The position numbers were made by a program, and so were the translations under genes. Below are positions 1-64,000 of a stretch of DNA of 64,000 bases, in pieces. Position 1 is the stretch's first letter. Each line of letters begins with the position of its first letter. The notes below the pieces were generated by a model. That model did no database searches. It saw only the letters and a program-made list of their open reading frames with translations, and was not told the origin of the DNA. Source of the DNA: Actinobacteria bacterium Ga0077560 (GTDB lineage: Bacteria; Actinomycetota; Thermoleophilia; Miltoncostaeales; Miltoncostaeaceae); assembly GCA_001464275.1 (NCBI GenBank), contig LNFL01000057.1, positions 37,016 through 101,015 on the forward strand. Direction: 5' to 3'.

Positions 1-33
1 AACGATCAACCCCACGCGTTTGCGGGCCGTCAC
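1..33 (-). CDS. Probable maleate isomerase (Asp/Glu racemase superfamily), first 11 codons only
   Basis: A GTG at 31-33 on the minus strand overlaps the TGA of the SRPBCC gene (GTGA overlap), the same spacing used throughout this operon. The visible peptide is MTARKRVGLIV, which matches the usual N-terminus of maleate cis-trans isomerases and related Asp/Glu racemase-fold enzymes (RVGLIVPSSN). Maleate to fumarate is the step missing from the rest of the cluster, so the context fits. Only 11 residues are inside the window, so the call is an inference from the motif start and the neighbours. Confidence 0.45.
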   Translation of the reverse strand, partial: MTARKRVGLIV

Positions 34-659
34 GGGCACCGCCTCCTTCCGACGAGGGCGACGACGAGCGCGAGGGCGAGCCCAAGGCACAGCCCGGCGA
101 GCCCCGTGATGCGGGGGTCCGCCGTCCATCGCATCGGGGCGACGGCCGGAGCGGGGCCGGCCGCGGGGACCGCCCGGGCCGGGGCCGGTGGGACAACATC
201 CGCCGTGATGCGCTGGCCGCTGAGGGCACCCTCCAGGGCCGCGGCGAACTGCTCGGTGATCGCCGTGGCCTGTTTGATCACGATCTTCTGGCCGACGGAG
301 CCCAGCATCCCGCCCAGGGCGACATCGGCCTCCAGCGACACCTTGGTGCCAGGTCCCTCCGGGCTGAGGACCACGGTGTTGACGGACCGCAGGCTGCCCG
401 CGGCCCCCCGCACCGCCTTGCCCACCGCGGTGAAGCGCATCCGATCCAGCGGCGTGCGCTCGGTCACGCGCATGCGCAGGTCGAAGGTGGCCGACATGGG
501 CCCGAGCGACTGCCGCACCCGGACATTGGTGGTGTCTTCGTCGACGACCTCGACGGACTCCATCCCCGGCACGCAACGGGCGACGCCCGGAATGTCCTCG
601 AAGAACCGCCAGACGTCCTCCGGCGGCCGGGGGATCACGAACGACTGCTCGACCCTCAT
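30..659 (-). CDS. SRPBCC (CoxG-like) subunit of a molybdenum hydroxylase, membrane-anchored
   Basis: 209 aa. The ORF track starts it far upstream at 872, but the homologous N-terminus (MRVEQSFVIPRPPEDVW) begins at the ATG at 657-659, which overlaps the TGA of the Mo subunit (ATGA). Residues 1-150 are a START/SRPBCC domain of the CoxG type. A Pro/Ala linker follows, then a single C-terminal hydrophobic helix (about 183-203) ending in Arg residues, as in CoxG anchors. CoxG proteins help mature or tether the partner molybdo-hydroxylase. Here it is a separate polypeptide next to the Mo/FAD/FeS subunits; a free SRPBCC subunit is a recorded trait of 3-hydroxypyridine hydroxylase (3hpd). Confidence 0.85.
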   Translation of the reverse strand: MRVEQSFVIPRPPEDVWRFFEDIPGVARCVPGMESVEVVDEDTTNVRVRQSLGPMSATFDLRMRVTERTPLDRMRFTAVGKAVRGAAGSLRSVNTVVLSPEGPGTKVSLEADVALGGMLGSVGQKIVIKQATAITEQFAAALEGALSGQRITADVVPPAPARAVPAAGPAPAVAPMRWTADPRITGLAGLCLGLALALVVALVGRRRCP

Positions 660-3031
660 GACATGCCCTCTCCCGCCGACGCCGCGGCGATGGCCCGCCA
701 CACCGATTCCGGGGTGATCGGCAGGCTCGTGATGTCCAGATTCATGTCCGACAGGGCGTCGCAGATCGCATTCGCGATGGCCGCGGCGGGAGGGATCGTC
801 CCGGTCTCGCCAACCCCGCGGACGCCGAAGGGCGTGACGGGCGACGCCACCTCGGTGTGCAGCAACTCCCACTCCGGCAGGTCGGCGGCGGTTGGGGCGA
901 AGTAGTCGAGCATCGACCCGCTCACCAGCTGCCCGGTATCCCTGTCGTACCGCAGCTCCTCGCCCAGCGCGGCACCGAAGCCCTGCGCCAGGGCACCCCG
1001 CACCTGTCCCTCCACGATGAGGGGGTTCACCACGGTTCCGGAGTCGTGGACGAACACGAACCGGTCCACGTCGAAGTCCCCGGTCTCGGGATCCACGGTG
1101 ACCACCGCGGCAGCGCTGCCGAAGGCGAACGCCGCGGCGGGCGGCTCGTAGTGCGCGGTGGCCTCCAGCCCCGGGTCCTCCTCATCGGGGATGCCGCGGC
1201 CAAAGATGGCGGCCTCGTGCACCTCGGCCAGGGAGATTGCGCACGCCGGGTCATCCCGCAGGCGCACGACCTGCCCGTCGATGGTGAGGTCCTCCGGGTC
1301 CACCGCCAAGCGGTACGCGGCGATCCGCAGGGTCTTCGCCCGCAACTCCGAGGCAGCGATGCGGACCGCGCCGGCTGCCGCGATCATCGTGCGGGACGAA
1401 AACCCGCCGGTGTTCAGCGGTGATGCGCCGGTATCCCCCGCGTGGACCGTGATGCGCGCGAAGTCGACGCCGTGCACTTGGGCGCAGACCTGCGCGATGG
1501 TGGTCTCGCTGCCCTGTCCCATTGTCGACACGCCGGTGAACAGGTCGATGCCGCCGGTCCGGTTGGCCCGCAGGGTCAGGCTCTCGTGGGTGCCGTATCG
1601 GGAACGCCGGTCAGCCAGGAACTTCGCCGACGGGTACCCCGTTCGCTCGATGAACGAGCTGAAGCCGATGCCGGTGCGCCGTCCGTCGGGCCGCACGGTG
1701 CCGCGGACCCGGTGCCCCGAGTAGTCCACCGCGTCGGCGGCCATCCGGAGACAACGCGGATAGTCGCCGGAGTCGTAGATGGCGCCCGACAGGTTCGTGA
1801 AGGGCAGTTCCTCTGGGGTCAGCAGGTTCATGAGCCGGACCTCGAGCGGATCGATGCCCACCTCCCGGGCCAGGCGGTCCATGAGCCGCTCGCGCGCGAA
1901 GTTCACCTCCGGCTGGCCGTACCCGCGGTACGCCCCGATGGGGGTCTTGTTGGTGACGACCACCTGCCGCTCCACGTGGCCGGCGGTCACGCGGTACGGC
2001 CCCGGATAGGTGTAGCTGGACAGCTGGGCCGGGCCGAACGACGAGTACTGGCCGCCGAGGTCCGCTGCGTAGGTGTCGGTGATGGCAAGAATGCGACCGG
2101 TCTGGGTCGCGGCGATGCGGAATCGGTGCACCGATTCGCGGGCGTGCGTGGTGGCCCGGAAGTGCTCCTGGCGGTCCTCGGCCCATTTCACCGGCCGCAC
2201 CAGGCGCATGCTGTGCAGGCACGCCAGGACGTCCTCGGGGTAGGCACCCAGCTTGAGCCCGTAGCCGCCGCCCACGTCCGAGGCGATGACGCGCACCTCG
2301 CCCTCGTCCAGGTGCAGCGTCTCGGCCAGCTGCATCCGCACCAGATGCGGGACCTGGGTTGCGCAGTGGACCGTGAGCCGGCGGGCGCCGGGTCGCCACT
2401 CCGCCACGACCGCCCGGGGTTCCATGGGGAGGCCGGTCACCCGGTTGACCCGGAAGACGTCCTCCACGATGACGTCCGCCGCGGCGAGTTCGGCATCCGC
2501 GCCAGGCCCCATGGGATTGGTGGACAGCAGGTTCGAGTCGAGCTGGGCGGGGTGCAGGACCGTGGCCTCCGGCGCCAGTGCGGCGAGGGTGTCGGTGACG
2601 TGCGGCAGCGGCTCCCACTCGACCTCGACCAGGTCGATCGCGTCCTCGGCGATGTGCCGGCTCGTGGCGGCGACCGACACGAATGCGTGGCCCTCGTAGA
2701 CGCACACCTCCGGGGCCAGCGCGTAGTACGGCAGGTCCGGGGTCCCGGGGGTCGGGCGCAGCGGCGAGATCACCGACGTGGCCGCGACCACGTCCGCCCC
2801 CACCAGGATGTGCCGCACGCCGTCGAGGCGCTCGGCGGCGGAGGTGTCCAGGTGGGCGATTCGGGCATGCGGGAACGGGCATCTGCCGACCGCCATGTGC
2901 AGCGCATCCGCGGGCCGGACATCATCGGTGAAGCGGCCGTCCCCACGCAGCAGGCGGTCGTCCTCCTTGCGGGTGACGGGGGTGCCCACCCCGACGGGGG
3001 CGCCGGCGACGTGCGGCAGGGTGTCAGCCAC
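656..3031 (-). CDS. Molybdopterin-binding large subunit of xanthine dehydrogenase-family hydroxylase
   Basis: 791 aa, normal length for CoxL/XDH large subunits. The N-terminal Ald_Xan_dh_C domain begins VGTPVTRKEDDRLLRGDG and the Mo-binding domain contains VGGGYGLKLG and GAYRGYGQPEVNFARE. The catalytic glutamate motif GVGETG lies near the C-terminus. The CO-dehydrogenase-specific AYxCSFR loop is absent (GAYRGYGQ instead), so it is a hydroxylase of an organic substrate rather than a CO dehydrogenase. It overlaps both neighbours by 4-8 bases. With the FeS and FAD subunits it should hydroxylate a pyridine ring with water as the oxygen source. Context favours 3-hydroxypyridine to 2,5-dihydroxypyridine; nicotinate is an alternative substrate. 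Confidence 0.9.
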   Translation of the reverse strand: MADTLPHVAGAPVGVGTPVTRKEDDRLLRGDGRFTDDVRPADALHMAVGRCPFPHARIAHLDTSAAERLDGVRHILVGADVVAATSVISPLRPTPGTPDLPYYALAPEVCVYEGHAFVSVAATSRHIAEDAIDLVEVEWEPLPHVTDTLAALAPEATVLHPAQLDSNLLSTNPMGPGADAELAAADVIVEDVFRVNRVTGLPMEPRAVVAEWRPGARRLTVHCATQVPHLVRMQLAETLHLDEGEVRVIASDVGGGYGLKLGAYPEDVLACLHSMRLVRPVKWAEDRQEHFRATTHARESVHRFRIAATQTGRILAITDTYAADLGGQYSSFGPAQLSSYTYPGPYRVTAGHVERQVVVTNKTPIGAYRGYGQPEVNFARERLMDRLAREVGIDPLEVRLMNLLTPEELPFTNLSGAIYDSGDYPRCLRMAADAVDYSGHRVRGTVRPDGRRTGIGFSSFIERTGYPSAKFLADRRSRYGTHESLTLRANRTGGIDLFTGVSTMGQGSETTIAQVCAQVHGVDFARITVHAGDTGASPLNTGGFSSRTMIAAAGAVRIAASELRAKTLRIAAYRLAVDPEDLTIDGQVVRLRDDPACAISLAEVHEAAIFGRGIPDEEDPGLEATAHYEPPAAAFAFGSAAAVVTVDPETGDFDVDRFVFVHDSGTVVNPLIVEGQVRGALAQGFGAALGEELRYDRDTGQLVSGSMLDYFAPTAADLPEWELLHTEVASPVTPFGVRGVGETGTIPPAAAIANAICDALSDMNLDITSLPITPESVWRAIAAASAGEGMS

Positions 3032-3494
3032 CGGTGAGGCGGCGCTCCACCGCCCGGACGATGCCCTCGTAGCCCGTGCACCTGCAGAGCACCCCGCTGA
3101 GCTCCTCCCTGATCTCTTCGCGCGTCAGGCGCCTTCCGGAGCGCTCCAGGGCGGTGGCGGCCATGAGGAATCCCGGCGTGCAGAAACCGCACTGCAGGGC
3201 ATGGGCCTCCTTGAACGCGCGCTGCAGCGGTGCCAGTTCCTCGCCGGTGGCCAGCCCTTCCACCGTCTCCACCTCACACCCGTCGAGTTGCGGGGCGAGC
3301 AGCAGACAACCTTTCACCGCGGTGCCGTCGAGCAGGATCGTGCACATCCCGCACACCCCCTGCTCGCAGCCCACGTGCGTGCCCGTGAGCCCGAGCATGC
3401 CCCGCAGCAGGTCAGCGGCATGCATCCGGGGTTCCACGTCCAGCACATGCCGAGTGCCGTTCACCGTCACGAGGATGGGGACGGTCTCAATCAC
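3024..3494 (-). CDS. 2Fe-2S subunit of the molybdenum hydroxylase
   Basis: 156 aa, CoxS family. The plant-type ferredoxin cluster uses C43, C48, C51 and C63 (GCEQGVCGMC), and the second cluster uses C102, C105, C137 and C139 (QCGFCTPG, LCRCTGY). It carries electrons from the Mo site to the FAD subunit. It overlaps the large-subunit gene by 8 bases and the FAD-subunit gene by 4, so the three are almost certainly translationally coupled. All eight ligand cysteines are present. Confidence 0.93.
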   Translation of the reverse strand: MIETVPILVTVNGTRHVLDVEPRMHAADLLRGMLGLTGTHVGCEQGVCGMCTILLDGTAVKGCLLLAPQLDGCEVETVEGLATGEELAPLQRAFKEAHALQCGFCTPGFLMAATALERSGRRLTREEIREELSGVLCRCTGYEGIVRAVERRLTGG

Positions 3495-4354
3495 TCGTGG
3501 CCTCCCGCCAGAGCGCTGAGCATGCGTCGCACGTGCACCGGCACCAGGTGCCGGCGGTACTCGGCCGACGCCCGGAAGTCGTCGGGCGGGTCGCAGTCCT
3601 CGAGTGCAAGGAGGGCGGCATCTCGAACCAGTGCGTCATCCCATCGCCGTCCCTCGAGGGCCCGTGCCGCCGCGGCCGCGAGAACGGGACGGTCGTGCAC
3701 GCCGCCAAGCGCGATCCGGATGTCTCGCCAGGTGCCATCCGGCTCGGGGCGGCCGACCACCGCAAGCGACAGCACCGCGAAGTCGTTGTGCTTCCGGCCT
3801 CGCTCGAAGAACCGGAACGCCGGCGCGGCGGGCGGGAAGATGACGTGGGTCAGCATCTCATCGGGCGCCAGCGCGGTGGTGTACGGACCGAGGAAGAACG
3901 CCTCCGCGTGGATGTCACGCACGCCGTCCGGCCCCTCGGCGCGCATGATCGCGCCCAGCGCCAGGGTCACGAGTGCGATTTCCCCGGTGGGATCGGCATG
4001 GGCCACCGCCCCACCCACCGTCCCGCGATTTCTGACCTGTCGGTCACCGATGTACGCGACGACGTGGCGGAGTAGGGGCACCCGCTCCGCCACCAGCGAC
4101 GAGCGCTCGATCTCGGCGTACCGGACGAGGGCGCCCACAGCCACCGCATCTCCCTGCAGCGCGATTTCGCCGAGAGCATCCGCCAAGCCGTTGACGTCGA
4201 TCACGACGGAGGGGCGCAGCAGCCGCATGTTGAGCATGGGCACCAGGCTTTGACCACCGGCGAGCAGGCGGGCATCCCCACGGTGCTCGGTCAGCAGCGC
4301 CACGGCGTCTGCGACGCTGACGGCCTTCACGTACTCGAACGGAGCCGGCTTCAC
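3491..4354 (-). CDS. FAD-binding medium subunit of the molybdenum hydroxylase
   Basis: 287 aa, CoxM family. The ORF track extends to 5014, but family homology begins with VKPAPFEYVKAVSVADAV at a GTG (4352-4354) that overlaps the TGA of the PPDK-like gene. The FAD-binding PCMH fold shows LLAGGQSLVPMLNMRL and the second FAD loop RNRGTVGGAVAHADPTGE, followed by the CO_deh_flav_C domain. Gene order Mo - FeS - FAD (3' to 5' on the minus strand) is compact, without gaps. It probably passes electrons to the respiratory chain or oxygen. Confidence 0.92.
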   Translation of the reverse strand: MKPAPFEYVKAVSVADAVALLTEHRGDARLLAGGQSLVPMLNMRLLRPSVVIDVNGLADALGEIALQGDAVAVGALVRYAEIERSSLVAERVPLLRHVVAYIGDRQVRNRGTVGGAVAHADPTGEIALVTLALGAIMRAEGPDGVRDIHAEAFFLGPYTTALAPDEMLTHVIFPPAAPAFRFFERGRKHNDFAVLSLAVVGRPEPDGTWRDIRIALGGVHDRPVLAAAAARALEGRRWDDALVRDAALLALEDCDPPDDFRASAEYRRHLVPVHVRRMLSALAGGHE

Positions 4355-5436
4355 GCGTCCGTCCGCTTGCCGACGCCCAGGAATGCGGAGATCACCCGGG
4401 TCGTGGCGCTCGTGGCTCCCTCCGCGGCGCGGCGTGCCGCCTCCTCTGCGTGGCGGGCGGTCCAGACGGTCTCGGGCCGGGCCTGCAGCAGGTGCAGCGC
4501 GCCGTCTCCGCCGATGGCCCACTCGATGTCCTGCGGGGCACCTCTGTGACGCTCGATGGCCTTGCCGAGCGCGGCCAGCGCGAAGACCTCGTCGTCGGAG
4601 ACCGAGCACTCCGCCGTCCTCGGTTCCTCCAGCGGGAGGGCGTGAACGCCGCCGGTGGTCTCGTCGAACCGGTACTCGACGTCCTTCCGCGCCACGTGGC
4701 GATCGGCGATCACCATGGTGACCTTGTCGACGCGATGCCGGTCGGGGGTGACGTCTCCCTTCACGACGCCCTCCCCCAGGCCCCAGCAGCTCTCGATGAC
4801 GATCCGGGAACGGTCGCCGCTCACCGGGTCCATGGTGAACATCACCCCTGCCGAGCGCGCCGGCACCATCACCTGCACTCCTACGCACATGCCGGGCAGC
4901 ACCCCTGCGTGAGCACCCCCGTCCCCCGGGCGATACGTGAGCACCTCGGGGTTGAACAGGCTCGCCCAGCAACGCCGCACGTGGGCGATGACCTCGTCGG
5001 CGCCCATCACCCACAGGTAGGTCTCGTACTGACCGGCGAAACTTGCACCGTCCAGATCCTCGCTGACGCCCGATGAACGGACGGCCACGGGCACCGGATC
5101 GGCGCCGGTCATGGTGCTCAGGCGTGCGTAGGCGTCGCGGATGGCCTCATCGAGGTCGGTGGGCATGGGCGTCGCGGCGATCACGCCGGCGATGCCGGCG
5201 CTCGCGGCAACAACCGCCTCATGGTCATCAAGGTCCAGCGAGGCCGTCACGGCGGCAACGTGGCCGGCAAGGCCCGCGGCCTCCGCGAACCGCGCGAAAG
5301 CGTGCGTGGTCACCCCGAACGCGGGCGGCACGTCGAAACCGGCAGAGGCGAGCTCGGAGAGCGAGTTGACCTTGCCGCCCAGCGACGCGACGTCCGCGCC
5401 GGGATCGTCGATCCACATGACCGCGGGCCCGCCCAT
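4351..5436 (-). CDS. Stand-alone PEP synthase/PPDK N-terminal (ATP-binding) domain protein
   Basis: 361 aa. The ATG at 5434-5436 is chosen because a GGGAGGTGA Shine-Dalgarno sits 5 bases before it; a GTG two codons upstream overlaps the nicX stop but would bury that site. The protein has the PPDK_N ATP-grasp fold: LGGKVNSLSELASAGFDVPPAF at the start, VAVRSSGVSEDLDGASFAGQ, and the C-terminal EWAIGG and LLQARPE. It ends there, so the swivelling phospho-histidine domain and PEP-binding barrel of full PEP synthase are missing. Two known precedents are the beta subunit of phenylphosphate synthase and the pyruvate-phosphate dikinase of the 3hpd cluster, reported to be needed for 3-hydroxypyridine hydroxylase activity. 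A PEP-utilizing partner may lie beyond the left edge. Confidence 0.85.
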   Translation of the reverse strand: MGGPAVMWIDDPGADVASLGGKVNSLSELASAGFDVPPAFGVTTHAFARFAEAAGLAGHVAAVTASLDLDDHEAVVAASAGIAGVIAATPMPTDLDEAIRDAYARLSTMTGADPVPVAVRSSGVSEDLDGASFAGQYETYLWVMGADEVIAHVRRCWASLFNPEVLTYRPGDGGAHAGVLPGMCVGVQVMVPARSAGVMFTMDPVSGDRSRIVIESCWGLGEGVVKGDVTPDRHRVDKVTMVIADRHVARKDVEYRFDETTGGVHALPLEEPRTAECSVSDDEVFALAALGKAIERHRGAPQDIEWAIGGDGALHLLQARPETVWTARHAEEAARRAAEGATSATTRVISAFLGVGKRTDA

Positions 5437-5438
5437 GC

Positions 5439-6479
5439 TCACCTCCCGTCGGCCTGCAGCGCCGGCACGACGATGTCGCCGTCCACCACCACCGGCTCTC
5501 CATCCAGATAGAGGGTGCAGTTGCGCATGGGGAAGTCCACATGGCACGCCGTGTCGTTGTCGCCGCCGAGCTCCGAGTTGGGCCCGGTGGAGAACAGGAC
5601 GTTGCCGTAGAAGGACCGCCCATGCATGCCCATCCCCCGCCGGTCGTGGGCCAGGATCGACCACTTGGCCGTCTCCAGCATGCCCCAGCCGATGTGGGAG
5701 ATCGCGTACCCGCGCGGGTCGTCGAACGACTCCATGTACTCACGCAGCAGGTCGGCGTCCACCCCGCCCTCGATCGAGGTGATCCGCCCCGCCTCGATGG
5801 TGAGTGTGATGGGCGTCTGCACATAGGACTTGAACGGGAAGATGATGTCGCCGGGCGCCAGCACCACCGTGCCGTCCACCCCGTCGTCGGCGCCGCTGGT
5901 GAACGCGAAACCCGACGGCCAGTGATCCCACCGCCCGGGCGTGTCGGTGTACCCGTACTGGGTCATCGCCGGGTAGGCGCCGAGCCGGTAGGTCACGTCG
6001 CTGCCCGCGGCGTTGGTGAAGCGCAGGGTCTTGGCGCCCTCGAGCATCTTGGCCGCGAGTTCGACGCGCTCCCGCAGCCGCGTGCTGGGCGGCATGGCGC
6101 GGATGTGGTCGATGGGCTCCACGCACAGCAGCACCCGCGTGCCGGACGCCTGGATCTCAAGCTGCTCGGCCGAGAACAACAGGAAGATGGTGTCGATCAC
6201 CAGGTCGACGCCCTTCAGCGCCTCGATGGCGGGGCGGTTCTCCGCGAGAGGGGTCTGGCCGACCGCCCAAACACCCTCCTCGCCGTCCAGCGCGTTGGGA
6301 GATGCGGGCAGGCGCACATTGAAGCCCACGGCGCCCAACTGGGCGGCGGCCTCCAGGAAGGCGTCTGCGTATTCGATGCGCTCGCGCCCCTGCGAGAGCA
6401 CCGCGATGGTGGAGCCCGGTCCGATGCCGCAGAGCTCGAGCTCCTCTCGGCACATCTCGGTGAAGGTGGATTGAGGCAT
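5439..6479 (-). CDS. nicX: 2,5-dihydroxypyridine 5,6-dioxygenase (NicX family)
   Basis: 346 aa, the usual NicX length; the fold is that of M29 aminopeptidases. NicX hallmarks are seen as YPAMTQYGYTDTPGRWDHWP, GDIIFPFKSY, SHIGWGMLETAKW, FYGNVLFSTGPNSELGG and CHVDFPMRNCTLYLDGE, including the His/Glu/Asp metal ligands. The enzyme is an Fe(II)-dependent ring-cleaving dioxygenase that turns 2,5-dihydroxypyridine into N-formylmaleamate. An AGGAGG lies 10 bases before the ATG. The next gene downstream starts right at its end, and the deformylase gene lies 20 bases upstream, so it is in the middle of the operon. This is the gene that fixes the pathway. Confidence 0.93.
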   Translation of the reverse strand: MPQSTFTEMCREELELCGIGPGSTIAVLSQGRERIEYADAFLEAAAQLGAVGFNVRLPASPNALDGEEGVWAVGQTPLAENRPAIEALKGVDLVIDTIFLLFSAEQLEIQASGTRVLLCVEPIDHIRAMPPSTRLRERVELAAKMLEGAKTLRFTNAAGSDVTYRLGAYPAMTQYGYTDTPGRWDHWPSGFAFTSGADDGVDGTVVLAPGDIIFPFKSYVQTPITLTIEAGRITSIEGGVDADLLREYMESFDDPRGYAISHIGWGMLETAKWSILAHDRRGMGMHGRSFYGNVLFSTGPNSELGGDNDTACHVDFPMRNCTLYLDGEPVVVDGDIVVPALQADGR

Positions 6480-6499
6480 TGGCTGTCGTCCTCCTCGGA

Positions 6500-7357
6500 T
6501 CAGCGGCCTGCGGAGGAGGCGCTGAGTTGGGTGTTCAGGATCGTGCGGAGTTCCGTGAGGAACAGCGTGGGCTGGTCCCAGGGCACCATGTGGCCGGCGC
6601 CCGGGATGCAGTGCATGGTTGCCGCGGAGTTGGTGCGCGCGGCGTCCGCGGCACCCGCGGGGGTGACGACGGGGCTATCGCCGCCGTGGATGAACGCCAC
6701 GGGGGCCGGCACGGCCGGCCACGGGTCGAAGAAGTCCTCCAGGGTCATCTGTTCATAGGTTTCGAGGACGGCGTCCTCGCTACAGGTGGCCACCCATCGC
6801 GCGCGCAACAGCAGCTCCGCGCGTGACCACCTGGGGTAGAACCGGCGCACCTCGTCGCCGGTGGTGCCGGCGTAGCCCTCGTGCAGCTGTGCCAGGAAGG
6901 CGTCCCGCGACGTGGGGTAGGGCCCGCGGGTGGGCCCGCTGAGGGGTGGGTCGATGACGATGACGCCTCCCAGAGGCGTGCTCCCGGACGTGGCGAGCAC
7001 CGCGGCAACCCGTGCCCCCCAGGAATGCCCGAGCACGATCGGGTACCGCAGCGCGAGATCGGCGATCACCGCCTCAGCGTCGGCGGCGAACTCCGCGGCC
7101 GTGTAGCCGGACCCAGGGTCCGAGAGCCCGCGGCCACGCAGATCCACGACGACCGGTCGCACGAGATCGCGCAGCTCGGCCACCACGAAGTCCCACGTCA
7201 CCGCGGGGCTCGTGATGCCCGGCAGCACCAGCAGCGGCGGCAGCCCGCCGCCGTAGTCGAGAACGTGAACGTCGCCCTCCGGGCCGCGCACCATCCGGCT
7301 CTCCGCGCCCAGGACGCGCAGCTCCGCGATGAGCCCCACGGGCACCTCGGCGCTCAT
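6500..7357 (-). CDS. nicD: Alpha/beta hydrolase, probable N-formylmaleamate deformylase
   Basis: 285 aa. Canonical alpha/beta-hydrolase features are the oxyanion region LLVLPGITSPAVTWD, nucleophile elbow GHSWGAR (Ser112), the acid region AFIHGGDSPVVTP and the catalytic His in PGAGHMVPWD. In nicotinate and 3-hydroxypyridine pathways the enzyme acting after NicX is an alpha/beta hydrolase (NicD) that removes formate from N-formylmaleamate to give maleamate. The fold is certain; the specific substrate is inferred from its place between nicX and the dehydrogenase gene. Its ATG overlaps the stop of the upstream dehydrogenase gene (ATGA). Confidence 0.82.
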   Translation of the reverse strand: MSAEVPVGLIAELRVLGAESRMVRGPEGDVHVLDYGGGLPPLLVLPGITSPAVTWDFVVAELRDLVRPVVVDLRGRGLSDPGSGYTAAEFAADAEAVIADLALRYPIVLGHSWGARVAAVLATSGSTPLGGVIVIDPPLSGPTRGPYPTSRDAFLAQLHEGYAGTTGDEVRRFYPRWSRAELLLRARWVATCSEDAVLETYEQMTLEDFFDPWPAVPAPVAFIHGGDSPVVTPAGAADAARTNSAATMHCIPGAGHMVPWDQPTLFLTELRTILNTQLSASSAGR

Positions 7358-8349
7358 GTCTGCACCAGCCCGGTGAGCACCGTCAGGAGATGGTCGCCGA
7401 AGGCGCGGGTCCCCGCCGCGCCACCCTCGTCACCGGTGGGCGACGCGGCGCGGGTCCCCGCCACCGCGGCCTCGAGCGCGGAGGCCTCGTGCGGCAGCCC
7501 CAAGCCGTACCGCAGCATCAGCGCGGCGGACAGCAGCATGGCCGTGGGGTTCGCCCGGTCGCTTCCGGCGATGTCGGGAGCCGTGCCGTGCACGGGCTCG
7601 AACAGGTCGACGCCCCCGTCGCCGAGGCAGGCGGACGCCGCGACGCCGAGTCCCCCCGTAAGCGCGGCGGCGATGTCGGACAGGATGTCGCCGAAGGTGT
7701 TCTCGGTGACGATCACGTCGAACGCCGCAGCGTTCTCGACCAGGCGCATCGCCGCCGTGTCCACCAGGAGATGGTCCACGGCGACGTCCGGATACTCCGG
7801 TGCGAGCCCGTCGACGACCCCCCGCCACATGCGGGAGGTCGCCAGCACGTTGGCCTTGTCCACCGATGTCAACCGCCCGCGGCGCTGGCGCGCGAGGGCG
7901 AAGGCCCGGCGCGCCAGGCGCTCGACCTGGTCGGGGTGGTATTCCATGCGGTCGAACACCGTGCCGTCCGGGTCGACGCCGCGCGTGCCGAAGTACAGGC
8001 CGCCGACCAGCTCCCGCACGATCAGCAGGTCGATGCCGTCCGCCGTCGCGGGGCGCAGGTTCGCGTAGACGTCGAGCTCACGCCGGAGCCGGAACAGGCC
8101 GTCCTCGGGGTTGAGGCCGTCCTGCCAGGTGTAGCGGTCGGATCCCACCGCCCCCATCAACACCGCGTCGGCGCCGCGGCACGCCTCCAGGGTGACGGGC
8201 GGGAGCGGGTCGCCGTGGGTCGCGATGGCGCGGCCGCCCAGCGGCTGCTCCTCGATCTCGGCGTCCGGCACGAGCACAGCCAGCGCCCGGACCGCCTGCG
8301 CCATGACCTCCGGTCCGATGCCGTCTCCGGGCAGGCAGACGATCCTCAC
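7354..8349 (-). CDS. Isocitrate/isopropylmalate dehydrogenase family, LeuB-like
   Basis: 331 aa from a GTG at 8347-8349; the longer track ORF has no homology upstream of VRIVCLPGDGIGPEV. Family motifs are NAD-loop GDGIGPEV, LRRELDVYANLRP, VDKANVLATS, NTFGDILSD and the C-terminal GTAPDIAG. The substrate loop (EDGLFRLRR) and the VDKAN motif resemble 3-isopropylmalate dehydrogenase more than D-malate dehydrogenase (ATKSN). Inside a pyridine operon it may act on a C4 acid derived from maleate (for example D-malate), or on leucine biosynthesis; the sequence alone points to the LeuB type. ATGA overlap with the hydrolase gene. Confidence 0.8.
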   Translation of the reverse strand: MRIVCLPGDGIGPEVMAQAVRALAVLVPDAEIEEQPLGGRAIATHGDPLPPVTLEACRGADAVLMGAVGSDRYTWQDGLNPEDGLFRLRRELDVYANLRPATADGIDLLIVRELVGGLYFGTRGVDPDGTVFDRMEYHPDQVERLARRAFALARQRRGRLTSVDKANVLATSRMWRGVVDGLAPEYPDVAVDHLLVDTAAMRLVENAAAFDVIVTENTFGDILSDIAAALTGGLGVAASACLGDGGVDLFEPVHGTAPDIAGSDRANPTAMLLSAALMLRYGLGLPHEASALEAAVAGTRAASPTGDEGGAAGTRAFGDHLLTVLTGLVQT

Positions 8350-8365
8350 GAGAACCCCCAGTCCG

Positions 8366-8659
8366 TCATCGTTTCCGATCCCGAGCCGGGCAGTGGGTCC
8401 CGGAGAAGTAGTGGCAGAGGTTGGCCTCCGGCAGGGGCTGCTCGTCCGCGGGGACCCGCCGGCCGTCGACCTCCATGAACCACCGGCGCGCCCCCGCGTC
8501 GTAGTCGCACCGGTTGGAGAGGCGCTTGTTGTCGTAGTCGCTGAACCAGCACACGCGGGGTGGGTCGACGTCGGGCACGGGCTCACCGCCGGGCCACCCG
8601 ACGGCGGTCCCGGCAACGATGGCGGCCACCGCGGCGAGGGGTGCGGCGACCGCCGCCAT
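8366..8659 (-). CDS. Small secreted Cys-containing protein, unknown function
   Basis: 97 aa from the ATG at 8657-8659, chosen because AGGAGG lies 6 bases before it; an ATG 15 bases upstream overlaps the permease stop but has no such site. An Ala/Val-rich hydrophobic N-terminus (MAAVAAPLAAVAAIVAGTAV) looks like a signal peptide or anchor. The mature part has four Cys (CWFSDYDNKRLSNRC and LCHYFSGTHC) that could form two disulfides. It lies between the ABC permease and the dehydrogenase genes on the operon strand. I do not recognise a family. It may be an accessory of the uptake system. Confidence 0.55.
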   Translation of the reverse strand: MAAVAAPLAAVAAIVAGTAVGWPGGEPVPDVDPPRVCWFSDYDNKRLSNRCDYDAGARRWFMEVDGRRVPADEQPLPEANLCHYFSGTHCPARDRKR

Positions 8660-8670
8660 GCCGCGCCTCC

Positions 8671-9618
8671 TCATGCCTGGCGCTCGAAGGGCTTGAGGAA
8701 CGCACGGGGATGCCGCACCCGGCCGAAGATGCCGGCGAGGGCGATGATGGTCACCACGTACGGCAGCATCTGGAGAAGCTGGCGCGGCACGTCGACGCCC
8801 GCGGTGGGCAGCCAAAGCTGCAGCGACTCCGCGAGGGCGAACACCAGCGCGGCGATGAGCACGCCCACGGGGTGGCGGCGGCCGACGATGGCGACGCCAA
8901 GGGCGATGAAGCCCCGTCCGCCGACGATGCCCTCCTCGAAGGTGTCGGTCTGGCCGATGGACAGGTACGCGCCGCCCAGACCGGCCAGCGCCCCGGTCGC
9001 CACCACGCACAGGTAGCGGATGCGGAGGACGCTGCCCCCGGCGCTCTCGAGCGCCTCCGGGCTCTCCCCGGTGGCACGGACCTTCAGACCCCGCCGGCTC
9101 CGCAGCAGGAGCACGGCCAGCGGGACCGTGAGGTACGCCAGGTACACCAGCGGCACCTGGTTGAACGCGATGTCACCGATCCACGGAATCGACGACAGGC
9201 CGGGGACGGCCCACTCGTTGAAGGCGTCCACCGCAACCCGTTGCGGCTGCAGGGCGTTGCCGTCGCTGAAGATGATGCGGTAGGCGATACCGACCGCACC
9301 GATCGAGAGGATCCAGATCGCCAGGCCGGTCACGATCTGATCGGCGCGACGGCTGATCATCACGTACCCCGCCAGCAGCGCCGTGGCGGCGCCCGCCACC
9401 ATCCCGGTGCCGGCGCCCAGCCAGGCGTTGCCGAGGTAGTGGGAGCCCAGGTAGGCGCCGAATCCACCCGTGAGCAGGTAGCCCTCCAGGCCGACGTTGA
9501 TGACGCCGGCGGTCTGGGAGAACGCCTCGCCTATGGCGGCGAGGATCAGCGGCGCGGCGGCGCGCATGGTGGTGGCGAGGAGCCCCACGAGGAACGCTTC
9601 GGTGAGGACCTCGGACAT
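8671..9618 (-). CDS. ABC transporter permease, BMP/nucleoside-type (YufQ-like)
   Basis: 315 aa polytopic membrane protein of the BPD_transp_2 family. Characteristic segments are FSQTAGVINVGLEGYLLTGGF and RGFIALGVAIVGRRHPVGV, shared with the second permease of guanosine/purine BMP-type transporters (YufQ, NupQ). About eight to ten hydrophobic helices are visible. It shares one base with the upstream permease gene. It forms the membrane pore with its neighbour, and in this operon probably imports the pyridine substrate. Confidence 0.9.
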   Translation of the reverse strand: MSEVLTEAFLVGLLATTMRAAAPLILAAIGEAFSQTAGVINVGLEGYLLTGGFGAYLGSHYLGNAWLGAGTGMVAGAATALLAGYVMISRRADQIVTGLAIWILSIGAVGIAYRIIFSDGNALQPQRVAVDAFNEWAVPGLSSIPWIGDIAFNQVPLVYLAYLTVPLAVLLLRSRRGLKVRATGESPEALESAGGSVLRIRYLCVVATGALAGLGGAYLSIGQTDTFEEGIVGGRGFIALGVAIVGRRHPVGVLIAALVFALAESLQLWLPTAGVDVPRQLLQMLPYVVTIIALAGIFGRVRHPRAFLKPFERQA

Positions 9619-10745
9619 CAGTCAGTCTCCCCGGCGACCGTGGGGGCCGATCCCGGCCCGCGCCGCAGGAACGCGCGGACGCGCGACAGAGTCAGCGGGA
9701 TGCTGAAGAGGAAGAACACGAGCACCAGGCCCTCGACCAGGCTCCCGAGCGACGCGGGGACACCCGCGGTGAACTGCATGTTGGTGGCCCCCACCTCCAG
9801 CGCGGCGAAGAGGATTGCGGCGAGCAGCACGCCAACCGGCCCGAGCCCGCCGAGCAGGGCGACGGCGATGGCGGTGTAGCCCCATCCGGGTGAGAACTCC
9901 GAAAGCAACACATGCTGGACGCCAAGCACCGCGTTCGCCCCCGCCAGACCGCACAGGCCGCCGCCAATGAGGGCGACGCGCATCACCACACCGTTCACGT
10001 GAATGCCCGCGTACCGGGCAGCGTCAGCGCTGGCGCCAAGAGTGCGGATCTCATAGCCCAGCCGCGTACGGCTCAACAGAAGCCAGATGCAAACCACCGC
10101 GACCAGCGACAGCAGGAACCCCGCGTGCAGGCGGTTGCCGAAGATGGACGGCAGCTCAACGTCCTCGAACGTCTCGGTCTGGCCGGCGCGGTACGCCTTC
10201 ATGGGGCCGAACGTGAGGTACCCGATGAGCAGGATCGCCACGTAGTTGAGCATCAGCGACGAGATGAGCTCGTCGACCCCGAAGGCGATCTTCAGCAGGG
10301 CGACCAGTCCCGACCAGAGCGCTCCGAACACGAAACCGAGCACGAGCGCCGCCACGAGGACGAACCAGGAGGGGCCGGGCATGTGCAGGGCCATCACCGC
10401 TGCGCCCAGGGCACCCAGCCAGAGCTGCCCCTCCGCGCCCACATTGAAGAACCCCGAGCGGATGGAGATGGCGATGCCGAGACCCAGCAGGATGAAGGTG
10501 TCGGCGCGGTTGAGGACGTCGGCGAAAGCCAGCGTGGAGCCGAACGACCCGTCGAGCATCGCCCGGTAGACCTCGAAGGGGTCGCTGCCTGCGGCGAGGA
10601 CCACAGGAACGGCGGTGACCAGTGCCAGCACCACCGCGAGCACGCGCGACCGCAGCCCCGCGTCAGAGACCGCCGCAAGCGCGCGGCGCCGCCAGTCGGA
10701 GGAAGCGGTGGTGGGCGGCACGGGCACCTGTGCGCCGGTGGTCAT
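9618..10745 (-). CDS. ABC transporter permease, BMP/nucleoside-type (YufP-like)
   Basis: 375 aa, BPD_transp_2 family. Motifs IAISIRSGFFNVGAEGQLWLGAL, GVDELISSLMLNYVAILLIGY and FSPGWGYTAIAVALLGG are those of the first permease (YufP/NupP) of BMP-dependent importers. The longer N-terminal cytosolic segment and multiple membrane helices agree. It overlaps the ATPase gene by four bases. It is coupled with the other permease, ATPase and lipoprotein as one transporter. Confidence 0.9.
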   Translation of the reverse strand: MTTGAQVPVPPTTASSDWRRRALAAVSDAGLRSRVLAVVLALVTAVPVVLAAGSDPFEVYRAMLDGSFGSTLAFADVLNRADTFILLGLGIAISIRSGFFNVGAEGQLWLGALGAAVMALHMPGPSWFVLVAALVLGFVFGALWSGLVALLKIAFGVDELISSLMLNYVAILLIGYLTFGPMKAYRAGQTETFEDVELPSIFGNRLHAGFLLSLVAVVCIWLLLSRTRLGYEIRTLGASADAARYAGIHVNGVVMRVALIGGGLCGLAGANAVLGVQHVLLSEFSPGWGYTAIAVALLGGLGPVGVLLAAILFAALEVGATNMQFTAGVPASLGSLVEGLVLVFFLFSIPLTLSRVRAFLRRGPGSAPTVAGETD

Positions 10746-12253
10746 GACGCCACCGCCACGGGCGCGCTGCCCCCCATCATCAGCCCGAGCCGCTCGGGGT
10801 CGGCCTCCCCGGCGGGCAGCTCGCCCACCAGACGGCCGCCCTGCATCACGATCAGGCGATCACTCAGCGCCAGCAGCTCGTCCAGGTCGAGGCTCACCAG
10901 CAGGATCGCGGCCCCGCGGTCGCGCTGCTCGACCAGCCGGTTCCAGACGTACTCGGTGCCCGCGATGTCCAACCCGCGCGTGGGTCCGCAGGCGACGATC
11001 AGGGACGCGGCCTTGTGCAACTCGCGCCCCAGGAGCACCCGCTGCTGATTGCCGCCCGAGAGGGTCTGCGCGGGTTGGTCGATGCCGCGGGTGCGGATCT
11101 CGAACTCGCCCGACAGCCGTGCGGCGTGCTGGTCGATGGCGCGGCCCCGCATCCAGCCACGACGCTGGAACTCGTCCCAGCGATGCAGACCGAGAATGAA
11201 GTTGTGCCGCAGTGACGCGGACCCGACGAGGCCGTCGACCTTGCGGTCTTCGGGGACGTGGGCAACGTCGTTCTCGATGAGGTCCCGACGGTCGACGCGC
11301 GTGACGTCGCGTCCAGACAGGATGATCGCGCCGGAGGTCGATCGGCGAAGGCCGGTGATGCACTCCGCCAGCACGTCCTGACCGCTGCCGGCGACCCCGG
11401 CGACCCCGACGATCTCCCCCGCCCGCACCGACAGGCTGACGTCGTCGACGACCACGCGGTGGTGGTCGGCGACGGTCACGCCCAGCACGTCCAGCACGGG
11501 TGGTCCGCTTGGGGTGCTGTGGACCACCCTGCGCGGCCGGAGCTCCCGTCCCACCATGAGCGTTCCCAGCTCCTGCGGGGAGGTGGAGGAGGTGGGCACG
11601 GTCCGCACCCGGCGGGCGTCGCGCAGGATGGTCACCCGGTCGGAGACCTCCATCACCTCGTTGAGCTTGTGGGTGATGATGACCACCGCGGTGCCGTCGG
11701 CAGCGAGGTTCCGCAGGATGGTGAAGAGGCGCTCGATCTCCTGGCGGGTGAGCAGGGCCGTGGGCTCATCCAGGATGAGCACCCGGAGTCCGCCGCGGAT
11801 CTCGCCCTGCAGGAGTGAGCGGACGACCTCCAGGCGCAGCTTCTCGCCGATCGACAGGTCGTCCACCAGGGCCGACGTGTCGAGTGGCAGGCCGTGGCGC
11901 TCACCGATCTCGGTGACGCGCCTCGAGGCCTCGGCGAGCGACATACGACGGCCGTTCTCGGTCCACATCACGCTGAGCAGGACGTTCTCGGCGACGGTGA
12001 GCGTGGGCACCAGCATGAGGTGCTGGTGCACCATGCAGATGCCCCGCTCGATCGCCTGCCGGGTGGTCGGCCACCCCACCGGTTCGCCGTCCACCTCCAG
12101 CGTCCCGGCGTCCGGTGCGACCGACCCGAACACGATGTTCATGAGGGTGCTCTTACCGGCACCGTTCTCACCCAGCAGCGCGTGCACCTCGCCCACATGG
12201 ACGTCGAGGTCGACGTCGTCGTTGGCCGTCACGGGGCCGAAGCGCCGCGTCAC
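10742..12253 (-). CDS. ABC transporter ATPase with two nucleotide-binding domains (YufO-like)
   Basis: 503 aa, two ABC domains in tandem. Domain 1 has Walker A GENGAGKST, signature LSIGEKLRLEVVR and Walker B LLEGEIRGGLRVLILDEPTAL region. Domain 2 has the degenerate Walker A GVAGSGQDVL typical of the family and signature LSGGNQQRVLLGRE. The GTG at 12251-12253 is the first start codon after the in-frame stop at 12311; homology seems to reach about seven codons further upstream (ALRLRG), where no start codon is available, so the true N-terminus is uncertain and no Shine-Dalgarno is seen. It energises the importer. Confidence 0.88.
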   Translation of the reverse strand: MTRRFGPVTANDDVDLDVHVGEVHALLGENGAGKSTLMNIVFGSVAPDAGTLEVDGEPVGWPTTRQAIERGICMVHQHLMLVPTLTVAENVLLSVMWTENGRRMSLAEASRRVTEIGERHGLPLDTSALVDDLSIGEKLRLEVVRSLLQGEIRGGLRVLILDEPTALLTRQEIERLFTILRNLAADGTAVVIITHKLNEVMEVSDRVTILRDARRVRTVPTSSTSPQELGTLMVGRELRPRRVVHSTPSGPPVLDVLGVTVADHHRVVVDDVSLSVRAGEIVGVAGVAGSGQDVLAECITGLRRSTSGAIILSGRDVTRVDRRDLIENDVAHVPEDRKVDGLVGSASLRHNFILGLHRWDEFQRRGWMRGRAIDQHAARLSGEFEIRTRGIDQPAQTLSGGNQQRVLLGRELHKAASLIVACGPTRGLDIAGTEYVWNRLVEQRDRGAAILLVSLDLDELLALSDRLIVMQGGRLVGELPAGEADPERLGLMMGGSAPVAVAS

Positions 12254-12325
12254 GCCGCGAAGGCGGAGCGCGGGAGCGGCGCCTGCCGCTCCACGTCGAC
12301 CGGCGGGTGGTCACCGGTCACCGCG

Positions 12326-13390
12326 TCACGCCTTCGTCTTGCCCGTTACGGGGTCGAGAGTGCCCGCCGCGATCGCGGCCTCCGCCTCCTCGATCTTCGC
12401 CTTCACGTCCGCTGGGATCTTGTCCTCGAAGTCGTGGAACGGGGCGAGCGATGTACCCGTGTTCTCCAGGTTCGCCACGAACGTCCCGATGCCGCACGTT
12501 TCCGGGCCCTCGGCACGCATCTTCTCCGTGACCTGAGTGACGAGCGGCGCCCAGTTGCTGACGAAGCTCGTGACCATCAGGTCCGGCGCGAGTTCGTACT
12601 GGTCGAACCAGGCGCCGATGAGCGGCACGCCCTTGTCCTTGGCGGCCTCCACCGTCCCGAGACCCGTGCCGTCACCGAACGCGTACAGCACGTCCGCTCC
12701 CTGGGTGATCTGCGCGAGTCCGGCATCCTTGCCCTTGAGCGGGTCCTCGAAGTCCCCGACCCAGGTGACCAGGACCTTCGCGTTCGGGTTGATCGCCTTG
12801 GCGCCCGCCTCAAAGGCCTCGACGCTCTTGACGATCTCGTCGAGGTCTACGCCGCCGACCACACCGATGGTCCCGGACTTGGACTGGCTGGCAGCAGCCA
12901 TGCCCGCCAGGTAGTTCACGCCGGTCGCGTCATCGACGTAGTAGCTGGTGTTCGCCGCCGGCGTGCCGGTGCCGAAGGCCTGGACGAAGCACACCTCGGG
13001 ATGCTCCTTCGCGACCTCCTTGGTCGCCTGATCGAGCGCCGACGCATGCAGGATCACCAACTCCGCCCCGCCCTGCTCGATCACTTGGCGCATCGCACGG
13101 GCCCCGTCCGCCGCCGTGACCGACTCCAGCTGACTGACCACGTCCAGGTTGAGGTCGCCCTTCGTGCGCTCGATGCTGTCGGCCATGCTGGTGTTCCAGG
13201 TGAGGTCGTTCGCCTTCCCGAACAGCAGCACCGCGGTCTTGATGGGTTCGGTTCCACCGGCTTCAGCGCTCGTGGAGCCGGATCCGCCGGAGGCGCTCTC
13301 GTCATCGTCGCCGCAGGCGACGACGCCCATGCTGAGGGCCAGCGTCAGCAGCAGCGCCGTGGCCCGCCGCTTCCCGATTCGTCTTGGCAT
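12326..13390 (-). CDS. BMP-family substrate-binding lipoprotein of ABC importer
   Basis: 354 aa. The ATG at 13388-13390 follows GGAGGA at 5 bases. The signal peptide MPRRIGKRRATALLLTLALS ends in a lipobox with Cys26 (VVAC) and a Gly/Ser-rich tether follows. The BMP domain starts at IKTAVLLFGKANDLTWN and includes GIGVVGG-type and YAFGDGTGLGTVEAA segments. BMP proteins bind purine nucleosides in characterised members; nicotinamide- or pyridine-like ligands are conceivable here. First gene of the transporter block and probably of the catabolic operon, 422 bases downstream of the IS-bearing regulator gene. Confidence 0.9.
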   Translation of the reverse strand: MPRRIGKRRATALLLTLALSMGVVACGDDDESASGGSGSTSAEAGGTEPIKTAVLLFGKANDLTWNTSMADSIERTKGDLNLDVVSQLESVTAADGARAMRQVIEQGGAELVILHASALDQATKEVAKEHPEVCFVQAFGTGTPAANTSYYVDDATGVNYLAGMAAASQSKSGTIGVVGGVDLDEIVKSVEAFEAGAKAINPNAKVLVTWVGDFEDPLKGKDAGLAQITQGADVLYAFGDGTGLGTVEAAKDKGVPLIGAWFDQYELAPDLMVTSFVSNWAPLVTQVTEKMRAEGPETCGIGTFVANLENTGTSLAPFHDFEDKIPADVKAKIEEAEAAIAAGTLDPVTGKTKA

Positions 13391-13812
13391 CCCGTTCCTC
13401 CGTCTGGCACCCGCGGGGTCGCGAGCGCGCTCTGGGGGTGGCGCCCCACGCCTCCCCTCGCTGCATGCAGTAGACGGTATGCAGTCCACGAAATGCAAGA
13501 GGTGTTTACTGGCCCTCGGGCCGAAATTTGTGCCGAGCATTCGGCCAGCGGGTCTTCCAGTAGCGAAAACTAGGGCAATCTGGGCAGGTCGCGCCGACTC
13601 AGGACAGGACGACGCTGGAACCCGGGGGTCCGGGCTTGACGCGCCTGCTGACTCCGAGAGAACCACGGCGGGAAGCGCCCCCGCCGACGGGCGATGACCC
13701 GCTGGTCCGGACGGCGGTGCGCTCAGCGGCGTCCGCTGGCTGGATCGGTGACGGACGAGGCGCCCTCCGCAGCCAACGTGCGCTGGAGACGCTCCGAGGC
13801 GGCCGGGGAGTT
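13391..13812 (-). promoter_or_regulatory. Upstream region of the transporter/catabolic operon with TGCAT-rich operator candidates
   Basis: 422 bases without a credible gene. Around 13461-13500 the minus strand carries three TGCAT-containing half-sites, including the perfect palindrome CTGCATGCAG at 13461-13470 and CTGCATACC at about 13478-13486. The GCATAC/GTATGC core also occurs in the palindrome between gntR and nicF (15599-15618). This suggests, but does not show, that the same GntR protein binds here. The rest of the gap up to the IS element shows no coding signal. Confidence 0.4.
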
Positions 13813-13818
13813 GCTAGC

Positions 13819-13844
13819 TGTGTTGAGCACACTCCTGCGCGACA
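13819..13844 (+). repeat. Left terminal inverted repeat of the IS481-family element
   Basis: Starts TGTGTTGAGCAC and ends GCGCGACA. It matches the reverse complement of 14841-14866 at 20 of 26 positions and is preceded by GCTAGC. Confidence 0.85.
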
Positions 13845-13917
13845 GCTGATCGCGCGGGTCCGGGTCTCCGAGGGAGGGTGTGGGTGCTGACGCCACCCCA
13901 TCCCGAAGGAGACCCGG

Positions 13918-14871
13918 GTGCTCACCGTAACCGAGCGGCCGCGACGCAAGCGCCTGTCGTGGGAGAGCCGCTGTGACATCGTCGCCAAGGTCCGGATCCA
14001 CGGACTGACCCCCGCTGCTGCCGCCGCAACCTCAGGGGTGCATCGCTCCACGGTGTACCGGCTGATCGCCCGATTCGATGCAGAAGGATGGGCGGCACTT
14101 GTCGAGCGCCGCCCGGTGCCGCATCACCAGCCCCGCCGGATCTCACCGGAGCTCGAGCAGCGGATCCTTGCGGCCAGGCTCGCGTCCGGGGCGGGCCCGG
14201 CACGTCTTGGGGCGATGCTCGGTGTCCCGACAAGCACGGTCGCCAAGGTGCTGCGCCGCGCCGGCCTGAACCGCCTCCCGCGGGCTCCGCGCCAGGTGAC
14301 CCAACGCTATGAGCGCGCGACCCCGGGAGAGCTTCTGCACATCGACACCAAGCGGCTCGGGCGGTTCCACCAAGTCGGCAAAGCCATCCTGCAAGACGGG
14401 ATCCAGCGCTCACCCAGGGCGGGGTGGCATCACCTGCATGTGGCGGTGGACGACCACACCCGCATCGCCTACTGCGAGGTCCTGCCCGAGCAAGGAAAGG
14501 CCGCCAGCAGCGCGTTCCTTACCCGGGCGGTGGCATGGTTTGCCAACACCCACAACATCGCTGTGACCGGGGTGCTGACCGATAACAGCCACGCCTACCG
14601 CAGCCACCAATGGCGGGAGATCTGCCACCACCTGGGGGTCGTGCACAAGCGGACCAGGCCCTACACCCCCAGGACCAACGGGAAAGCCGAGGCGTTCATC
14701 GGCACCGCCCTGCGGGAATGGGCCTACCGGTACGCCTACCCCACCAGTCTCCACCGCACCCGAGCCCTCCCAGGCTGGGTGCGGTGGTACAACCGACGCC
14801 GACCCCACAGCTCCCTGGGCAACCGGCCACCCATCAGCCGTGTCGCACAGGTCCGTGCTCAGCTCAGCTAG
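13918..14871 (+). CDS. IS481-family DDE transposase
   Basis: 317 aa from a GTG with AAGGAG 6 bases upstream. An N-terminal helix-turn-helix (about 20-60, LTPAAAAATSGVHRSTVYRL) is followed by a second DNA-binding segment and an RNase H-fold core. Catalytic residues are seen in LLHIDTKRLGRF (D), GVLTDNSHAYRS (D) and RTNGKAEAFIGTALREW (E), with the integrase-like C-terminal WVRWYNRRRPHSSLGNRPP. Its stop codon TAG is completed by the duplicated target site, so the reading frame ends at the very boundary of the element. Apparently intact. Confidence 0.95.
   Translation: MLTVTERPRRKRLSWESRCDIVAKVRIHGLTPAAAAATSGVHRSTVYRLIARFDAEGWAALVERRPVPHHQPRRISPELEQRILAARLASGAGPARLGAMLGVPTSTVAKVLRRAGLNRLPRAPRQVTQRYERATPGELLHIDTKRLGRFHQVGKAILQDGIQRSPRAGWHHLHVAVDDHTRIAYCEVLPEQGKAASSAFLTRAVAWFANTHNIAVTGVLTDNSHAYRSHQWREICHHLGVVHKRTRPYTPRTNGKAEAFIGTALREWAYRYAYPTSLHRTRALPGWVRWYNRRRPHSSLGNRPPISRVAQVRAQLS
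14841..14866 (-). repeat. Right terminal inverted repeat of the IS481-family element
   Basis: Read inward from the end it starts TGAGCTGAGCAC and ends GTGCGACA. It lies inside the last codons of the transposase gene and is followed by the second GCTAGC copy. Confidence 0.85.
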
Positions 14872-15551
14872 CCGGTGCTTCCGTCGAAGTACTCGAGAGC
14901 TCGGTCGCGCGCCCAGAGCACGTGAGCGTGCATCAAGTCGGCCGCCGCGTTGGCGTCCGCCGCCCGGAGCGCGCTTGTGATCTCGCGGTGCGCCTTCTCC
15001 ACGATGCCACGGTGCTCGGCCGTGTAGGCGGCGTACGACTTGTGAATGGACGGCAGGGCCGTGACCTCTCCAACCATGCGAGCGAGACGCTCACTCCCGG
15101 CGGCGCGCAAGATGATGTCGTGGAAGGTCATGTTCTCGTCGGCCAAGGCGGCAACATCGACGCGCCTCGCGGAGCGGATCGCCTTGAAGCGATCGCAGCT
15201 TTCCTCAAGTTCCTCAAGCGTCTGGTCGTCGATACGGGACGCGGCCTCGCGAGCGGAGTGCCCTTCGAGGGCTGCCCGGATGTTGTAAAGGTCCTCGAGG
15301 TCTCCGCGGTCATAGCGCCGGACGGTCGAGCCCCTGTTGGGGGAGCCCTGAACCAGGCCCTCGCGCTCGAGCATGATGAGCGCCTCCCGGATCGGGGTCC
15401 GGCTGGTCCCGAGGCTCGCGGCGAGCTGCGATTCGCGCAGGAACTCTCCTGGCGGAAGCCGGCCGTCGAGGATGGCGGCGCGTATGGCGCGTGCGATTGC
15501 GACGCTCGTCTTCTCAGGAACTTGGCGCTCTGACTCGGTGAAAAGGTTCAT
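14868..15551 (-). CDS. GntR-family transcriptional regulator (FCD/FadR-type)
   Basis: 227 aa from the ATG at 15549-15551 (MNLFTESERQVPEKTS); the track start at 15605 would lie inside the operator palindrome. An N-terminal winged helix (about 15-80) has the GntR signature SQLAASLGTSRTPIREALIMLEREGLV, and the C-terminal FCD helical domain carries the metal/ligand His and Asp residues (DENMTFHDIIL, SIHKSY, AHREI). It ends at TAG, formed by the IS481 target site. It is divergent from nicF and upstream of the catabolic operon on the same strand, so it is the probable pathway repressor, with a pathway acid or pyridine as likely effector. Confidence 0.9.
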   Translation of the reverse strand: MNLFTESERQVPEKTSVAIARAIRAAILDGRLPPGEFLRESQLAASLGTSRTPIREALIMLEREGLVQGSPNRGSTVRRYDRGDLEDLYNIRAALEGHSAREAASRIDDQTLEELEESCDRFKAIRSARRVDVAALADENMTFHDIILRAAGSERLARMVGEVTALPSIHKSYAAYTAEHRGIVEKAHREITSALRAADANAAADLMHAHVLWARDRALEYFDGSTG

Positions 15552-15598
15552 CGGGTTGACCGGGATGAGGGGACGGGTTGTTGCCCGGAACTCCCAGT

Positions 15599-15618
15599 AT
15601 CGCATGCATGTATGCGAT
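15599..15618. promoter_or_regulatory. 20-bp palindromic operator candidate between gntR and nicF
   Basis: ATCGCATGCATGTATGCGAT is palindromic at 9 of 10 paired positions. It sits in the divergent gap, 11 bases before the nicF ATG and 48 bases before the gntR ATG, where a FadR-type GntR dimer would control both genes. The GTATGC core recurs upstream of the transporter operon. Confidence 0.6.
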
Positions 15619-15628
15619 TGTTGGTCTC

Positions 15629-16273
15629 ATGAGCGACACATCGACAGACGCCATCTACAGCCGAGCGGGCTTCGGTCACCCGATCCGTCGCGGCGTACGG
15701 CCAGCTCTCCTGGTCGTCGATTTCAGCCGAGGCTTCACAGAGCCGAAGTACCCCACGGGCGCCGACATGACCACCCAGGTGACCGGGACCGCCGCCCTCG
15801 CGAGAACGTTTCGCAGCCTCGGGCTCCCCGTGTTTCTCACGGTGATCGCCTACCAGCCGAATCTCCGGGATGCCGGCGCCTGGCTCGACAAGTTCCCGGG
15901 CGCGCGGGGGTTGGTCGAGGGAACGCCGGCGGTCGCACTCGACCCGCGGCTCGATGTCCAGCCCTCCGACGTGGTGGTGACGAAGAAGGGACCGTCCGCC
16001 TTCTTCGGAACCAACCTGGCAGCCCTGCTGGCTGCCGAAGCGACGGACATGGTGATCGTCTGTGGAGCCACCACGAGCGGCTGCGTCCGCGCGAGCGTCG
16101 TTGATAGCGTCCAATACGGATTCCAGACGATGGTCGTCGCTGATTGCGTCGGGGATAGGGCGCAAGGCCCCCACGACGCCAACCTCTTCGACATGGCTGC
16201 CAAGTACGCCGATGTCGTCCCGCTCTCAGAGGCGATGACGTACCTCGCCGGCCTGGAGGACGCCGGTGGGTGA
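15629..16273 (+). CDS. nicF: Isochorismatase-family amidohydrolase, probable maleamate amidohydrolase
   Basis: 214 aa from the ATG at 15629 (MSDTSTDAIYSRAGFG); the track ORF begins earlier, inside the operator. The cysteine-hydrolase triad is visible: Asp in LLVVDFSRGF, Lys in VVTKKGPSAFFGTNL and Cys in CGATTSGCVRASVVD. The DF(S)RGFTEP segment and the FGHPIRRGVRPA start resemble N-carbamoylsarcosine hydrolase/maleamate amidase. In this locus it would hydrolyse maleamate to maleate and ammonia, the step after the deformylase. Divergent from gntR; there is no clear Shine-Dalgarno, so a short-leader or leaderless transcript is possible. Confidence 0.85.
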   Translation: MSDTSTDAIYSRAGFGHPIRRGVRPALLVVDFSRGFTEPKYPTGADMTTQVTGTAALARTFRSLGLPVFLTVIAYQPNLRDAGAWLDKFPGARGLVEGTPAVALDPRLDVQPSDVVVTKKGPSAFFGTNLAALLAAEATDMVIVCGATTSGCVRASVVDSVQYGFQTMVVADCVGDRAQGPHDANLFDMAAKYADVVPLSEAMTYLAGLEDAGG

Positions 16274-16344
16274 GGGCTGGCGCCGGTCGATACCGCGCTG
16301 GATCCCCTGACACGGAGGGCTCAGAACGCTCGCAAGCGGCCGGG

Positions 16345-16516
16345 GGTGGTAACGGGGTGGTAACGCGACCCACAGAGACCACGGGAGATTCGGGGCCGAA
16401 TCGGAGCCCGAAAGTCGCGCTCTCAGGCGGTTCTCCGAGACGACAGGAGACCACGGGAGACACCGGCGCCTGACTCATAATCCTCCGCGCGCAGGTTCGA
16501 GTCCTGCCACGCCCAC
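16345..16516 (+). repeat. Integration scar copy 1: integrase-like tail plus 3' half of a CAU-anticodon tRNA
   Basis: It begins with the tandem GGTGGTAAC ... GGTGGTAAC, then reads in frame as VVTRPTETTGD ... SPRRQETTGDTGA and a TGA. That stop lies inside a tRNA 3' half (16465-16516) with anticodon loop CTCATAA and a perfect T arm (GCAGG TTCGAGT CCTGC). No matching tRNA 5' half precedes it. The same arrangement recurs at 40118, 51071 and 53345. Most likely an attachment-site remnant of a tyrosine-integrase element using an initiator/elongator Met tRNA. Confidence 0.75.
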
Positions 16517-16529
16517 TCAGATCCCTTAT

Positions 16530-16655
16530 GGGTACGGCGATCTCGATGTGGCCATGATCGCCGCTGACCAGGGGACTTCAGGAAAGCTGCTCGCAGTCGA
16601 CCGAGACGCGGGCGTTGTCTCGCCGACCGCTGCTGAAGGTATTCCATACCTGTGA
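16530..16655 (+). pseudogene. Truncated copy of the small ORF that follows the scars
   Basis: The frame starting GDLDVAMIAADQGTSGKLL matches the ORFs at 40303 and 51256 (shared DQGT, KLL, EGIPYL). It meets a TGA right after IPYL, where the other two copies continue GTGF/GNGF. No start codon is in place at its head. Function unknown. Confidence 0.5.
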
Positions 16656-17123
16656 AATGGGTTCAGCGGCCACCCTGAGGGGGTCGGAGGGATCTCGTCC
16701 GTCCGCCACGTCCGGCGCGCTACCTGCGCAGTTACGTAGGCCGTTGGGCCCTGGTGCGGTGGAACCACACTCCCGGGTGATGACGGTCCGGCGTGGAGAG
16801 GGGTGCCGGGGGCGGTCTGCCGAGGGTCAAAGAGGCCCGGCAGGCGGAGACCACCCAACGTCGGCCGGCCGCCGCGTGGGACATCAGCCACCCCTTCGAG
16901 GCGCATTCCGAGGGGCGAGCGTCGCTGATCCGTACCGGAAGGCGCTGCGGGCGGGACACCCCGTGCCTGAGGGCCGCCCGCGTCGCCCCGTGGGCGCGCA
17001 ATGCCGTTTCTGCGCGGGCCCGCTATGTATCACACCCCGCCGAAGCGGGTGTTGGCGCGGCTGGCACCTGAGGTCCCGGCGCTGAAGGCACGCGCGCCTG
17101 GGTGGATCTGGGACGTGGAAAGT
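16656..17123. other. Intergenic stretch without a recognisable gene
   Basis: 468 bases. The long open frames here are high-GC artefacts with no homology that I recognise. One short hairpin (ACACCCCGC CGAA GCGGGTGT, about 17032-17054) is visible. The region probably belongs to the decayed integrated element that begins at scar copy 1. Confidence 0.4.
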
Positions 17124-17198
17124 GGCCTCGGGACGGACTCGAATCGTCCGACTCCAGGCTCAGACGTCCTGGGCTCTACTCCGCTGAGCTACAAGGCC
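17124..17198 (-). tRNA. tRNA-like cloverleaf with aberrant loops, probably degenerate
   Basis: 75 nt on the minus strand. The acceptor arms GGCCTTG and CGAGGCC pair (one G-U), the D arm GCTC...GAGC is normal, and the anticodon stem CCAGG/CCTGG and T stem GGACG/CGTCC are perfect. Both the anticodon loop (ACGTCTGAG) and the T loop (ATTCGAGTC) have 9 nt instead of 7, or one mismatched closing pair each. No anticodon can be assigned with U at position 33, and no CCA is encoded. It is either a decaying tRNA or an odd element-borne tRNA. Confidence 0.45.
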
Positions 17199-17483
17199 GG
17201 GGTGCCCTTCGGCATCCGCGCGGAGAACTTGAGCGCTGCTCCTGCGGATCATGGTGAGGGTGTGGCACGAAGGTGCGCCCCCCCCCGAACGGTGCCCGGG
17301 GGCGCAGCACCGCCGGTCCCGACGCGACCGAGGTCCAGTCACCGCGCCGTCCCCATGGTCGGTGACCGCGGTCCCCGCGGCACGGATCATGGGATGGCCC
17401 GCCGGCACGATGCCAGCCGCCGGAACCCGCCGCGCATGCGGCGACGGGCGCACGGACGCACAACGGACAAAGGGGTTTCCGGC
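17199..17483. other. Gap before the DUF11 gene, with a GC hairpin
   Basis: No coding signal. GCGCCCCC at 17275-17282 pairs with GGGGGCGC at 17298-17305 and may be a terminator or attenuator. An AAGGGG motif 8 bases before the ATG of the next gene is its likely ribosome-binding site. Confidence 0.35.
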
Positions 17484-18695
17484 ATGAAGATCTCCTGGCG
17501 CTCACGCCGCGCGCTCATCGGTGCGGCCTTCGCCGCCGGCGCACTCGCCGTCGTGCCGTCGGCGATGGCGAACAATGACGTCAACCTGGCCGTTGGGGTG
17601 ACCGGCCCGTCGCAGATCGCCCCCGGCGAGAACGGCACCTGGACGATCACCGTCACCAATGCCGGCACCGACTGGGTGATGGCGTCCCGGATCCTCGTGG
17701 ACAGCCCCACCCTCGGGCACTACGGCCTCACCCCGGACGCCGCGCCGGAGGACGGCTGGCTGGGCCCCGGCGCGACGATGACCTTCACCGAGCACGGCCG
17801 CCTCGACGGCGGGTTCTGCGAGGAGGGCAAGGCGTCGGTGGAGGCGACGGTGCGCCTGTCGAAGGGCACCGAGACCAGCCTCGAGGACAACGAGGACTGG
17901 TGGACCTCGGATGTGTCGTCCTGCCGCACCGACCTGGGGATCACCAAGAGCGCCGGCCTCGCCACGGCACAGCCGGGCGACACCATCTCCTGGACCATGG
18001 TCGTCACCAACCACGGCGACACCGGCGTGCTGATGTCGGACATCACCGTGACCGACCCCATGCTCGCGGACCTGGCCCCCGTGGACGCGCCGGCCGACGG
18101 CTGGCTCGACCCGGGCGCGTCGGTGACCTTCACCGGCACTTCGGTCGCCACCGTCGAGCAGTGCGGCACGCTCACCAACACCGCGTCGGTCGGCCTCGGC
18201 GGCGTGCTGCCCGACGCCGACCCCTCCGACGATCAGGCGCGGGCATCCGTTGCCATCGAGGGGGTCGCGTGCGCGCCGGTGCGGGCCCAGGTGCTCCCGG
18301 TGATCAACTGCCCCGCCACCCGCCTGGCCGTCGGCGTGTCGGCGCCGCGTTCGGCGAGCGCGGGCCAGATCATGCGGGTCGTGCTGACCGCCCGCAACGC
18401 CGGCTCCGACGCCGCCCGTTCGGCTCGCCTGCGGTACCGCCTGCCGTCCGGGACCTCCCTGCATCGCCGGCCGGCCGGCGCAACGCTGCGCGGCGGGGTG
18501 CTGGTGGTGAACCTCGGCGACATGGCGGCGGGTGACCGGCGCCGTACCGGCATCACGCTCCTGATCGACCGCGCCTCGGGCCGGCGCGTTCACGGGGTCC
18601 GCCTGAGCGGTGCCTGCGCGGCCACCGCGACCGCGATCGCGGCCACCCGCGTGACCCCCATCGCGGGGCCGCGTATCCCGGCCGTCGCGGGCTGA
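17484..18695 (+). CDS. Secreted DUF11-repeat surface protein
   Basis: 403 aa from ATG 17484 (the longer track ORF runs back through the tRNA-like gene). The signal peptide MKISWRSRRALIGAAFAAGALAVVPSAMA is followed by two or three beta-rich DUF11-type domains: about 33-140 (GPSQIAPGENGTWTITVTNAG), about 145-265 (SAGLATAQPGDTISWTMVVTNHG) and a third, weaker one from about 280. Paired Cys occur within domains (CEEG..C, EQCGTL). No LPXTG motif or C-terminal anchor is visible. DUF11 proteins are exported wall or surface proteins, often adhesin-like; no enzymatic role is suggested. Confidence 0.8.
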   Translation: MKISWRSRRALIGAAFAAGALAVVPSAMANNDVNLAVGVTGPSQIAPGENGTWTITVTNAGTDWVMASRILVDSPTLGHYGLTPDAAPEDGWLGPGATMTFTEHGRLDGGFCEEGKASVEATVRLSKGTETSLEDNEDWWTSDVSSCRTDLGITKSAGLATAQPGDTISWTMVVTNHGDTGVLMSDITVTDPMLADLAPVDAPADGWLDPGASVTFTGTSVATVEQCGTLTNTASVGLGGVLPDADPSDDQARASVAIEGVACAPVRAQVLPVINCPATRLAVGVSAPRSASAGQIMRVVLTARNAGSDAARSARLRYRLPSGTSLHRRPAGATLRGGVLVVNLGDMAAGDRRRTGITLLIDRASGRRVHGVRLSGACAATATAIAATRVTPIAGPRIPAVAG

Positions 18696-18701
18696 TCCAC
18701 C

Positions 18702-18732
18702 CCCGGGGAGGGACGACTCGTCCCTCCCCGGG
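18702..18732 (+). terminator. Hairpin terminator after the DUF11 gene
   Basis: CCCGGGGAGGGACGA pairs with the following TCGTCCCTCCCCGGG, starting six bases after the TGA. There is no T tract directly after it. Confidence 0.6.
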
Positions 18733-18736
18733 CGGT

Positions 18737-18758
18737 AAAGTTCGGTGCACCGAACTTT
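18737..18758. promoter_or_regulatory. 22-bp perfect palindrome upstream of efeU
   Basis: AAAGTTCGGTGCACCGAACTTT is fully symmetric and followed by CTTCTTTC. It could be an operator for the efe operon or the stem of a terminator. The TTCGGT half-site is repeated at 18765 (TTTCGGTCA) and upstream of the heme operon (TTCGGTCA, ACCGAA). Just downstream, ATTTCCTAAAGAAG at 18777-18790 resembles GTTTCTAAAGAC before the heme operon. Confidence 0.45.
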
Positions 18759-18846
18759 CTTCTTTCGGTCATCTTGATTTCCTAAAGAAGCTCTCGTAGC
18801 GTCCGGTCCGTCCGGCGGCCCGCGCTGGCGACCGACCCGAGAGGCG

Positions 18847-19707
18847 ATGTTCGGCAACTACCTGATCGGCCTGCGCGAGGGCCTCGAGGCCACCCTGGTG
18901 GTCAGCATCCTGATCGCGTACCTGGTCAGGACCGGACGCTCCCGGCTCCTGGGCCGCATCTGGGCGGGTGTCGCGCTCGCGGTCGCCGCGAGCCTGGCGT
19001 TCGGGGCCGTCCTCACGTTCGGGCCGAGGGGCCTCACGTTCGAGGCGCAGGAGACGATCGGCGGGTCCCTGTCGATCGTCGCCGTCGGTTTCGTCACCTG
19101 GATGATCTTCTGGATGGCGGGCGCGGCGCGCGGCATGGCGGGCGAACTGCGCTCCAAGGTCGATCTGGCCGCCGACGCGTCGGCGTGGTCGCTGGTGCTC
19201 GTCGCGATGCTGGCGGTGGGCCGGGAGGGCCTGGAGACCGCGCTGTTCATCTGGGCGGCCACGCAGGCCGCCACCGACACCACCGCAGGCAGCACCGAAC
19301 CGCTGCTGGGCGCCGCGCTCGGGATCCTCACCGCCGTCGCCCTCGGGTACCTGCTGTACCGCGGCGCGATCCGCATCAACCTCGCCAAGTTCTTCACCTG
19401 GACCGGTGCCTTCCTCATCGTCGTGGCCGCCGGTGTCCTCGCATACGGCGTGCACGACCTGCAGGAGGCCGGCGTCCTTCCCGGCCTGAACGACCTGGCG
19501 TTCGACGTGTCGGACACCATCGACCCCAGCACCTGGATCGGGACGATCCTCAAGGGCGTCTTCAACTTCTCGCCCGCCACCACCGAGCTCGAGGCAGCCA
19601 CCTGGCTGTTGTACCTGGTGCCCACCGCGATCCTGTTCGCCCGGGCGGTGCGGCGGCCCACGCCGCGCCCGGCGATCACGGTGGCCCAGCCCGACGGAAA
19701 GGGATGA
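18847..19707 (+). CDS. efeU: EfeU, FTR1-family high-affinity iron permease
   Basis: 286 aa integral membrane protein with about seven helices. The two REGLE motifs that move iron are present: LREGLEATLV near residue 10 and VGREGLETALFIW near residue 125. The DUF11 terminator and a palindrome separate it from the upstream gene, so it starts an operon. The efeO gene overlaps its stop by four bases. It imports ferrous/ferric iron across the cytoplasmic membrane with EfeO and EfeB. Confidence 0.93.
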   Translation: MFGNYLIGLREGLEATLVVSILIAYLVRTGRSRLLGRIWAGVALAVAASLAFGAVLTFGPRGLTFEAQETIGGSLSIVAVGFVTWMIFWMAGAARGMAGELRSKVDLAADASAWSLVLVAMLAVGREGLETALFIWAATQAATDTTAGSTEPLLGAALGILTAVALGYLLYRGAIRINLAKFFTWTGAFLIVVAAGVLAYGVHDLQEAGVLPGLNDLAFDVSDTIDPSTWIGTILKGVFNFSPATTELEAATWLLYLVPTAILFARAVRRPTPRPAITVAQPDGKG

Positions 19708-20879
19708 CCCGCGTGACCCGCACGACCCTTCGCCCTGCCCTGCTGCTGCTGGGCCTCGCACCGCTGGCAGTGCTCGCCGGTTGCTCAACCAACAACGCCC
19801 AGTCAGACGACGCCCGGGTCGTGAGCGTCGATTCCGGCGGTGATGCCTGCACCCTGTCGGCCACCGAAGCACCCGCGGGCAGCCTGACGTTCACGGTGAA
19901 GAACACCGGCTCGAAGGTCACCGAGTTCTACCTGCTGGCCGCCGACGGCCAGCGCATCATCGGGGAGGTCGAGAACATCGGCCCCGGCCTCACCCGCGAC
20001 CTGGTCGTGAGCGCCAAGGACGGCCGGTACGTGACCGCCTGCAAACCCGGCATGACGGGCACCGGCATCCGCGCGGACTTCACCGTGACCCCCTCGGACC
20101 AGACGGTGTCGGTGCCCGAGGACCAGGCGCAGCTGATCGCCCGGGCCAACCGCAACTACCAGGCGTATGTGACCGACCAGAGCGCTCAACTGCTGGAGAA
20201 GACCACCCGGTTCGTCGCGGCCTACAAGGCCGGCGACGACGACACCGCCCGGGACCTGTACCCCCGGACCCGCGTGCACTGGGAGCGCATCGAGACCGTC
20301 GCCGAGTCCTTCGGGGACCTGGACCCCCGGATGGACGCCCGCGAGGCGGACCTGGAGGCCGGCCAGAAGTGGACCGGCTGGCACCGCATCGAGAAGGACC
20401 TCTGGCCCCAACGCGCCCCGGGGTACACGCCGCTGACCACCGCCCAGCGCGCCACCCTGGCCGACACGTTGCTGACCGACACCCGCACCCTCGACGCCCG
20501 CGTGGAGGACCTCACCTACACGGCCGACCAGATCGCCAACGGCTCCCGCGGGCTGCTGGAGGAGGTCGCCACCGGCAAGGTCACCGGTGAGGAGGAGTAC
20601 TGGTCCCGCACCGACCTGTGGGACTTCCAGGCCAACGTCGACGGCGCCCGGGTCGGGTTCGACGGCCTGCGCGAGCTGATCGACCAGAAGGACCCGGAAC
20701 TCGGCCGCACCATCGAGACCCGCTTCACCGAACTCCAGAAGCTCCTCGACGCCCAGCGCGACGGAGACGGGTTCCACACCTACGACCAGCTCACCCCGGG
20801 CGAGGTCAAGGCGTTGTCGGACGCGGTGAACGCCCTGTCGGAGCCGTTGTCGCAACTCACCGCCGTCGTGGTGAGCTGA
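19704..20879 (+). CDS. efeO: EfeO, iron-uptake lipoprotein (cupredoxin-like plus imelysin/M75 domain)
   Basis: 391 aa from the ATG at 19704 (ATGA overlap with efeU); the track ORF begins in another gene. The signal peptide ends in a lipobox (VLAGC). An N-terminal cupredoxin-like domain (about 45-130, SLTFTVKNTGSKVTEFYLL, ACKPGMTG) is followed by the imelysin domain with the metal-binding HWERIE motif and GWHRIEKDLWP. This is the full-length EfeO arrangement. It delivers iron to EfeU at the outer face of the membrane. Confidence 0.92.
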   Translation: MTRVTRTTLRPALLLLGLAPLAVLAGCSTNNAQSDDARVVSVDSGGDACTLSATEAPAGSLTFTVKNTGSKVTEFYLLAADGQRIIGEVENIGPGLTRDLVVSAKDGRYVTACKPGMTGTGIRADFTVTPSDQTVSVPEDQAQLIARANRNYQAYVTDQSAQLLEKTTRFVAAYKAGDDDTARDLYPRTRVHWERIETVAESFGDLDPRMDAREADLEAGQKWTGWHRIEKDLWPQRAPGYTPLTTAQRATLADTLLTDTRTLDARVEDLTYTADQIANGSRGLLEEVATGKVTGEEEYWSRTDLWDFQANVDGARVGFDGLRELIDQKDPELGRTIETRFTELQKLLDAQRDGDGFHTYDQLTPGEVKALSDAVNALSEPLSQLTAVVVS

Positions 20880-20892
20880 CCGGGATGAGGCC

Positions 20893-22146
20893 GTGAACGG
20901 CTCGCAGGGGATCTCCCGCCGCCGGCTCCTGGCCGGCGGCCTCGGCGCGCTCGCCGGCGGCGCCGCGCTGGGAGTGGGCGCCACCCGCCTGGGCGGCGAC
21001 GACACCCCTTCCGCGTCCGCCGGGCCGCCCAGCACCTTCACCGGGCCGCACCAGCCCGGCATCGTCACCCCCGCCCAAGACCGCCTGCACTTCGCCGCGT
21101 TCGACGTCACCACCCGGTCCCGCGCCGAACTCGCCGACCTGTTGCGCCGCTGGACCGACGCGGGGGAGCGCATGATGCGCGGCGAGTCCGCCGGAGCGAT
21201 CGGCCCCACCTCCGGACCCTACGACGCACCGCCGGACGACACCGGCGAAGCCATCGGCCTCCCACCGGCGGGCCTGTCGATCACCATCGGCTTCGGGCCG
21301 TCACTGTTGGACGGGCGGTTCGGCTTGGCCCGCAGGCGCCCGGCCGCACTCGTCCGCCTGCCCCACTTCCCCGCCGACAACCTCGACCCCGCCCGCAGCG
21401 ACGGGGACCTGTGCGTGCAGGCCTGCGCCGACGACCCGCAGGTCGCGGTCCACGCGATCCGCAACCTCGCCCGCATCGGCTTCGGAACGGTGAGCGTGCG
21501 GTGGTCGCAACTGGGCTTCGGCCGCACCTCGTCCACCTCAACCGCCCAGCAGACGCCCCGCAACCTGTTCGGGTTCAAGGACGGCACCGCCAACGTGAAG
21601 GCTGAGGAGACCGACGCCCTGAAGCAGCACATCTGGGTGGGCCCAGGCGACGACCCGGACGGCGCGTGGCTCACGGGAGGCTCCTACCTGGTGGCCCGCC
21701 GCATCAACATGAACATCGAGACCTGGGACCGCCAGTCCCTGCGCGACCAGGAGACCATCATCGGCCGCACCAAGGCCGAGGGCGCCCCCCTCTCAGGAGG
21801 CGGCGAGTTCACCGAACCGGACTTCGCGCTGCCCGGCCGCGACGGGCCGCTCATCGACATCGCCTCCCACGTGCGGATGGCCCACCCCACCACCAACGAC
21901 GGCCACCGTATCCTGCGCCGCGGCTACAACTTCGTGGACGGCAGCACCAACCTCGGCCGCCTCGACGCCGGCCTGTTCTTCCTCGCCTACATGCGCGACC
22001 CCGTGACGCAGTACCTGCCCCTGCAGACCAAACTCGCAAAGCAGGACCTCCTGAGCGAGTACCTGCAGCACACCGGCTCGGCGCTGTTCGCCGTACCGCC
22101 CGGCATCCGCGACGGTGGGTTCGTGGGCGAGTCACTGTTCGCCTGA
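20893..22146 (+). CDS. efeB: EfeB, Tat-exported DyP-type heme peroxidase/deferrochelatase
   Basis: 417 aa from a GTG 13 bases after efeO. A twin-arginine signal (ISRRRLLAGGLGALAGGAALG) is at the N-terminus. The DyP core has the GFKDGTANVK distal motif with the catalytic Asp, and the proximal-heme His region MAHPTTNDGHRILRRGYNF. It oxidises Fe(II) or releases iron from heme in the efeUOB system. It ends tail-to-tail, overlapping the opposite-strand gene at 22132 by 15 bases. Confidence 0.93.
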   Translation: MNGSQGISRRRLLAGGLGALAGGAALGVGATRLGGDDTPSASAGPPSTFTGPHQPGIVTPAQDRLHFAAFDVTTRSRAELADLLRRWTDAGERMMRGESAGAIGPTSGPYDAPPDDTGEAIGLPPAGLSITIGFGPSLLDGRFGLARRRPAALVRLPHFPADNLDPARSDGDLCVQACADDPQVAVHAIRNLARIGFGTVSVRWSQLGFGRTSSTSTAQQTPRNLFGFKDGTANVKAEETDALKQHIWVGPGDDPDGAWLTGGSYLVARRINMNIETWDRQSLRDQETIIGRTKAEGAPLSGGGEFTEPDFALPGRDGPLIDIASHVRMAHPTTNDGHRILRRGYNFVDGSTNLGRLDAGLFFLAYMRDPVTQYLPLQTKLAKQDLLSEYLQHTGSALFAVPPGIRDGGFVGESLFA

Positions 22147-22968
22147 CCGGCGGAGCGCTCGCGGCAGGGACGCCCGCAGCGTCCGGGTGATCCGGCCGGT
22201 GCCGCCTTCGACCGCAACCACGTGGACGTGATCCTGACCGGCGAGGAGCAGGGCCAGGTCGCGTTGGTGGGGTGTCGTGATGTCGATGGAGATCGCCTGC
22301 TGACGGTCTGGTGGCCAGAGGCGGGTCTCGAGCACGACGCGCCCCTGGTCGTGGCGCACGTTGAAGGACACGGCACCCGCGGGCGGGGTGCCGGGGTCCA
22401 GGCGGTCGGCCGGGATCACCACCAGCACGTGACCGCGCCCCTGCCCAGCGACCGTGAGGCACGGGGCCGTCTCTGCGAGCAGTCGCCAGTGATGCCGCTC
22501 GATGCCGAACGGCGGCGGGTCGATGATGAAGTGCTCTGCGGCTCTTGCCACGGCGCAAAGCACGAATCGACGTGATCCGTCGGAGAGCGGCAGTGCCCCG
22601 CATCGCACGGACTCGGTGTCGCCGGGACGGGCGGTCCAGATGACCAGGGTTCCGTGCTCGGCGAGCCGGCGAAGGCGCCGCCGGCCGGCGATGTACGCCA
22701 GGTCGGTCGTGCATGCGGGCGGTGAATGCGCGTCCATGCCCGCCTGGGCGAGCGACATCCGCAGGAACCGGGGCGGTTCCGGTGGGGCGGGGTCGACGGC
22801 GAACACGAGGCGGCCGGTCTCGGGGTCCGGGACCGGCCCGACGTGCAGGAGCGACAGCGGAGGCCCGCCGGCCGATGGCGGTTCCTCCACGGCGACCAGC
22901 CCCTCCCAGCCCACGGCGACCGCCCGCAGGAGCGCCTCGGGCGCATCCTGGGCCCAGGGCCCGCTCAT
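22132..22968 (-). CDS. Unknown protein, last gene of the heme-uptake operon
   Basis: 278 aa, soluble, without a signal peptide. I do not recognise the family. It starts at an ATG that overlaps the ATPase stop (ATGA) and is clearly in the hmu operon. It has scattered Cys and His residues, including PPACTTD and GIERHHWRLL, and a middle segment (RRFVLCAVARAAEHFIID) that reads like a beta-alpha unit. The position suggests a cytosolic role after heme import, such as heme handling or degradation, but nothing in the sequence proves this. The 3' end overlaps efeB. Confidence 0.7.
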   Translation of the reverse strand: MSGPWAQDAPEALLRAVAVGWEGLVAVEEPPSAGGPPLSLLHVGPVPDPETGRLVFAVDPAPPEPPRFLRMSLAQAGMDAHSPPACTTDLAYIAGRRRLRRLAEHGTLVIWTARPGDTESVRCGALPLSDGSRRFVLCAVARAAEHFIIDPPPFGIERHHWRLLAETAPCLTVAGQGRGHVLVVIPADRLDPGTPPAGAVSFNVRHDQGRVVLETRLWPPDRQQAISIDITTPHQRDLALLLAGQDHVHVVAVEGGTGRITRTLRASLPRALRRSGEQ

Positions 22969-23756
22969 ACCGCGGCCTCCGTTCCGCGTGCGGCGGGTGT
23001 GACCGTGACCTGGCCATTCGCCGTGCAGGAGACGGCGATGGGGTGCCGGAACGCCGCCTCCAGGCCCTTCGGGGTGAGCACCAGCCGGGGCTCCCCGAGG
23101 GATGTGATGCGGCCGGCGGTCATGAGCGCGATCCGGTCGGCGTACGCGGCGGCCAGATTGAGGTCGTGCAACACGACGACCACCAGGCGGCCGTCGCCGG
23201 CTTGGGCGCGGGCGACGGTGAGGACGTGGTGCTGGTGGCGGATGTCCAGTGCCGCCGTGGGCTCGTCCAACAGCAGGATCCGGGCGTCCTGGGCGAGCAC
23301 CCGCGCGAGGCCCACACGCGCCCGCTCCCCCACCGACATCGCCGTGACCGGCGTGTCGGCCAGGTGGCAGGCATCGGCGGAGGCGAGGGCGTCATCCACG
23401 GCCGCCCCGACGCGGCGGGCCGACGGGCGTCCACCCCATGCCGTGCATCCCATCTCCACGATCTGCCGGGCGGTGAACGGGAACTCCACCGACCATTGCT
23501 GGGTGAGGACCGCCCGGATGCCGGCGAGGCGGCGTGCACCCCATTCCCCGGCGGTGCGGCCGAGGAGGCGCACCTCACCGGCGGTGAGTCGCAGGTCACC
23601 GGCGAGGGCTGAGAGCAGCGTCGACTTGCCCGCGCCGTTCGGGCCGATGATCCCCAGGACCTCCCCCGCCGTGGCGTCCAGGGTGACGGCATCGAGGACC
23701 GTCCGGTGGCCGAGCCGGTGGGTGAGTCCGGTGGCATGGAGGATGGGAGCGGTCAC
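22965..23756 (-). CDS. hmuV: Heme ABC transporter ATPase (HmuV-like)
   Basis: 263 aa from a GTG (23754-23756) with GGAGG six bases upstream and a GTGA overlap with the permease; an ATG two codons earlier (23762) is the alternative. Walker A GPNGAGKST, Q-loop TQQWSVEFPF, signature MSVGERARVGLARV, Walker B ARILLLDEPTAALD and H-loop VVVLHDLNLA are all intact. FecE/HmuV/BtuD-type importer ATPase. It works with the adjacent HmuU- and HmuT-like proteins. Confidence 0.9.
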   Translation of the reverse strand: MTAPILHATGLTHRLGHRTVLDAVTLDATAGEVLGIIGPNGAGKSTLLSALAGDLRLTAGEVRLLGRTAGEWGARRLAGIRAVLTQQWSVEFPFTARQIVEMGCTAWGGRPSARRVGAAVDDALASADACHLADTPVTAMSVGERARVGLARVLAQDARILLLDEPTAALDIRHQHHVLTVARAQAGDGRLVVVVLHDLNLAAAYADRIALMTAGRITSLGEPRLVLTPKGLEAAFRHPIAVSCTANGQVTVTPAARGTEAAV

Positions 23757-24853
23757 GCCCATCCTCCATGCTCCTGCCTGGTGCGATGCAGCAGCCATAC
23801 GAAGAACGGGCCGCCGAGCAGGCCGGTGATCACCCCGAGCGGCAGCTCCACTGGTGCAACCACCGTGCGGGAGATGACATCGGCGAGCAGCAGGAGCACC
23901 GCGCCGCCGAGGGCGCTTGCCGGCAGGACGACCCGGTGGTCTGGCCCGACGGCCACGCGGATCAGGTGCGGGACGATGAGTCCCACGAATGCGATGAGAC
24001 CCGCGGCGGCGACCGCAGCACCGACCCCGAGTGCGGTCAGGACCACGACCATCGCGCGGACACGTTCGGTCGCGATCCCCAGGTGGCCGGCCTCGCGCTC
24101 GCCGAGGGCGAGGACATTGAGCGGCCGTGCGGCGAACGGCAGCGCGGCGACCGCAGGGAGGGTGAACGGGGCGGCCATCGCGACGGTGTCCCATGTTGCT
24201 CCGCCGAGGCTGCCCAGGCGCCAGAACGTGAGGTCCCGCAGCTCCTGATCGCTCGCGGCCGATGTCAGCAGGCCGACCGCCGCCTCCACGACGGCGGTGA
24301 TGGCAAGGCCCGTGAGCAGCAGCGTGACCACCTCGGTGCGCCCGCCACGCCGGGACATCAGGTAGACGAGCATGGTCGCGAGCAGCGCGCCGACGAAGGC
24401 CGCGACGGGCTGGGTCATCGCTCCGAGGAACGAGACGCCGGCGACGATCGCGACGCTCGCCCCGAGTGCGGCCCCCGCGGACGCCCCCACGACACCGGGG
24501 TCGGCCAGCGGGTTCCGGAAGATCCCCTGCAGGGCGGCGCCCGCGATGCCCAGTGCCGCCCCCACGAGGACGGCGAGGATCACGCGCGGGAGCCGGATGG
24601 CCCAAAGCACCTCGGCGTGCTGGGGATCGACGGCGACTCCGGTATCGATGCCAAGAAGACGGTCGGCGAGCACCGCCAGGACGTCACCGGGTGGGATGTC
24701 GATCGCGCCGATGCCCAGCCCTGCCACCGCCGCGACGGCGACCGCGGCCGACAGGAGGGTGAGGGCCCCCGGCGCCCGCAGGCGCCGGAGGATGCTCGGG
24801 TGTCCGGTGAGATCGCCCGCGGACGGAGTGCCGGCGGCCGCCGCCCTGGTCAC
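23753..24853 (-). CDS. hmuU: Heme ABC transporter permease (HmuU-like, FecCD family)
   Basis: 366 aa with about ten membrane helices. FecCD motifs are RLPRVILAVLVGAALGIAGAALQGIFRNPLADPGVVG near residue 90, LNVLALGEREAGHLG (contact with the ATPase) and FVGLIVPHLIRVAVGPDHR. It begins at a GTG overlapping the stop of the binding-protein gene. Imports heme or a siderophore; heme is favoured by the neighbouring genes. Confidence 0.9.
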   Translation of the reverse strand: MTRAAAAGTPSAGDLTGHPSILRRLRAPGALTLLSAAVAVAAVAGLGIGAIDIPPGDVLAVLADRLLGIDTGVAVDPQHAEVLWAIRLPRVILAVLVGAALGIAGAALQGIFRNPLADPGVVGASAGAALGASVAIVAGVSFLGAMTQPVAAFVGALLATMLVYLMSRRGGRTEVVTLLLTGLAITAVVEAAVGLLTSAASDQELRDLTFWRLGSLGGATWDTVAMAAPFTLPAVAALPFAARPLNVLALGEREAGHLGIATERVRAMVVVLTALGVGAAVAAAGLIAFVGLIVPHLIRVAVGPDHRVVLPASALGGAVLLLLADVISRTVVAPVELPLGVITGLLGGPFFVWLLHRTRQEHGGWA

Positions 24854-25794
24854 CGGCGGCCGCGCAGCAGCTCGGGGTGCAGGGCGCTGCTGAGGTCACG
24901 GATCGCCGCGCCGGTCCTTGGGCCGATTCCGAGCAGGTACTGGTCGTCGAATGCCAGCACCCGGCGGTTCCGGCCGGCGGGTGTCTGCGCCACGCCGGGG
25001 ATTCGCAGCAGCCCGTCGATGCCGCCGACCGACTCCAGACCGGCCTGCGGGACGAGGATCACCTCGGGCGCGGCAGCCACGAGGGATTCGGCGGTGACCG
25101 GCTGGAAGCCGGTGATGCCGAGCTCCGCCCCGACGTCGCGGCCGCGCGCGGCGGCGATCATCACGTCCCCGCGGGAGCCCCTGCCGCCAAGCAACTGCAC
25201 GCGGCTGCCGCGCAGGTAGAGCATCGCGACCTTCGGCCGGGTGGTTGACCGCGCGGCGCGGCGTTGTGCGGCCAGGATGCGGGCCCTGGTGGTCGCGGCC
25301 AGTCGCGCCGCGCGGTTGGGGACGCCCAGGGCGCGGCCGACATTGCGGATCTTCTGCCAGGCCGAGGCGACGCGGTCGTCGTCGGGCAGGATGACGGTGG
25401 TGACCCCGGCGTCGCGGATCTGCCTGATCACGCTCGCCGGACCTGCCGTGGTGTTGCCGATGACTACCGTGGGGCGCAGCGACAGGATCCCCTCGGCGCT
25501 CAGCGTCCGCTGGTACCCGATGCGCTGCACCCGCACGGCGGCCGCCGGGTACGTGGCGCTCGTGTCGGTGCCGACGACGCGGCCGCCCAGGCCCAGCGCG
25601 AACACGACCTCCGCGAGGTCGCCGTTGAGGACGACGATCCTCGTGGCGTTGCGCACGACGATGCGGTCCCCGGCGGCGTCGGTGACACGGGAGGGCAACG
25701 CCGGCGCCCGCTCCGGGCGGGGTGCGGCCACCGCGGAGGCGCCGATGAGCAGCAGCGCGAGCCCGGTGAGCAGTGCGACGCCACCCCGCCTCAT
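24850..25794 (-). CDS. hmuT: Heme-binding periplasmic-type protein (HmuT-like)
   Basis: 314 aa. N-terminal hydrophobic signal (MRRGGVALLTGLALLLIGASAVAA) without a lipobox cysteine. The TroA/BtuF-type fold is evident: IVVLNGDLAEVVFALGLGGRVVGTDTSATYPAA, GYQRTLSAEGILSLRPTVVIGNTTAGP and VAMLYLRG. The GYQR and Tyr residues match the heme-binding region of HmuT/PhuT proteins. It captures heme and hands it to HmuU. ATGA overlap with the upstream DUF3386 gene. Confidence 0.88.
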   Translation of the reverse strand: MRRGGVALLTGLALLLIGASAVAAPRPERAPALPSRVTDAAGDRIVVRNATRIVVLNGDLAEVVFALGLGGRVVGTDTSATYPAAAVRVQRIGYQRTLSAEGILSLRPTVVIGNTTAGPASVIRQIRDAGVTTVILPDDDRVASAWQKIRNVGRALGVPNRAARLAATTRARILAAQRRAARSTTRPKVAMLYLRGSRVQLLGGRGSRGDVMIAAARGRDVGAELGITGFQPVTAESLVAAAPEVILVPQAGLESVGGIDGLLRIPGVAQTPAGRNRRVLAFDDQYLLGIGPRTGAAIRDLSSALHPELLRGRR

Positions 25795-26456
25795 GCGTGT
25801 GCCCCGATGCCTGCGTGCCCGGAGAGCGTGATGGTCCTGGCCCCCACCCCTGCCCGGTCGGTGGTCACCACATGCCGGCGCGCAGGGACGAGCACCCCGT
25901 CCAGGGCCACGTGGTCATCCTGATAGGTCTGGACCCGGTCCAGCACGCCCTCCGGCTCCCAGAACGAGACCGAGAACACCCGTGAGATCCAGCCCCCGAC
26001 CGGCGCGGTCACCGTCTCGAGCACGCGGATCGTGAAGGTGGTGGCGGCCGGTGCGCGGCTCACCTCGAGGATCCGGCCGTCGTCGTCGACCAGGTAGCTC
26101 GAGGACAAGGAGTCCTCGATGTGGATGCGCAGCGCGCCGTCGTGGCGCTCACCGGCGCGGTGGCCGTAGCGACCGTCGGCCTGCTCGAAGCTGCGCGGCG
26201 CCCGGTGGGCGATCATCATCGCCAGCTCACCGCGGGCCCAATCGGCGACGGGTCCCGGATCCCGGAAGGTGATCTCCGGTTCGACGCCGACGCGGGCGAC
26301 GATGCGCCCGGGGTTCTCCTGCACGCCGTCCTGCACGAGCAGGTCCGCCGAGAAGCCGGAGAAGGCCTCCGGCCAGCGGTACACACCCTCGTGGGCAGCG
26401 CGCATGCGGGCGGTCACGGGCGCTTCGGCGAGGTCCGGAGTGGGAGCGGTCGGCAC
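25791..26456 (-). CDS. DUF3386-family protein heading the heme operon
   Basis: 221 aa from a GTG at 26454-26456 with GGAGGA seven bases upstream; the track start at 26567 is unsupported. DUF3386 features run through the whole length: ARMRAAHEGVYRWPEAFSGFSADL, MMIAHRAPRSFEQADGRYG and a C-terminal Tyr/Val-rich beta segment. The family is known from cyanobacteria and some actinobacteria without an assigned function. Being first in a five-gene operon with hmuTUV suggests a role in heme or iron acquisition or response. Confidence 0.78.
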   Translation of the reverse strand: MPTAPTPDLAEAPVTARMRAAHEGVYRWPEAFSGFSADLLVQDGVQENPGRIVARVGVEPEITFRDPGPVADWARGELAMMIAHRAPRSFEQADGRYGHRAGERHDGALRIHIEDSLSSSYLVDDDGRILEVSRAPAATTFTIRVLETVTAPVGGWISRVFSVSFWEPEGVLDRVQTYQDDHVALDGVLVPARRHVVTTDRAGVGARTITLSGHAGIGAHA

Positions 26457-26650
26457 GAATGGTCCTCCGTTTCTAAAGACAGTGGGCGTTGCCAATAGAG
26501 GCGGCGCCACACTAGCCCGCGAAACCCACGCGTCACAAGGCACACCGAACATAAAATATTCGGTCACCCAAACTTCATGCCGGATCGCGTTCCGCCGGGG
26601 ACCTCGCGATCAACCCGCGGCGGCAGGTACCGGTCGGGCGAGCGGGCGCC
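26457..26650 (-). promoter_or_regulatory. Promoter/operator region of the heme operon
   Basis: The plus-strand GTTTCTAAAGAC at 26469-26480 resembles ATTTCCTAAAGAAG before efeU. An inverted repeat ACCGAA...TTCGGT spans 26544-26564 around an A/T-rich core. It may be an operator or a weak terminator for the fur/59-aa transcript that arrives from upstream on the same strand. Confidence 0.4.
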
Positions 26651-26830
26651 TCAGCGGCGCATGAGCTTCATGACGGCCTTCGGGATCTTCCCGCGAGTGC
26701 GCCGCCACTTCCGCTTGCCCATCCGCTCCGCAAGCCCTGCCGCCTCGAGGCGCTTCCACACCACGGGGCAGTTCTTGCACCGCGGTGAGGACTTGCAGCA
26801 GGACTTCTTGGTGGTGATCCGCTTCGCCAT
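26651..26830 (-). CDS. 59-aa Cys-rich basic protein, conserved type
   Basis: Below the length cut of the ORF track. It reads MAKRITTKKSCCKSSPRCK then NCPVVWKRLEAAGLAERMG and ends in an Arg/Lys-rich tail. The CC-x5-C-x2-C pattern could bind a metal or make a small zinc knuckle. It sits 14 bases downstream of the fur stop, on the same strand, so it is probably co-transcribed. Small proteins of this kind occur next to iron genes in actinobacteria; the function is unknown to me. Confidence 0.65.
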   Translation of the reverse strand: MAKRITTKKSCCKSSPRCKNCPVVWKRLEAAGLAERMGKRKWRRTRGKIPKAVMKLMRR

Positions 26831-26844
26831 CGGCGATCAGCGTG

Positions 26845-27300
26845 TCAGGCCGCCGCGGTCTCCGCCTCGCGAACGGTCCGGCATGCCGCGCACACGCCAC
26901 GAACGACGACCTGAGCGTCGTCGGGGGCGAAACCGGCGGTGCGCGCCGCGTCCAGCAGCTGGGACTGGTCGGGGGTCGCCTCGATGTCGACCACCAGGCC
27001 GCAGCGCCGGCAGATCGCGTGGTGATGTTCATCGGTGCGCGCGTCGAACAGGGCGGTGCCGCCGTCGTTGACGACACGCCGCACCGCGCCCAGGTCCTCC
27101 AGCAGCTCGAGCGTGGAGTACACGGTGGGAAGGGAGATCCCCGGAACGCGCGCACTCACCAGGCCGTGAAGCTCCTCCGCGGTGGCGTGGTGGTGCAGGT
27201 CGCGCAGCACGGCGGCGATGGCCAGCCGCTGCGGGGTGACCCGCTGGCCGCGCGCCCGGAGGGTTGAGCAGAACAGCTCGTCGGTGCTGGTGGGTGCCAT
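26845..27300 (-). CDS. fur: Fur-family metal-responsive repressor
   Basis: 151 aa from the ATG at 27298-27300 (MAPTSTDELF); the upstream extension in the track is not family-like. The N-terminal winged helix has RGQRVTPQRLAIAAVLRDLHHHATAEELH and SLPTVYSTLELLEDLG. The regulatory part has DEHHHAICRRCGLVVDIE, and the Cys pairs CRRC and CAAC for structural zinc. Fur, Zur and PerR cannot be separated by eye; the divergent ferritin and flanking heme operon make iron (Fur/PerR) most likely. Confidence 0.88.
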   Translation of the reverse strand: MAPTSTDELFCSTLRARGQRVTPQRLAIAAVLRDLHHHATAEELHGLVSARVPGISLPTVYSTLELLEDLGAVRRVVNDGGTALFDARTDEHHHAICRRCGLVVDIEATPDQSQLLDAARTAGFAPDDAQVVVRGVCAACRTVREAETAAA

Positions 27301-27314
27301 GAGCCGGTTTCTAC

Positions 27315-27368
27315 CACAACACGAACGTTTCTTGGACTGTTGTGTTCTTTTAAATCGCTTAGTACAGT
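27315..27368 (+). promoter_or_regulatory. Divergent fur-ferritin promoter with inverted repeat
   Basis: The -35 candidate TTGTGT (27340-27345) and -10 candidate TACAGT (27363-27368) are 17 bases apart and point toward the ferritin gene. An inverted repeat CACAACA (27315-27321)/TGTTGTG (27338-27344) overlaps the -35. TTCTTTTAAATCGC at about 27345 resembles, on the other strand, the TAAAGA motif of the efe and hmu promoters. Confidence 0.5.
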
Positions 27369-27401
27369 GGCGCGGCAATCGAGCGAGCAAAGGGCAGCGT
27401 C

Positions 27402-27905
27402 ATGACGACCACCAAGCAGGTCTCGGCCGGGATACTCTCCGGCACCAACGCGGCGAAGCGCGCCGAGATCCAGGACCTCCTGCGCGCCGCGTACTGGATG
27501 GAGATGGAGACGGTCATGAACTACCTGGCCATCTCCGAGCACCTCGACGGTGTGCGCGCGAAGGAGATCGCCGCGGCGCTCGCCGCCGACGTCGGCGACG
27601 AACTCGGCCACGCCCGCGCCTTCGCGCAGCGCATCAAGGAGCTCTACGGCACGCCTCCGGGCTCGCTGGAGTTCGCCGCCGAGCAGACGTACCTGCAGCC
27701 CCCCGCCGACGCGACCGATGTGGTGACCGTGATCCATGGCGTCATCGCGGCCGAGGCTGGCGCCATCGAGCACTACACGCGAATCATCGAGGCGTGCGAC
27801 GGAATCGACTGGGCGACCCAGGACATGGTCATCGGCATCCTCCGCGACGAGGAGGGCCACATGCGCCAGTTCGAGCGGTTCCTGGCCGAGTACACCAAGG
27901 GCTGA
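27402..27905 (+). CDS. Ferritin-like / bacterioferritin iron-storage protein
   Basis: 167 aa four-helix diiron protein. Ligand motifs are MEMETVMNYLAISEH, DVGDELGHARAF, AEAGAIEHYTRII and DEEGHMRQFERF, giving the E/ExxH and E/ExxH pairs of a ferroxidase centre. Length and helix spacing match bacterioferritin/Dps-like ferritins. Divergent from fur, so probably iron-regulated. It stores or detoxifies iron brought in by the two adjacent uptake systems. Confidence 0.85.
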   Translation: MTTTKQVSAGILSGTNAAKRAEIQDLLRAAYWMEMETVMNYLAISEHLDGVRAKEIAAALAADVGDELGHARAFAQRIKELYGTPPGSLEFAAEQTYLQPPADATDVVTVIHGVIAAEAGAIEHYTRIIEACDGIDWATQDMVIGILRDEEGHMRQFERFLAEYTKG

Positions 27906-27914
27906 GGCCATGCC

Positions 27915-27938
27915 GGGCCGGGGTGCGCGCCCCGGCCC
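27915..27938 (+). terminator. Hairpin terminator after the ferritin gene
   Basis: GGGCCGGGG and CCCCGGCCC form a 9-bp stem around a 6-nt loop ten bases after the stop codon. Confidence 0.6.
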
Positions 27939-27997
27939 GCGGCACCCCGTGGCGGACGCCCTTCGCCGGTCCGGGCGGCGAATGTTAGGCTGCCCTC

Positions 27998-28240
27998 ATG
28001 TCAGCGTCCCCTCAGGCTGACGCGGACCGCGAGTTCCCGCTCCATGGTTCCCGCGCCCGCGCCTTTGCGCGCTTCGAGCGCGAGCTGTACGCATGGCTCG
28101 AGACCCCGGACGGACGGTTCGCGGTCTGGCAGGCGCGCGAGCCCTGCTGGGCACAGGCGCAGCGCCTGAACCAAGGCGACTCCCTGGCACCGGCGTCTGA
28201 GACCGCCGGCCGGCAGCGGGAGTTCCGCGCGACGGGGTAA
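27998..28240 (+). CDS. Small hypothetical protein, probably from a leaderless transcript
   Basis: 80 aa, charged and Arg/Ala-rich, with FARFERELYAWLETPDGRFAVWQ as the most protein-like part; no family recognised. TAGGCT, matching the TANNNT -10 box, lies eight bases before the ATG, a spacing typical of leaderless actinobacterial mRNAs, and no Shine-Dalgarno is present. The TTAGGCTGCCCT around it also recalls a DtxR/IdeR half-site, which would fit the iron context but is weak. Confidence 0.5.
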   Translation: MSASPQADADREFPLHGSRARAFARFERELYAWLETPDGRFAVWQAREPCWAQAQRLNQGDSLAPASETAGRQREFRATG

Positions 28241-28492
28241 CGGCACGCTCGGCGCCGCGCGCTCGCACGGTGGCCGGCGTTCCGCGACATAGGGACCCCG
28301 CCGATGCGCCACGGGGTGCCCCGGATGGCGGACGTATACGCCTGGGGGGGCCGCGGATCGCCGTCCAGCCGGCCGGGCGGTTCGACCTGGCCTGGTGGTC
28401 AGTTGTCGGGTCAACAACTTGGCATGGAAGGTGGAGCGGGCCGCTACGCGGACCCCACCGTTCGCCCCACAGGTCCAGGAGAGGAACCCAGG

Positions 28493-29683
28493 ATGCCCGC
28501 GACCCGGTCCACAGTGATGAGCATCGCGCGGAGGGTCACTCCACCGTCGGCGCTGAGGTTCATCGGCCGCACCATCGACATCCGTGCCACCGCTCGCGGC
28601 ACCTATGGCGTGCCGTGGCTTCCCGTGCAGCGCCAGGCGATGCGCCTGCGTCGCGAACACGGATGGACCCTGGCCGAGAGCCTGCACGCCGGGCTGCTGG
28701 AGCCGGGCACCCACCTCGACCCCGAGCGACTGGTGGCCCCGCGGCGGCTCAGCGAGGCACAGGAAGCGCTCAACGCCGAATCGATCCAGGCCGTCGGCGA
28801 GCACAAGACCCTGTTCCGGATGATCACCGCCGCCGCCGGCATCCCAACCCCCAGCACCTACGCCACCTTCATGCGCGGCACCATGGGCTGGGACTGGAAC
28901 GTCAACGCGCCGATCGCGCCGGACCGGTGGGCCGAGGCCCTGGAACGCCTGCCCGATGAGTTCCTGATCAAGCCGGCCGAGGGCTACTACGGCGAGGGCG
29001 TGCGGGTCCTGCGGCGAACCGACCGGGGTGGGTGGGAATCGGTGGGCGAGGGCCCGATGACCACCGCGCAGGTCGTGCAGGCCATGCACGACCACCCGGA
29101 GTTCGGCGACTGGATCGCCCAGGAACGACTGCGGAACCACCCCGACTTCGCGACCATCAACGGGGAGGGCCTGCACACCCTGCGGCTCGTCACCGTCATG
29201 GGCGGCGACGGCACCCCCGAGCTGGTCTGGGCAGGCTTCCGTTTCTCGGTCGGGTCGGCGGTGGTCGACAACTACCGAGGCGGCACGCTCGGGAACATCG
29301 GCTGTGAGGTCGACATGACCACCGGCTCCATCGCGCGGGCCTACCGCGGCGGAGATGGTGGGCTCGGCATGGACCCCATCGACATCCACCCCACCGCCGG
29401 CATCCCCCTTCGCGGGCTGCGCATCCCCCTGTGGGACGACGCCGTCCGCCTGACACTCGCCGCCGCGCCCGTGTTCCTGCCGCTGCGAACCCTCGGCTCC
29501 GACATCGGCCTGACGCCCGCGGGCCCGAAGTTCGTGGAGCTCAACATGTGGTGGGACCTCCCCTACAACCTCGATGCCCGTGCCCTCGTGAGCCGCCTCT
29601 GGCAAGAAGCGCAGGCCGCTCCCAACCCCGCGGCACAGCTCGTGATCGCCACACCCAAGGAATCGCTACAGCCCGCCGCCTGA
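28493..29683 (+). CDS. ATP-grasp protein of the sugar-transfer-associated type
   Basis: 396 aa from the ATG at 28493 with GGAGAGG upstream. The ATP-grasp core is visible as the glycine-rich loop LIKPAEGYYGEGVRVL, the base-binding strand and IAQERL, INGEGLHTLRLVTVMG, and the metal-binding FVELNMWWDLPYN. The N-terminal part resembles hexapeptide/sugar-transfer-associated ATP-grasp proteins found in cell-surface polysaccharide loci. The substrate is unknown. It stands alone before the metE riboswitch, with no coupled neighbour. Confidence 0.65.
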   Translation: MPATRSTVMSIARRVTPPSALRFIGRTIDIRATARGTYGVPWLPVQRQAMRLRREHGWTLAESLHAGLLEPGTHLDPERLVAPRRLSEAQEALNAESIQAVGEHKTLFRMITAAAGIPTPSTYATFMRGTMGWDWNVNAPIAPDRWAEALERLPDEFLIKPAEGYYGEGVRVLRRTDRGGWESVGEGPMTTAQVVQAMHDHPEFGDWIAQERLRNHPDFATINGEGLHTLRLVTVMGGDGTPELVWAGFRFSVGSAVVDNYRGGTLGNIGCEVDMTTGSIARAYRGGDGGLGMDPIDIHPTAGIPLRGLRIPLWDDAVRLTLAAAPVFLPLRTLGSDIGLTPAGPKFVELNMWWDLPYNLDARALVSRLWQEAQAAPNPAAQLVIATPKESLQPAA

Positions 29684-29739
29684 ACCGGATGCCGGACAGT
29701 CTCTGACCAGGGGCGTCTGCCTTCTGGCGGGTTTCCCTC

Positions 29740-29925
29740 TGGCTGCGGGGTGTGCGAGGCTCCCGGCAAGACAACTGAAATCCGCGCAGGCGAAGGGGAA
29801 CTCCGGTGAGAATCCGGGGCGGTCCCGCCGCTGTGACCGGGAACGAACGCCGATGACGCCACTGGGGCTCCTGCCTCGGGAAGGCCGGCAAGTAGGTGGC
29901 CCGGGAGCCAGAACACCCAACGTGT
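29740..29925 (+). ncRNA. Cobalamin (B12) riboswitch upstream of metE
   Basis: Conserved B12-element segments occur in order: GAAGGGGAACTCCGGTGAGA, the ATCCGGGGCGGTCCCGCCGC stretch with CTGTGA, GATGACGCCACTGG (B12 box region), GGGAAGGCCGGC and GGGAGCCAGAACACC. It lies in the 361-base leader of metE. Binding of adenosyl- or methylcobalamin would shut off the B12-independent methionine synthase, a standard arrangement. Confidence 0.9.
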
Positions 29926-30044
29926 GCGCTTGTGAATCGCCCTTGGCCGACGGGGAGCTCGGCGTGGGTGCCGGTGGGTCTCCATGAGGGGTCCACCGCC
30001 TCCACGTCCGGTTCGACCGGAGGTCCCGGGCGGGGAGGAGCACC

Positions 30045-32348
30045 ATGGGCGAGGCACCCATTGGTTCCATCGACCGTCTTCGCACGGCGGTCCTGGGGTT
30101 CCCGCGGTTCGGTCCGGACCGTGAGCTGAAGTTCGCGCTCGAGGGGCATTGGCGCGGGGAGATCGACGAGGCGGCGCTTCAGGTCACGGCGCGGCGGATC
30201 CGGGCGCACAACCGGGGGCTGGCGGCGGCCGCGCAGATCGACGTGTTCGCGGTGAACGACTTCAGCCTCACCGATCACGTGCTGGACACCGCGCTGATGG
30301 TGGGGGCGGTGCGCCGCCCGGTCCCGGGGCTGGCGGGCGAGTTCGCCCTGTCGCGGGGCGACGCGGCACACCGGCCGCTGGAGATGACCAAGTGGTTCGA
30401 CACCAACTACCACTACCTGGTTCCGGTGCTGGACCCGCACGCCGGGTTCGCGCTGGACCCCTCCAAGCCGCTCGCCGAGTTGCGCGACGCCGGTGAGGGG
30501 GCGCGGCCGGTGATCTTGGGGCCGTTCTCGCTGCTGCGGCTGTCCAAGTCGGCGGACCCGGCGGCGGTGGAGCCGCTGGAGTTGCTGCCGGATCTGGTGC
30601 GGGCGTACGCCGATCTGCTGCGGCACCTGGCCTATGCGGGCGCCGAGGCCGTGCAGATCGACGAGCCGTGCCTGGTGCTGGATCTGACCCGGCGGGAGCG
30701 GGAATCCGCGTTGCGGGCGCTGGGGGAGCTCGCCGGTGCGGCGGCCGGGCTGCCGGTGACCCTGGCGACGTACTTCGGCGGACTGGGCGCCCTGCTGGAA
30801 CCCGTCCTCGGCGTCGGGCTCGCGGAGGTGCACCTGGACCTGGTGCGCGCCCCGGAGCAGCTCGAGACGGCGCTGCGGGTCTGCGCCGACACCGGGGTTC
30901 GCTTGTCGCTGGGCGTCGTGGACGGCCGGAACGTGTGGGCCACCGACCCGGGGCGGGCCCTGCCGCTCATCGACGCGGCGGTGCGGGCGCTGGGGCCGGA
31001 GCGGGTGACGGTGGCCTCCAGCTGCTCGCTGCTGCACGTCCCGTACTCGGCGGCGCGGGAGACCGGCCTGGACCCGGAGGTCCGCGGGTGGCTGGCGTTC
31101 GGCATCGAGAAGATGGCCGAGCTGACGACCCTCGCCCGCGCGGCGGTCGTCACCGGGGCGGAACGGGAGTCGGTCATCGCCGCGATGGCGGGGGCGGCGG
31201 TCGCCCGCCGGGCGTCGGCCCTCACCAACCGCCCCGATGTCCGGGCGCGGGTGGCGGCGATCGCCCCGGATGACCTGCGGCGTCCGACCCCGGTCGCCGA
31301 GCGGGCGGTGATCCAGCATGCGGCCCTCGGGTTGCCGGAGCTGCCGACCACCACGATCGGGTCGTTTCCGCAGACCCCAGAGATCCGGGAGGCGCGACGT
31401 CGCCACCGCGAGGGGGAGCTGTCGGAGGGCCGGTACCGGGACCTGATCGCCGGTCACATCGTGGGGGCGGTCGCCTGGCAGGAGCGGGCGGGCCTGGACG
31501 TCCTGGTGCACGGTGAGCCCGAGCGCAACGACATGGTCCAGTACTTCGCCGAGCAGCTCGACGGGTTCGCGGTGACCGAGCACGGGTGGGTGCAGTCCTA
31601 CGGCAGCCGTGGGGTGAAGCCGCCGATCCTGTTCGGGGACGTCGCGCGCCGCGGCCCGATGACGGTGCTGTGGTGGCGCATCGCCCAGAGCGCCACCGCC
31701 AAGCCGGTCAAGGGGATGCTCACGGGCCCGGTGACGATCCTGCGGTGGTCGTTCGTACGGGACGACCAGCCGGAGTCCGACAGCGCCTGGCAGGTCGCCC
31801 TGGCGATCCGCGACGAGGTGTGGGACCTGCAGGCCGCCGGCGCCGGGATCATCCAGATCGACGAGGCCGCGTTCCGGGAGGGGGTGCCGCTGCGGCGCTC
31901 CGAGCGGGATGCGTACTTCGCGTGGGCGACCGCCGCGTTCCGGCTGTGCTCCGGGGGCGTGTCCGACCACACCCAGATCCACTCGCACATGTGTTACTCG
32001 GAGTTCAACGAGATCATCGAGCACATCGCGGCGCTGGATGCCGACGTGATCTCCATCGAGGCGTCCCGGTCCGGGATGGAGTTGCTGGACGCCTTCGAGC
32101 GGTTCGACTACCCGGCCGCCATCGGGCCGGGGCTCTATGACATCCACTCCCCCAGGGTCCCGGACGCGCAGGAGATGGAGGACCTGCTGCGCCTCGCCGA
32201 GGAGCGCATCCCCCGCGAGCGGCTGTGGGTGAACCCGGACTGCGGGCTCAAGACCCGCCGCTGGCAGGAGGTCGAACCCGCGATCGCGGCGATGGTCGAG
32301 GCAGCCCGCCGCCGCCGCAGCGCCGTGCCGGAAGGGGCGGTGCGATGA
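30045..32348 (+). CDS. metE: Cobalamin-independent methionine synthase MetE
   Basis: 767 aa, standard length, from ATG 30045 with GGGGAGGAG upstream. The N-terminal half (FPRFGPDRELKFALEGHWRG) and the catalytic C-terminal half (TTTIGSFPQTPEIR) form the double barrel. Zn ligands are visible in HSHMCYSEFNE (His, Cys), the IEASRSGMELL Glu region and VNPDCGLKTR (Cys). It methylates homocysteine with 5-methyltetrahydrofolate. Controlled by the upstream cobalamin riboswitch, and overlapping the next gene by four bases (ATGA). Confidence 0.96.
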   Translation: MGEAPIGSIDRLRTAVLGFPRFGPDRELKFALEGHWRGEIDEAALQVTARRIRAHNRGLAAAAQIDVFAVNDFSLTDHVLDTALMVGAVRRPVPGLAGEFALSRGDAAHRPLEMTKWFDTNYHYLVPVLDPHAGFALDPSKPLAELRDAGEGARPVILGPFSLLRLSKSADPAAVEPLELLPDLVRAYADLLRHLAYAGAEAVQIDEPCLVLDLTRRERESALRALGELAGAAAGLPVTLATYFGGLGALLEPVLGVGLAEVHLDLVRAPEQLETALRVCADTGVRLSLGVVDGRNVWATDPGRALPLIDAAVRALGPERVTVASSCSLLHVPYSAARETGLDPEVRGWLAFGIEKMAELTTLARAAVVTGAERESVIAAMAGAAVARRASALTNRPDVRARVAAIAPDDLRRPTPVAERAVIQHAALGLPELPTTTIGSFPQTPEIREARRRHREGELSEGRYRDLIAGHIVGAVAWQERAGLDVLVHGEPERNDMVQYFAEQLDGFAVTEHGWVQSYGSRGVKPPILFGDVARRGPMTVLWWRIAQSATAKPVKGMLTGPVTILRWSFVRDDQPESDSAWQVALAIRDEVWDLQAAGAGIIQIDEAAFREGVPLRRSERDAYFAWATAAFRLCSGGVSDHTQIHSHMCYSEFNEIIEHIAALDADVISIEASRSGMELLDAFERFDYPAAIGPGLYDIHSPRVPDAQEMEDLLRLAEERIPRERLWVNPDCGLKTRRWQEVEPAIAAMVEAARRRRSAVPEGAVR

Positions 32349-33256
32349 CCCCGTTGCTGCGGCTGCCGGCGTGCGCGACCACGGGGGTGGGCAGTCTGCC
32401 GTTCACCGACCCGGTGGAGGCGGTCGCCCACGTGCGGGCCGCCTACGACGTGCCGTTCTGCCCGCAGCTGCCGATGATCGACGGGGACATGGTCGCCGAA
32501 TGGCTCACCGCGGATCCCCTGCGGTGCGGGTTCTCCCCGGAGCTGCAGCGTGCGCACCCGGCCGCATGGGAGCCGTTCGTGGCTTCGCTGAGGGCGACCC
32601 CTCCGATCCATGGCCTTGTGAAGCTGCAGGTCACCGGTCCGGTGACCCTCGCGTTCGGCCTGGGGCTGGGCCGGAGCGACGCGGAGCTCGCCGGGCTGGC
32701 GCTCGACCTGGCCCGCTGGACCGGGGTGACGGTGGCGCGGTGGGTCGCGGAGATCGCCGCGCTGGGCCTCACGGCGATCGTGGTGGTCGACGAGCCGGGA
32801 CTGGCCGCGGTGCCGGACCTGGCGGTGGTGCGCGCGTGGGACCCCATCCGGGCGGTGTCGCCGATCTTCGGGATGCACATCTGCGGTGCGATCCCTTGGA
32901 GCCTGATCAAGGCGATCCGACCGGACCTGCTGAGCTTCGACGCCGGCCGGCCCGAGCATCGCGGGTACCTGCTGAACGACATGATCTGGGAGCTGCGGCT
33001 GCTCGGGATACGGGCGGTGCCCGGCGTGGTGGCGGTCACAGGGGACACGGCGCCGCCGGATCCCATCCGGCCCTCGGAACTGGGCGTGACCCCGTCGGTG
33101 ATGGTGAGCCCGGCCTGCGGGACCGGGCTCGGCACACCCGACGGGGAACGCTCGATCGCATCCCGGTTGCGGGAGTTCGCGGCCGACGTGCGCGCCCCGA
33201 CGGAGCGCGACTCCGGAGGCGGGCGGTTCCCCGAGGCGGGTTCGGCGCATGGGTGA
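32345..33256 (+). CDS. MetE C-terminal-domain-like (core-MetE/UROD superfamily) protein
   Basis: 303 aa, a single UROD/MetE barrel. It begins LPACATTGVGSLPFTDPVEA and contains QVTGPVTLAFGLG, VVVDEPGLAAV, FGMHICGAIPWSLI and SPACGTGLG, all counterparts of MetE motifs; His and Cys zinc-ligand positions (MHICG, PACG) are retained. It overlaps metE and so shares its riboswitch. Related core-MetE proteins use methylcobalamin or other methyl donors; which donor acts here is not evident. A homocysteine methyltransferase role is likely. Confidence 0.75.
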   Translation: MTPLLRLPACATTGVGSLPFTDPVEAVAHVRAAYDVPFCPQLPMIDGDMVAEWLTADPLRCGFSPELQRAHPAAWEPFVASLRATPPIHGLVKLQVTGPVTLAFGLGLGRSDAELAGLALDLARWTGVTVARWVAEIAALGLTAIVVVDEPGLAAVPDLAVVRAWDPIRAVSPIFGMHICGAIPWSLIKAIRPDLLSFDAGRPEHRGYLLNDMIWELRLLGIRAVPGVVAVTGDTAPPDPIRPSELGVTPSVMVSPACGTGLGTPDGERSIASRLREFAADVRAPTERDSGGGRFPEAGSAHG

Positions 33257-33662
33257 GGTCGATCCGGCCCACCTGCCGGCGCTCGCCCCGCCACCGGAGA
33301 CGCGCATCGCCGAGGTGGTGTTCCCGCAGCAGCTGAACCATCACGGCACCCTGTTCGGCGGGGAGGCCCTGTCGATGATGGACCGCGCCGCGTTCGTGGC
33401 GGCGACCCGCCATTGCCGCAGCGAGGCGGTCACCATCGCCGTCGACCAGGTCGACTACGTCGCCCCCGTGCGCCACGGCGAGATCGTGGAGGTCCTCGCC
33501 ACCGTCATCACCACGGGCCGCACCTCCATGACCGTGCAGGTGAGCATGGTCAGCGAGGAGCTGCTGTCCGGTGAGCGGCGCCTCTGCGGAACGGGACGGT
33601 TCGTGTTCGTCGCGATCGACGACGCCGGCCGGCCCATTCCGGTACCACCGTTGCCCGCCTGA
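33249..33662 (+). CDS. Hotdog-fold acyl-CoA thioesterase (YciA-like)
   Basis: 137 aa. Hotdog motif VVFPQQLNHHGTLFGGEALSMMDRAAFVAA carries the conserved Asn-His-x-G and Asp of the YciA/BFIT group, followed by VDQVDYVAPVRHGEIVEV. It overlaps the MetE-like gene by eight bases, so it is part of the metE transcript although its chemistry is unrelated. It probably hydrolyses acyl-CoAs. Confidence 0.87.
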   Translation: MGEVDPAHLPALAPPPETRIAEVVFPQQLNHHGTLFGGEALSMMDRAAFVAATRHCRSEAVTIAVDQVDYVAPVRHGEIVEVLATVITTGRTSMTVQVSMVSEELLSGERRLCGTGRFVFVAIDDAGRPIPVPPLPA

Positions 33663-33672
33663 GTCACCCGGA

Positions 33673-33698
33673 CCCGGGAGCCGTCACCGGCTCCCGGG
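33673..33698. terminator. Bidirectional hairpin terminator between the metE and nrd operons
   Basis: CCCGGGAGCCG TCAC CGGCTCCCGGG is an 11-bp perfect stem with a 4-nt loop in the tail-to-tail gap. Confidence 0.75.
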
Positions 33699-33715
33699 GG
33701 ACGGGTGGGATGGCG

Positions 33716-36700
33716 CTACTGGCAGGCCTCGCAGTCGGGGTCCGACAGGTCGCAGACCTGCGGGGCCGGGGTGCCCGGGGTGGCCGCCACGCTGGCCGTG
33801 ACCGTGGCCTTCTCGATCGCCGAAGCACCGAGGGTCCGCAGGTAGTAGGTGGTCTTGAGACCCGCCCGCCAGGCCCGGCGGTACATGTGGCTCATGCTGC
33901 GCATGTCCGGGGTGCTGAGGAACAGGTTCAGCGACTGGGACTGGTCGATCCACTTCCCGCGGCGGGCCGCGGCGTCGATGAGCCACGACGGGTCGATGTC
34001 GAATGCGGTGGGGTACCGGCGGCGGATCGCCTCGGGGATGCCGGTGACCTCCCGCAGGTCCCCGTCGAAGTACTTGATCTGATCGGCCAGATCCGTGTTC
34101 CAGATCCCGGCGGCCTTCAGGTCACGCACCAGGTACGGGTTCAGGAACGTGAAGTCCCCGGACAGGTTCGACTTGGCGAACAGGTTCTTGTAGAGCGGTT
34201 CGATGCACGGGCTGGTGCCCATGATGTTGGCGATCGTCGCGGTCGGGGCGATCGCCAGCACGTTGCTGTTGCGCATCCCCTGGGCGGCGATCCTGGCCCG
34301 CAGCGGCGCCCAGTCCAGCACCCCGCCGCGCGGGACCTGCACCGGCTCCCCTCGCTCGGCCTCCAGCAGGTCCACCGTGTCCTGCGGAAGGATGCCGCGG
34401 TCCCACTTGCTGCCGGCGTACGAGGAGTACACGCCGCGCTCGGCGGCCAGGTCGCTGGAGGCCTCATAGGCGTAGAAGGCGATGGCCTCCATCATTTGGT
34501 CGTTGAACTCCAGGGCCTCCTCGGAGTCGAACGCCAGGCCCCGCCGGTACAGGGCGTACTGGAGGCCCATCACCCCGAGGCCCACGGGCCGGTGCCGGGC
34601 GTTGGACCGGGCCGCCGCCTCGGTGGGGTAGAAGTTGACGTCGACCACGTTGTCCAGGGCGCGGACCGCGATCCTCACGGTCTCCCGCAGGCGCCGGTGG
34701 TCGATGTCCCCCCGGGCGTCCAGGTGCTGGTCGATCAGCACCGATCCCAGGTTGCACACCGCGGTCTCGTCGGCGCTCGTGTTCAGGGTGATCTCGGTGC
34801 ACAGGTTGCTGGAGTGCACCACCCCGGCGTGGTCCTGCGGGCTGCGCAGGTTGCAGGGGTCCTTGAAGGTGATCCACGGGTGGCCGGTCTCGAACAGCAT
34901 CCGCAGCAGCTGCTTCCAGAGGTCCAGCGCCGGGATCCGCTCCCCGTGGATGCGTCCCGCCTGGGCCTGCGCCTCGTACTCGAGGTACCGGGCCTCGAAC
35001 GCCGCCCCATAGAGGTCATGCAGATCCGGGACCTGCGAGCTGCGGAACAGCGTCCAGTGCTCGCGCGCCTCCATGCGCTTCATGAACAGGTCGGGGATCC
35101 ATGCGGCGGTGTTCATGTCGTGGGTGCGGCGCCGCTCATCCCCGGTGTTGCGCCGCAGCTCCAGGAACTCGCGGATGTCGTTGTGCCAGATCTCCAGGTA
35201 CGCGCATCCCGACCCGGCGCGCTTGCCGCCCTGGTTGACGGCCACCAGCTGGTCGTTGTGCAGTTTGAGGAACGGCACGACGCCCTGGCTCTCGCCGTTG
35301 GTGCCGTGGATGTGCGACCCGGTGCCCCGCACCTTGGTCCACGAGCCGCCGAGGCCACCGGCCCACTTGGAGCACATCGCGTTCTCGGCGATCCCCCGCT
35401 GCACGATCGACTCCAGCGAGTCGTCGACGACGTACAGGTAGCAGGACGACAGCTGGGGGTGGGTGGTCCCGGCGTTGAACAGGGTGGGGGTCGACGAGCA
35501 GAACCGCCGTTCCTTGTAGGCGGTGTACAGGTCGATCGCCCGCTGCTCCCGGTCGCCGGTCTCGGCGATGCACACGCCCATCGCGACCCGCATCCAGAAG
35601 ATCTGCGGTGCCTCGATGCGCACCCCTGCGCCGCCGCCGGTCTTGTCGGTCATCAGGTACCGGTCGTACATGGTCTGGACCCCGAGGAAGTCGAAGTCCA
35701 GGTCGGCGCTCGGGTCCAGGGCCGACGCCATCCGCGCCAGGTCGAACTCCAGCAGCGCGGGATCGATGCGACCCGCGGCGACCCCGCGCTCCAGGGCGAC
35801 GCGGAGGGCCCGCCGGTGGGCGTCCCGCAGGGCCCCGACGCCGTCGCGCAGCAGCCGCCAGTCCAGGGTCTCCTCATAGACGTGGGTCAGCAGGATCCGC
35901 GCGGCGAACCGCGCGAACTCCGCATCGCGCTCGACCAGGGACCGGGCGTTGAGCACCACCACCCGCCGCAGGTCCGCTCGGCCGATGCCGGCATGCAGGG
36001 ACCGGCGCAGCTCGGCCTCGAGCCGCTCGGCGGTGAGCGGCAGGTCGAGGCCGACCGCCGCGAACCGGATGCGGGCCCGCAGGTCCTCGGCCTCCCACAC
36101 GCCCGGTGACCCGTCGGCCTCGGTGACCGGCAGGTCCGCGACGTCGTCGGCCACCGGCGCCCGGTCCCGCGCCCGCAGCATCGCCCGCTCGGCCCGGTAC
36201 AGGATGTACCGCTCGGCCACGCGCATGTGGCCGGCCATTACCAGCTCCTCCTGGACGATGTCCTGAACCGTCTCGATCGGGACGTAGGCGGCACCGAGCG
36301 CCGCGGTGCGCTCGGTGACCCTCGCGGCGATGGCCGGCGCCGGCGACGGATCGATGCCGCCCGACAGGAACGCCTTGCGGATCGCGATCTCGATCTTCGG
36401 CTCGCGCCACTCCACGATGTGGCCGGAGCGGCGGATCACCCTGGGCCCCGGCAGCGCCGGGCCCGGGCCGGCCGGCGTCGCCCGGCGCATCACCAGTGCG
36501 ATCGCGACCTCGTGGCGGCCGCCGCGGATCAACGCGGCCTCCACCAGCGAGGACAGGTCCTCCCCGCTGATCGCGGCACCCGGCTCCAGCGCGGCAAGGC
36601 GCTCCCGCACGTCGCGCACCGCGTCCCGGATGATGCCCGGCGCGGCGAGCACCAGCGGATCATCGCCCCCACGCGCCAGCGCGATCGTCGCCAGTGCGTC

Positions 36701-36889
36701 GGCCACCAGCACCGCCGCGTCGGCGGCGGTGAACGGCACGCGCCCGCCGGGTCCCTCGACGACCACGGCCGGGTCCTCCCCCACCCCCTGCAGCGCCGCG
36801 GGCACGTCGAACGCCATGTGCTCGGTGGCGGGCCGTGCGGCGGCACGCTTGAGCTCCAGATCCTTGAGGATCTCCTCGAAATCGATCAT
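33716..36889 (-). CDS. nrdA: Ribonucleotide reductase class I large subunit NrdA
   Basis: 1057 aa, long for R1 because of about two N-terminal ATP-cone regions (a divergent one about 45-125 and a clear one about 145-235, RRSGHIVEWREPKIEIAIRKAF). The catalytic core has LSSCYLYVVDDSLESI with an active-site Cys, SNLCTEITLN and AVCNLGSVLI for the NC..E..C set, and MYRRAWRAGLKTTYYLRTL. The C-terminus ends in the redox tail DCEACQ. Starts nine bases after nrdB. Makes deoxyribonucleotides; the cones suggest dATP/ATP control. Confidence 0.94.
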   Translation of the reverse strand: MIDFEEILKDLELKRAAARPATEHMAFDVPAALQGVGEDPAVVVEGPGGRVPFTAADAAVLVADALATIALARGGDDPLVLAAPGIIRDAVRDVRERLAALEPGAAISGEDLSSLVEAALIRGGRHEVAIALVMRRATPAGPGPALPGPRVIRRSGHIVEWREPKIEIAIRKAFLSGGIDPSPAPAIAARVTERTAALGAAYVPIETVQDIVQEELVMAGHMRVAERYILYRAERAMLRARDRAPVADDVADLPVTEADGSPGVWEAEDLRARIRFAAVGLDLPLTAERLEAELRRSLHAGIGRADLRRVVVLNARSLVERDAEFARFAARILLTHVYEETLDWRLLRDGVGALRDAHRRALRVALERGVAAGRIDPALLEFDLARMASALDPSADLDFDFLGVQTMYDRYLMTDKTGGGAGVRIEAPQIFWMRVAMGVCIAETGDREQRAIDLYTAYKERRFCSSTPTLFNAGTTHPQLSSCYLYVVDDSLESIVQRGIAENAMCSKWAGGLGGSWTKVRGTGSHIHGTNGESQGVVPFLKLHNDQLVAVNQGGKRAGSGCAYLEIWHNDIREFLELRRNTGDERRRTHDMNTAAWIPDLFMKRMEAREHWTLFRSSQVPDLHDLYGAAFEARYLEYEAQAQAGRIHGERIPALDLWKQLLRMLFETGHPWITFKDPCNLRSPQDHAGVVHSSNLCTEITLNTSADETAVCNLGSVLIDQHLDARGDIDHRRLRETVRIAVRALDNVVDVNFYPTEAAARSNARHRPVGLGVMGLQYALYRRGLAFDSEEALEFNDQMMEAIAFYAYEASSDLAAERGVYSSYAGSKWDRGILPQDTVDLLEAERGEPVQVPRGGVLDWAPLRARIAAQGMRNSNVLAIAPTATIANIMGTSPCIEPLYKNLFAKSNLSGDFTFLNPYLVRDLKAAGIWNTDLADQIKYFDGDLREVTGIPEAIRRRYPTAFDIDPSWLIDAAARRGKWIDQSQSLNLFLSTPDMRSMSHMYRRAWRAGLKTTYYLRTLGASAIEKATVTASVAATPGTPAPQVCDLSDPDCEACQ

Positions 36890-36898
36890 GCGCGCCTC

Positions 36899-37984
36899 CT
36901 ACAGCTCGTCGTCGGCGACGACGGCAAGCGACGACGCACGCTGGTATTCGGTGACCCTGCCCTCGAAGAAGTTCTGCTCCTTGCGGATGTCCATCAGCTC
37001 GGCCAGCCAGGGCAGCGGATTGGCCGTGTGCGCGCCCAGCGGCTCGATGCCCAGGGACTCCAAGCGCCGGTCGGCGATGTGGTCGATGTACCCGCGAAAC
37101 TCCGTCGCCGACAGGCCCGTCGCCTCCACCGGCAGACAGTCGTCGATGAACCGCTTCTCCAGATCCACGGCCTCCGCCATCAACTCCCGCAGGTGCGCCC
37201 GCAGCTCCGGGGTCCACAACGCGGGGGTCTCGGCGGCCATCTCCAACAGCAGCCGGCGCAGCAGCTCGATGTGGTTGGACTCATCCCGCAGCGTGTACCG
37301 GAACATCGTCCCGATGCCCGGCAGCTTCCCCTGCCGGTACAGCGACAGGATCATCCCGAACAGCCCGTAGAACTGGGTGCCCTCCATGCACTGCCCGAAC
37401 ACGAACATGTTGGTGGCCAACAGCCGCCACCCCTCCGGGTCGGTGACGTCCAGGTCACGGCGCAGCTCCCGTGAGATCTCCGTCACGAACGCGTTCTTGG
37501 CGGCGATCGTCGGGACGTCGTCGAACATCGCCTCGCATTCGTACGGGTCGATGCCCAACGAGGAGATCATGTACAGCAACGAGTCGGCGTGGATGTTCTC
37601 CTCGTGGGCGTGCCGGCCGAGGACCAGCTTCAGCTCCGAGGCGGTCACCAGCTCCCGCACCACGTGGATGATGTTGTCGCCCACGATGCCCTCGGCCGCC
37701 GAGAAGTAGCCGACCCCCATCCGCACGATCCAGCGGTCCACGTCGCTCAGGACATCGGTGGCCCGCCACTGCTCGATGTCCCGCTGCATCGGGACGTCCT
37801 CGGGCTCCCAGTGGTTCGCCTTCATCGTCCGGTACAGCTCGTACGCCCACCGGTACTTCAACGGCAACAGGTTGAAGTGCATGGTCTCCCTGCCACCGAC
37901 CACCCGTTTGGCGGCCACCGCCGCCTCCGCGCGCGCCTGGTCGAGGACGAACGTGCGGGGACCGACGCGATACGTCGTCTGCAT
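36899..37984 (-). CDS. nrdB: Ribonucleotide reductase small subunit NrdB, class Ic-like (no radical Tyr)
   Basis: 361 aa ferritin-like R2. Metal ligands are E98 (FSAAEGIVGD), E129 and H132 (HEENIH), the later Glu of CMEGTQFY, and E/H of LRDESNHIEL. The first ligand is Glu rather than the Asp of class Ia, and the position of the radical Tyr (four after H132) is Leu136 in IHADSLLYM. Both changes, and the surrounding YFSAAE and SLGID segments, match the Chlamydia class Ic enzyme, whose Mn(IV)/Fe(III) centre replaces the tyrosyl radical. The conserved C-terminal Y/W path residues (FFEGRVTEYQRA) are present. Preceded by a cobalamin riboswitch. Confidence 0.93.
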   Translation of the reverse strand: MQTTYRVGPRTFVLDQARAEAAVAAKRVVGGRETMHFNLLPLKYRWAYELYRTMKANHWEPEDVPMQRDIEQWRATDVLSDVDRWIVRMGVGYFSAAEGIVGDNIIHVVRELVTASELKLVLGRHAHEENIHADSLLYMISSLGIDPYECEAMFDDVPTIAAKNAFVTEISRELRRDLDVTDPEGWRLLATNMFVFGQCMEGTQFYGLFGMILSLYRQGKLPGIGTMFRYTLRDESNHIELLRRLLLEMAAETPALWTPELRAHLRELMAEAVDLEKRFIDDCLPVEATGLSATEFRGYIDHIADRRLESLGIEPLGAHTANPLPWLAELMDIRKEQNFFEGRVTEYQRASSLAVVADDEL

Positions 37985-38010
37985 GACTGGCGCGCCCCTT
38001 CCACGAGAGC

Positions 38011-38160
38011 TGAGCCGTTGCCGCGGGCGGGTCGACCGGGCTCATCCCCCTCGAGGGCATCACCGTTGCGGGACAGCGCCGGAATCACACCGGACTTCGC
38101 TCACACCTCGCGTCCTCCCGGGAAGTCGGGAGGCCCGCAGGAAGGTACAGGCACCCCCGG
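38011..38160 (-). ncRNA. Cobalamin riboswitch upstream of nrdB-nrdA
   Basis: On the minus strand: GGTGCCTGTACC, GCGAAGTCCGGTGTGATTCC, GGCGCTGTCCCGCAACGGTGA and GATGAGCCCGGTCGACCCGC are the conserved cobalamin-element blocks in order. It ends about 25 bases before the nrdB ATG. B12 riboswitches on oxygen-dependent class I nrd genes are known from Streptomyces; the logic is to silence this enzyme when B12 supports a class II enzyme. A class II gene is not in this window. Confidence 0.88.
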
Positions 38161-38266
38161 ACGACGACGAGTCGCCCCGCCCCACCGGAGTGGGCCGTGT
38201 GCCCGGCACCGGTATCGGGTGGGCAGGGCGCGAGGTGCAGCTGCGGCCCGTCGCTTCTCGTACGCG

Positions 38267-38301
38267 AGATGGCGTTACGCTCAATGAGCGTAACGCCATC
38301 T
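38267..38301. repeat. 35-bp perfect palindrome between nrdB and abiEi
   Basis: AGATGGCGTTACGCTCA, one A, then TGAGCGTAACGCCATCT. Arms of 17 bp match fully. It lies upstream of both divergent units, about 140 bases before the abiEi start and 100 beyond the riboswitch. It could be an operator, an element end or a hairpin; nothing else in the 38161-38440 gap is recognisable except TAGCCT, a -10-like box ten bases before an ATG at 38402. Confidence 0.7.
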
Positions 38302-38440
38302 GCTGACGCCGCGGTCTCACAGACCCGGGGGGAAGCCACGCGGTGCCGTCCGCACAACCCTGTTGCCAAGCCGTACCCGACAGCGCTAGCCTTATCGCGT
38401 TATGGGGACTTCTCGTATCAAGCTATCGCCTAGGAGGCCG

Positions 38441-39124
38441 ATGTCTGAGTCGATGGAGACTTCGATTGCATCGACGATCAGGCGAGCTGTCCGTCGCGGA
38501 GGTGTCCGGTTCTGGCGCTCGGAGGAGTTCGAGGGGGGACGCACGGCCGTGGAGCATGCGCTGTCGCGTCTGGCGTCGGAGGGTGAGCTCATCCGAATCC
38601 GCCGCGGGCTCTACTGGCGGGGGCGCAAGAGCACCTTCGGGATGGGACGGCCCCTTGCCATGGACCTCGCGCGGGCGGTCATCGACAGTCCGGGTATCGG
38701 GCCCGCTGGTTGGAGCGCCACGAACGCACTCGGGCTCTCCACCCAACTCCCCGGGCGTGAGACGATCGCGGTGCCGTCACGTGTCCCGAGCGGACTTGAG
38801 GACATCCTCTGGGTGAGCCGTGACGCGCGCAAAGCCCGCCGCGACCAGAAGCTCTCTCCCATCGAGGTGGCGATGCTCGAGGCCCTCGAAGGTTTCGAGG
38901 ACTACGTCGACGTGCCGCCCGAGAAGGCCGTCGCACGGCTGCTGGAGATTCTGCTGTCCGACGAGGTCCGTCCTGAGCGGCTCGTGCGCGCCGCCAAGAC
39001 CGAACCGGCTCGTACGCGGCGGCGCCTTCGTGACCTGCTGGTCCGGGCCGGCCTCACCGACGCCGCCGAGAAGGTCCCGCCGGCACGGACGGCGCGGTCG
39101 ATCCCCGCGCTGGCGGTGACGTGA
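38441..39124 (+). CDS. abiEi: AbiEi-family antitoxin (type IV toxin-antitoxin), intact
   Basis: 227 aa from ATG 38441, which has AGGAGG six bases before it; the track start at 38402 lacks a ribosome-binding site. The N-terminal winged helix (about 1-75, GVRFWRSEEFEGGRTAVEHALSRLASEGELIRIRRGLYWR) is typical of AbiEi autorepressors. The middle domain follows with GWSATNALGLSTQLPG. Its stop overlaps the GTG of the toxin gene. It would repress its own promoter and neutralise the toxin. Confidence 0.82.
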   Translation: MSESMETSIASTIRRAVRRGGVRFWRSEEFEGGRTAVEHALSRLASEGELIRIRRGLYWRGRKSTFGMGRPLAMDLARAVIDSPGIGPAGWSATNALGLSTQLPGRETIAVPSRVPSGLEDILWVSRDARKARRDQKLSPIEVAMLEALEGFEDYVDVPPEKAVARLLEILLSDEVRPERLVRAAKTEPARTRRRLRDLLVRAGLTDAAEKVPPARTARSIPALAVT

Positions 39125-40074
39125 GCCGACTCGGCGATCGCCCCGACTTCCACGAGGCGATCGGGGCGGCATCGGGTGCGCTCCGCATCCCTGCGCCCAT
39201 TGTCGAGAAGGACTACTGGGTCACCCAAGCTCTGCGCGCCGCCCGGGAGTCCCACCCCGACGACTGGATCTTCAAAGGCGGCACCAGCCTCTCCAAGGGT
39301 TACCGGCTGATCCAGCGCTTCTCGGAGGACATCGACGTGCTCGTACTCCCGCGCGACCGAGGCGCGACTGCACGCGACCGAGCAATGAAGGGGATCGCGG
39401 CAAGCGCTGCAACCTCGCTCGGGCTCACCGGGCTCCCGCCTTCGGTCACGGCCGAAACCGGGGTCCACCGCACATACGCGCTGGAGTACACCCGCCTGGC
39501 GGGCTCCAGCAGCGCCATCCGGCCAACGGTCCTTCTTGAGATGGGCATCCGGGGTGGTCCGACACCGAACGAGCTGCGCGAGATCACCTCCCTGATCGCC
39601 TCGTCAGGAATCCTTGACCCGGCGGACTTCGACGACTTGGCGGCGTTCGAAGTGCCAATCCTTCACCCGGGACGCACTCTCGTGGAGAAGCTCCTACTCG
39701 CCGGTGACACGGCAGCGAAGCTCCGCACGGGCAAGATCGACCTCGTGCCCGCGGGCTTCGGGCGGCACCTCTACGACATCCACGAGCTGCTCGGGGCCGA
39801 TCACGTCATCGAGTTCCTCGACGACCGAGATCAATTCCTCGGCGCCTGCGACGAGGCCTTTGACATCGGGCACCAGCACTTCGGCGCCACCGCCCCGCGA
39901 CCGGACGGCGGATTCGCCGAGTCCCCCGCATTCGATATGGCTGCGGATAATCCCGTCGTACGGGCCATGACCGAGGCGCTCGCCTCCGCAGCCGAACTCG
40001 CGTTCCCAGGGGCACCGTGGCCAGACCACAGCGCGCTCGTCAAGCGCGTCCGCGACGCCGCAGACCGCCTCTGA
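39121..40074 (+). CDS. abiEii: AbiEii-family nucleotidyltransferase toxin, intact
   Basis: 317 aa from a GTG overlapping abiEi. The nucleotidyltransferase motif is complete: DWIFKGGTSLSKGYRLIQRFSEDIDVLV with GGTSLSK and the DID metal-binding aspartates, preceded by the family's VEKDYWVTQALRA. A second conserved Lys/Asp region (EKLLLAGDTAAKLR, HLYDIHEL) follows. AbiEii toxins modify tRNA or other targets and give abortive phage resistance. The scar repeat begins 43 bases after its stop. Confidence 0.88.
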   Translation: MSRLGDRPDFHEAIGAASGALRIPAPIVEKDYWVTQALRAARESHPDDWIFKGGTSLSKGYRLIQRFSEDIDVLVLPRDRGATARDRAMKGIAASAATSLGLTGLPPSVTAETGVHRTYALEYTRLAGSSSAIRPTVLLEMGIRGGPTPNELREITSLIASSGILDPADFDDLAAFEVPILHPGRTLVEKLLLAGDTAAKLRTGKIDLVPAGFGRHLYDIHELLGADHVIEFLDDRDQFLGACDEAFDIGHQHFGATAPRPDGGFAESPAFDMAADNPVVRAMTEALASAAELAFPGAPWPDHSALVKRVRDAADRL

Positions 40075-40117
40075 CCGTTCCGCAGGACGAGGGCTGCCGG
40101 CCTCTCGCCCGAGGCGG

Positions 40118-40289
40118 GGTGGTAACAGGGTGGTAACGCGCCCCACAGAGACCACGGGAGATGCGCGGCCGCATCGGAATCCGAAAGGCCTATTCTCAGG
40201 CGGTTCTCCGAGACGACGTGAGACCACGGGAGACTCCGGCGCCTGACTCATAATCCTCCGCGCGCAGGTTCGAGTCCTGCCACGCCCAC
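40118..40289 (+). repeat. Integration scar copy 2: integrase-like tail plus tRNA 3' half
   Basis: Tandem GGTGGTAAC, in-frame VVTRPTETTGD...GGSPRRRETTGDSGA ending in TGA, then the tRNA 3' half at 40238-40289 with loop CTCATAA and a perfect T arm. The variable-loop region (TCCTCCGCGCGC) and the ACGCCCAC end match copy 1, while copies 3 and 4 have TCCCTGGGTCGC and GCGCCCAC. Located 43 bases after abiEii. Confidence 0.75.
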
Positions 40290-40302
40290 TCAGATCCCTT
40301 TT

Positions 40303-40509
40303 GTGGACCACGATCTGACGCAGAAGGTGGGAGACGTTGACCAGGGAACTCGCAAAAAGCTGGTCGTTCGCGATCGCGGCTCGACACGTGCCGTGCCGGT
40401 GGTGACTGAAGATGTTCCATACCTGGGAAATGGGTTCGGCCGGCGACTTGAGGGGGTCGATGGCACGGGGATCGCGTGGAGGCCGGCGCCTATCCACGTG
40501 AATACGTAG
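40303..40509 (+). CDS. Small ORF associated with the scars, copy 2
   Basis: 68 aa from a GTG. It aligns without gaps to the ORF at 51256 over about 54 codons (shared DQGT, KL, PVV, PYLG, GF, LEGVDG) and many differences fall at third positions, which suggests real coding history on this strand. No family recognised and no Shine-Dalgarno seen. It may be an element-borne gene or part of a larger one. Confidence 0.45.
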   Translation: MDHDLTQKVGDVDQGTRKKLVVRDRGSTRAVPVVTEDVPYLGNGFGRRLEGVDGTGIAWRPAPIHVNT

Positions 40510-40695
40510 CTACGCAGCAGTTGCGCGGCCGCCTGACCCGCGACCGCCCGTCTCCGTCGACCCGGCTCTGCGGCACCCACCCTCATGCGGCGAGGCTCTC
40601 GGCGCTTCTGATCGCTCCGGCGTGGATCGTGAGGAGGTTGATCGCCGACTGAATCTCATCGGCGGTCGTGCCGGGACCAGCATCGGTCGCGCGGC
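40510..40695. other. Gap without gene
   Basis: No coding signal or repeat found. The plus-strand ORF and the oppositely directed methyltransferase gene end facing each other across it; no clear hairpin terminator is seen. Confidence 0.3.
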
Positions 40696-41322
40696 TCATG
40701 TGCGGCGCGCGACGAACCAGGTGAAGTGCTGAGTGGCGCCGGAGGGGGTTCGGTGATCCTCTCGCAGGTGCGCTACCTCGGTAAACGCCCCGCCAAGCAG
40801 CTCGGTCAGCGACCTCGAGTCGTGGCGCTGCACCGGCAGCCCTGAGCAGCGTTCGGGACCGTCCGGTGCGAACGTCGCGATCACGACGTGCCCGCCGGGC
40901 ACAATGGTGTTCCGGGCCAGTTCCGCATAGCGAGCCTGATCTGGAGGGTCGGTCAGGAAGTGCAGCACCGCCCGGTCATGCCAGATCGCGTAGCGGCGCG
41001 GGGAGGTCAGCGCCAGGAGATCCCCATGAAGCCAGGTGATCCGGTGGGCTTGCTCGCCAAGCGCCGCCCTGGCTGCGTCAAGGGCCGCCCGCGAGAGGTC
41101 CAGCACCGTGATGTCGGTGTGCCCGAGGCTCAGGAGCGACGCCGCGAGGGGTGACGCCCCACCGCCGACATCGATGATCGCCGCGTCCACTGGCGGATTC
41201 AGGTCGGCAATGAGCCTCAGCGACATGCCGGCGTCCTGCTGAAACCAGCTGACGCGGTCCTCCCCCTTCGCGTACGCCGCATCCCAGTGCGCCGCCGCGT
41301 CTCCCCCGTGGATCTCGTTCAC
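40696..41322 (-). CDS. Class I SAM-dependent methyltransferase
   Basis: 208 aa. SAM-binding motif I is AAIIDVGGGASPLAASLLSLG, followed by acidic motif ITVLDLSRAAL and the WHDRAVLHFL motif IV region. The start HWDAAYAKGEDRVSWFQ resembles the TPMT/UbiE-like methyltransferases of small molecules, often acting on thiols, selenium or tellurium compounds. The substrate is not evident. It is close to the sugar cluster but not coupled to it. Confidence 0.82.
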   Translation of the reverse strand: MNEIHGGDAAAHWDAAYAKGEDRVSWFQQDAGMSLRLIADLNPPVDAAIIDVGGGASPLAASLLSLGHTDITVLDLSRAALDAARAALGEQAHRITWLHGDLLALTSPRRYAIWHDRAVLHFLTDPPDQARYAELARNTIVPGGHVVIATFAPDGPERCSGLPVQRHDSRSLTELLGGAFTEVAHLREDHRTPSGATQHFTWFVARRT

Positions 41323-41370
41323 GCCGACAGGCTACGCCGAATCGCGCCCGAGCCGGTCGGCCGCAACCGG

Positions 41371-42804
41371 TCAACTGAACCGCTGGTCCGAGGACCGTTC
41401 GCTTCCCGGCGCCGGGAGGCGGGCAGCCAGCGAGCGAGGGAACCTCACGCCGACCGCACCCCCGGTCCCCGGGGCCCGTCGCCGCCGCAGCAGCGTGATC
41501 ACGAGGATGAGCGCACCGAGTCCCCACCCGAGGTGCGGCGGCCATTCGGGCGCGGGGTCGAGCCACCACTGGAGGTAGAGGAACGGGGCCGCCGAGGCGA
41601 TGACCACGGCGGGTGCCGCGATCCAGGCGGACATCAGTGGAACGAGGGCCAGCGGTGCGAGCAGGTACCAGGGGTAGCTCGGCGAGCCCAGCAGGAACGC
41701 GACCACCAGCAGCAGCCCGGCCCGGTCGAGCATCGCCCGGGCGTCGTCCCGAGGATCCCGCAGGCACCACACCGCGACGCCGCCGACGATGAGCGCGGCG
41801 AGCACGGGATACCAGCGGTCGGCGGTGACGGGACCGATGTCCAGCGGCCCGGTGAATCGCTCCGCCTGAGCGAGCAGGTAGTAGCGCCGGCCGTCGGCGA
41901 ACCCCTCCTCGTCGAGATAGCCGGGGAGATAGCCGAGGACGCCGCTGCCGACCCCCAGATACGGAAGGTAGGCCGCGACCGCCGTGACGCCGAACGCGGC
42001 GGGGAGTCGCCACATGCGTCGGCCGCGGCCCGCGACCGCTGGCAGGGCCGCCGCAACGGACGGTTTGACCAGGGCGCCGGCGGCCAGCAGCACGCCGCCG
42101 AGGCCATCCCGGCGGCGTCCGGCCACCGCGACCAGCGCCGCCAGGAGCAGCAGCACCGCGACGGCATCGACGTGGCCGCTGCGGCCGACCTCCATCACCC
42201 CGAGCGGATGCCATCCGTAGAGCAGTGCCCAGGCCGGGGGCCGGCCGATGCGCGCCAGCAGGATCCCGATGAGCAACACGCTCAGCACGTCCAGGACGCT
42301 GAAGGCCAGCTTGACGCGTGTGACCGTGTCCAGGCCGAGTTGGTGCAGTCCGGCGAACACCCCCTGCGCGACCGGTGGATAGATCGTGGGGTCGTCGATG
42401 TGGTTGATGTTCGGATGGACCACCGGGTCCCGCAGGGCGGACAGGCGCGGGTCGTCCGGGGCGTACCGGTAGGGGTTGATCCCGGCGGCCTGGACCCGGC
42501 CGTCCCAGACGTAGCGGTTGATGTCACCGGACAGATCGGGGGGGTTCGGCACCAGGACCAGTCGTGCGCCGAACGCGACGACGAGCACGAGGAGGAACAC
42601 CGCCCGGCCGCGGGGACGGCGGGTGACCACCCACACGCCCGCAAGTGCCCACAGCGCGAGCCCGACGGCCACGGCGGCGGAGTAGCTCCCGGGGTGCTCG
42701 CGGCTGAGATCCCACGTGCCCGACCAGGCCGCCACCCCGATCACGGCCGCACCCATGCCGGCCAGGACCGCGAGATCCGGCCGGGTGCCGCGCCGATTCG
42801 TCAT
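41371..42804 (-). CDS. Polytopic membrane glycosyltransferase-like protein (GT87/mannosyltransferase type)
   Basis: 477 aa from ATG 42802-42804 (ATGA overlap with the epimerase gene). About 11-12 membrane helices. The loop after the second helix, LVLVPNPPDLSGDINRYVWDGRVQAAGINPYRYAP, is the acidic extracytoplasmic loop of GT-C enzymes that take lipid-phosphate sugars. The middle segment LLYGWHPLGVMEVGRSGHVD contains a further HxD. Likely adds hexoses to a lipid or surface glycan with the genes that precede it. Confidence 0.75.
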   Translation of the reverse strand: MTNRRGTRPDLAVLAGMGAAVIGVAAWSGTWDLSREHPGSYSAAVAVGLALWALAGVWVVTRRPRGRAVFLLVLVVAFGARLVLVPNPPDLSGDINRYVWDGRVQAAGINPYRYAPDDPRLSALRDPVVHPNINHIDDPTIYPPVAQGVFAGLHQLGLDTVTRVKLAFSVLDVLSVLLIGILLARIGRPPAWALLYGWHPLGVMEVGRSGHVDAVAVLLLLAALVAVAGRRRDGLGGVLLAAGALVKPSVAAALPAVAGRGRRMWRLPAAFGVTAVAAYLPYLGVGSGVLGYLPGYLDEEGFADGRRYYLLAQAERFTGPLDIGPVTADRWYPVLAALIVGGVAVWCLRDPRDDARAMLDRAGLLLVVAFLLGSPSYPWYLLAPLALVPLMSAWIAAPAVVIASAAPFLYLQWWLDPAPEWPPHLGWGLGALILVITLLRRRRAPGTGGAVGVRFPRSLAARLPAPGSERSSDQRFS

Positions 42805-43925
42805 CCGGGGGCGACGGCCTGGATGATCCCGCGGCCCCGCAGCCCGCGTTCGGCGGCCCCGAAGTACTCGGTGATGTCGCCCTGGCCCGCGACCCAGCCC
42901 AGGTACCGGGCGATGCCGTCGGCAAGCGCCACCCGGGGGGCGTATCCCGCGGCGGCCGCGAGGGACGTGTCGGAGGTGAGGTGGCGCATCTCGCCCGGGC
43001 GGAACTCGCCGTGCACCTCCGCGGCGATGTCGATACCAAGCGCCGCCGACACCAGCCGTGCGACGTCCGCGATGGTGGTGGGGGTGCCGCTGCCGATGTT
43101 GACCGCGAGCCCGTCCAGCGCATCGGTGGTCGCCGCCAGGAGGTTCGCTTCGGCGACGTCCTCCACGAAGACCAGATCCCGTGTCTGCAGGCCGTCCTCG
43201 TAGAGCACCGGCGGCAGCCCGTTGAGCAACCGCGTCGCGAAGATGGCGATCACCCCGGTATAGGGGTTGAACAGCGACTGCCGCGGGCCGTACGTGCAGG
43301 AGTAGCGGAGCGCCACGGCGGGGATGCCGGTCTGCCGGGACCAGCCGAGGGTGAGCTGCTCCTGGTCGAGCTTGGTGATCGCGTAGGTGTTCTGGCCACC
43401 GACGGGCGCCCCTTCGGGGGTCGGCACGGACACCACGTCCGCGCCGCAGAGGGGACATGTCGGGGCGAACCGACCGCTCCGCAGGCGATCAAGCGCCCGT
43501 GCGCCGGGGAAGACGACCCCATGCACGGCGCATTCGCCGGCACCCTCCCGGTAGACCGCCTGGGAGGAGGCCACCACCACCTTCCGCACGGGCAGCCGGC
43601 TGTCGCGGATCGCCTCGAGCAGATGCGCGGTCCCGAGGCTGTTGACCGACACGAACTTGGCGATCTCGGGCATGTAACCCCCATAGGCCGCCTGGTGGAA
43701 CACCACATCGACGCCGCGCAGCGCACGCTCCACGGCGTCCCGGTCGCGGATGTCCGCGTGATGGAAGTCCACGTCATCGGGTATCCAGGCGGGACGGTCG
43801 CCACGGTGGGTCACCTGCTCGAGGTTGTCGAGGACCCGGACCCGGTGGCCGTCCCGGAGTAAGCGGTCGACCAGGTGCGAGCCGATCAGGCCCGCGCCGC
43901 CGGTCACCAGCGCGAGCTCGGTCAT
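42801..43925 (-). CDS. NAD-dependent sugar epimerase/dehydratase
   Basis: 374 aa, extended SDR. Rossmann motif VTGGAGLIGSHLVDRLL, catalytic Ser and Tyr-x3-Lys in VVVASSQAVY and YAITKLDQE, and a C-terminal NIGSGTPTTIADVARLV. Between the Ser and Tyr regions it has an insert with a CPLCG knuckle, unusual for UDP-sugar epimerases. It probably interconverts nucleotide sugars for the adjacent glycosyltransferases. Overlaps its neighbours by four bases on both sides. Confidence 0.87.
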   Translation of the reverse strand: MTELALVTGGAGLIGSHLVDRLLRDGHRVRVLDNLEQVTHRGDRPAWIPDDVDFHHADIRDRDAVERALRGVDVVFHQAAYGGYMPEIAKFVSVNSLGTAHLLEAIRDSRLPVRKVVVASSQAVYREGAGECAVHGVVFPGARALDRLRSGRFAPTCPLCGADVVSVPTPEGAPVGGQNTYAITKLDQEQLTLGWSRQTGIPAVALRYSCTYGPRQSLFNPYTGVIAIFATRLLNGLPPVLYEDGLQTRDLVFVEDVAEANLLAATTDALDGLAVNIGSGTPTTIADVARLVSAALGIDIAAEVHGEFRPGEMRHLTSDTSLAAAAGYAPRVALADGIARYLGWVAGQGDITEYFGAAERGLRGRGIIQAVAPG

Positions 43926-44575
43926 GTCCCGACCCCGGCGAGGCGCCCGAGTGCGGCGCACGTCGCCTCGCCCCCGGGGTGCCGCGCGAGCTCCTCTCTG
44001 AGGAGCGCGAGGTCCGTGACCTCGTCGACGTCGAAGGTCGCCTCCAGCAGCCCCACCGATACCCGGGCGTCCTCCGCGGCGACCAGGATCCGATCGAGTA
44101 CCGTGGCCGTGCTCATGGGGACGCCCGCGAGGACGTCGTGCCAGCCGCGCATGCCGATCAGGTAGTACCCGCCGTCGAAGGTCGGGCCGAGCACCAGATC
44201 CCGGTGGTCCAGCAGGTCGAACGCCCGGTCGACGACCGAGCGCCGCAGATGTGGGGAGTCGGAGCCGATCAGGACCGTGCGGTCCTCCCCCCGGCACCGC
44301 GCGGTGGAGAACAGGAAGCGCTGGCGGTCGGTCCAGTCGCCCTCCCCCTGCCCGAGGACCGAGACGAACCGTCGCCCCGCCAGCAGCGGTGCGAACTCCT
44401 CCCACGCTGTCACCGGTGTGACGAACCAGCCCGCCGTGGGGAACTCGGTCGCCAGGTCACGCACGAATGCGCGGTAGAGGGCGACCGCGGCCGCCGAGCC
44501 GATCCCGTGCGCCAGGCGGGTCTTCACCTCACCCTCCCGAGGCGCCTTGGCCGCGATGTACAGGCGGCGGGTCAT
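43922..44575 (-). CDS. TIGR04282/DUF2064-type GT-A glycosyltransferase
   Basis: 217 aa from the ATG at 44573-44575 (MTRRLYIAAKAP), which overlaps the GT2 stop; the track start lies eight codons upstream. Motifs IAAKAPREGEVKTRLA, LIGSDSPHLRRSVVD and LGPTFDGGYYLIGM match the rSAM/selenodomain-associated transferase 1 family, which has a CofC/nucleotidyltransferase-like fold. Such genes are found with TIGR04283-like GT2 genes, as here. The product is unknown. Confidence 0.82.
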   Translation of the reverse strand: MTRRLYIAAKAPREGEVKTRLAHGIGSAAAVALYRAFVRDLATEFPTAGWFVTPVTAWEEFAPLLAGRRFVSVLGQGEGDWTDRQRFLFSTARCRGEDRTVLIGSDSPHLRRSVVDRAFDLLDHRDLVLGPTFDGGYYLIGMRGWHDVLAGVPMSTATVLDRILVAAEDARVSVGLLEATFDVDEVTDLALLREELARHPGGEATCAALGRLAGVGT

Positions 44576-45324
44576 CGGGCCGGCGCGGCCGGCCGCCACC
44601 GCGAATGCCGCAGGATCGCCCGGGTGATGAAGATCGCCGCGCCCACCGAGCCGCGCAGCGTCCCACCCACCTTCGACACGCCGACGCGCCGGCGGTAGGA
44701 GACCGGGACCTCGAGATAGCGCAGGCCCGCCCGCCGGGACTTGACGACCATCTCCGTCGACCAGCCGTAGGTCATCTCACACATCTCGAGGCGCAGCAGG
44801 TCATCTCGCCGGATCGCGCGGAACGGTCCGAGGTCACTCACGCGCACCCCGTGCAGCGACCGCAGCAGCGCTGATGCGACCCGGTTCCCCGCCACCTGTT
44901 GTGCCGTCATGGCCCCCGTCTCGCGCCCCGACGCCACGCGGCAACCCACCACCAGGTCGGCGTCGCCGTCCAGGATGGGTGTGACGATGCGCGGAAGCTC
45001 CGCCGGGTCATCCGCGGCGTCCCCGTCCAGCAGCACGATCACATCGGCTCCCTCGGCGGCCGCGACGCCCGCGTGGCACGCGCGCCCGTATCCGCGGATC
45101 GGTTCGCTCACCACGGTCGCGCCCGCGGCCGCCGCCACCATGGCGGTCTGGTCGTGCGATCCGTTGTCCACGACGATGACGCGGTCGATCAGCGGCTGCG
45201 CCCTCAACGCCGCAACCACCGCGCCGATCGCCTGCGCTTCATCGAGCGCCGGAACGACCGCGACGACACCCGTACCGCCTGGCGTGGGCGCCTCGGCGCC
45301 CGCCGTCCCGCGGCTCACGCCCAC
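44572..45324 (-). CDS. Family 2 glycosyltransferase (dolichyl-phosphate-type)
   Basis: 250 aa. GT-A motifs are VVAVVPALDEAQAIGAVV, VDNGSHDQTAMVA, VIVLLDGDAADD (DxD) and the later SDLGPFRAIRRDDL. Similar to polyprenol-phosphate hexose synthases, which would supply lipid-linked sugar to the GT87-like membrane protein downstream. First gene of the four-gene sugar operon; 55 bases separate it from the DoxX gene. Confidence 0.88.
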   Translation of the reverse strand: MGVSRGTAGAEAPTPGGTGVVAVVPALDEAQAIGAVVAALRAQPLIDRVIVVDNGSHDQTAMVAAAAGATVVSEPIRGYGRACHAGVAAAEGADVIVLLDGDAADDPAELPRIVTPILDGDADLVVGCRVASGRETGAMTAQQVAGNRVASALLRSLHGVRVSDLGPFRAIRRDDLLRLEMCEMTYGWSTEMVVKSRRAGLRYLEVPVSYRRRVGVSKVGGTLRGSVGAAIFITRAILRHSRWRPAAPAR

Positions 45325-45379
45325 CCGGGTGCCAGGGCCCGGGCCACAAAGGACATACCGGAAGCGAGCGGTGCGGACC

Positions 45380-45928
45380 TCACAGCGGCCACCGCATCAG
45401 CGTCGGCCGGCTCCGGATGATGCGGCCATCGAGCCCCCACACCCGGCCGGCCGGGATGAGCGCGAGGACCACCAGGGGCACCCACTCATGGGGCTGCTCG
45501 AACATCCACCGGCTGCTGGTGAAGTACAGCGCGGCGAGGAACAGCTGCTGCCCAAGGCCTGCGAGTGCCGCCAGCCGTGTCAGCAGACCGAGGATCAGCA
45601 GCGCGCCAATCCCGAGCTCCATCAGCGTCACCAACCACTGCATCACGCCCCAGTTGGCGACGAACACGTGCTCGGCGACCCATCCGACCAGCGGCAGGTC
45701 CGTGCGGGCGCCCTCGTTCTCGAGGATCACGCGCGCCAGGTCCCGATCGATCAGCGTCCCCTTGTACGGGCCCACCGACACGGTCGTGAAGTCGAAGAGC
45801 TTGGAGATCCCGTTGGTGAACAGGATCACTCCGAAGAAGATCCGGATCACCGCCATGCCGCGAGCGAGGAGGTCCGCGTCGAGGAGCGGACCGGCGGGGG
45901 CGGGTGACCGGCTCAGCAGGTGGCGCAT
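45380..45928 (-). CDS. DoxX-family membrane protein
   Basis: 182 aa from the ATG at 45926-45928 with AGGAAGGA upstream. Four hydrophobic helices, with IRIFFGVILFTNGISKLFDF and QWLVTLMELGIGALLILGLLTRLAALAGLGQQLFLAALY being the DoxX-type segments. DoxX proteins appear in redox, sulfur or glycan contexts and often have no defined activity. Divergent from the acyl-CoA dehydrogenase operon across a 240-base promoter gap. Confidence 0.82.
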   Translation of the reverse strand: MRHLLSRSPAPAGPLLDADLLARGMAVIRIFFGVILFTNGISKLFDFTTVSVGPYKGTLIDRDLARVILENEGARTDLPLVGWVAEHVFVANWGVMQWLVTLMELGIGALLILGLLTRLAALAGLGQQLFLAALYFTSSRWMFEQPHEWVPLVVLALIPAGRVWGLDGRIIRSRPTLMRWPL

Positions 45929-46168
45929 GGTGTCCTTCCTGGACGTGGGCGGAGAGGTCGCCGACCGGGTCGGGCAGCGCGGCCAGACGCCGACGCGCCG
46001 CACCATGACAGCGTCCCCTCTCCCGGGCCATTACGCAGTCCTTAACCCCGCCCGGCGCCGGGCCCGGCGCCCCCGGCGTGTTCAGCGCAGCGTAAGCATT
46101 GCCCCATTGCCCGCCCGGTCAGCGCTCGTGAGGATCCGCCACGAGCAATCAACCGGAGGTGGGATGAC

Positions 46169-47302
46169 ATGCCGCAGGTGATGGATCGACTGTCCCAGGC
46201 GCTGCCGGCGATCCGCGATGGTGCGGAGTCGGTCGACGCCAACGCCGAGTTCCCCACCGCCTCCGTCCAAGCCCTCGCCGAGAGCGGCCTGCTGGGCCTC
46301 ACCCTGCCGACGGAGGTCGGCGGCATGGGCGGCTCGCCGCTCGACCTGGTCGACGCCGTGTCCGGGGTGGCCGCCGCCTGCGGTTCCACCTCGATGGTGT
46401 ACCTCATGCACCTCTCGGCCAGCGCGGTCATCTCGGCGGCGCCACCCGGTGACGCGGCGGAGACCCTGCACGGCCTCGCCGACGGTTCGTTGCTGTCGAC
46501 GCTGGCGTTCAGCGAGCGCGGCTCGCGGAGCCACTTCTGGGCACCCGTGTCCCAGGCCGAGCGCACCGCGAATGGCACCGTCACGCTCGGCGCCGACAAG
46601 AGCTGGGTCACCTCCGCGTCGCACGCCGACCTCTACGTCGCCAGCGCGCGGGCACCGGAGAGCACCGGCGCCACCGACACGAACCTCTACCTGGTGCCGC
46701 AGGCGGCCGACGGCGTGACCGTGGCGGGACGCTTCGACGGCCTCGGGCTCCGCGGCAACGATTCGGCCCCGGTCCGCCTCGACGTCGAGGTCCCCGAGGA
46801 CGCGCGGGTCGGCGACGACGGCTCGGGATTCGGCCTGATGATGCAGGTGGTGCTGCCCTGGTTCAGCCTCGGCAACGCGGCGGTGTCGCTCGGACTCGCG
46901 CGCTCGGCGCTGGAGCGCGCGATCGAGCACGTCAGCAGCACCGGCCTGGAGCACCTGGGGACCCGGCTGGCGGACCTGCCGACGATCCGCGCGTACCTGG
47001 CGAAGGCGTTCACCGACCTCGTCGCCCACGAGGCGCTCCTGCGCGAGACCGCCCGGCGTGTGGCGGAGCCGGATGACGGCACCATGCTGGCGGTGCTCGC
47101 CACGAAGGCCGGCTGCAACGAGGCCGCCCTGCGGATCACCGACACCGCCATGCGCGTGGCCGGGGGTGCCGGGTTCTCCAAGCAGGTCGGCATCGACCGG
47201 CCCTACCGCGACGCGCGGGCCGGCGGCGTGATGGCGCCGACCGCCGATGCGCTGTTCGAGTTCACCGGCCGGGCGCTGTGCGGCCTGGAGCTGTTCGCAT
47301 GA
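46169..47302 (+). CDS. Acyl-CoA dehydrogenase-like flavoprotein
   Basis: 377 aa from ATG 46169 with GGAGG nine bases before it. The ACAD fold is visible in ALAESGLLGLTLPTEVGGMGGS, the FAD-binding TLAFSERGSRSH and WVTSASHADLY strands, and the C-terminal VAGGAGFSKQVGIDRPYRDARAGGVMAPTADAL. The canonical catalytic Glu of straight-chain ACADs is not at its usual place, as in ACAD relatives acting as oxidases or on unusual thioesters. It overlaps the next gene (ATGA), so its function should be sought with it. Confidence 0.83.
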   Translation: MPQVMDRLSQALPAIRDGAESVDANAEFPTASVQALAESGLLGLTLPTEVGGMGGSPLDLVDAVSGVAAACGSTSMVYLMHLSASAVISAAPPGDAAETLHGLADGSLLSTLAFSERGSRSHFWAPVSQAERTANGTVTLGADKSWVTSASHADLYVASARAPESTGATDTNLYLVPQAADGVTVAGRFDGLGLRGNDSAPVRLDVEVPEDARVGDDGSGFGLMMQVVLPWFSLGNAAVSLGLARSALERAIEHVSSTGLEHLGTRLADLPTIRAYLAKAFTDLVAHEALLRETARRVAEPDDGTMLAVLATKAGCNEAALRITDTAMRVAGGAGFSKQVGIDRPYRDARAGGVMAPTADALFEFTGRALCGLELFA

Positions 47303-48132
47303 CGGGGGACGCTGCCGGGAACCGGGAGCTGGTGATCGGGGCGGTCGCGTACACCGCCAACGTGGTCCCCATCTGGGAGGGGATCCGCGACTACTTCCGT
47401 GCCAGTGAGACCCCCATCGACTTCGTGCTCTTCTCCAATTACGAGCGGCAGGTCACCGCCCTGATCGACGGGCACATCGACATCGCCTGGAACACCAACG
47501 TCGCCTGGGTCCGCACCCTCCGCCGCACCGGTGGAACCGCCCGGGCACTGGCGATGCGCGACACCGACCTGGTCTTCCAGACGCTCTTGGTCGCACGCGC
47601 GGGAGACCACATCGACGGCCTGGAGTCGCTGCGCGGGCGCCGGATCGCACTCGGATCCAGGGACTCCGGACAGGCGTGCATCCTCCCGCTGCACTTCCTC
47701 TCGCGAGCCGGGATCGGCGCGGACGACGTCCGGCTCGTGCGGTTCGACTCCGACGTGGGCAAGCACGGCGACACCGGCCGTTCGGACCTGGACGCCGTGC
47801 GGGCGGTGCTCGAGGACCAGGCCGACGTCGCGGCCGTCGGGGTGAACACCTGGCAGGCCCTCACCGCCGCCGGTGACGCGACCGTCGCCGACCTGCGGGT
47901 CGTGTGGGAGTCCGAGCACTACAACCACTGCAACTTCACCGCGCTGGACACGCTCGACCGAACCCTCAGCGACGCGTGGGTGAAGACGCTGCTGGGGATG
48001 AGCTGGGACGTGCCGGAGCACCGGCGCATCCTCGAACTCGAGGGCCTGCGGGAATGGAAGCTGCCCGAGCTCACCGGCTACGAGTCGCTCATGCGGGCCA
48101 TGGACGAGCAGGGCATCGGTGACGCCTGGTGA
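47299..48132 (+). CDS. PhnD/NMT1-like substrate-binding-fold protein without signal peptide
   Basis: 277 aa from ATG 47299 overlapping the preceding stop. The periplasmic-binding fold appears as IGAVAYTANVVPIWEGIRDYF, FSNYERQVTALIDGHIDIAWNTNVAWV, LGSRDSGQACILPLHFL and ADVAAVGVNTWQAL, as in phosphonate (PhnD) and sulfonate/thiamine-precursor binding proteins. It lacks a signal peptide and no ABC genes are near, so it is probably cytosolic, as in THI5/NMT1-like or enzyme-type homologues. GTGA overlap with the radical-SAM gene. Confidence 0.75.
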   Translation: MTGDAAGNRELVIGAVAYTANVVPIWEGIRDYFRASETPIDFVLFSNYERQVTALIDGHIDIAWNTNVAWVRTLRRTGGTARALAMRDTDLVFQTLLVARAGDHIDGLESLRGRRIALGSRDSGQACILPLHFLSRAGIGADDVRLVRFDSDVGKHGDTGRSDLDAVRAVLEDQADVAAVGVNTWQALTAAGDATVADLRVVWESEHYNHCNFTALDTLDRTLSDAWVKTLLGMSWDVPEHRRILELEGLREWKLPELTGYESLMRAMDEQGIGDAW

Positions 48133-49121
48133 GCACACGGCTCGCCATGCGAATGGTGGAGCTGGTCGGGGCAGCCGCCGCGGGGTCGCGCGTGTCGGTC
48201 CCGATCGACGGGACCGATCAGGTCGATCTGGTCCGGCGGTGGGCGGAGGCGACGGGCAACACGGTCCTCGTCGTCCATGACCAGGCCGTGGACCTCGTGC
48301 GCGGCCGGGTCGAGGACCCCATCCGGGCTCTGCCGCCCGAGGCCCGCCCCGGCCACCGGCTCTGGCTCTACACGAACCTGCACTGCAACCTGGCCTGCGA
48401 CTACTGCTGTGTGAGCTCATCCCCTCACGCCGCCCCGCGGATCCTGAGTGCCGCCGAGGTGCGCAGGCTCGTGGACGAGGCGACCGACTTGGGGACCAGG
48501 GAGCTCTACCTCACCGGCGGGGAGCCGTTCCTGCGACCCGACATCGACGAGGTCATCGGCATCGCAACGGGATCCCTGCCCACCACCGTGCTGACCAACG
48601 CCATGGTCTGGACCGGACGACGACGGGATCTGCTGGAGCGGCTCGACCGGGAGGGGCTGACGCTCCAGGTGAGTCTCGACGGGGCGTCCGGGGAGCTGCA
48701 CGACCTGCACCGCGGCGCCGGGAGCTTCGCCCGGGCGCTGACCGGAGTCCGCACGGCGATCTCCCTGGGCTTCCGGGTCCGGCTGGCGGCCACCCTGGCC
48801 GCCGACGCCGAGGACGCCGCCCAGCAGGTCTTGGATCTGGCCGAGCGGCTCGGTCTCGACCCGGAGGAACAGCTGATCCGACGGGTCGCCCGCCAGGGCG
48901 CGGCGAGCGACGGCCTGGTCGTGTCGCGGGCCTCGCTGGTCCCGGAGGTGTGCGCGACCGCCGACGGCTTCTGGTGGCACCCGCTGGTGGCGCTCGACCC
49001 GGCGATGCGGGTCGCCGACCCGGGTGCGTCCCTCGACCAAGTGATCTCCGAGGTCCGCGATGAGTACCGCGCGTTCCGGCTCGAGGGCGACCTGCTCGCC
49101 CACACCTTCCCGTGCGCGTGA
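48129..49121 (+). CDS. Radical SAM protein with N-terminal TusA-like domain
   Basis: 330 aa from a GTG overlapping the previous stop. Residues about 1-65 (MVELVGAAAAGSRVSVPIDG, DLVRRWAEATGNTVLVV) look like a TusA/SirA fold, but the Cys-Pro active site is absent. The radical-SAM core follows, with CNLACDYCCVSS giving the CxxxCxxC cluster and LTGGEPFLRP for SAM. A C-terminal Cys region (PEVCATADGFWWHP, TFPCA) may bind an auxiliary cluster, in a shortened SPASM manner. The substrate is unknown; coupling to the flavoprotein and binding-fold protein suggests a joint pathway. Confidence 0.8.
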   Translation: MSTRLAMRMVELVGAAAAGSRVSVPIDGTDQVDLVRRWAEATGNTVLVVHDQAVDLVRGRVEDPIRALPPEARPGHRLWLYTNLHCNLACDYCCVSSSPHAAPRILSAAEVRRLVDEATDLGTRELYLTGGEPFLRPDIDEVIGIATGSLPTTVLTNAMVWTGRRRDLLERLDREGLTLQVSLDGASGELHDLHRGAGSFARALTGVRTAISLGFRVRLAATLAADAEDAAQQVLDLAERLGLDPEEQLIRRVARQGAASDGLVVSRASLVPEVCATADGFWWHPLVALDPAMRVADPGASLDQVISEVRDEYRAFRLEGDLLAHTFPCA

Positions 49122-49155
49122 TCCTCGTGCCTGGGCCGCCCGGACCGTGAGGGCC

Positions 49156-49181
49156 GCCCCGGGGTGAACCGACCCCGGGGC
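49156..49181. terminator. Bidirectional hairpin terminator between the radical-SAM and osmC genes
   Basis: GCCCCGGGGT and ACCCCGGGGC form a 10-bp stem with loop GAACCG in the 70-base tail-to-tail gap. Confidence 0.7.
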
Positions 49182-49191
49182 GCCAGGCGTG

Positions 49192-49671
49192 TCAGGCGGC
49201 CACGGGAGAGGCCAGCTCCATGGTGGTCACGATCTCGATGGCGGGAGCGACGCTGCGCGCGTTGGGGCAACGGGCCGCATGGGTGGCGTGGACCTCCTCG
49301 GCCGCGGCGCGATGCTCCTCATCGAGCTCGAGCGCGTAGGTGACCTCGACCCGGCGCAGCACCAGCACCCCGTTGTCGTCGGGTTCCACCACACCGGTCG
49401 CGGTGGCGGTGAGGGCCTCGGGGCGCACCGGGACCCTCGCGCGCAGCATGGAGCCGGCGAGGGTGCCGATGAGGCAGCCGCCGATCGAGGCGGTCAGGTA
49501 ATCGAGGGTCGACGGCAGCGGGTTGGTCGCCACGGCGCGGTAGTGCTCGGCCACCGCACCGTGCATGCCGAACTGCACGGTGGTGCCGTTGGGCGGGAGG
49601 TCCGCCTCACGGTCAAGGCTCTTGGTGCCCTCGACAAAACGCAGAGGGATGGTGGTGGTGAACGCCGGCAT
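49192..49671 (-). CDS. OsmC/Ohr-family protein
   Basis: 159 aa from ATG 49669-49671 with GGGAGG six bases upstream; the track ORF is extended through the TetR gene by antisense openness. OsmC features are NPLPSTLDYLTASIGGCLIGTL with the first redox Cys and ATHAARCPNARS with the second, about 65-70 residues later. Such proteins reduce organic hydroperoxides with two thiols. Divergent from a TetR gene with a shared operator, so probably repressed by it. Confidence 0.87.
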   Translation of the reverse strand: MPAFTTTIPLRFVEGTKSLDREADLPPNGTTVQFGMHGAVAEHYRAVATNPLPSTLDYLTASIGGCLIGTLAGSMLRARVPVRPEALTATATGVVEPDDNGVLVLRRVEVTYALELDEEHRAAAEEVHATHAARCPNARSVAPAIEIVTTMELASPVAA

Positions 49672-49693
49672 GTCGGTCCTCCCGCACGGGGTG

Positions 49694-49719
49694 AATTGTT
49701 GTGCGCATGCTAAACAATT
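49694..49719. promoter_or_regulatory. Operator palindrome in the osmC-tetR divergent promoter
   Basis: AATTGTT (49694-49700) and AACAATT (49713-49719) form a perfect 7-bp inverted repeat with a 12-bp spacer, 23 bases from the osmC start and 35 from the tetR start. It is a plausible TetR-dimer site controlling both genes. Confidence 0.6.
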
Positions 49720-49753
49720 GTCCGGTGGTCGGCGGTCCGTTACGGTCAAGCCC

Positions 49754-50341
49754 ATGCCACCCGGCCGCCCACGCAGCTTCGACACCGATGCCGCCATCGA
49801 GAACGCGCTCGAGCTGTTCTGGCGCCGGGGTGTCAGAGGGACGAGCACGCGGGACCTTGAGGCCCGGCTCGGGGTACGCCAGGCGAGCCTGTACGCGGCC
49901 TTCGGTTCGAAGGCCGACCTCGCGGGTTTGGCCATGGACCGGTACATCGCCCGGATCGACGCCGCGCTGGTCACCCCGCTGCGCGAAGCGCCCGACGGCC
50001 TCCCGGCCATCCGGCGCTTCATCGAGGACCTGGCGCACTGGCTCACCGCGGACGGGGTGCGGGGCTGCATGCTGGGACGTGCGATGAGCGAGGGCCCTGC
50101 CGAGCCCGCCGTCACCGACCGGATCGCCACATACCGGCGGCATCTCGCGGCCGCGATCGGCGCCGCGCTCGCCCGGGCCTCCGAGGCGGGAGAAATCGAA
50201 GCGCCGACGGTCACCGCACGCGCCGACCTGCTGCGCACGGCCGTTCTGGGGCTCAACCTCGCCGTCGTCGCCGGAGCCTCCCGCGAGGAGGTCCGGGCCA
50301 TGGCCGCAGGGGTCTCCGAGGAGATCGGCCGCTGGACCTGA
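49754..50341 (+). CDS. TetR-family transcriptional regulator
   Basis: 195 aa from ATG 49754 (MPPGRPRSFDTDAAIEN). The N-terminal helix-turn-helix is RDLEARLGVRQASLYAAFGSKADL, and the C-terminal ligand domain is of the TetR_C type with GCMLGRAMSEGP. It faces osmC and is expected to repress it and itself. The effector is not evident; a thiol-reactive or hydroperoxide signal would suit the OsmC target. Confidence 0.88.
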   Translation: MPPGRPRSFDTDAAIENALELFWRRGVRGTSTRDLEARLGVRQASLYAAFGSKADLAGLAMDRYIARIDAALVTPLREAPDGLPAIRRFIEDLAHWLTADGVRGCMLGRAMSEGPAEPAVTDRIATYRRHLAAAIGAALARASEAGEIEAPTVTARADLLRTAVLGLNLAVVAGASREEVRAMAAGVSEEIGRWT

Positions 50342-50496
50342 CCGCGAGGCCCGACCCGGCGTTGGCCCGCTGCACCGCGGGCCTTCCACCGCCCGGTCAC
50401 CATCGAGGCTGCGCAGCTGGACCCCGCTTGCTGCAGGATGCGTCGAGAAGTCTTCCGGTGTTGCGGCCCACAGTCACGTGCGCCACAATTGTGCCC

Positions 50497-50769
50497 ATGA
50501 CGACCGAGCCGCTTCGCACCGTGCGCGACAAGTTCTCCGAGTACGTCGACCGTGTGGAGCGTGAGCACGAACGGGTCGTCGTCACCCGCAACGGCCGGCC
50601 CGCCGCGGTGCTCATCAGCCCGGACGACCTGCAGAGCCTCGAGGAGACCCTCGCGATCCTCGCTGACCCCGAGACCCTGCGCGGTATCCGAGAGGGTCAG
50701 GACGCGATCCGCAGCGGTGACTTCATCGAGGGCCCCGACGCCATCGCCGCCCTGCGTCCCAGGCGGTGA
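50497..50769 (+). CDS. Phd/YefM-family antitoxin
   Basis: 90 aa from ATG 50497, the position where family similarity starts (MTTEPLRTVRDKFSEYVDRVEREHERVVVTRNGRPAAVLISPDDL). The DNA-binding N-terminal half and the toxin-binding C-terminal helix are both present. The palindrome CACAATTGTG at 50484-50493, just before the start, is a plausible autoregulatory site. GTGA-type overlap with the toxin gene. Confidence 0.85.
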   Translation: MTTEPLRTVRDKFSEYVDRVEREHERVVVTRNGRPAAVLISPDDLQSLEETLAILADPETLRGIREGQDAIRSGDFIEGPDAIAALRPRR

Positions 50770-51035
50770 GCACGCAGTACACGGTCCGCCTCGCCGGGCC
50801 GGTCGTGCGCGCGATCCAGCAGGACCTGCCCGAAGCCGTCGCCGGCGCCATGATCGAGTTCTTCAACGGCGCCCTCCGAGAGACCCCACACCGAGTCGGC
50901 CACCCACTGCGCAACGACCTCGAGTGCCTATGGAGCGCCCGCCGCGGCTCGTTCAGGGTCATCTAAGCGATCGACGACTCCGCCGCGATCGTGAGCGTCG
51001 TCCGAGTCGACCACCGACGCGACGTCTACCGGTGA
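50766..51035 (+). pseudogene. RelE/ParE-family toxin with a premature stop codon
   Basis: The frame runs MSTQYTVRLAGPVVRAIQQDL ... LWSARRGSFRVI and meets TAA at 50964-50966. The same frame continues AIDDSAAIVSVVRVDHRRDVYR to a TGA at 51033-51035, the normal RelE end. The stop replaces the Tyr (TAC/TAT) of the usual RVIYAID motif, so a single base change accounts for it. The missing tail has the catalytic RelE residues (H/R in VDHRRDVYR), so the toxin should be inactive; the antitoxin is intact. Confidence 0.8.
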
Positions 51036-51070
51036 GCGAGCGGTCCGGGCCCCAGTGGGCGGTCCGGCCG

Positions 51071-51242
51071 GGTGGTAACAGGGTGGTAACGCGACCCACA
51101 GAGACCACGGGAGATCCGGCGTCGACTCTGAGCCCGGAAAGCCCGTTCTCAGAAGGTTCTCCGAGACGACGGGAGACCACGGGAGACACCGGCGCCTGAC
51201 TCATAATCCCTGGGTCGCAGGTTCGAGTCCTGCCGCGCCCAC
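51071..51242 (+). repeat. Integration scar copy 3: integrase-like tail plus tRNA 3' half
   Basis: Tandem GGTGGTAAC, frame VVTRPTETTGD...SEGSPRRRETTGDTGA ending in TGA, then tRNA 3' half 51191-51242 (anticodon loop CTCATAA, GTCGCAGGTTCGAGTCCTGC). It begins 35 bases after the broken RelE gene. Same subtype as copy 4 in the tRNA variable region. Confidence 0.75.
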
Positions 51243-51255
51243 TTGGATCCCTGGC

Positions 51256-51567
51256 GTGAACGGCGATCTCGATATGGACGTGATCGCCTATGACCAGGGG
51301 ACTTCCAGGAAGCTGCTCGTACTCGACCGCGACGCGGTCGTAGCCGCCCCGGTCGTGGCTGAAGGTATTCCATACCTGGGAACTGGGTTCAGCCGGGACC
51401 TTGAGGGGGTCGATGGCGGCCAGGCAGCGGCACTTGTCTACGTGGCCATGTGTGTCCGAAGCTACGTGCTGCGCTCGCCGCGCTGCGGAGGCTTGGGCGC
51501 CAAGCGGCACCCAGACCAGGGCCTGCTGGCCGAATTAGGTGCTGGGCATCGGACACGCCTCGAGTGA
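51256..51567 (+). CDS. Small ORF associated with the scars, copy 3 (longest)
   Basis: 103 aa from a GTG 14 bases after the tRNA half. Residues 1-54 (MNGDLDMDVIAYDQGTSRKL, VAEGIPYLGTGFSRDLEGVDG) are shared with the copies at 16530 and 40303; the C-terminal half has no counterpart. No known family and no clear ribosome-binding site. A conserved element-borne ORF is the best description. Confidence 0.45.
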   Translation: MNGDLDMDVIAYDQGTSRKLLVLDRDAVVAAPVVAEGIPYLGTGFSRDLEGVDGGQAAALVYVAMCVRSYVLRSPRCGGLGAKRHPDQGLLAELGAGHRTRLE

Positions 51568-51628
51568 GTGCCGCGTCAGGGGATGCGGGGCGGCGGCGTC
51601 CAACTCGCGAGGATCCGGGCTTGGGCGC

Positions 51629-52003
51629 TCAGGAGGAGCCCGCCTCAAGCGCCTCCGCAACGGTCGGATAGAAGACCATCGCGCTGACCTGGCCATCGCG
51701 CATGCTGATGAGTTCTCCGTGTGGCTGGGGCGGCTCCCCCCACGCGGGCGGATGGCGGCGCTGGAGGACGGCGAGGAGCTTCTCACCAACCGGTCGCAGG
51801 TCGAGCAGCTCGATCTCGACCCCGTCGGCGTGCGCCTGGCGGATGAACTGAAGAAACGCTTGGCGGTCTTGGCAGCCGGCGGATGGGTCACCTGCGCCGT
51901 ACCAGCGCACATCGGCGGCGAGCACCTCCGCGAAGGCGTCCAGATCACCCCGTGCGTATGACCCCCACGCGAGACGAAGGCGGTCGATGTCGTGCGATCC
52001 CAT
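51629..52003 (-). CDS. SnoaL/NTF2-like protein
   Basis: 124 aa from ATG 52001-52003 (MGSHDIDRLRLAWGSYARGD). The NTF2-like cone fold is suggested by the first helix, LDAFAEVLAADVRWYGAGDPSAGCQDRQAFLQFI and the closing beta strands GEKLLAVLQRR and MRDGQVSAMVFYPT. Such proteins are ketosteroid-isomerase-like or of unknown role. Isolated among mobile remnants; weak ribosome-binding site. Confidence 0.68.
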   Translation of the reverse strand: MGSHDIDRLRLAWGSYARGDLDAFAEVLAADVRWYGAGDPSAGCQDRQAFLQFIRQAHADGVEIELLDLRPVGEKLLAVLQRRHPPAWGEPPQPHGELISMRDGQVSAMVFYPTVAEALEAGSS

Positions 52004-52607
52004 CGGCGAATTGTCTCGCCATTGGCACCTCCGGGTCCAGCCGATGGACGGCCGGCTGTCCAACGAAGCCGACGGGTGCCTTGCCGGACGACGACGCGAC
52101 CGACCGAGAAGCCCGGCGGTCGAATGGCACCCGTCTTCATGGCTGATCGACTCGTTCTCGTCATCGCCGATCCGGGTTTCGAGGCCGCGAAGCCGATCAC
52201 CTACGCGCGGGCTGGCGCCCCTTTGCTGGCCGATACCGGAGCAGTAGTGGACGTCCGGCATCAGAGGATCCGGTCGATCTTGCTCAAGGCGCCCCCTCGC
52301 GCGCGAGTCGCGCGGGATCGGTGGACAGGGAGTGCTCACCCGCCCCGCGAAACGCGCCGCGGTTCCATTGGCCGAGGCGATGCCTGCACGACCCGGAGAA
52401 CCGGATACCGGACCGCTCGATCAGCGGGACGTACCCCGCCGCCCCGGATGCCCCAACCTGTCGCCGCGCTCCCGGCACGTGTGGCGCCGGTACACCTTCA
52501 GCAGATCCGTCCGGCTCGTCGCATGCCGTGGTGAGAGCGCTCTGGCGGTGGTTGTGCCGGGTCGGTGCGGACCAGTTCGGCCAGGACCTTGTGCGCCGAC
52601 TGAGCCT
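52004..52607. other. Gap without supportable gene
   Basis: 604 bases. A plus-strand frame near 52127 (MAPVFMADRLVLVIADPGFE) looks protein-like for about 50 codons but then becomes Arg/Pro-rich, with no known family or ribosome-binding site. It may be a gene fragment of the decayed island. Confidence 0.3.
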
Positions 52608-52982
52608 CTACTCGGGCGCGGTGCCCTCGGGTCCTCCGCCGATCGGCAGGCTTCGCACCCTGAGCCGTTCAGACTCCACCACCACCACGCACCCGCGCTC
52701 AAGGTCGGTCTCGACCACCGACAGGTTCGCGAGCAACAACCCCAGCTGCTGTTCCGGGCGGCGCTGCGCGCCGCGGCTTTCCGTGCTCCGAAGCGCGAGG
52801 ATCGTCCCGAAATCGGTGTCGGCGGACAGGACGACCCTGTCCTCGCTGGCCGCCCGCTCGAAGATCTCATCATCGCCGGAGCTCTGCATCCCGTAATCGC
52901 GCACGTGCACCGCGTCGTGGCCGGCCTCCCGCAAGCCGGCCGCCACCATCGGCGAGAGCGCGTTGTCGACCAGGAACCTCAC
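52608..52982 (-). CDS. DUF5615 PIN-like toxin
   Basis: 124 aa. PIN-like acidic motifs are [55 protein letters not shown]5615 (Mut7-C/VapC-like) proteins are found paired with DUF433 proteins as toxin-antitoxin modules, as here. The start overlaps the stop of the DUF433 gene. The predicted active-site Asp residues are present, so it is probably functional. C-terminal 30 residues are not conserved in the family. Confidence 0.82.
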
Positions 52983-53209
52983 CCAGCCGCGGCGAGCGGC
53001 AGGTCGCGTTCCCGAACCGCCTCGGCGGCGTACCGCAGCGACTCACGGATATCGGTCGCCTCCAAGTCCGGGTAGAGCGCCAGGATCTCCGCCTCGCCCA
53101 GCCCGTCGGCCACCATCCCCACGGCCGTCGCCACAGGGATGCGAAGCCCGCGGATGCAGGGGACGCCGCCCATCTGCGCCGCATCAACGGTGATTCGAGT
53201 GAAGCCCAC
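52979..53209 (-). CDS. DUF433-family antitoxin
   Basis: 76 aa from a GTG at 53207-53209, selected for a GGAGG six bases upstream and because DUF433 proteins start here ([24 protein letters not shown]); the longer track ORF is not needed. The fold is a winged-helix-like domain with [22 protein letters not shown]. Overlaps the DUF5615 gene by four bases. It probably autorepresses and neutralises it. Confidence 0.85.
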
Positions 53210-53344
53210 CTCATACCTCCGGCTCGGTGCGTTCATCGTAGCCGGGACCACCCTCCCAGTCCCACACCCACGCACCGCCCGCCGAGCATCGTTCCTCACA
53301 GGGCCCGATCCCGATCGACCGCCGCGCCGGCAGTGGGCCGAGGG

Positions 53345-53491
53345 AGTGGTAACAGGGTGGTAACGCGACCCACAGAGACCACGCGAAAGCCGCGCTCTCA
53401 GGCGGTTCTCCGAGACGACGGGAGACCACCGGAGACACCGGCGCCTGACTCATAATCCCTGGGTCGCAGGTTCGAGTCCTGCCGCGCCCAC
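53345..53491 (+). repeat. Integration scar copy 4, with internal deletion
   Basis: Tandem GTGGTAAC and CCCACAGAGACCACG are present, then about 25 bases found in the other copies are missing so that the peptide frame is shifted, and GGCGGTTCTCCGAGACGACG resumes. The tRNA 3' half is at 53440-53491 with the same sequence as copy 3. The small ORF found after the other copies is not recognisable here. Confidence 0.72.
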
Positions 53492-53726
53492 TCTGAGAAC
53501 GCCTTGGCCAAGGTGTTCTCGAAGTGGTCGGAGTCGACCGCTACGGCGCCCAAACCCTCAGGTGGTAACACGAGGGTTCGGAAACGCTCCGAAACGATGT
53601 ACCTGACGACAGCGGTTCGCGGGATGTCGACGTCTTCACTGCCGTCGACCTGTTTGAAGGAAGATGGACCACCGTCTCTCAAGGGGCGAGCCGGCATCAA
53701 CGGCCCCCGCTCCCTCTTTGCTGATG

Positions 53727-53755
53727 ACATTTCTACGTCTACGGCGTAGAAATGT
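53727..53755. promoter_or_regulatory. Inverted repeat, probable AbiEi operator
   Basis: ACATTTCTACG, 7-bp spacer, CGTAGAAATGT: a perfect 11-bp inverted repeat ending 14 bases before the antitoxin ATG. AbiEi proteins repress their promoters through inverted repeats. Confidence 0.65.
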
Positions 53756-53769
53756 GGTATGGATTGACC

Positions 53770-54379
53770 ATGGGACGGAGTCAGCACCTGGACGTGATCA
53801 GCGAGGTGGCCGCCGAACAAGGCGGCTTCGTCACCGCTGCCCAAGCGGACCGAGCAGGGGTTCCGCACGAACGGCTGCCAGATCTCGTCGCGAGCGGCGA
53901 CCTCCGCAGAGTCCGGCACGGGGTCTACGCCACCCGAGGCGTCTCTGTGAGCCCCATGGAGGACAGCATCGCCGCGTGGCTGTCGACCGAGCGGGGTCGG
54001 TACCCCTGGGAACGCGCCGATGGACCGCCCAGCGCTGTTGTCTCACATCGCAATGCCGCAGAGATCTGGGGACTGGGCACCATCGTCCCGGGTCTTCCTG
54101 AGCTCACCACCCAGCGCAGCGCGCGCCCGGGCCGCGGAATCACGTTTCACCGACTCCCGCTTGGCAGCGAGGACTGGAGGTGGTGGCGTCCCCAGGGGGG
54201 GCCGGCGCTGCCGGTCACCACACCTGCGCGCACCATCATCGACCTGCTCATCGACGGCGAGCCGCGAGGCCATGGTGACGGGGCTCATCACCGAGTCACA
54301 GCTGGTGGAGGCCGCCCGACGGCGGCGCGCACGTAACCACGGGCTGATCCAGACGCTCACCCGCTTGGTGGCGCGGTGA
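53770..54379 (+). pseudogene. abiEi: AbiEi-family antitoxin, frameshifted
   Basis: From ATG 53770 the frame MGRSQHLDVISEVAAEQGGF reads as a full AbiEi N-terminal winged helix and middle domain (VVSHRNAAEIWGLGTIVPGLP, ARTIIDLLIDGEP). At about 54262-54272 the family sequence passes into the +1 frame (AMVTGLITESQLVEAARRRRA), ending in TGA at 54377-54379 with a GTGA overlap with the next gene. The original frame runs on to a stop at 54336 without similarity. One extra base explains it, so this is a broken gene unless translation or sequencing corrects it. Confidence 0.7.
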
Positions 54380-55284
54380 GCTGGCCCTGGCGGTCGCCGG
54401 AGGCCACCCGCCGGGGCCTCACCGACCGCATCCGCGCCCGCTTCGATGCCGAACAGGTGCCGCGTCGAATGCGTGAGGTCGCCTACCGCAGGCTCCTGGC
54501 CCGCCTGTTCAGCGCCCGCCCCGAAGGGTGGATGGTCAAGGGCGGCGCGGCGCTGCTGCTGCGCCTGATCGCCTACCTGGATGAGGCCGCAGAGCACGCC
54601 GTCGCCCTTGCCGCCCTACGAGCCGACGCCGCCCTGGATCTCGGGGACTTCTTCTCCTTCGAGGTCGGCGCGGGGCACATCGACCTCACCGACCAGCCCG
54701 CCGAGCGGGCATGGACCGCGCCGGTCACTGCCCGCATCGGGGAGAAGGAGTGGACGACCTTCGGCATCGACCTGGTGCTGCCACCGACGACGATCCTCCC
54801 GGAGGTGCTCCCCAGCATCACCCCACTGGTCGGCGACGGAGCCGTCGATGCGATCCCCGGCTTGACGGTACTCGCGATCGCCCCGCAACTCGCCGACAAG
54901 ACCTGCGCGATCTTCGAGCGCCACGGCAATGACGCGGCACCCTCCAGTCGGCCCCGCGATCTGGCCGACATCGCGATGATCGCGCTCCAGGTCGATGAGA
55001 TCGATGGCGATGACCTCCTGGCCGCAGTGCGCTCCGAGGAGCTGCGCCGACAGCACGCCGGGAGTCTCCACCAGCCCCTCCCTCTCCGGTTGGAACTCGA
55101 CCCCGCCCAGGAGCGCGACTGGCGAGCACGGTGGACCAGAGCCACCCGAGCGGCACCCATCACCTTCGAGGAAGCGCTCCACGTCGCCGACCGGTTCCTC
55201 GGTCCAGTCCTCGCGAACGAGGTCGGCGAGAAGCGTTGGCGCGCCCTTGAGCAGCACTGGCAGTTGCCCGAAGGTCTCCCCTGA
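54376..55284 (+). CDS. abiEii: AbiEii-family toxin lacking its catalytic motif
   Basis: 302 aa from a GTG overlapping the antitoxin frame. The family start GWMVKGGAALLLRLI is intact, but the expected segment of about ten residues with the T/S-x-D-x-D motif is missing; the sequence jumps to AYLDEAAEHAVALAALRADAALDLGDFFSF, which is again family-like. This in-frame loss removes the metal-binding aspartates. The rest, including DKTCAIFERHG and DLADIAMIAL, is present. Probably an inactive toxin. Confidence 0.75.
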   Translation: MSWPWRSPEATRRGLTDRIRARFDAEQVPRRMREVAYRRLLARLFSARPEGWMVKGGAALLLRLIAYLDEAAEHAVALAALRADAALDLGDFFSFEVGAGHIDLTDQPAERAWTAPVTARIGEKEWTTFGIDLVLPPTTILPEVLPSITPLVGDGAVDAIPGLTVLAIAPQLADKTCAIFERHGNDAAPSSRPRDLADIAMIALQVDEIDGDDLLAAVRSEELRRQHAGSLHQPLPLRLELDPAQERDWRARWTRATRAAPITFEEALHVADRFLGPVLANEVGEKRWRALEQHWQLPEGLP

Positions 55285-55362
55285 GCAAGCCGGGGGTACG
55301 GCGGGCGTGGTTCTGGAGATCCAGGTAGGCGTCGCCCACCGGCGTGCCCCTCTCCACGCGGC

Positions 55363-55686
55363 TCACAGCAAGATCTCCAAGGTCTCGCGCAGCGCTGCCT
55401 GGATGCGGGGGAACGACCGGGCAAGGCCGAGCAGCTCGGAGGGTTGGCCGGTACGCAGCCATCGCTTGAGCGCCTCGTCGGCCAGGTCGGCCCCTTCGAG
55501 GTGACGCATCCGCAACGCGTCGATGATGCTGCGTTCGGCGGAGTAGATGCCGATGCTCCGGCCGGCGCCGATATCGAACCGCCCGCGGCCGATGTCGAAG
55601 GTCTCCGCATCGAAGTGCCGCCACCTGACCGGAGCGCGCTGTCCTGCGAGCCGGTCGACCGCGAACTCGAAGCACGCCTCCCCCCG
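55363..55686 (-). pseudogene. C-terminal fragment of an AbiEi-type antitoxin
   Basis: About 107 codons, ending at 55363. The segment RWRHFDAETFDIGRGRFDIG, IGIYSAERSIIDALRMRHLEG and FPRIQAALRETLEILL matches the AbiEi C-terminal domain. The N-terminal wing domain is missing: the sequence changes abruptly at about 55686. It faces the plus-strand fragment at 55698. A remnant of a third AbiE locus. Confidence 0.6.
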
Positions 55687-55697
55687 GTTCACGTCAG

Positions 55698-55868
55698 ACC
55701 CTGCGCGTGATCCGGGACAACGCACGCACCGGCAACATCGTGGCCGCCATCGGCGTCTCACGCCCGGTCGCGATCAGACGCCTCCGTCACCTCGCAGACG
55801 AAGGTGTCATCGAGCGAATCGGGACCAGCGCAAAGGACCCACGGGCGTACTGGCGCCTCAGGTCGTAA
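55698..55868 (+). pseudogene. C-terminal winged-helix fragment of an ATP-binding (AlbA/Schlafen-type) protein
   Basis: 57 codons, open at the 5' end without a start codon: TLRVIRDNARTGNIVAAIGV, AIRRLRHLADEGVIERIGTS and AYWRLRS then TAA. This is the winged-helix end found in DNA-binding ATP-binding proteins of the AlbA_2/RecG-like group. The rest of the gene has been lost. Too short for the ORF track. Confidence 0.5.
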
Positions 55869-56113
55869 AGACTCGAAACCCGCTCCAACGGCCCCGATCC
55901 CCCATGGCATCGAGGAACTCGAGTGAACTCTCAACGCGACTCGAAACACGGGCACCCCACCTTGCGGTGAAAGTTGCGCCGCGGGACGTGGTGAGCTCCA
56001 GCGTCGGTCGGTGACGCTGCGCCCGGGGTGCTCCCCAACTGAGCGTGCTGCAACAGGCCTGGGATCTCGGTCGTTTGCGGCCAGCGGCCTCCCCCGAAGG
56101 CTACGGGCCGTTC
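55869..56113. other. Gap without gene
   Basis: 245 bases with two loosely similar ACTCGAAAC-containing stretches; no coding signal. Marks the right edge of the accessory island. Confidence 0.3.
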
Positions 56114-56992
56114 TCAGGCGCCGGGGTGCTGCAGTGCCAGCCACGCTCGGGGGGAGTGCCCGGTGTGGGCCGAGAACGCGCGTGAGAGTGCCGACGGGCT
56201 GGCGTAGCCCAGCTCGCCGGCGAGGTGGGTGAGTGAGTCGCCCTGCCGCAGCCGGTGCTGGGCGATCCCCATCCGCAGTTGGGTGAGGTATTCGCCGGGG
56301 GTTCGGCCCATCACGCGCCGGAACGTCGTGGCGAACGATGTGCGTGACATGCCGGCCGTCCGGGCCATGCGCTGGAGCGTCCAGGCATCGGCGGGCGCTT
56401 CGTGAATCGCCACCAGGGCCCTGGCGAGCCGCGGATCGGCGAGTCCGGCGATCAACCCGGAGGCCACGCCGACCGCCTCCGGGTGGTCGAGCGTCCAGCG
56501 CAGCAACTGGATGAGGACGACCTCGAACAGGTGGTCGGCCAGCAGGCGCTGACCGCACCGCACCCGTTCGGTCTCGGAGAGCAGCAGGTCGATCGACGGC
56601 GCGAGCCCGGCGACATCGCACAGCGGAAGGCGGATCAGCGGCGGGAGGGCCTGCAGGAGCGGGTTCCGGCCACCCCCCGCCAGGTGCAGGCTCGCGCAGG
56701 TCGTCTCGGGCCGGGGGGCGCCGGGGTGGAACTCGTGTGGCACCGGCCGTGGGTAGAACAGCACGCTCGGGACGTCCACCAGCACCTCCTCGGGTAGCGG
56801 GCCACCGGTGGGATGCGTGACCCGCAGCACGCCGTTGCGAACCACGTGCAGATGGCCCTGGGCATCGCCGGCGTACCGCCGCACACCGCGCAGCGGCCCC
56901 GCGTCGATGAGGTGGGTGTTGATGCGGAACTGCTCCAGCAGGCCGGACAGCCGGTCGATCTGCGGAAGGACAGGTGCTGAACTTTCAGTCAT
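56114..56992 (-). CDS. AraC-family transcriptional regulator
   Basis: 292 aa from ATG 56990-56992 (MTESSAPVLPQIDRLSG); the upstream 31 codons of the track ORF run through the divergent promoter. N-terminal cupin/AraC-ligand domain (GPLRGVRRYAGDAQGHLHVV, FYPRPVPHEFHPG) and a C-terminal double helix-turn-helix (WTLQRMARTAGMSRTSFATTFRRVMGRTPGEYLTQLRM, LGYASPSALSRAFSAHTG). It probably controls the divergent secreted-protein/AhpD-like operon. Confidence 0.9.
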   Translation of the reverse strand: MTESSAPVLPQIDRLSGLLEQFRINTHLIDAGPLRGVRRYAGDAQGHLHVVRNGVLRVTHPTGGPLPEEVLVDVPSVLFYPRPVPHEFHPGAPRPETTCASLHLAGGGRNPLLQALPPLIRLPLCDVAGLAPSIDLLLSETERVRCGQRLLADHLFEVVLIQLLRWTLDHPEAVGVASGLIAGLADPRLARALVAIHEAPADAWTLQRMARTAGMSRTSFATTFRRVMGRTPGEYLTQLRMGIAQHRLRQGDSLTHLAGELGYASPSALSRAFSAHTGHSPRAWLALQHPGA

Positions 56993-57078
56993 GAAGTATG
57001 GACAATATGTGATGCATCGTTCACAGCAAAGCGGGAGGGTCAGGCGGCGTTCGTTGACCCCGAAACACGGAGCCCGCA

Positions 57079-57834
57079 ATGCCACGACGCCTTCCGCTCG
57101 TCCTCATCGGCCTCGCTGCCCTGACCCCCGTCGCCGCCGTCGCGGCCCTGCAGCAACAGGCCGACCGGCCGGCCGGCCTGATCACGCCCGCCCGGGCGGC
57201 CGTCCATCCGGCGTTCGACATCGTGCACACCAGGATCAGCGTGCGCCGGAATCTGGCCGTGTTCCGGATGCGGGTGTCCGGCCGGGCCGGCGCGAGGCGC
57301 CCGACCCGCACCGGCAAGCTCGCCGGCAGCCGAGTCTTCTCCTACGTGTGGCCGACCACCCTCGATCCCGGCGTCGTGGGCTTCGAGGCCGGCAGCGGAA
57401 TCCTCGCGTTCGCGGTGACCTCGCACCCTGACTTCGATGACACCCCGCTGTTCGATGAGAACGGCGACGGGCGGCTCGGCAACGATGGGGATCTGTGGCA
57501 CTCCCACTGGGTCGTGCTCGCCCCCGATGCGGCATGCGGCGCCGGGGCCCTGAAGGTCGTCGACATCCCCGGCGGCGCCACGCCGCGGCTGCCGAAGACC
57601 TGGCCCGGCCTGCCGATCCTCATCGACAGCCCCGGCTGGAGCCCGACCTTCCGCGGGCGCACCGTCACCGTCCGCGTCCCGTTCGATGACCTCAGCCCCG
57701 TCCGCGCCGCGCGGTTCGACGGCGTGACCGCGGGGCTGCGCGTCAACGAGAGCCTGCACGCCCCGCTGCTGTGCGTCACCAACGTCTTCAAGACCGCATC
57801 CGGGGACCTCTCGCTCCCGGGCACGACCGACTGA
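57079..57834 (+). CDS. Secreted protein of unknown function
   Basis: 251 aa. Signal peptide MPRRLPLVLIGLAALTPVAAVAA, then a beta-rich domain with VHPAFDIVHTRISVRRNLAVFRMRVSG, DENGDGRLGNDGDLWHSHWVVL (an Asp-rich, possibly calcium-binding loop) and a closing LHAPLLCVTN. Homologues with the DGDLWHSHW motif exist in other bacteria, but I do not know a function. Divergent from the AraC gene and 27 bases upstream of the AhpD-like gene, so probably co-regulated. Confidence 0.75.
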   Translation: MPRRLPLVLIGLAALTPVAAVAALQQQADRPAGLITPARAAVHPAFDIVHTRISVRRNLAVFRMRVSGRAGARRPTRTGKLAGSRVFSYVWPTTLDPGVVGFEAGSGILAFAVTSHPDFDDTPLFDENGDGRLGNDGDLWHSHWVVLAPDAACGAGALKVVDIPGGATPRLPKTWPGLPILIDSPGWSPTFRGRTVTVRVPFDDLSPVRAARFDGVTAGLRVNESLHAPLLCVTNVFKTASGDLSLPGTTD

Positions 57835-57861
57835 CCCCATCCACCGGAAAAGGACCGCCCC

Positions 57862-58410
57862 ATGTCACGCGTCCCACTCATCGACCCGCGCAACACCACG
57901 CCCGGCCGCCGCGAACCGCTGGACCAGATCACCGCGGCCTTCGGCCTCACACCCAACATGTTCCGCGCCGTCGCCAACTCCCCCGCGGCCCTTACGAGCA
58001 TGTGGGGGGCGTTCGCCGCCCTGGGCGGCGGGGTGATCCCCCCGGAGCTCGGCGAGAAGATCGCCGTGGCGATCGCCGACCACAACCGCTGCGAGTATTG
58101 TCTCGCCGCCCACACCCTGCTCGGCACCAGGGCCGGTGCAACCGCACAGCAGATGACCGACGCCCAGGCCGGCCGGTCCGATGACCCCGCGACGGCTGCG
58201 GCCCTCACCTTCGCGCTCAAGCTCGTCAGGCAGCGGGCGCACCTCACCCCCGGCGACATCGACGAACTCCGGACCGCGGGCTTCGACGACGAGCAGATCG
58301 TCGAGATCATCGCCCACACCGCCCTGAACCTGTTCACCAACTACATCAACGTCGCCCTGCAGGTCCCCCTCGACTTCCCCGGTATCCGACTCACGCCGGT
58401 CGCCGCCTGA
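57862..58410 (+). CDS. Carboxymuconolactone decarboxylase/AhpD-like protein
   Basis: 182 aa. The AhpD-type redox site is KIAVAIADHNRCEYCLAAHTLLG (CEYC with following His). The N-terminal segment ITAAFGLTPNMFRAVANSP and the C-terminal helices match the peroxidase-related CMD family. The protein probably reduces peroxides or acts as a disulfide partner. Last gene of the two-gene AraC-linked operon; a terminator hairpin follows. Confidence 0.88.
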   Translation: MSRVPLIDPRNTTPGRREPLDQITAAFGLTPNMFRAVANSPAALTSMWGAFAALGGGVIPPELGEKIAVAIADHNRCEYCLAAHTLLGTRAGATAQQMTDAQAGRSDDPATAAALTFALKLVRQRAHLTPGDIDELRTAGFDDEQIVEIIAHTALNLFTNYINVALQVPLDFPGIRLTPVAA

Positions 58411-58470
58411 GACCTCCGGCGAGGGGGGTCCGTGTGGATCGCCGTCGCGAGGAGTGTCCCTCCCCTGGGT

Positions 58471-58500
58471 CCTGGGCCGCGCCGGGATGCGCGGCCCAGG
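58471..58500. terminator. Bidirectional hairpin terminator between the AhpD-like and narK genes
   Basis: CCTGGGCCGCG and CGCGGCCCAGG form an 11-bp stem around an 8-nt loop in the tail-to-tail gap. Confidence 0.7.
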
Positions 58501-58511
58501 AAGCACCCTCT

Positions 58512-59900
58512 TCAGGAGGGTTTGGGGGCGCCCGGGCGGGCGTACCGCACCCAGGTGATGATCGTGCACATCACCGCGAAGACCGCCCCGAACAGGTAGA
58601 ACAGCCACGGCGAGAACGTCGTGAGGCCGACCCCAAAGAAGAACGGCCCGAAGGCGGCGATCGCCGCGGTCCACCCGAGGACCCCGCCCGCCTGGCGGCG
58701 TTCGAAGATCATCGGCATCTGCTTGAAGGTCGATGCGTTGCCGATGCCGGCGAACAGGAAGATCACGAGCATCCCGTACAGGAACATGTCGAAGTCGGAC
58801 TTCAGCGCCGATGCGCTGGAGAGGTTCGGGTCGAGGTAGAACATCGTGAAGGTGATCGATCCGATGAGCCCGATGCCGGACACCAGGGTCCACTTGGCTC
58901 CGCCGGTCTTGTCGGTGAGCGGGCTGAACAGCACGCGCGCGCCGGCGCCGACCAGCGGCCCAAGGAACACGTACTTCACCGGGTCCGGCAGGCTGTAGCC
59001 GTCGATGAGCACCTGCGCCGCTGCACCGGTGCCGCTCACGATGTCCGGGTTCCCACCGCCGTACAGGTTCTTCATCAGCAGCCCGAACTGGGCCGACAGC
59101 CCACTGAAGGTGCCGAAGGTCATGATGTACAGCAGCGTCATCCACCAGGTGTCCTGGTTGCGGAAGATGTCGAACTGCTGGCGGACGTTGGCGGTCACCG
59201 GCACCGAGCGCAGCAGCGTCCAGGCCAGCACCGCACCCACCAGGATGAACGGGATGTAGATCCAGGCGGCGTTCTGGTACCAGACCTCCTCGGCGGGCTT
59301 GCCGGGCTTGGGGACCATGAACTGCGACCCGCCCACCAGCGCGAACCCGATCAGCCACGGGGTCAACAGCTGCACCAACGACACGCCGAAGTTCCCGATG
59401 CCGGCCTGGATGCCCAAGGCGGTGCCCTGCTTGCTGCGGGGGAAGAAGTACGAGGTGCTCGGCATGAACCCGGAGAACGCCCCGCCGCCGATCCCGGAGA
59501 GGAACGACAGGGCCAGCAGCCACCAGTAGGAGGTGCCGGAGTCCTGGACGGCGATCCCCCACCCCACCACCGGGATCAGCAGCAGGACCGTGGTCAACGT
59601 GACCAGCTTGCGCGTCCCAATAATGGGCGGCAGCACCATCCACACGAGGCGCATCAGGCCGCCGGACAGCCCCGGCATCGCCGTGAGCCAGTAGAGCTCA
59701 TCGGTGCTGATCTCGAAGCCCAGGTTGGTGAGCTTGGGGGCGATCGCGCTCGCCAGGAACCATGAGGCGAAACACAGCGTGAGGGTGAACGTCGTGATCG
59801 ACAGGGTGCGCCACGCCAGGCGGCTGTCCCATCGTTCAGGATCCTCCGGATCCCAATCCTGAAGCCATTCACCGCCTCGTCGCCCGGTGTCGGTACTCAT
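58512..59900 (-). CDS. narK: NarK-type nitrate/nitrite transporter, second copy
   Basis: 462 aa, 12 membrane helices, major facilitator superfamily. NarK signatures are GLSGGLMRLVWMVLPPIIGTRK near helix 2 and GIQAGIGNFGVSLVQLLTPW near helix 5, both with the Gly-rich nitrate-signature pattern. The N-terminal WDPEDPERWD is the actinobacterial/proteobacterial NarK2-type leader. It probably exchanges nitrate for nitrite. Its start overlaps the stop of the upstream narK gene. Confidence 0.9.
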   Translation of the reverse strand: MSTDTGRRGGEWLQDWDPEDPERWDSRLAWRTLSITTFTLTLCFASWFLASAIAPKLTNLGFEISTDELYWLTAMPGLSGGLMRLVWMVLPPIIGTRKLVTLTTVLLLIPVVGWGIAVQDSGTSYWWLLALSFLSGIGGGAFSGFMPSTSYFFPRSKQGTALGIQAGIGNFGVSLVQLLTPWLIGFALVGGSQFMVPKPGKPAEEVWYQNAAWIYIPFILVGAVLAWTLLRSVPVTANVRQQFDIFRNQDTWWMTLLYIMTFGTFSGLSAQFGLLMKNLYGGGNPDIVSGTGAAAQVLIDGYSLPDPVKYVFLGPLVGAGARVLFSPLTDKTGGAKWTLVSGIGLIGSITFTMFYLDPNLSSASALKSDFDMFLYGMLVIFLFAGIGNASTFKQMPMIFERRQAGGVLGWTAAIAAFGPFFFGVGLTTFSPWLFYLFGAVFAVMCTIITWVRYARPGAPKPS

Positions 59901-61294
59901 GCGTGCGCCTCTTTTTCACTCTGGGGAACGAGCAGTCCGTGGGGCCGGTCCTCGGTGGCGCCGCGCGGCGCCTCCATGTGCCTGGCCAGCTCGGGCGACT
60001 GCGTGTGGAGCATGTGGACCACCGTCCAGTGCATCCACGCCAGGCAGACCAGCGTGAGCACGAACAGGATCAGGAAGGTGGAGGAGGGGAACCCGGTCCA
60101 TTGCTGGGCGTAGGCGAACATGGGCGGGAGGAAGAACCCGCCGAGCCCGCCCAACATCCCCACCAGGCCACCCACCGAGCCCACGTTGTCGGGGAAGTAC
60201 TCGGGGATGTGCTTGTAGACGGCGGCCTTGCCGACGCCCATCGCGCAGCCCAACACGAACACCACCAGCACGAACGGCACGAGGCTGATGGTGTACGGGA
60301 GCACCTCGCGGGGACCCGAGGTCGTGTCGACGACGATGTGGCCGTTAGGCATCTGGAGCACGCCGGCGGCGAGGGCCATGACCGCGAAGGTCCAGTACAT
60401 GGCGCGGCGCGCCCCGAAGCGGTCGCTGAACCATCCGCCGACCGGTCGCAGCAGCGACGCGGGGAAGATGAACGTCGCCGTCAGCAGCGCCGCGGTCTGC
60501 AGGCTGACGTCGAAGTTGTCGACGTAGTACTTGGGCAGCCACGCGGCGAGGGCCACGTACGCCCCGAAGACGACCACGTAGTAGAGGGAGAACCTCCACA
60601 CCCGCGCCTCGCGGAGCGGCACGAGCTGCTCGCGCAGCGGCCTCCCGCGGCCCGGGGTGCGGTCGTGGCGAGGGCACGCGATCCAGACGCCGATCCCGAG
60701 GGACACCAGCAGTGCCGCGTAGATCACCGGGACGATCCGCCACCCGCCGTCGAAGACCCCCAGGTACGTGGCGCCCGCCGTCCCGGTGATGAGCGGGGGG
60801 CCGATGAACTTGGTGACCGATGCGCCGACGTTGCCGGCGCCGAACACGCCGAGGGCGAATCCCTGCCGCTCCCTGGGGAACCACGCCGAGTTCCAGGCGA
60901 TGCCCGCGCTGAACGAGTTGCCCGCAAAACCGATCAGGAAGGCCAACACGAGCAGCACGCCGTAGTCGTGGGCCCGGGACACCAGGAACGTGGGGACCGA
61001 GCAGGCGATGAGCATCGCGCTGATGACGGCGCGCCCGCCGATCCGGTCGGCCAGCATGCCCATCGGGAGTCGCCACAGCGACCCGTTGAGTACGGCGACC
61101 GCGGTCAGCCACGCCAGCTGGACGTCGCTGAGGCCCAGTTCTTTGCGGATCGGCACGCCCAGGATGCCGAACATGAGCCACACCGCGAACAGGACGGTGA
61201 AGGCCAGGGTCGACATCACCAGGACGCGCCGCCTCCCGCTGACGTCGGCTTCGGGCAGCGGAGGTGCTCCCCCGTGCGGGGCCGCCGTGCTCAT
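59897..61294 (-). CDS. narK: NarK-type nitrate transporter, first copy
   Basis: 465 aa, 12 membrane helices. Signature segments are AVLNGSLWRLPMGMLADRIGGR and FAGNSFSAGIAWNSAWFPRERQGFALGVFGAGNVGASV, and FPDNVGSVGGLVGMLGGLGGFFLPP. This is the NarK1-like type, usually a nitrate/proton symporter, paired with the NarK2-like exchanger downstream. Sixteen bases separate it from narI. The pair would feed and drain the respiratory nitrate reductase. Confidence 0.9.
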   Translation of the reverse strand: MSTAAPHGGAPPLPEADVSGRRRVLVMSTLAFTVLFAVWLMFGILGVPIRKELGLSDVQLAWLTAVAVLNGSLWRLPMGMLADRIGGRAVISAMLIACSVPTFLVSRAHDYGVLLVLAFLIGFAGNSFSAGIAWNSAWFPRERQGFALGVFGAGNVGASVTKFIGPPLITGTAGATYLGVFDGGWRIVPVIYAALLVSLGIGVWIACPRHDRTPGRGRPLREQLVPLREARVWRFSLYYVVVFGAYVALAAWLPKYYVDNFDVSLQTAALLTATFIFPASLLRPVGGWFSDRFGARRAMYWTFAVMALAAGVLQMPNGHIVVDTTSGPREVLPYTISLVPFVLVVFVLGCAMGVGKAAVYKHIPEYFPDNVGSVGGLVGMLGGLGGFFLPPMFAYAQQWTGFPSSTFLILFVLTLVCLAWMHWTVVHMLHTQSPELARHMEAPRGATEDRPHGLLVPQSEKEAHA

Positions 61295-61310
61295 CGTTCC
61301 TCCCTCTCCG

Positions 61311-62021
61311 TCAGGTCCGGGCGCCGGCGGACCGTGCGGATCCGCCGCGCGTGCGGTACAGGATGTTGCTGCGTGTCAGGTACTTCACGGGCACGCTCCA
61401 GGCGTGCACGAGCCGGCTGAACGGCCACAGTGCGTAGAGCAGGAATCCGGCGATCACGTGGAGCCGGTACACCACCGGGGCCTCGGTGATCAGCGCCGCG
61501 TCGGGCCGCAGCAGGAACAGGTCGCGGAAGTACGGTGCGACCGTCTCCCGGTAGTCATAGCCGCCGCCGATGAGGTTCTCGCCCACGGTGGCGTACATGC
61601 CGGAAACCAACATCACCCCGAGCAGGAGGTAGGTGAGGCGGTCGGTGCGCGTCGTCACCGCACGCACGCGGGTGTCGGTGCCGCGGCGCAGCATGAGCAG
61701 GACGAACCCGGTGAGCATCAGGAGCCCCGAGGCGGTGCCGGCGGTGACCGACACCGCGTGGTACATGTCCTCCGTGACACCGGCCCACTCGGTGAGCGAG
61801 GCGGGCACGAGAATCCCGAGGATGTGGCCGCCGAGCACCGCGAAGAACCCGAGGTGGAACAGCAGCACGCCGGCGCGAAGCCGCCGGCTCTCGAGCAGCT
61901 GGGAGGACCGCGTGGTCCAGCCCACCTGGTCGGTCCGGTACCGCCAGATGTGGCCGACCACGAACACGGTGATCGCCACATATGGCAGCACCACCCACAG
62001 CAGCGTCTCCACGCGGGTCAT
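61311..62021 (-). CDS. narI: Respiratory nitrate reductase gamma subunit NarI
   Basis: 236 aa cytochrome b subunit with five membrane helices. Heme-ligand His are in LLFHLGFFAVLGGHILG and the later VVYRLHVIAGFLLYALWPFSRLVHAW. It oxidises menaquinol and passes electrons to NarH. ATGA overlap with narJ. Operon order narH-narJ-narI-narK-narK on the minus strand. Confidence 0.94.
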   Translation of the reverse strand: MTRVETLLWVVLPYVAITVFVVGHIWRYRTDQVGWTTRSSQLLESRRLRAGVLLFHLGFFAVLGGHILGILVPASLTEWAGVTEDMYHAVSVTAGTASGLLMLTGFVLLMLRRGTDTRVRAVTTRTDRLTYLLLGVMLVSGMYATVGENLIGGGYDYRETVAPYFRDLFLLRPDAALITEAPVVYRLHVIAGFLLYALWPFSRLVHAWSVPVKYLTRSNILYRTRGGSARSAGART

Positions 62022-62662
62022 GCCGGCCTCCTGACGGGTGCGCAGGCGGCCAGGGGCCGCACGGGTTCGGGCATCACCTCGGGCGGGGCGAAGGGCTCGA
62101 GGCCGACCGCCTCATCGGGCGGCCCCTGCGCCGCCATCCGGCGCACCTCCGCCTGCTCCTCGGCGCTCAGCTCGGGGAGGGTCAGGCACAACGCCTCGAC
62201 GACCTGGCGATACGGGGTCGCGTTGTCCGCGAGCGCGAGGCGCAGCAGTTCAATGACGGGGCGGTACTCGGCGAGCAGCCGCCCTCCCTCATCCGGGCAC
62301 GCGTCGACGAACTCGAGCAGCACCGGGAGGTGGTCCGGCAGCTCCGGCCCCTCGAACGCCATCCCGGCCGCCGTGTAGCGCTGGCGGAGCTTGAGCAGGG
62401 CCAGGCCCCGCTGCCTGCGGTCGCCGTGGGTCGGGTAGGTCAGGTCGAGGCACGTACGCTTGCTGAAGTCGAAGGTCTCGCTGTAGCTGCGCTGCAGCTC
62501 GTCCGGCCGCGCCGCGCCCCACCACTCCAGGAACTCCCGGAGCCGCCGGGTCGCAGCGGTGTCGCCCAGCGCCTGGGCCGCCTCCATCACCTCGGCCCGG
62601 TCGGCCACGATCTCGGCGTCCGGGTACCGGAGCACGATCGACATGATCAGGAACGGGCCCAT
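62018..62662 (-). CDS. narJ: Nitrate reductase assembly chaperone NarJ
   Basis: 214 aa from ATG 62660-62662 that shares one base with the narH stop (TGATG); the longer track ORF lies in narH sequence. All-alpha TorD/NarJ fold: LREFLEWWGAARPDELQRSYSETFDFSKRTCLDLTYPTHGDRRQRG is the family hallmark, followed by DHLPVLLEFVDACPDEGGRLL. Inserts the molybdenum cofactor into NarG. The Pro-rich tail is not conserved. Confidence 0.92.
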   Translation of the reverse strand: MGPFLIMSIVLRYPDAEIVADRAEVMEAAQALGDTAATRRLREFLEWWGAARPDELQRSYSETFDFSKRTCLDLTYPTHGDRRQRGLALLKLRQRYTAAGMAFEGPELPDHLPVLLEFVDACPDEGGRLLAEYRPVIELLRLALADNATPYRQVVEALCLTLPELSAEEQAEVRRMAAQGPPDEAVGLEPFAPPEVMPEPVRPLAACAPVRRPA

Positions 62663-64000
62663 CACGCCCCCTGCGGGTTCGGCGTGAGGGTCGGCCCGGC
62701 GGGCGCGCAGCCGCAGTCGCCGCCGCATGCATCACCACTGGAGGCCGGCGGGGGCGGGGCCGGTGCGGTCATGTGGAACGCCTCGACGGCCTGGGTGACG
62801 GTCGGGCCGCAGCCGCCGGGGCCGCCGGCGAACTCCAGACCGCAGGCGCCCTGGGCGGTGGTGAGGTCCAGCGCCACCTCGGCGTGCGCCTTCGGGATGA
62901 CGAACCGGTCGTCGAACTTGGCGAGCGCGAGGAGCCGGTACATGTCCTCCATGTCCCCCGGGTCCATCCCGACCGACTCGGCGACCGAGAGGTCACCGGT
63001 GCCGGTGATGGTGCGCTCACGCATGTAGCGCCGCATCGCCGCGAGCTGCTTGAGCACCCGCCGGATGACCGCGTCGTCGCCGGCGGCGAGCAGGTTCGAC
63101 AGGTACCGCACCGGGATGCGCAGCCGGTCGATCGCCGGGAACACGTCATCCGGGTCGGCGTCGCTTCCCTCGCCCTCGATCATCCCCATCACCGGGGACA
63201 GCGGCGGGACGTACCAGACCATCGGCAGCGTCCGGTACTCGGGGTGCAGCGGGAGGGCGACCCGGTACTTCATCGCGAGCGCGTACACCGGTGAGCGCCG
63301 GGCGGCCTGGATCCAGTCGTCCGGGATTCCCTGCTCGGCCGCGGCGCGGCGGATCTCCGGGTCCTCCGGATCCAGGAACACGTCCAGCTGTGCGTCGAGG
63401 AGCTGCTTGGGGTCCGGCACCGACGCCGCGGCCTCGACCCGGTCCGCGTCGTACAGCACGACGCCGATGTACCGGATGCGCCCGACGCAGGTCTCGCTGC
63501 ACACGGTGGGCATCCCGGCCTCGACGCGCGGGTAGCACAGCGTGCACTTCTCGGCCTTGCCGGACTGCCAGTTGAAGTACACCTTCTTGAAGGGGCAGTT
63601 GCTGACGCACATCCGCCAGCCGCGGCACGCCTCCTGGTCCACCAGCACGATGCCGTCCTCCTCGCGCTTGTACATCGCGCCGGACGGGCATGACGCCACG
63701 CAGCTCGGGTTCAGGCAGTGCTCGCAGATCCTCGGCAGGTACATCATGAACACCTGCTCGTACTCCATCCGCACGGCGTCCTCGACACCGCGCAGGTTGT
63801 AGTCGGCGAGCGCGTGCTGGGGGGCCCCGGCAAGGTCGTCCTCCCAGTTCGGCCCCCACTCGATGTCCATGGGCTTGCCGGAGATCTGGGAGATGGGGCG
63901 CGCGACGGGCTGATGCTCCGACGGCGCGGCGCTGGTCAGGTGCTCATAGTCGTAGGTGAACGGCTCGTAGTAGTCCTCGAGGGTGGGAAGATCCGGGTTG
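62662..64000 (-). CDS. narH: Respiratory nitrate reductase beta subunit NarH, partial (5' end beyond window)
   Basis: 446 codons are visible and the frame stays open to the window edge; the track start at 63870 is internal (SQISGKPMDIEWGPNWEDDL is a continuous NarH sequence). Ferredoxin-type clusters are ICEHCLNPSCVASCPSGAMYKR, GWRMCVSNCPFKKVYFNW, KAEKCTLCYPRVEAGMPTVCSETC, with the Trp/Cys of the cluster-2 type. It carries electrons from NarI to NarG. The C-terminus has an extra Cys-rich tail (CGGDCGC). narG presumably lies further right. Confidence 0.94.
   Translation of the reverse strand, partial: NPDLPTLEDYYEPFTYDYEHLTSAAPSEHQPVARPISQISGKPMDIEWGPNWEDDLAGAPQHALADYNLRGVEDAVRMEYEQVFMMYLPRICEHCLNPSCVASCPSGAMYKREEDGIVLVDQEACRGWRMCVSNCPFKKVYFNWQSGKAEKCTLCYPRVEAGMPTVCSETCVGRIRYIGVVLYDADRVEAAASVPDPKQLLDAQLDVFLDPEDPEIRRAAAEQGIPDDWIQAARRSPVYALAMKYRVALPLHPEYRTLPMVWYVPPLSPVMGMIEGEGSDADPDDVFPAIDRLRIPVRYLSNLLAAGDDAVIRRVLKQLAAMRRYMRERTITGTGDLSVAESVGMDPGDMEDMYRLLALAKFDDRFVIPKAHAEVALDLTTAQGACGLEFAGGPGGCGPTVTQAVEAFHMTAPAPPPPASSGDACGGDCGCAPAGPTLTPNPQGA

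Follow-up and report, generated by a model that had tools for sequence, protein, structure and literature searches.

Comparison of loci across phyla indicates that three overlapping genes in the window (the whole stretch of 64,000 nucleotides that was analysed) encode what is well supported as one functional unit, and showed at the sequence level that the third member of this unit takes two mutually replacing forms, in which a Cys-less TusA-like domain is joined to a radical SAM core in one and to an R2-type diiron oxidase in the other. All three open reading frames lie on the + strand and encode an acyl-CoA dehydrogenase (ACAD)-like flavoenzyme (46169..47302), a cytosolic PhnD-like binding-fold protein (47299..48132, inside a longer listed ORF, 47278-48132) and a radical SAM protein (48129..49121) whose N-terminal TusA-like domain is encoded by 48129..48350. 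The genes overlap by four bases, as ATGA between the first and second and GTGA between the second and third. These boundaries and overlaps had been given by an earlier sequence-only reading of this DNA and were confirmed, while the operon running divergently from the trio and the family models that already exist for its products had been missed.

Orthology and conservation of the trio

The first protein carries the Pfam N-terminal, middle and C-terminal ACAD domains and scored 518 bits against the NCBIfam model for Mycobacterium tuberculosis Rv1679 (NF049984), which is under the cut-off of 600 yet by far its best match. The second matches Pfam PF12974 (E=4e-33) and passes the cut-off of the Rv1680 model (NF049985; 429 versus 400 bits), and the third has a Pfam radical SAM domain and passes that of the Rv1681 model (NF049973; 404 versus 380 bits). 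By these matches the trio is orthologous to Rv1679 (FadE16), Rv1680 and Rv1681 (MoeX), and its order is the same as in the M. tuberculosis Rv1678-Rv1681 set (NF049986, NF049984, NF049985 and NF049973). A DoxX-like partner adjoins the trio in most actinobacterial loci; the window differs from the M. tuberculosis set in that its DoxX gene is divergent and has an operon of GT2, DUF2064, epimerase and GT87 genes attached. NCBIfam holds models for Rv1679, Rv1680, Rv1681 and Rv1678_C with no function attached, and in the literature searched on Rv1678-Rv1681 we found biomarker, proteomic and annotation mentions only, with no functional paper or named pathway. The earlier statement that no named pathway contains this trio is therefore upheld, whereas its description as undescribed is only partly right because models for the families exist.

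To examine neighbourhood conservation, which the sequence-only reading had proposed as a check, one scan of about 85,000 genomes was made with the binding-fold protein and 80 related loci were kept, from Actinomycetota, Campylobacterota, Brachyspira, Acidobacteriota, Planctomycetota and Chloroflexi. The ACAD cluster is present in 88 of 96 binding-fold-protein loci, centred about 1 kb upstream on the same strand, an arrangement that is not due to chance, and by homology the ACAD and binding-fold pair spans at least six phyla. An Rv1681-type radical SAM gene was found in 50 of the 96 loci, nearly all of them actinobacterial or acidobacterial (in the acidobacterial loci on the opposite strand), and a protein of about 420 amino acids stands in its place in 40. 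The trio is thus a conserved set, and its genes do not match well-known separate pathways.

An OsmC-like gene of uncertain membership lies 3' of the trio on the - strand (49192..49620). At one other locus (L114) an OsmC-related gene is likewise 3' of the ACAD and binding-fold pair, and a core-MetE-like gene there overlaps the binding-fold gene. A link to the MesD/MesX folate-independent methionine synthase was considered and set aside, as the MesD paper names none of the trio families.

Departures of the three proteins from their annotated families

Beta-oxidation acyl-CoA dehydrogenases have a catalytic Glu, whereas the ACAD-like protein of the trio has none at either possible position. The canonical column, whose missing Glu the sequence-only reading had noted, is Ala in 86 of 86 homologues (Ala356 in the window protein), and the alternative column, of the isovaleryl-CoA dehydrogenase type, holds W, Y, F, L, T and others but no Glu across the alignment. 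His81 and His122 are conserved. The nearest solved structures are ordinary ACADs, and the monooxygenase-type DszC and nitrososynthases match too. We propose that, in place of acyl-CoA alpha,beta-dehydrogenation, this flavoenzyme would catalyse the oxidation that follows the radical SAM or diiron step, and may do so either by oxidising a thioether sulfur in the manner of DszC or by a dehydrogenation assisted by His.

The binding-fold protein is closest to the PhnD/PtxB phosphite- and phosphonate-binding proteins, in which an STS-H motif holds the anion (PMC5700983). Those periplasmic proteins have a signal peptide, ABC partners and the STS-H motif, while the trio protein is without all three. 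As a median of 8 residues precedes the first strand in 94 homologues, there is no signal peptide; no conserved ABC permease or ATPase cluster was found beside the gene in 96 loci; and the STS-H columns hold S, then A, G, P, S or T, then Q or H, and finally S or G (mainly S-(A/G)-(Q/H) and S), so that the motif is not conserved. Both absences claimed for this fold, of a signal peptide and of an ABC partner, thus extend to the family. Asn65, Arg87, Lys155, His156, Asp158, His210 and Cys211 are almost invariant among 94 sequences. The protein looks like a cytosolic carrier or enzyme, which may grip an intermediate through Lys155, His156, Asp158, His210 and Cys211.

These features bear on the annotations taken at face value, by which FadE16 would belong to beta-oxidation, Rv1680 to a phosphonate transporter and MoeX to molybdopterin synthesis. 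The ACAD-like and binding-fold proteins do resemble such proteins at the level of fold, FadE16 has been grouped with beta-oxidation enzymes (PMC11250799), and structure modelling has led to the proposal that Rv1680 is part of a phosphonate transporter (PMC8562490). The replacement of the catalytic Glu by Ala throughout the homologues, the lack of a signal peptide and ABC cluster, the replaced anion motif and the substitution of a diiron enzyme for the radical SAM partner in other phyla argue against these assignments, which we regard as very improbable.

The radical SAM protein contains a CX3CX2C motif, an invariant Cys94 and a likewise invariant C-terminal Cys329, and its C-terminal tail is conserved, with FPCA in most alignment rows. 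No SPASM match was found in it; the MoaA model scored 64.6 bits, below its cut-off of 284, and the other weak NCBIfam matches of the core were to PqqE, AhbD and mycofactocin models. A peptide-modifying, RiPP-type radical system would agree with the relation of this core to SkfB-type maturases and with the weak match to a GrrP-type orphan binding-fold protein from another radical SAM system. We give that alternative hardly any weight, given the missing SPASM match and the lack of a small ORF conserved in at least five diiron loci, the latter of which led us to reject a RiPP precursor.

The N-terminal domain of the window's radical SAM protein has no Cys, as had been claimed, and its model (pLDDT 89), from which the first strand is absent, resembles TusA and TsuB, with superposition at an rmsd of 1.8-2.2 Å and Foldseek probabilities of 0.98-0.99 but E values of only 0.3-0.5. 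It would thus share the fold of the TusA sulfurtransferase while lacking the active-site Cys. As no persulfide can be carried without this Cys, we propose that the domain docks partners. Radical SAM relatives without the TusA-like domain include fusions to a calcineurin-like phosphoesterase and shorter proteins adjoined by CMD/AhpD-like, DoxX and, at several loci, DUF4383 genes.

Exchange of radical SAM and diiron partners on a TusA-like domain

The protein of about 420 amino acids that takes the place of the radical SAM protein bears at its C-terminus a ferritin-like domain with a full set of diiron ligands (E201, E233, H236, E283, E313 and H316), all invariant or nearly so. A profile of this protein hits ribonucleotide reductase R2 (E=3.5e-7) as well as a VlmB-type protein and R2-like oxidases, and its Pfam and NCBIfam matches are weak. 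The predicted four-carboxylate, two-histidine ferritin-like diiron site is common to R2 and the R2-like ligand-binding oxidases, but the protein differs from R2 in its TusA-like fusion, its conserved C-terminal tail of the HTPN(F/L)M type and its location in one operon with the genes for the ACAD and the binding-fold protein.

The N-terminal domain of the diiron protein was modelled with the b-a-b-a-b-b topology of TusA and a core pLDDT above 90, its first four structural matches are TusA and the TusA-like TsuB (E. coli TusA at an rmsd of 2.0 Å and TMt 0.82), and at the level of sequence the diiron-protein profile picks up TusA as well (E=0.006). Models of the N-terminal domains of both partner types match TusA/TsuB at an rmsd of 1.7-2.3 Å, with strong matches for the diiron form. 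Direct comparison of the two domains by hhalign gave a probability of 91.7% (E=8e-7) with trimmed alignments; an earlier untrimmed comparison of the sequences was weak (76%).

Hosts of the diiron partner are Campylobacterota, Brachyspira, Planctomycetes, a Chloroflexi locus and some actinobacteria. Among 42 whole genomes, 21 encode a full-length TusA-like radical SAM protein, 15 a full-length TusA-like diiron protein and none both (p=1e-6, which is not a population estimate because the genomes were chosen for carrying the pair or a radical SAM relative). In a tree of the ACAD and binding-fold proteins, the pairs from planctomycetes, whose partner is the diiron protein, are placed on the radical SAM side of a fully supported branch, and nearly all bootstrap trees therefore require at least two changes of partner.

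Radical SAM enzymes and metal oxidases are known to swap for one step in the O2-independent and O2-dependent pairs HemN and HemF, and BchE and AcsF. The present exchange differs in that the two forms have a fused non-catalytic domain in common, and in that the diiron form occurs in microaerophiles and anaerobes whereas many radical SAM hosts are aerobes. In the sources searched we found no description of a radical SAM/diiron exchange on a common TusA-like domain. We infer that the shared step would be a hydrogen abstraction or oxidation feasible for radical SAM and diiron enzymes alike; a swap of the two on one domain limits the possible chemistry to what is within reach of both, and this is testable.

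Sugar genes and a possible methylthioxylose link

The operon directly upstream of the trio, on the opposite strand (41371-46006), is separated from it by a 162-base gap (46007..46168) that is a candidate shared promoter region. Its first gene encodes a DoxX-family membrane protein (45380..46006, - strand; it matches the DoxX proteins of the other loci weakly, at 49 bits), followed on the same strand by overlapping genes for a GT2 polyprenyl-phosphate-sugar-synthase-like protein (44572..45324), a DUF2064/TIGR04282 protein with a CofC-like fold (43922..44599; 135 bits against a TIGR04282 cut-off of 134) that is a proposed sugar-1-phosphate nucleotidyltransferase, an NAD-dependent sugar epimerase/dehydratase (42801..43925) and a GT87 membrane glycosyltransferase (41371..42804). 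Members of these families are repeatedly found close to the trio in other actinobacteria, and in acidobacteria too. With all loci scored alike, DoxX or DUF4383 was found near 41 of 48 radical SAM loci versus 0 of 38 diiron loci; for the presence nearby of two or more genes out of GT2, DUF2064, epimerase and phosphorylase, the counts were 17 of 48 and 0 of 38. Many radical SAM loci with full flanks have DoxX only and no sugar genes. In one genome (G200) the trio, the sugar genes and DoxX are joined in a contiguous, co-directional operon, ACAD-SBP-rSAM-EPI-GT2-DUF2064-GTC-DoxX.

These neighbours bear on the possibility that the trio makes some small cofactor or metabolite with no relation to sulfur. 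Radical SAM cores of this kind, with the weak MoaA, PqqE, AhbD and mycofactocin matches given above, are common in cofactor pathways, and cytosolic binding-fold enzymes are known in the menaquinone and thiamin pathways. However, cofactor genes are not among the conserved neighbours of the trio, which are DoxX and genes of sugar activation, and riboswitch control was rejected, with Rfam finding none in 17 loci and none near the trio within the window; we consider a cofactor pathway unlikely. The sequence-only reading had suggested cofactor or sulfur-compound biosynthesis: for the former no evidence was found, and for the latter the DoxX/DoxD-like neighbours and a methylthioxylose (MTX)-type module provide circumstantial support.

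In M. simiae and in the genome with the ACAD and binding-fold pair nearest to the M. simiae pair in the tree (G151), an MTX-type locus with a 450-amino-acid membrane transferase, GT2, DUF2064 and epimerase lies 10-18 kb from the trio, with a phosphorylase and a FabH-like gene in addition in M. simiae. We take the order of this locus to be that of M. tuberculosis Rv0533-Rv0541c. Arsenosugar biosynthesis, prompted by the TIGR04282/04283 names and the phosphorylase, was rejected as the gene set fits an MTX-type locus better. MtxS (Rv0539) and MtxT (Rv0541c) are enzymes of the MTX capping of lipoarabinomannan (LAM; PMC8780516), the MTX donor starts from 5'-methylthioadenosine (MTA; PMC11127046), and the sulfoxide form, MSX, is found beside MTX in LAM (PMC8531672). 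The window has counterparts of the M. simiae GT2 (43% identity), epimerase (40% identity) and DUF2064 protein, which together count as an MTX-type module. It differs from the known MTX locus, which is without the trio, in having no adjoining phosphorylase and a GT87 transferase with no similarity to the M. simiae MtxT-like protein, so that the sugar acceptor, and perhaps the sugar, would differ. No MTA phosphorylase gene lies beside the window operon; one is present elsewhere in the window's genome.

The epimerase is present in 16 of 16 tested actinobacterial genomes with the TusA-like radical SAM protein versus 73 of 397 sampled genomes of the phylum, and in 10 of the 14 pair-carrying genomes within that sample (Fisher p=1.4e-5, not corrected for kinship), but the family occurs in other contexts and is not by itself a specific MTX marker. 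Among 121 sampled genomes of the Mycobacteriaceae, the family of G151, all three trio genomes encode an MtxT-like protein, while 43 of the 46 genomes with such a protein are without the trio. Owing to this one-way association the trio is at most an optional add-on, and, since MTX-type genes are missing from the surroundings of diiron trios, the core reaction cannot be one confined to the MTX sugar. We found no description of the co-location of trio and MTX-type module in the sources searched, and the evidence for the link is circumstantial.

In Campylobacterota and Brachyspira the diiron trio forms an operon of three genes that stands by itself between unrelated flanks, and the substrate must therefore be common to both forms. 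Such operons would also suit a stand-alone salvage or detoxification of a sulfur or adenosyl by-product, such as methylthioribose or 5'-deoxyadenosine, in which the sugar-cap cluster merely shares a precursor pool. Two actinobacterial diiron loci, both of one genus, have an MTA-phosphorylase-like gene 6.5 kb away, and MTX-type clusters often occur without the trio; on the other hand, the diiron form does not cluster with any known salvage enzyme, and the trio and sugar genes share the tight operon of G200. Salvage of this kind is a possibility to which we assign roughly one chance in four.

The reading that we tentatively prefer, while holding it to be somewhat less than an even prospect, is that the trio is a cytosolic redox and radical module acting on a small sulfur-containing metabolite, and that in actinobacteria it is an optional add-on to MTX-type sugar caps. 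The radical SAM half, or the diiron half, would oxidise an unactivated position of the substrate, for which our best guess is an MTA-related metabolite. In actinobacteria, the product may feed or tailor the MTA-derived methylthio-pentose, for example by conversion of MTX to MSX or as an alternative precursor, and tailoring could take place before or after the methylthio-pentose is loaded on its polyprenyl carrier.

For M. tuberculosis, three labels attached to this trio, beta-oxidation, phosphonate transport and molybdopterin, are probably wrong. It is conceivable, although we would put it at little better than one chance in four, that the trio represents an undescribed pathway, found in M. 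tuberculosis as well, in which interchangeable radical SAM and diiron halves on a Cys-less TusA-like docking domain work with a Glu-less ACAD-fold flavoenzyme and a cytosolic enzyme of periplasmic-binding fold to supply or tailor methylthio-pentoses of the cell envelope. If the MTX link is true, these would be genes that act in the tailoring, so far poorly understood, of a sugar on which urine tests for tuberculosis draw.

Relatives of Rv1681 that lack the TusA-like domain

In the radical SAM relatives of Rv1681 at loci L131-L136, the TusA-like domain is replaced by an N-terminal calcineurin-like phosphoesterase domain. The genes for the short relatives of Rv1681 at loci L137-L143 adjoin CMD/AhpD-like and DoxX genes, with DUF4383 also present in several, and in two genomes with short relatives (G043 and G280) the pair of ACAD and binding-fold genes was found at a separate place in the genome.

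Other neighbours of the pair and the diiron form

In one actinobacterial genome (locus L114), a core methionine-synthase-like gene encoding the MetE catalytic domain (positions 8759-9970 of that locus) shares a 4-base overlap with the binding-fold gene and is followed by an OsmC-related gene. The Chloroflexi genome that contains locus L081 (G417) encodes three more diiron-domain paralogues without the TusA-like domain on contigs C6 and C202, two of which are separated by about 1 kb. Alignments of the two alternative partners (A3 and A4) revealed that the C-terminal tails of both are strongly conserved, the diiron form carrying HTPN(F/L)M and most radical SAM forms FPCA.

Cobalamin riboswitches in the window

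Two cobalamin riboswitches were identified in the window. The first (29772-29938, forward strand) lies directly 5' of the gene for MetE, the B12-independent methionine synthase (30045-32348), and the second (38009-38153, reverse strand) lies 5' of a ribonucleotide reductase small-subunit gene (36899-37984), which is followed by the large-subunit gene. An AbiEi/AbiEii-like type IV toxin-antitoxin pair was also observed at 38402-40074.

Direct repeats around the module

Imperfect direct repeats with 78-93% identity occur at 40108-40464, 51061-51417, and 53335-53492, and contain the 3' half of a tRNA-Met-like sequence; ARAGORN detected no intact tRNA. The repeats bound an 11-kb block comprising the whole module together with OsmC, TetR, and toxin-antitoxin-like genes. 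The block may represent an ancient genomic island whose attachment site was a tRNA.
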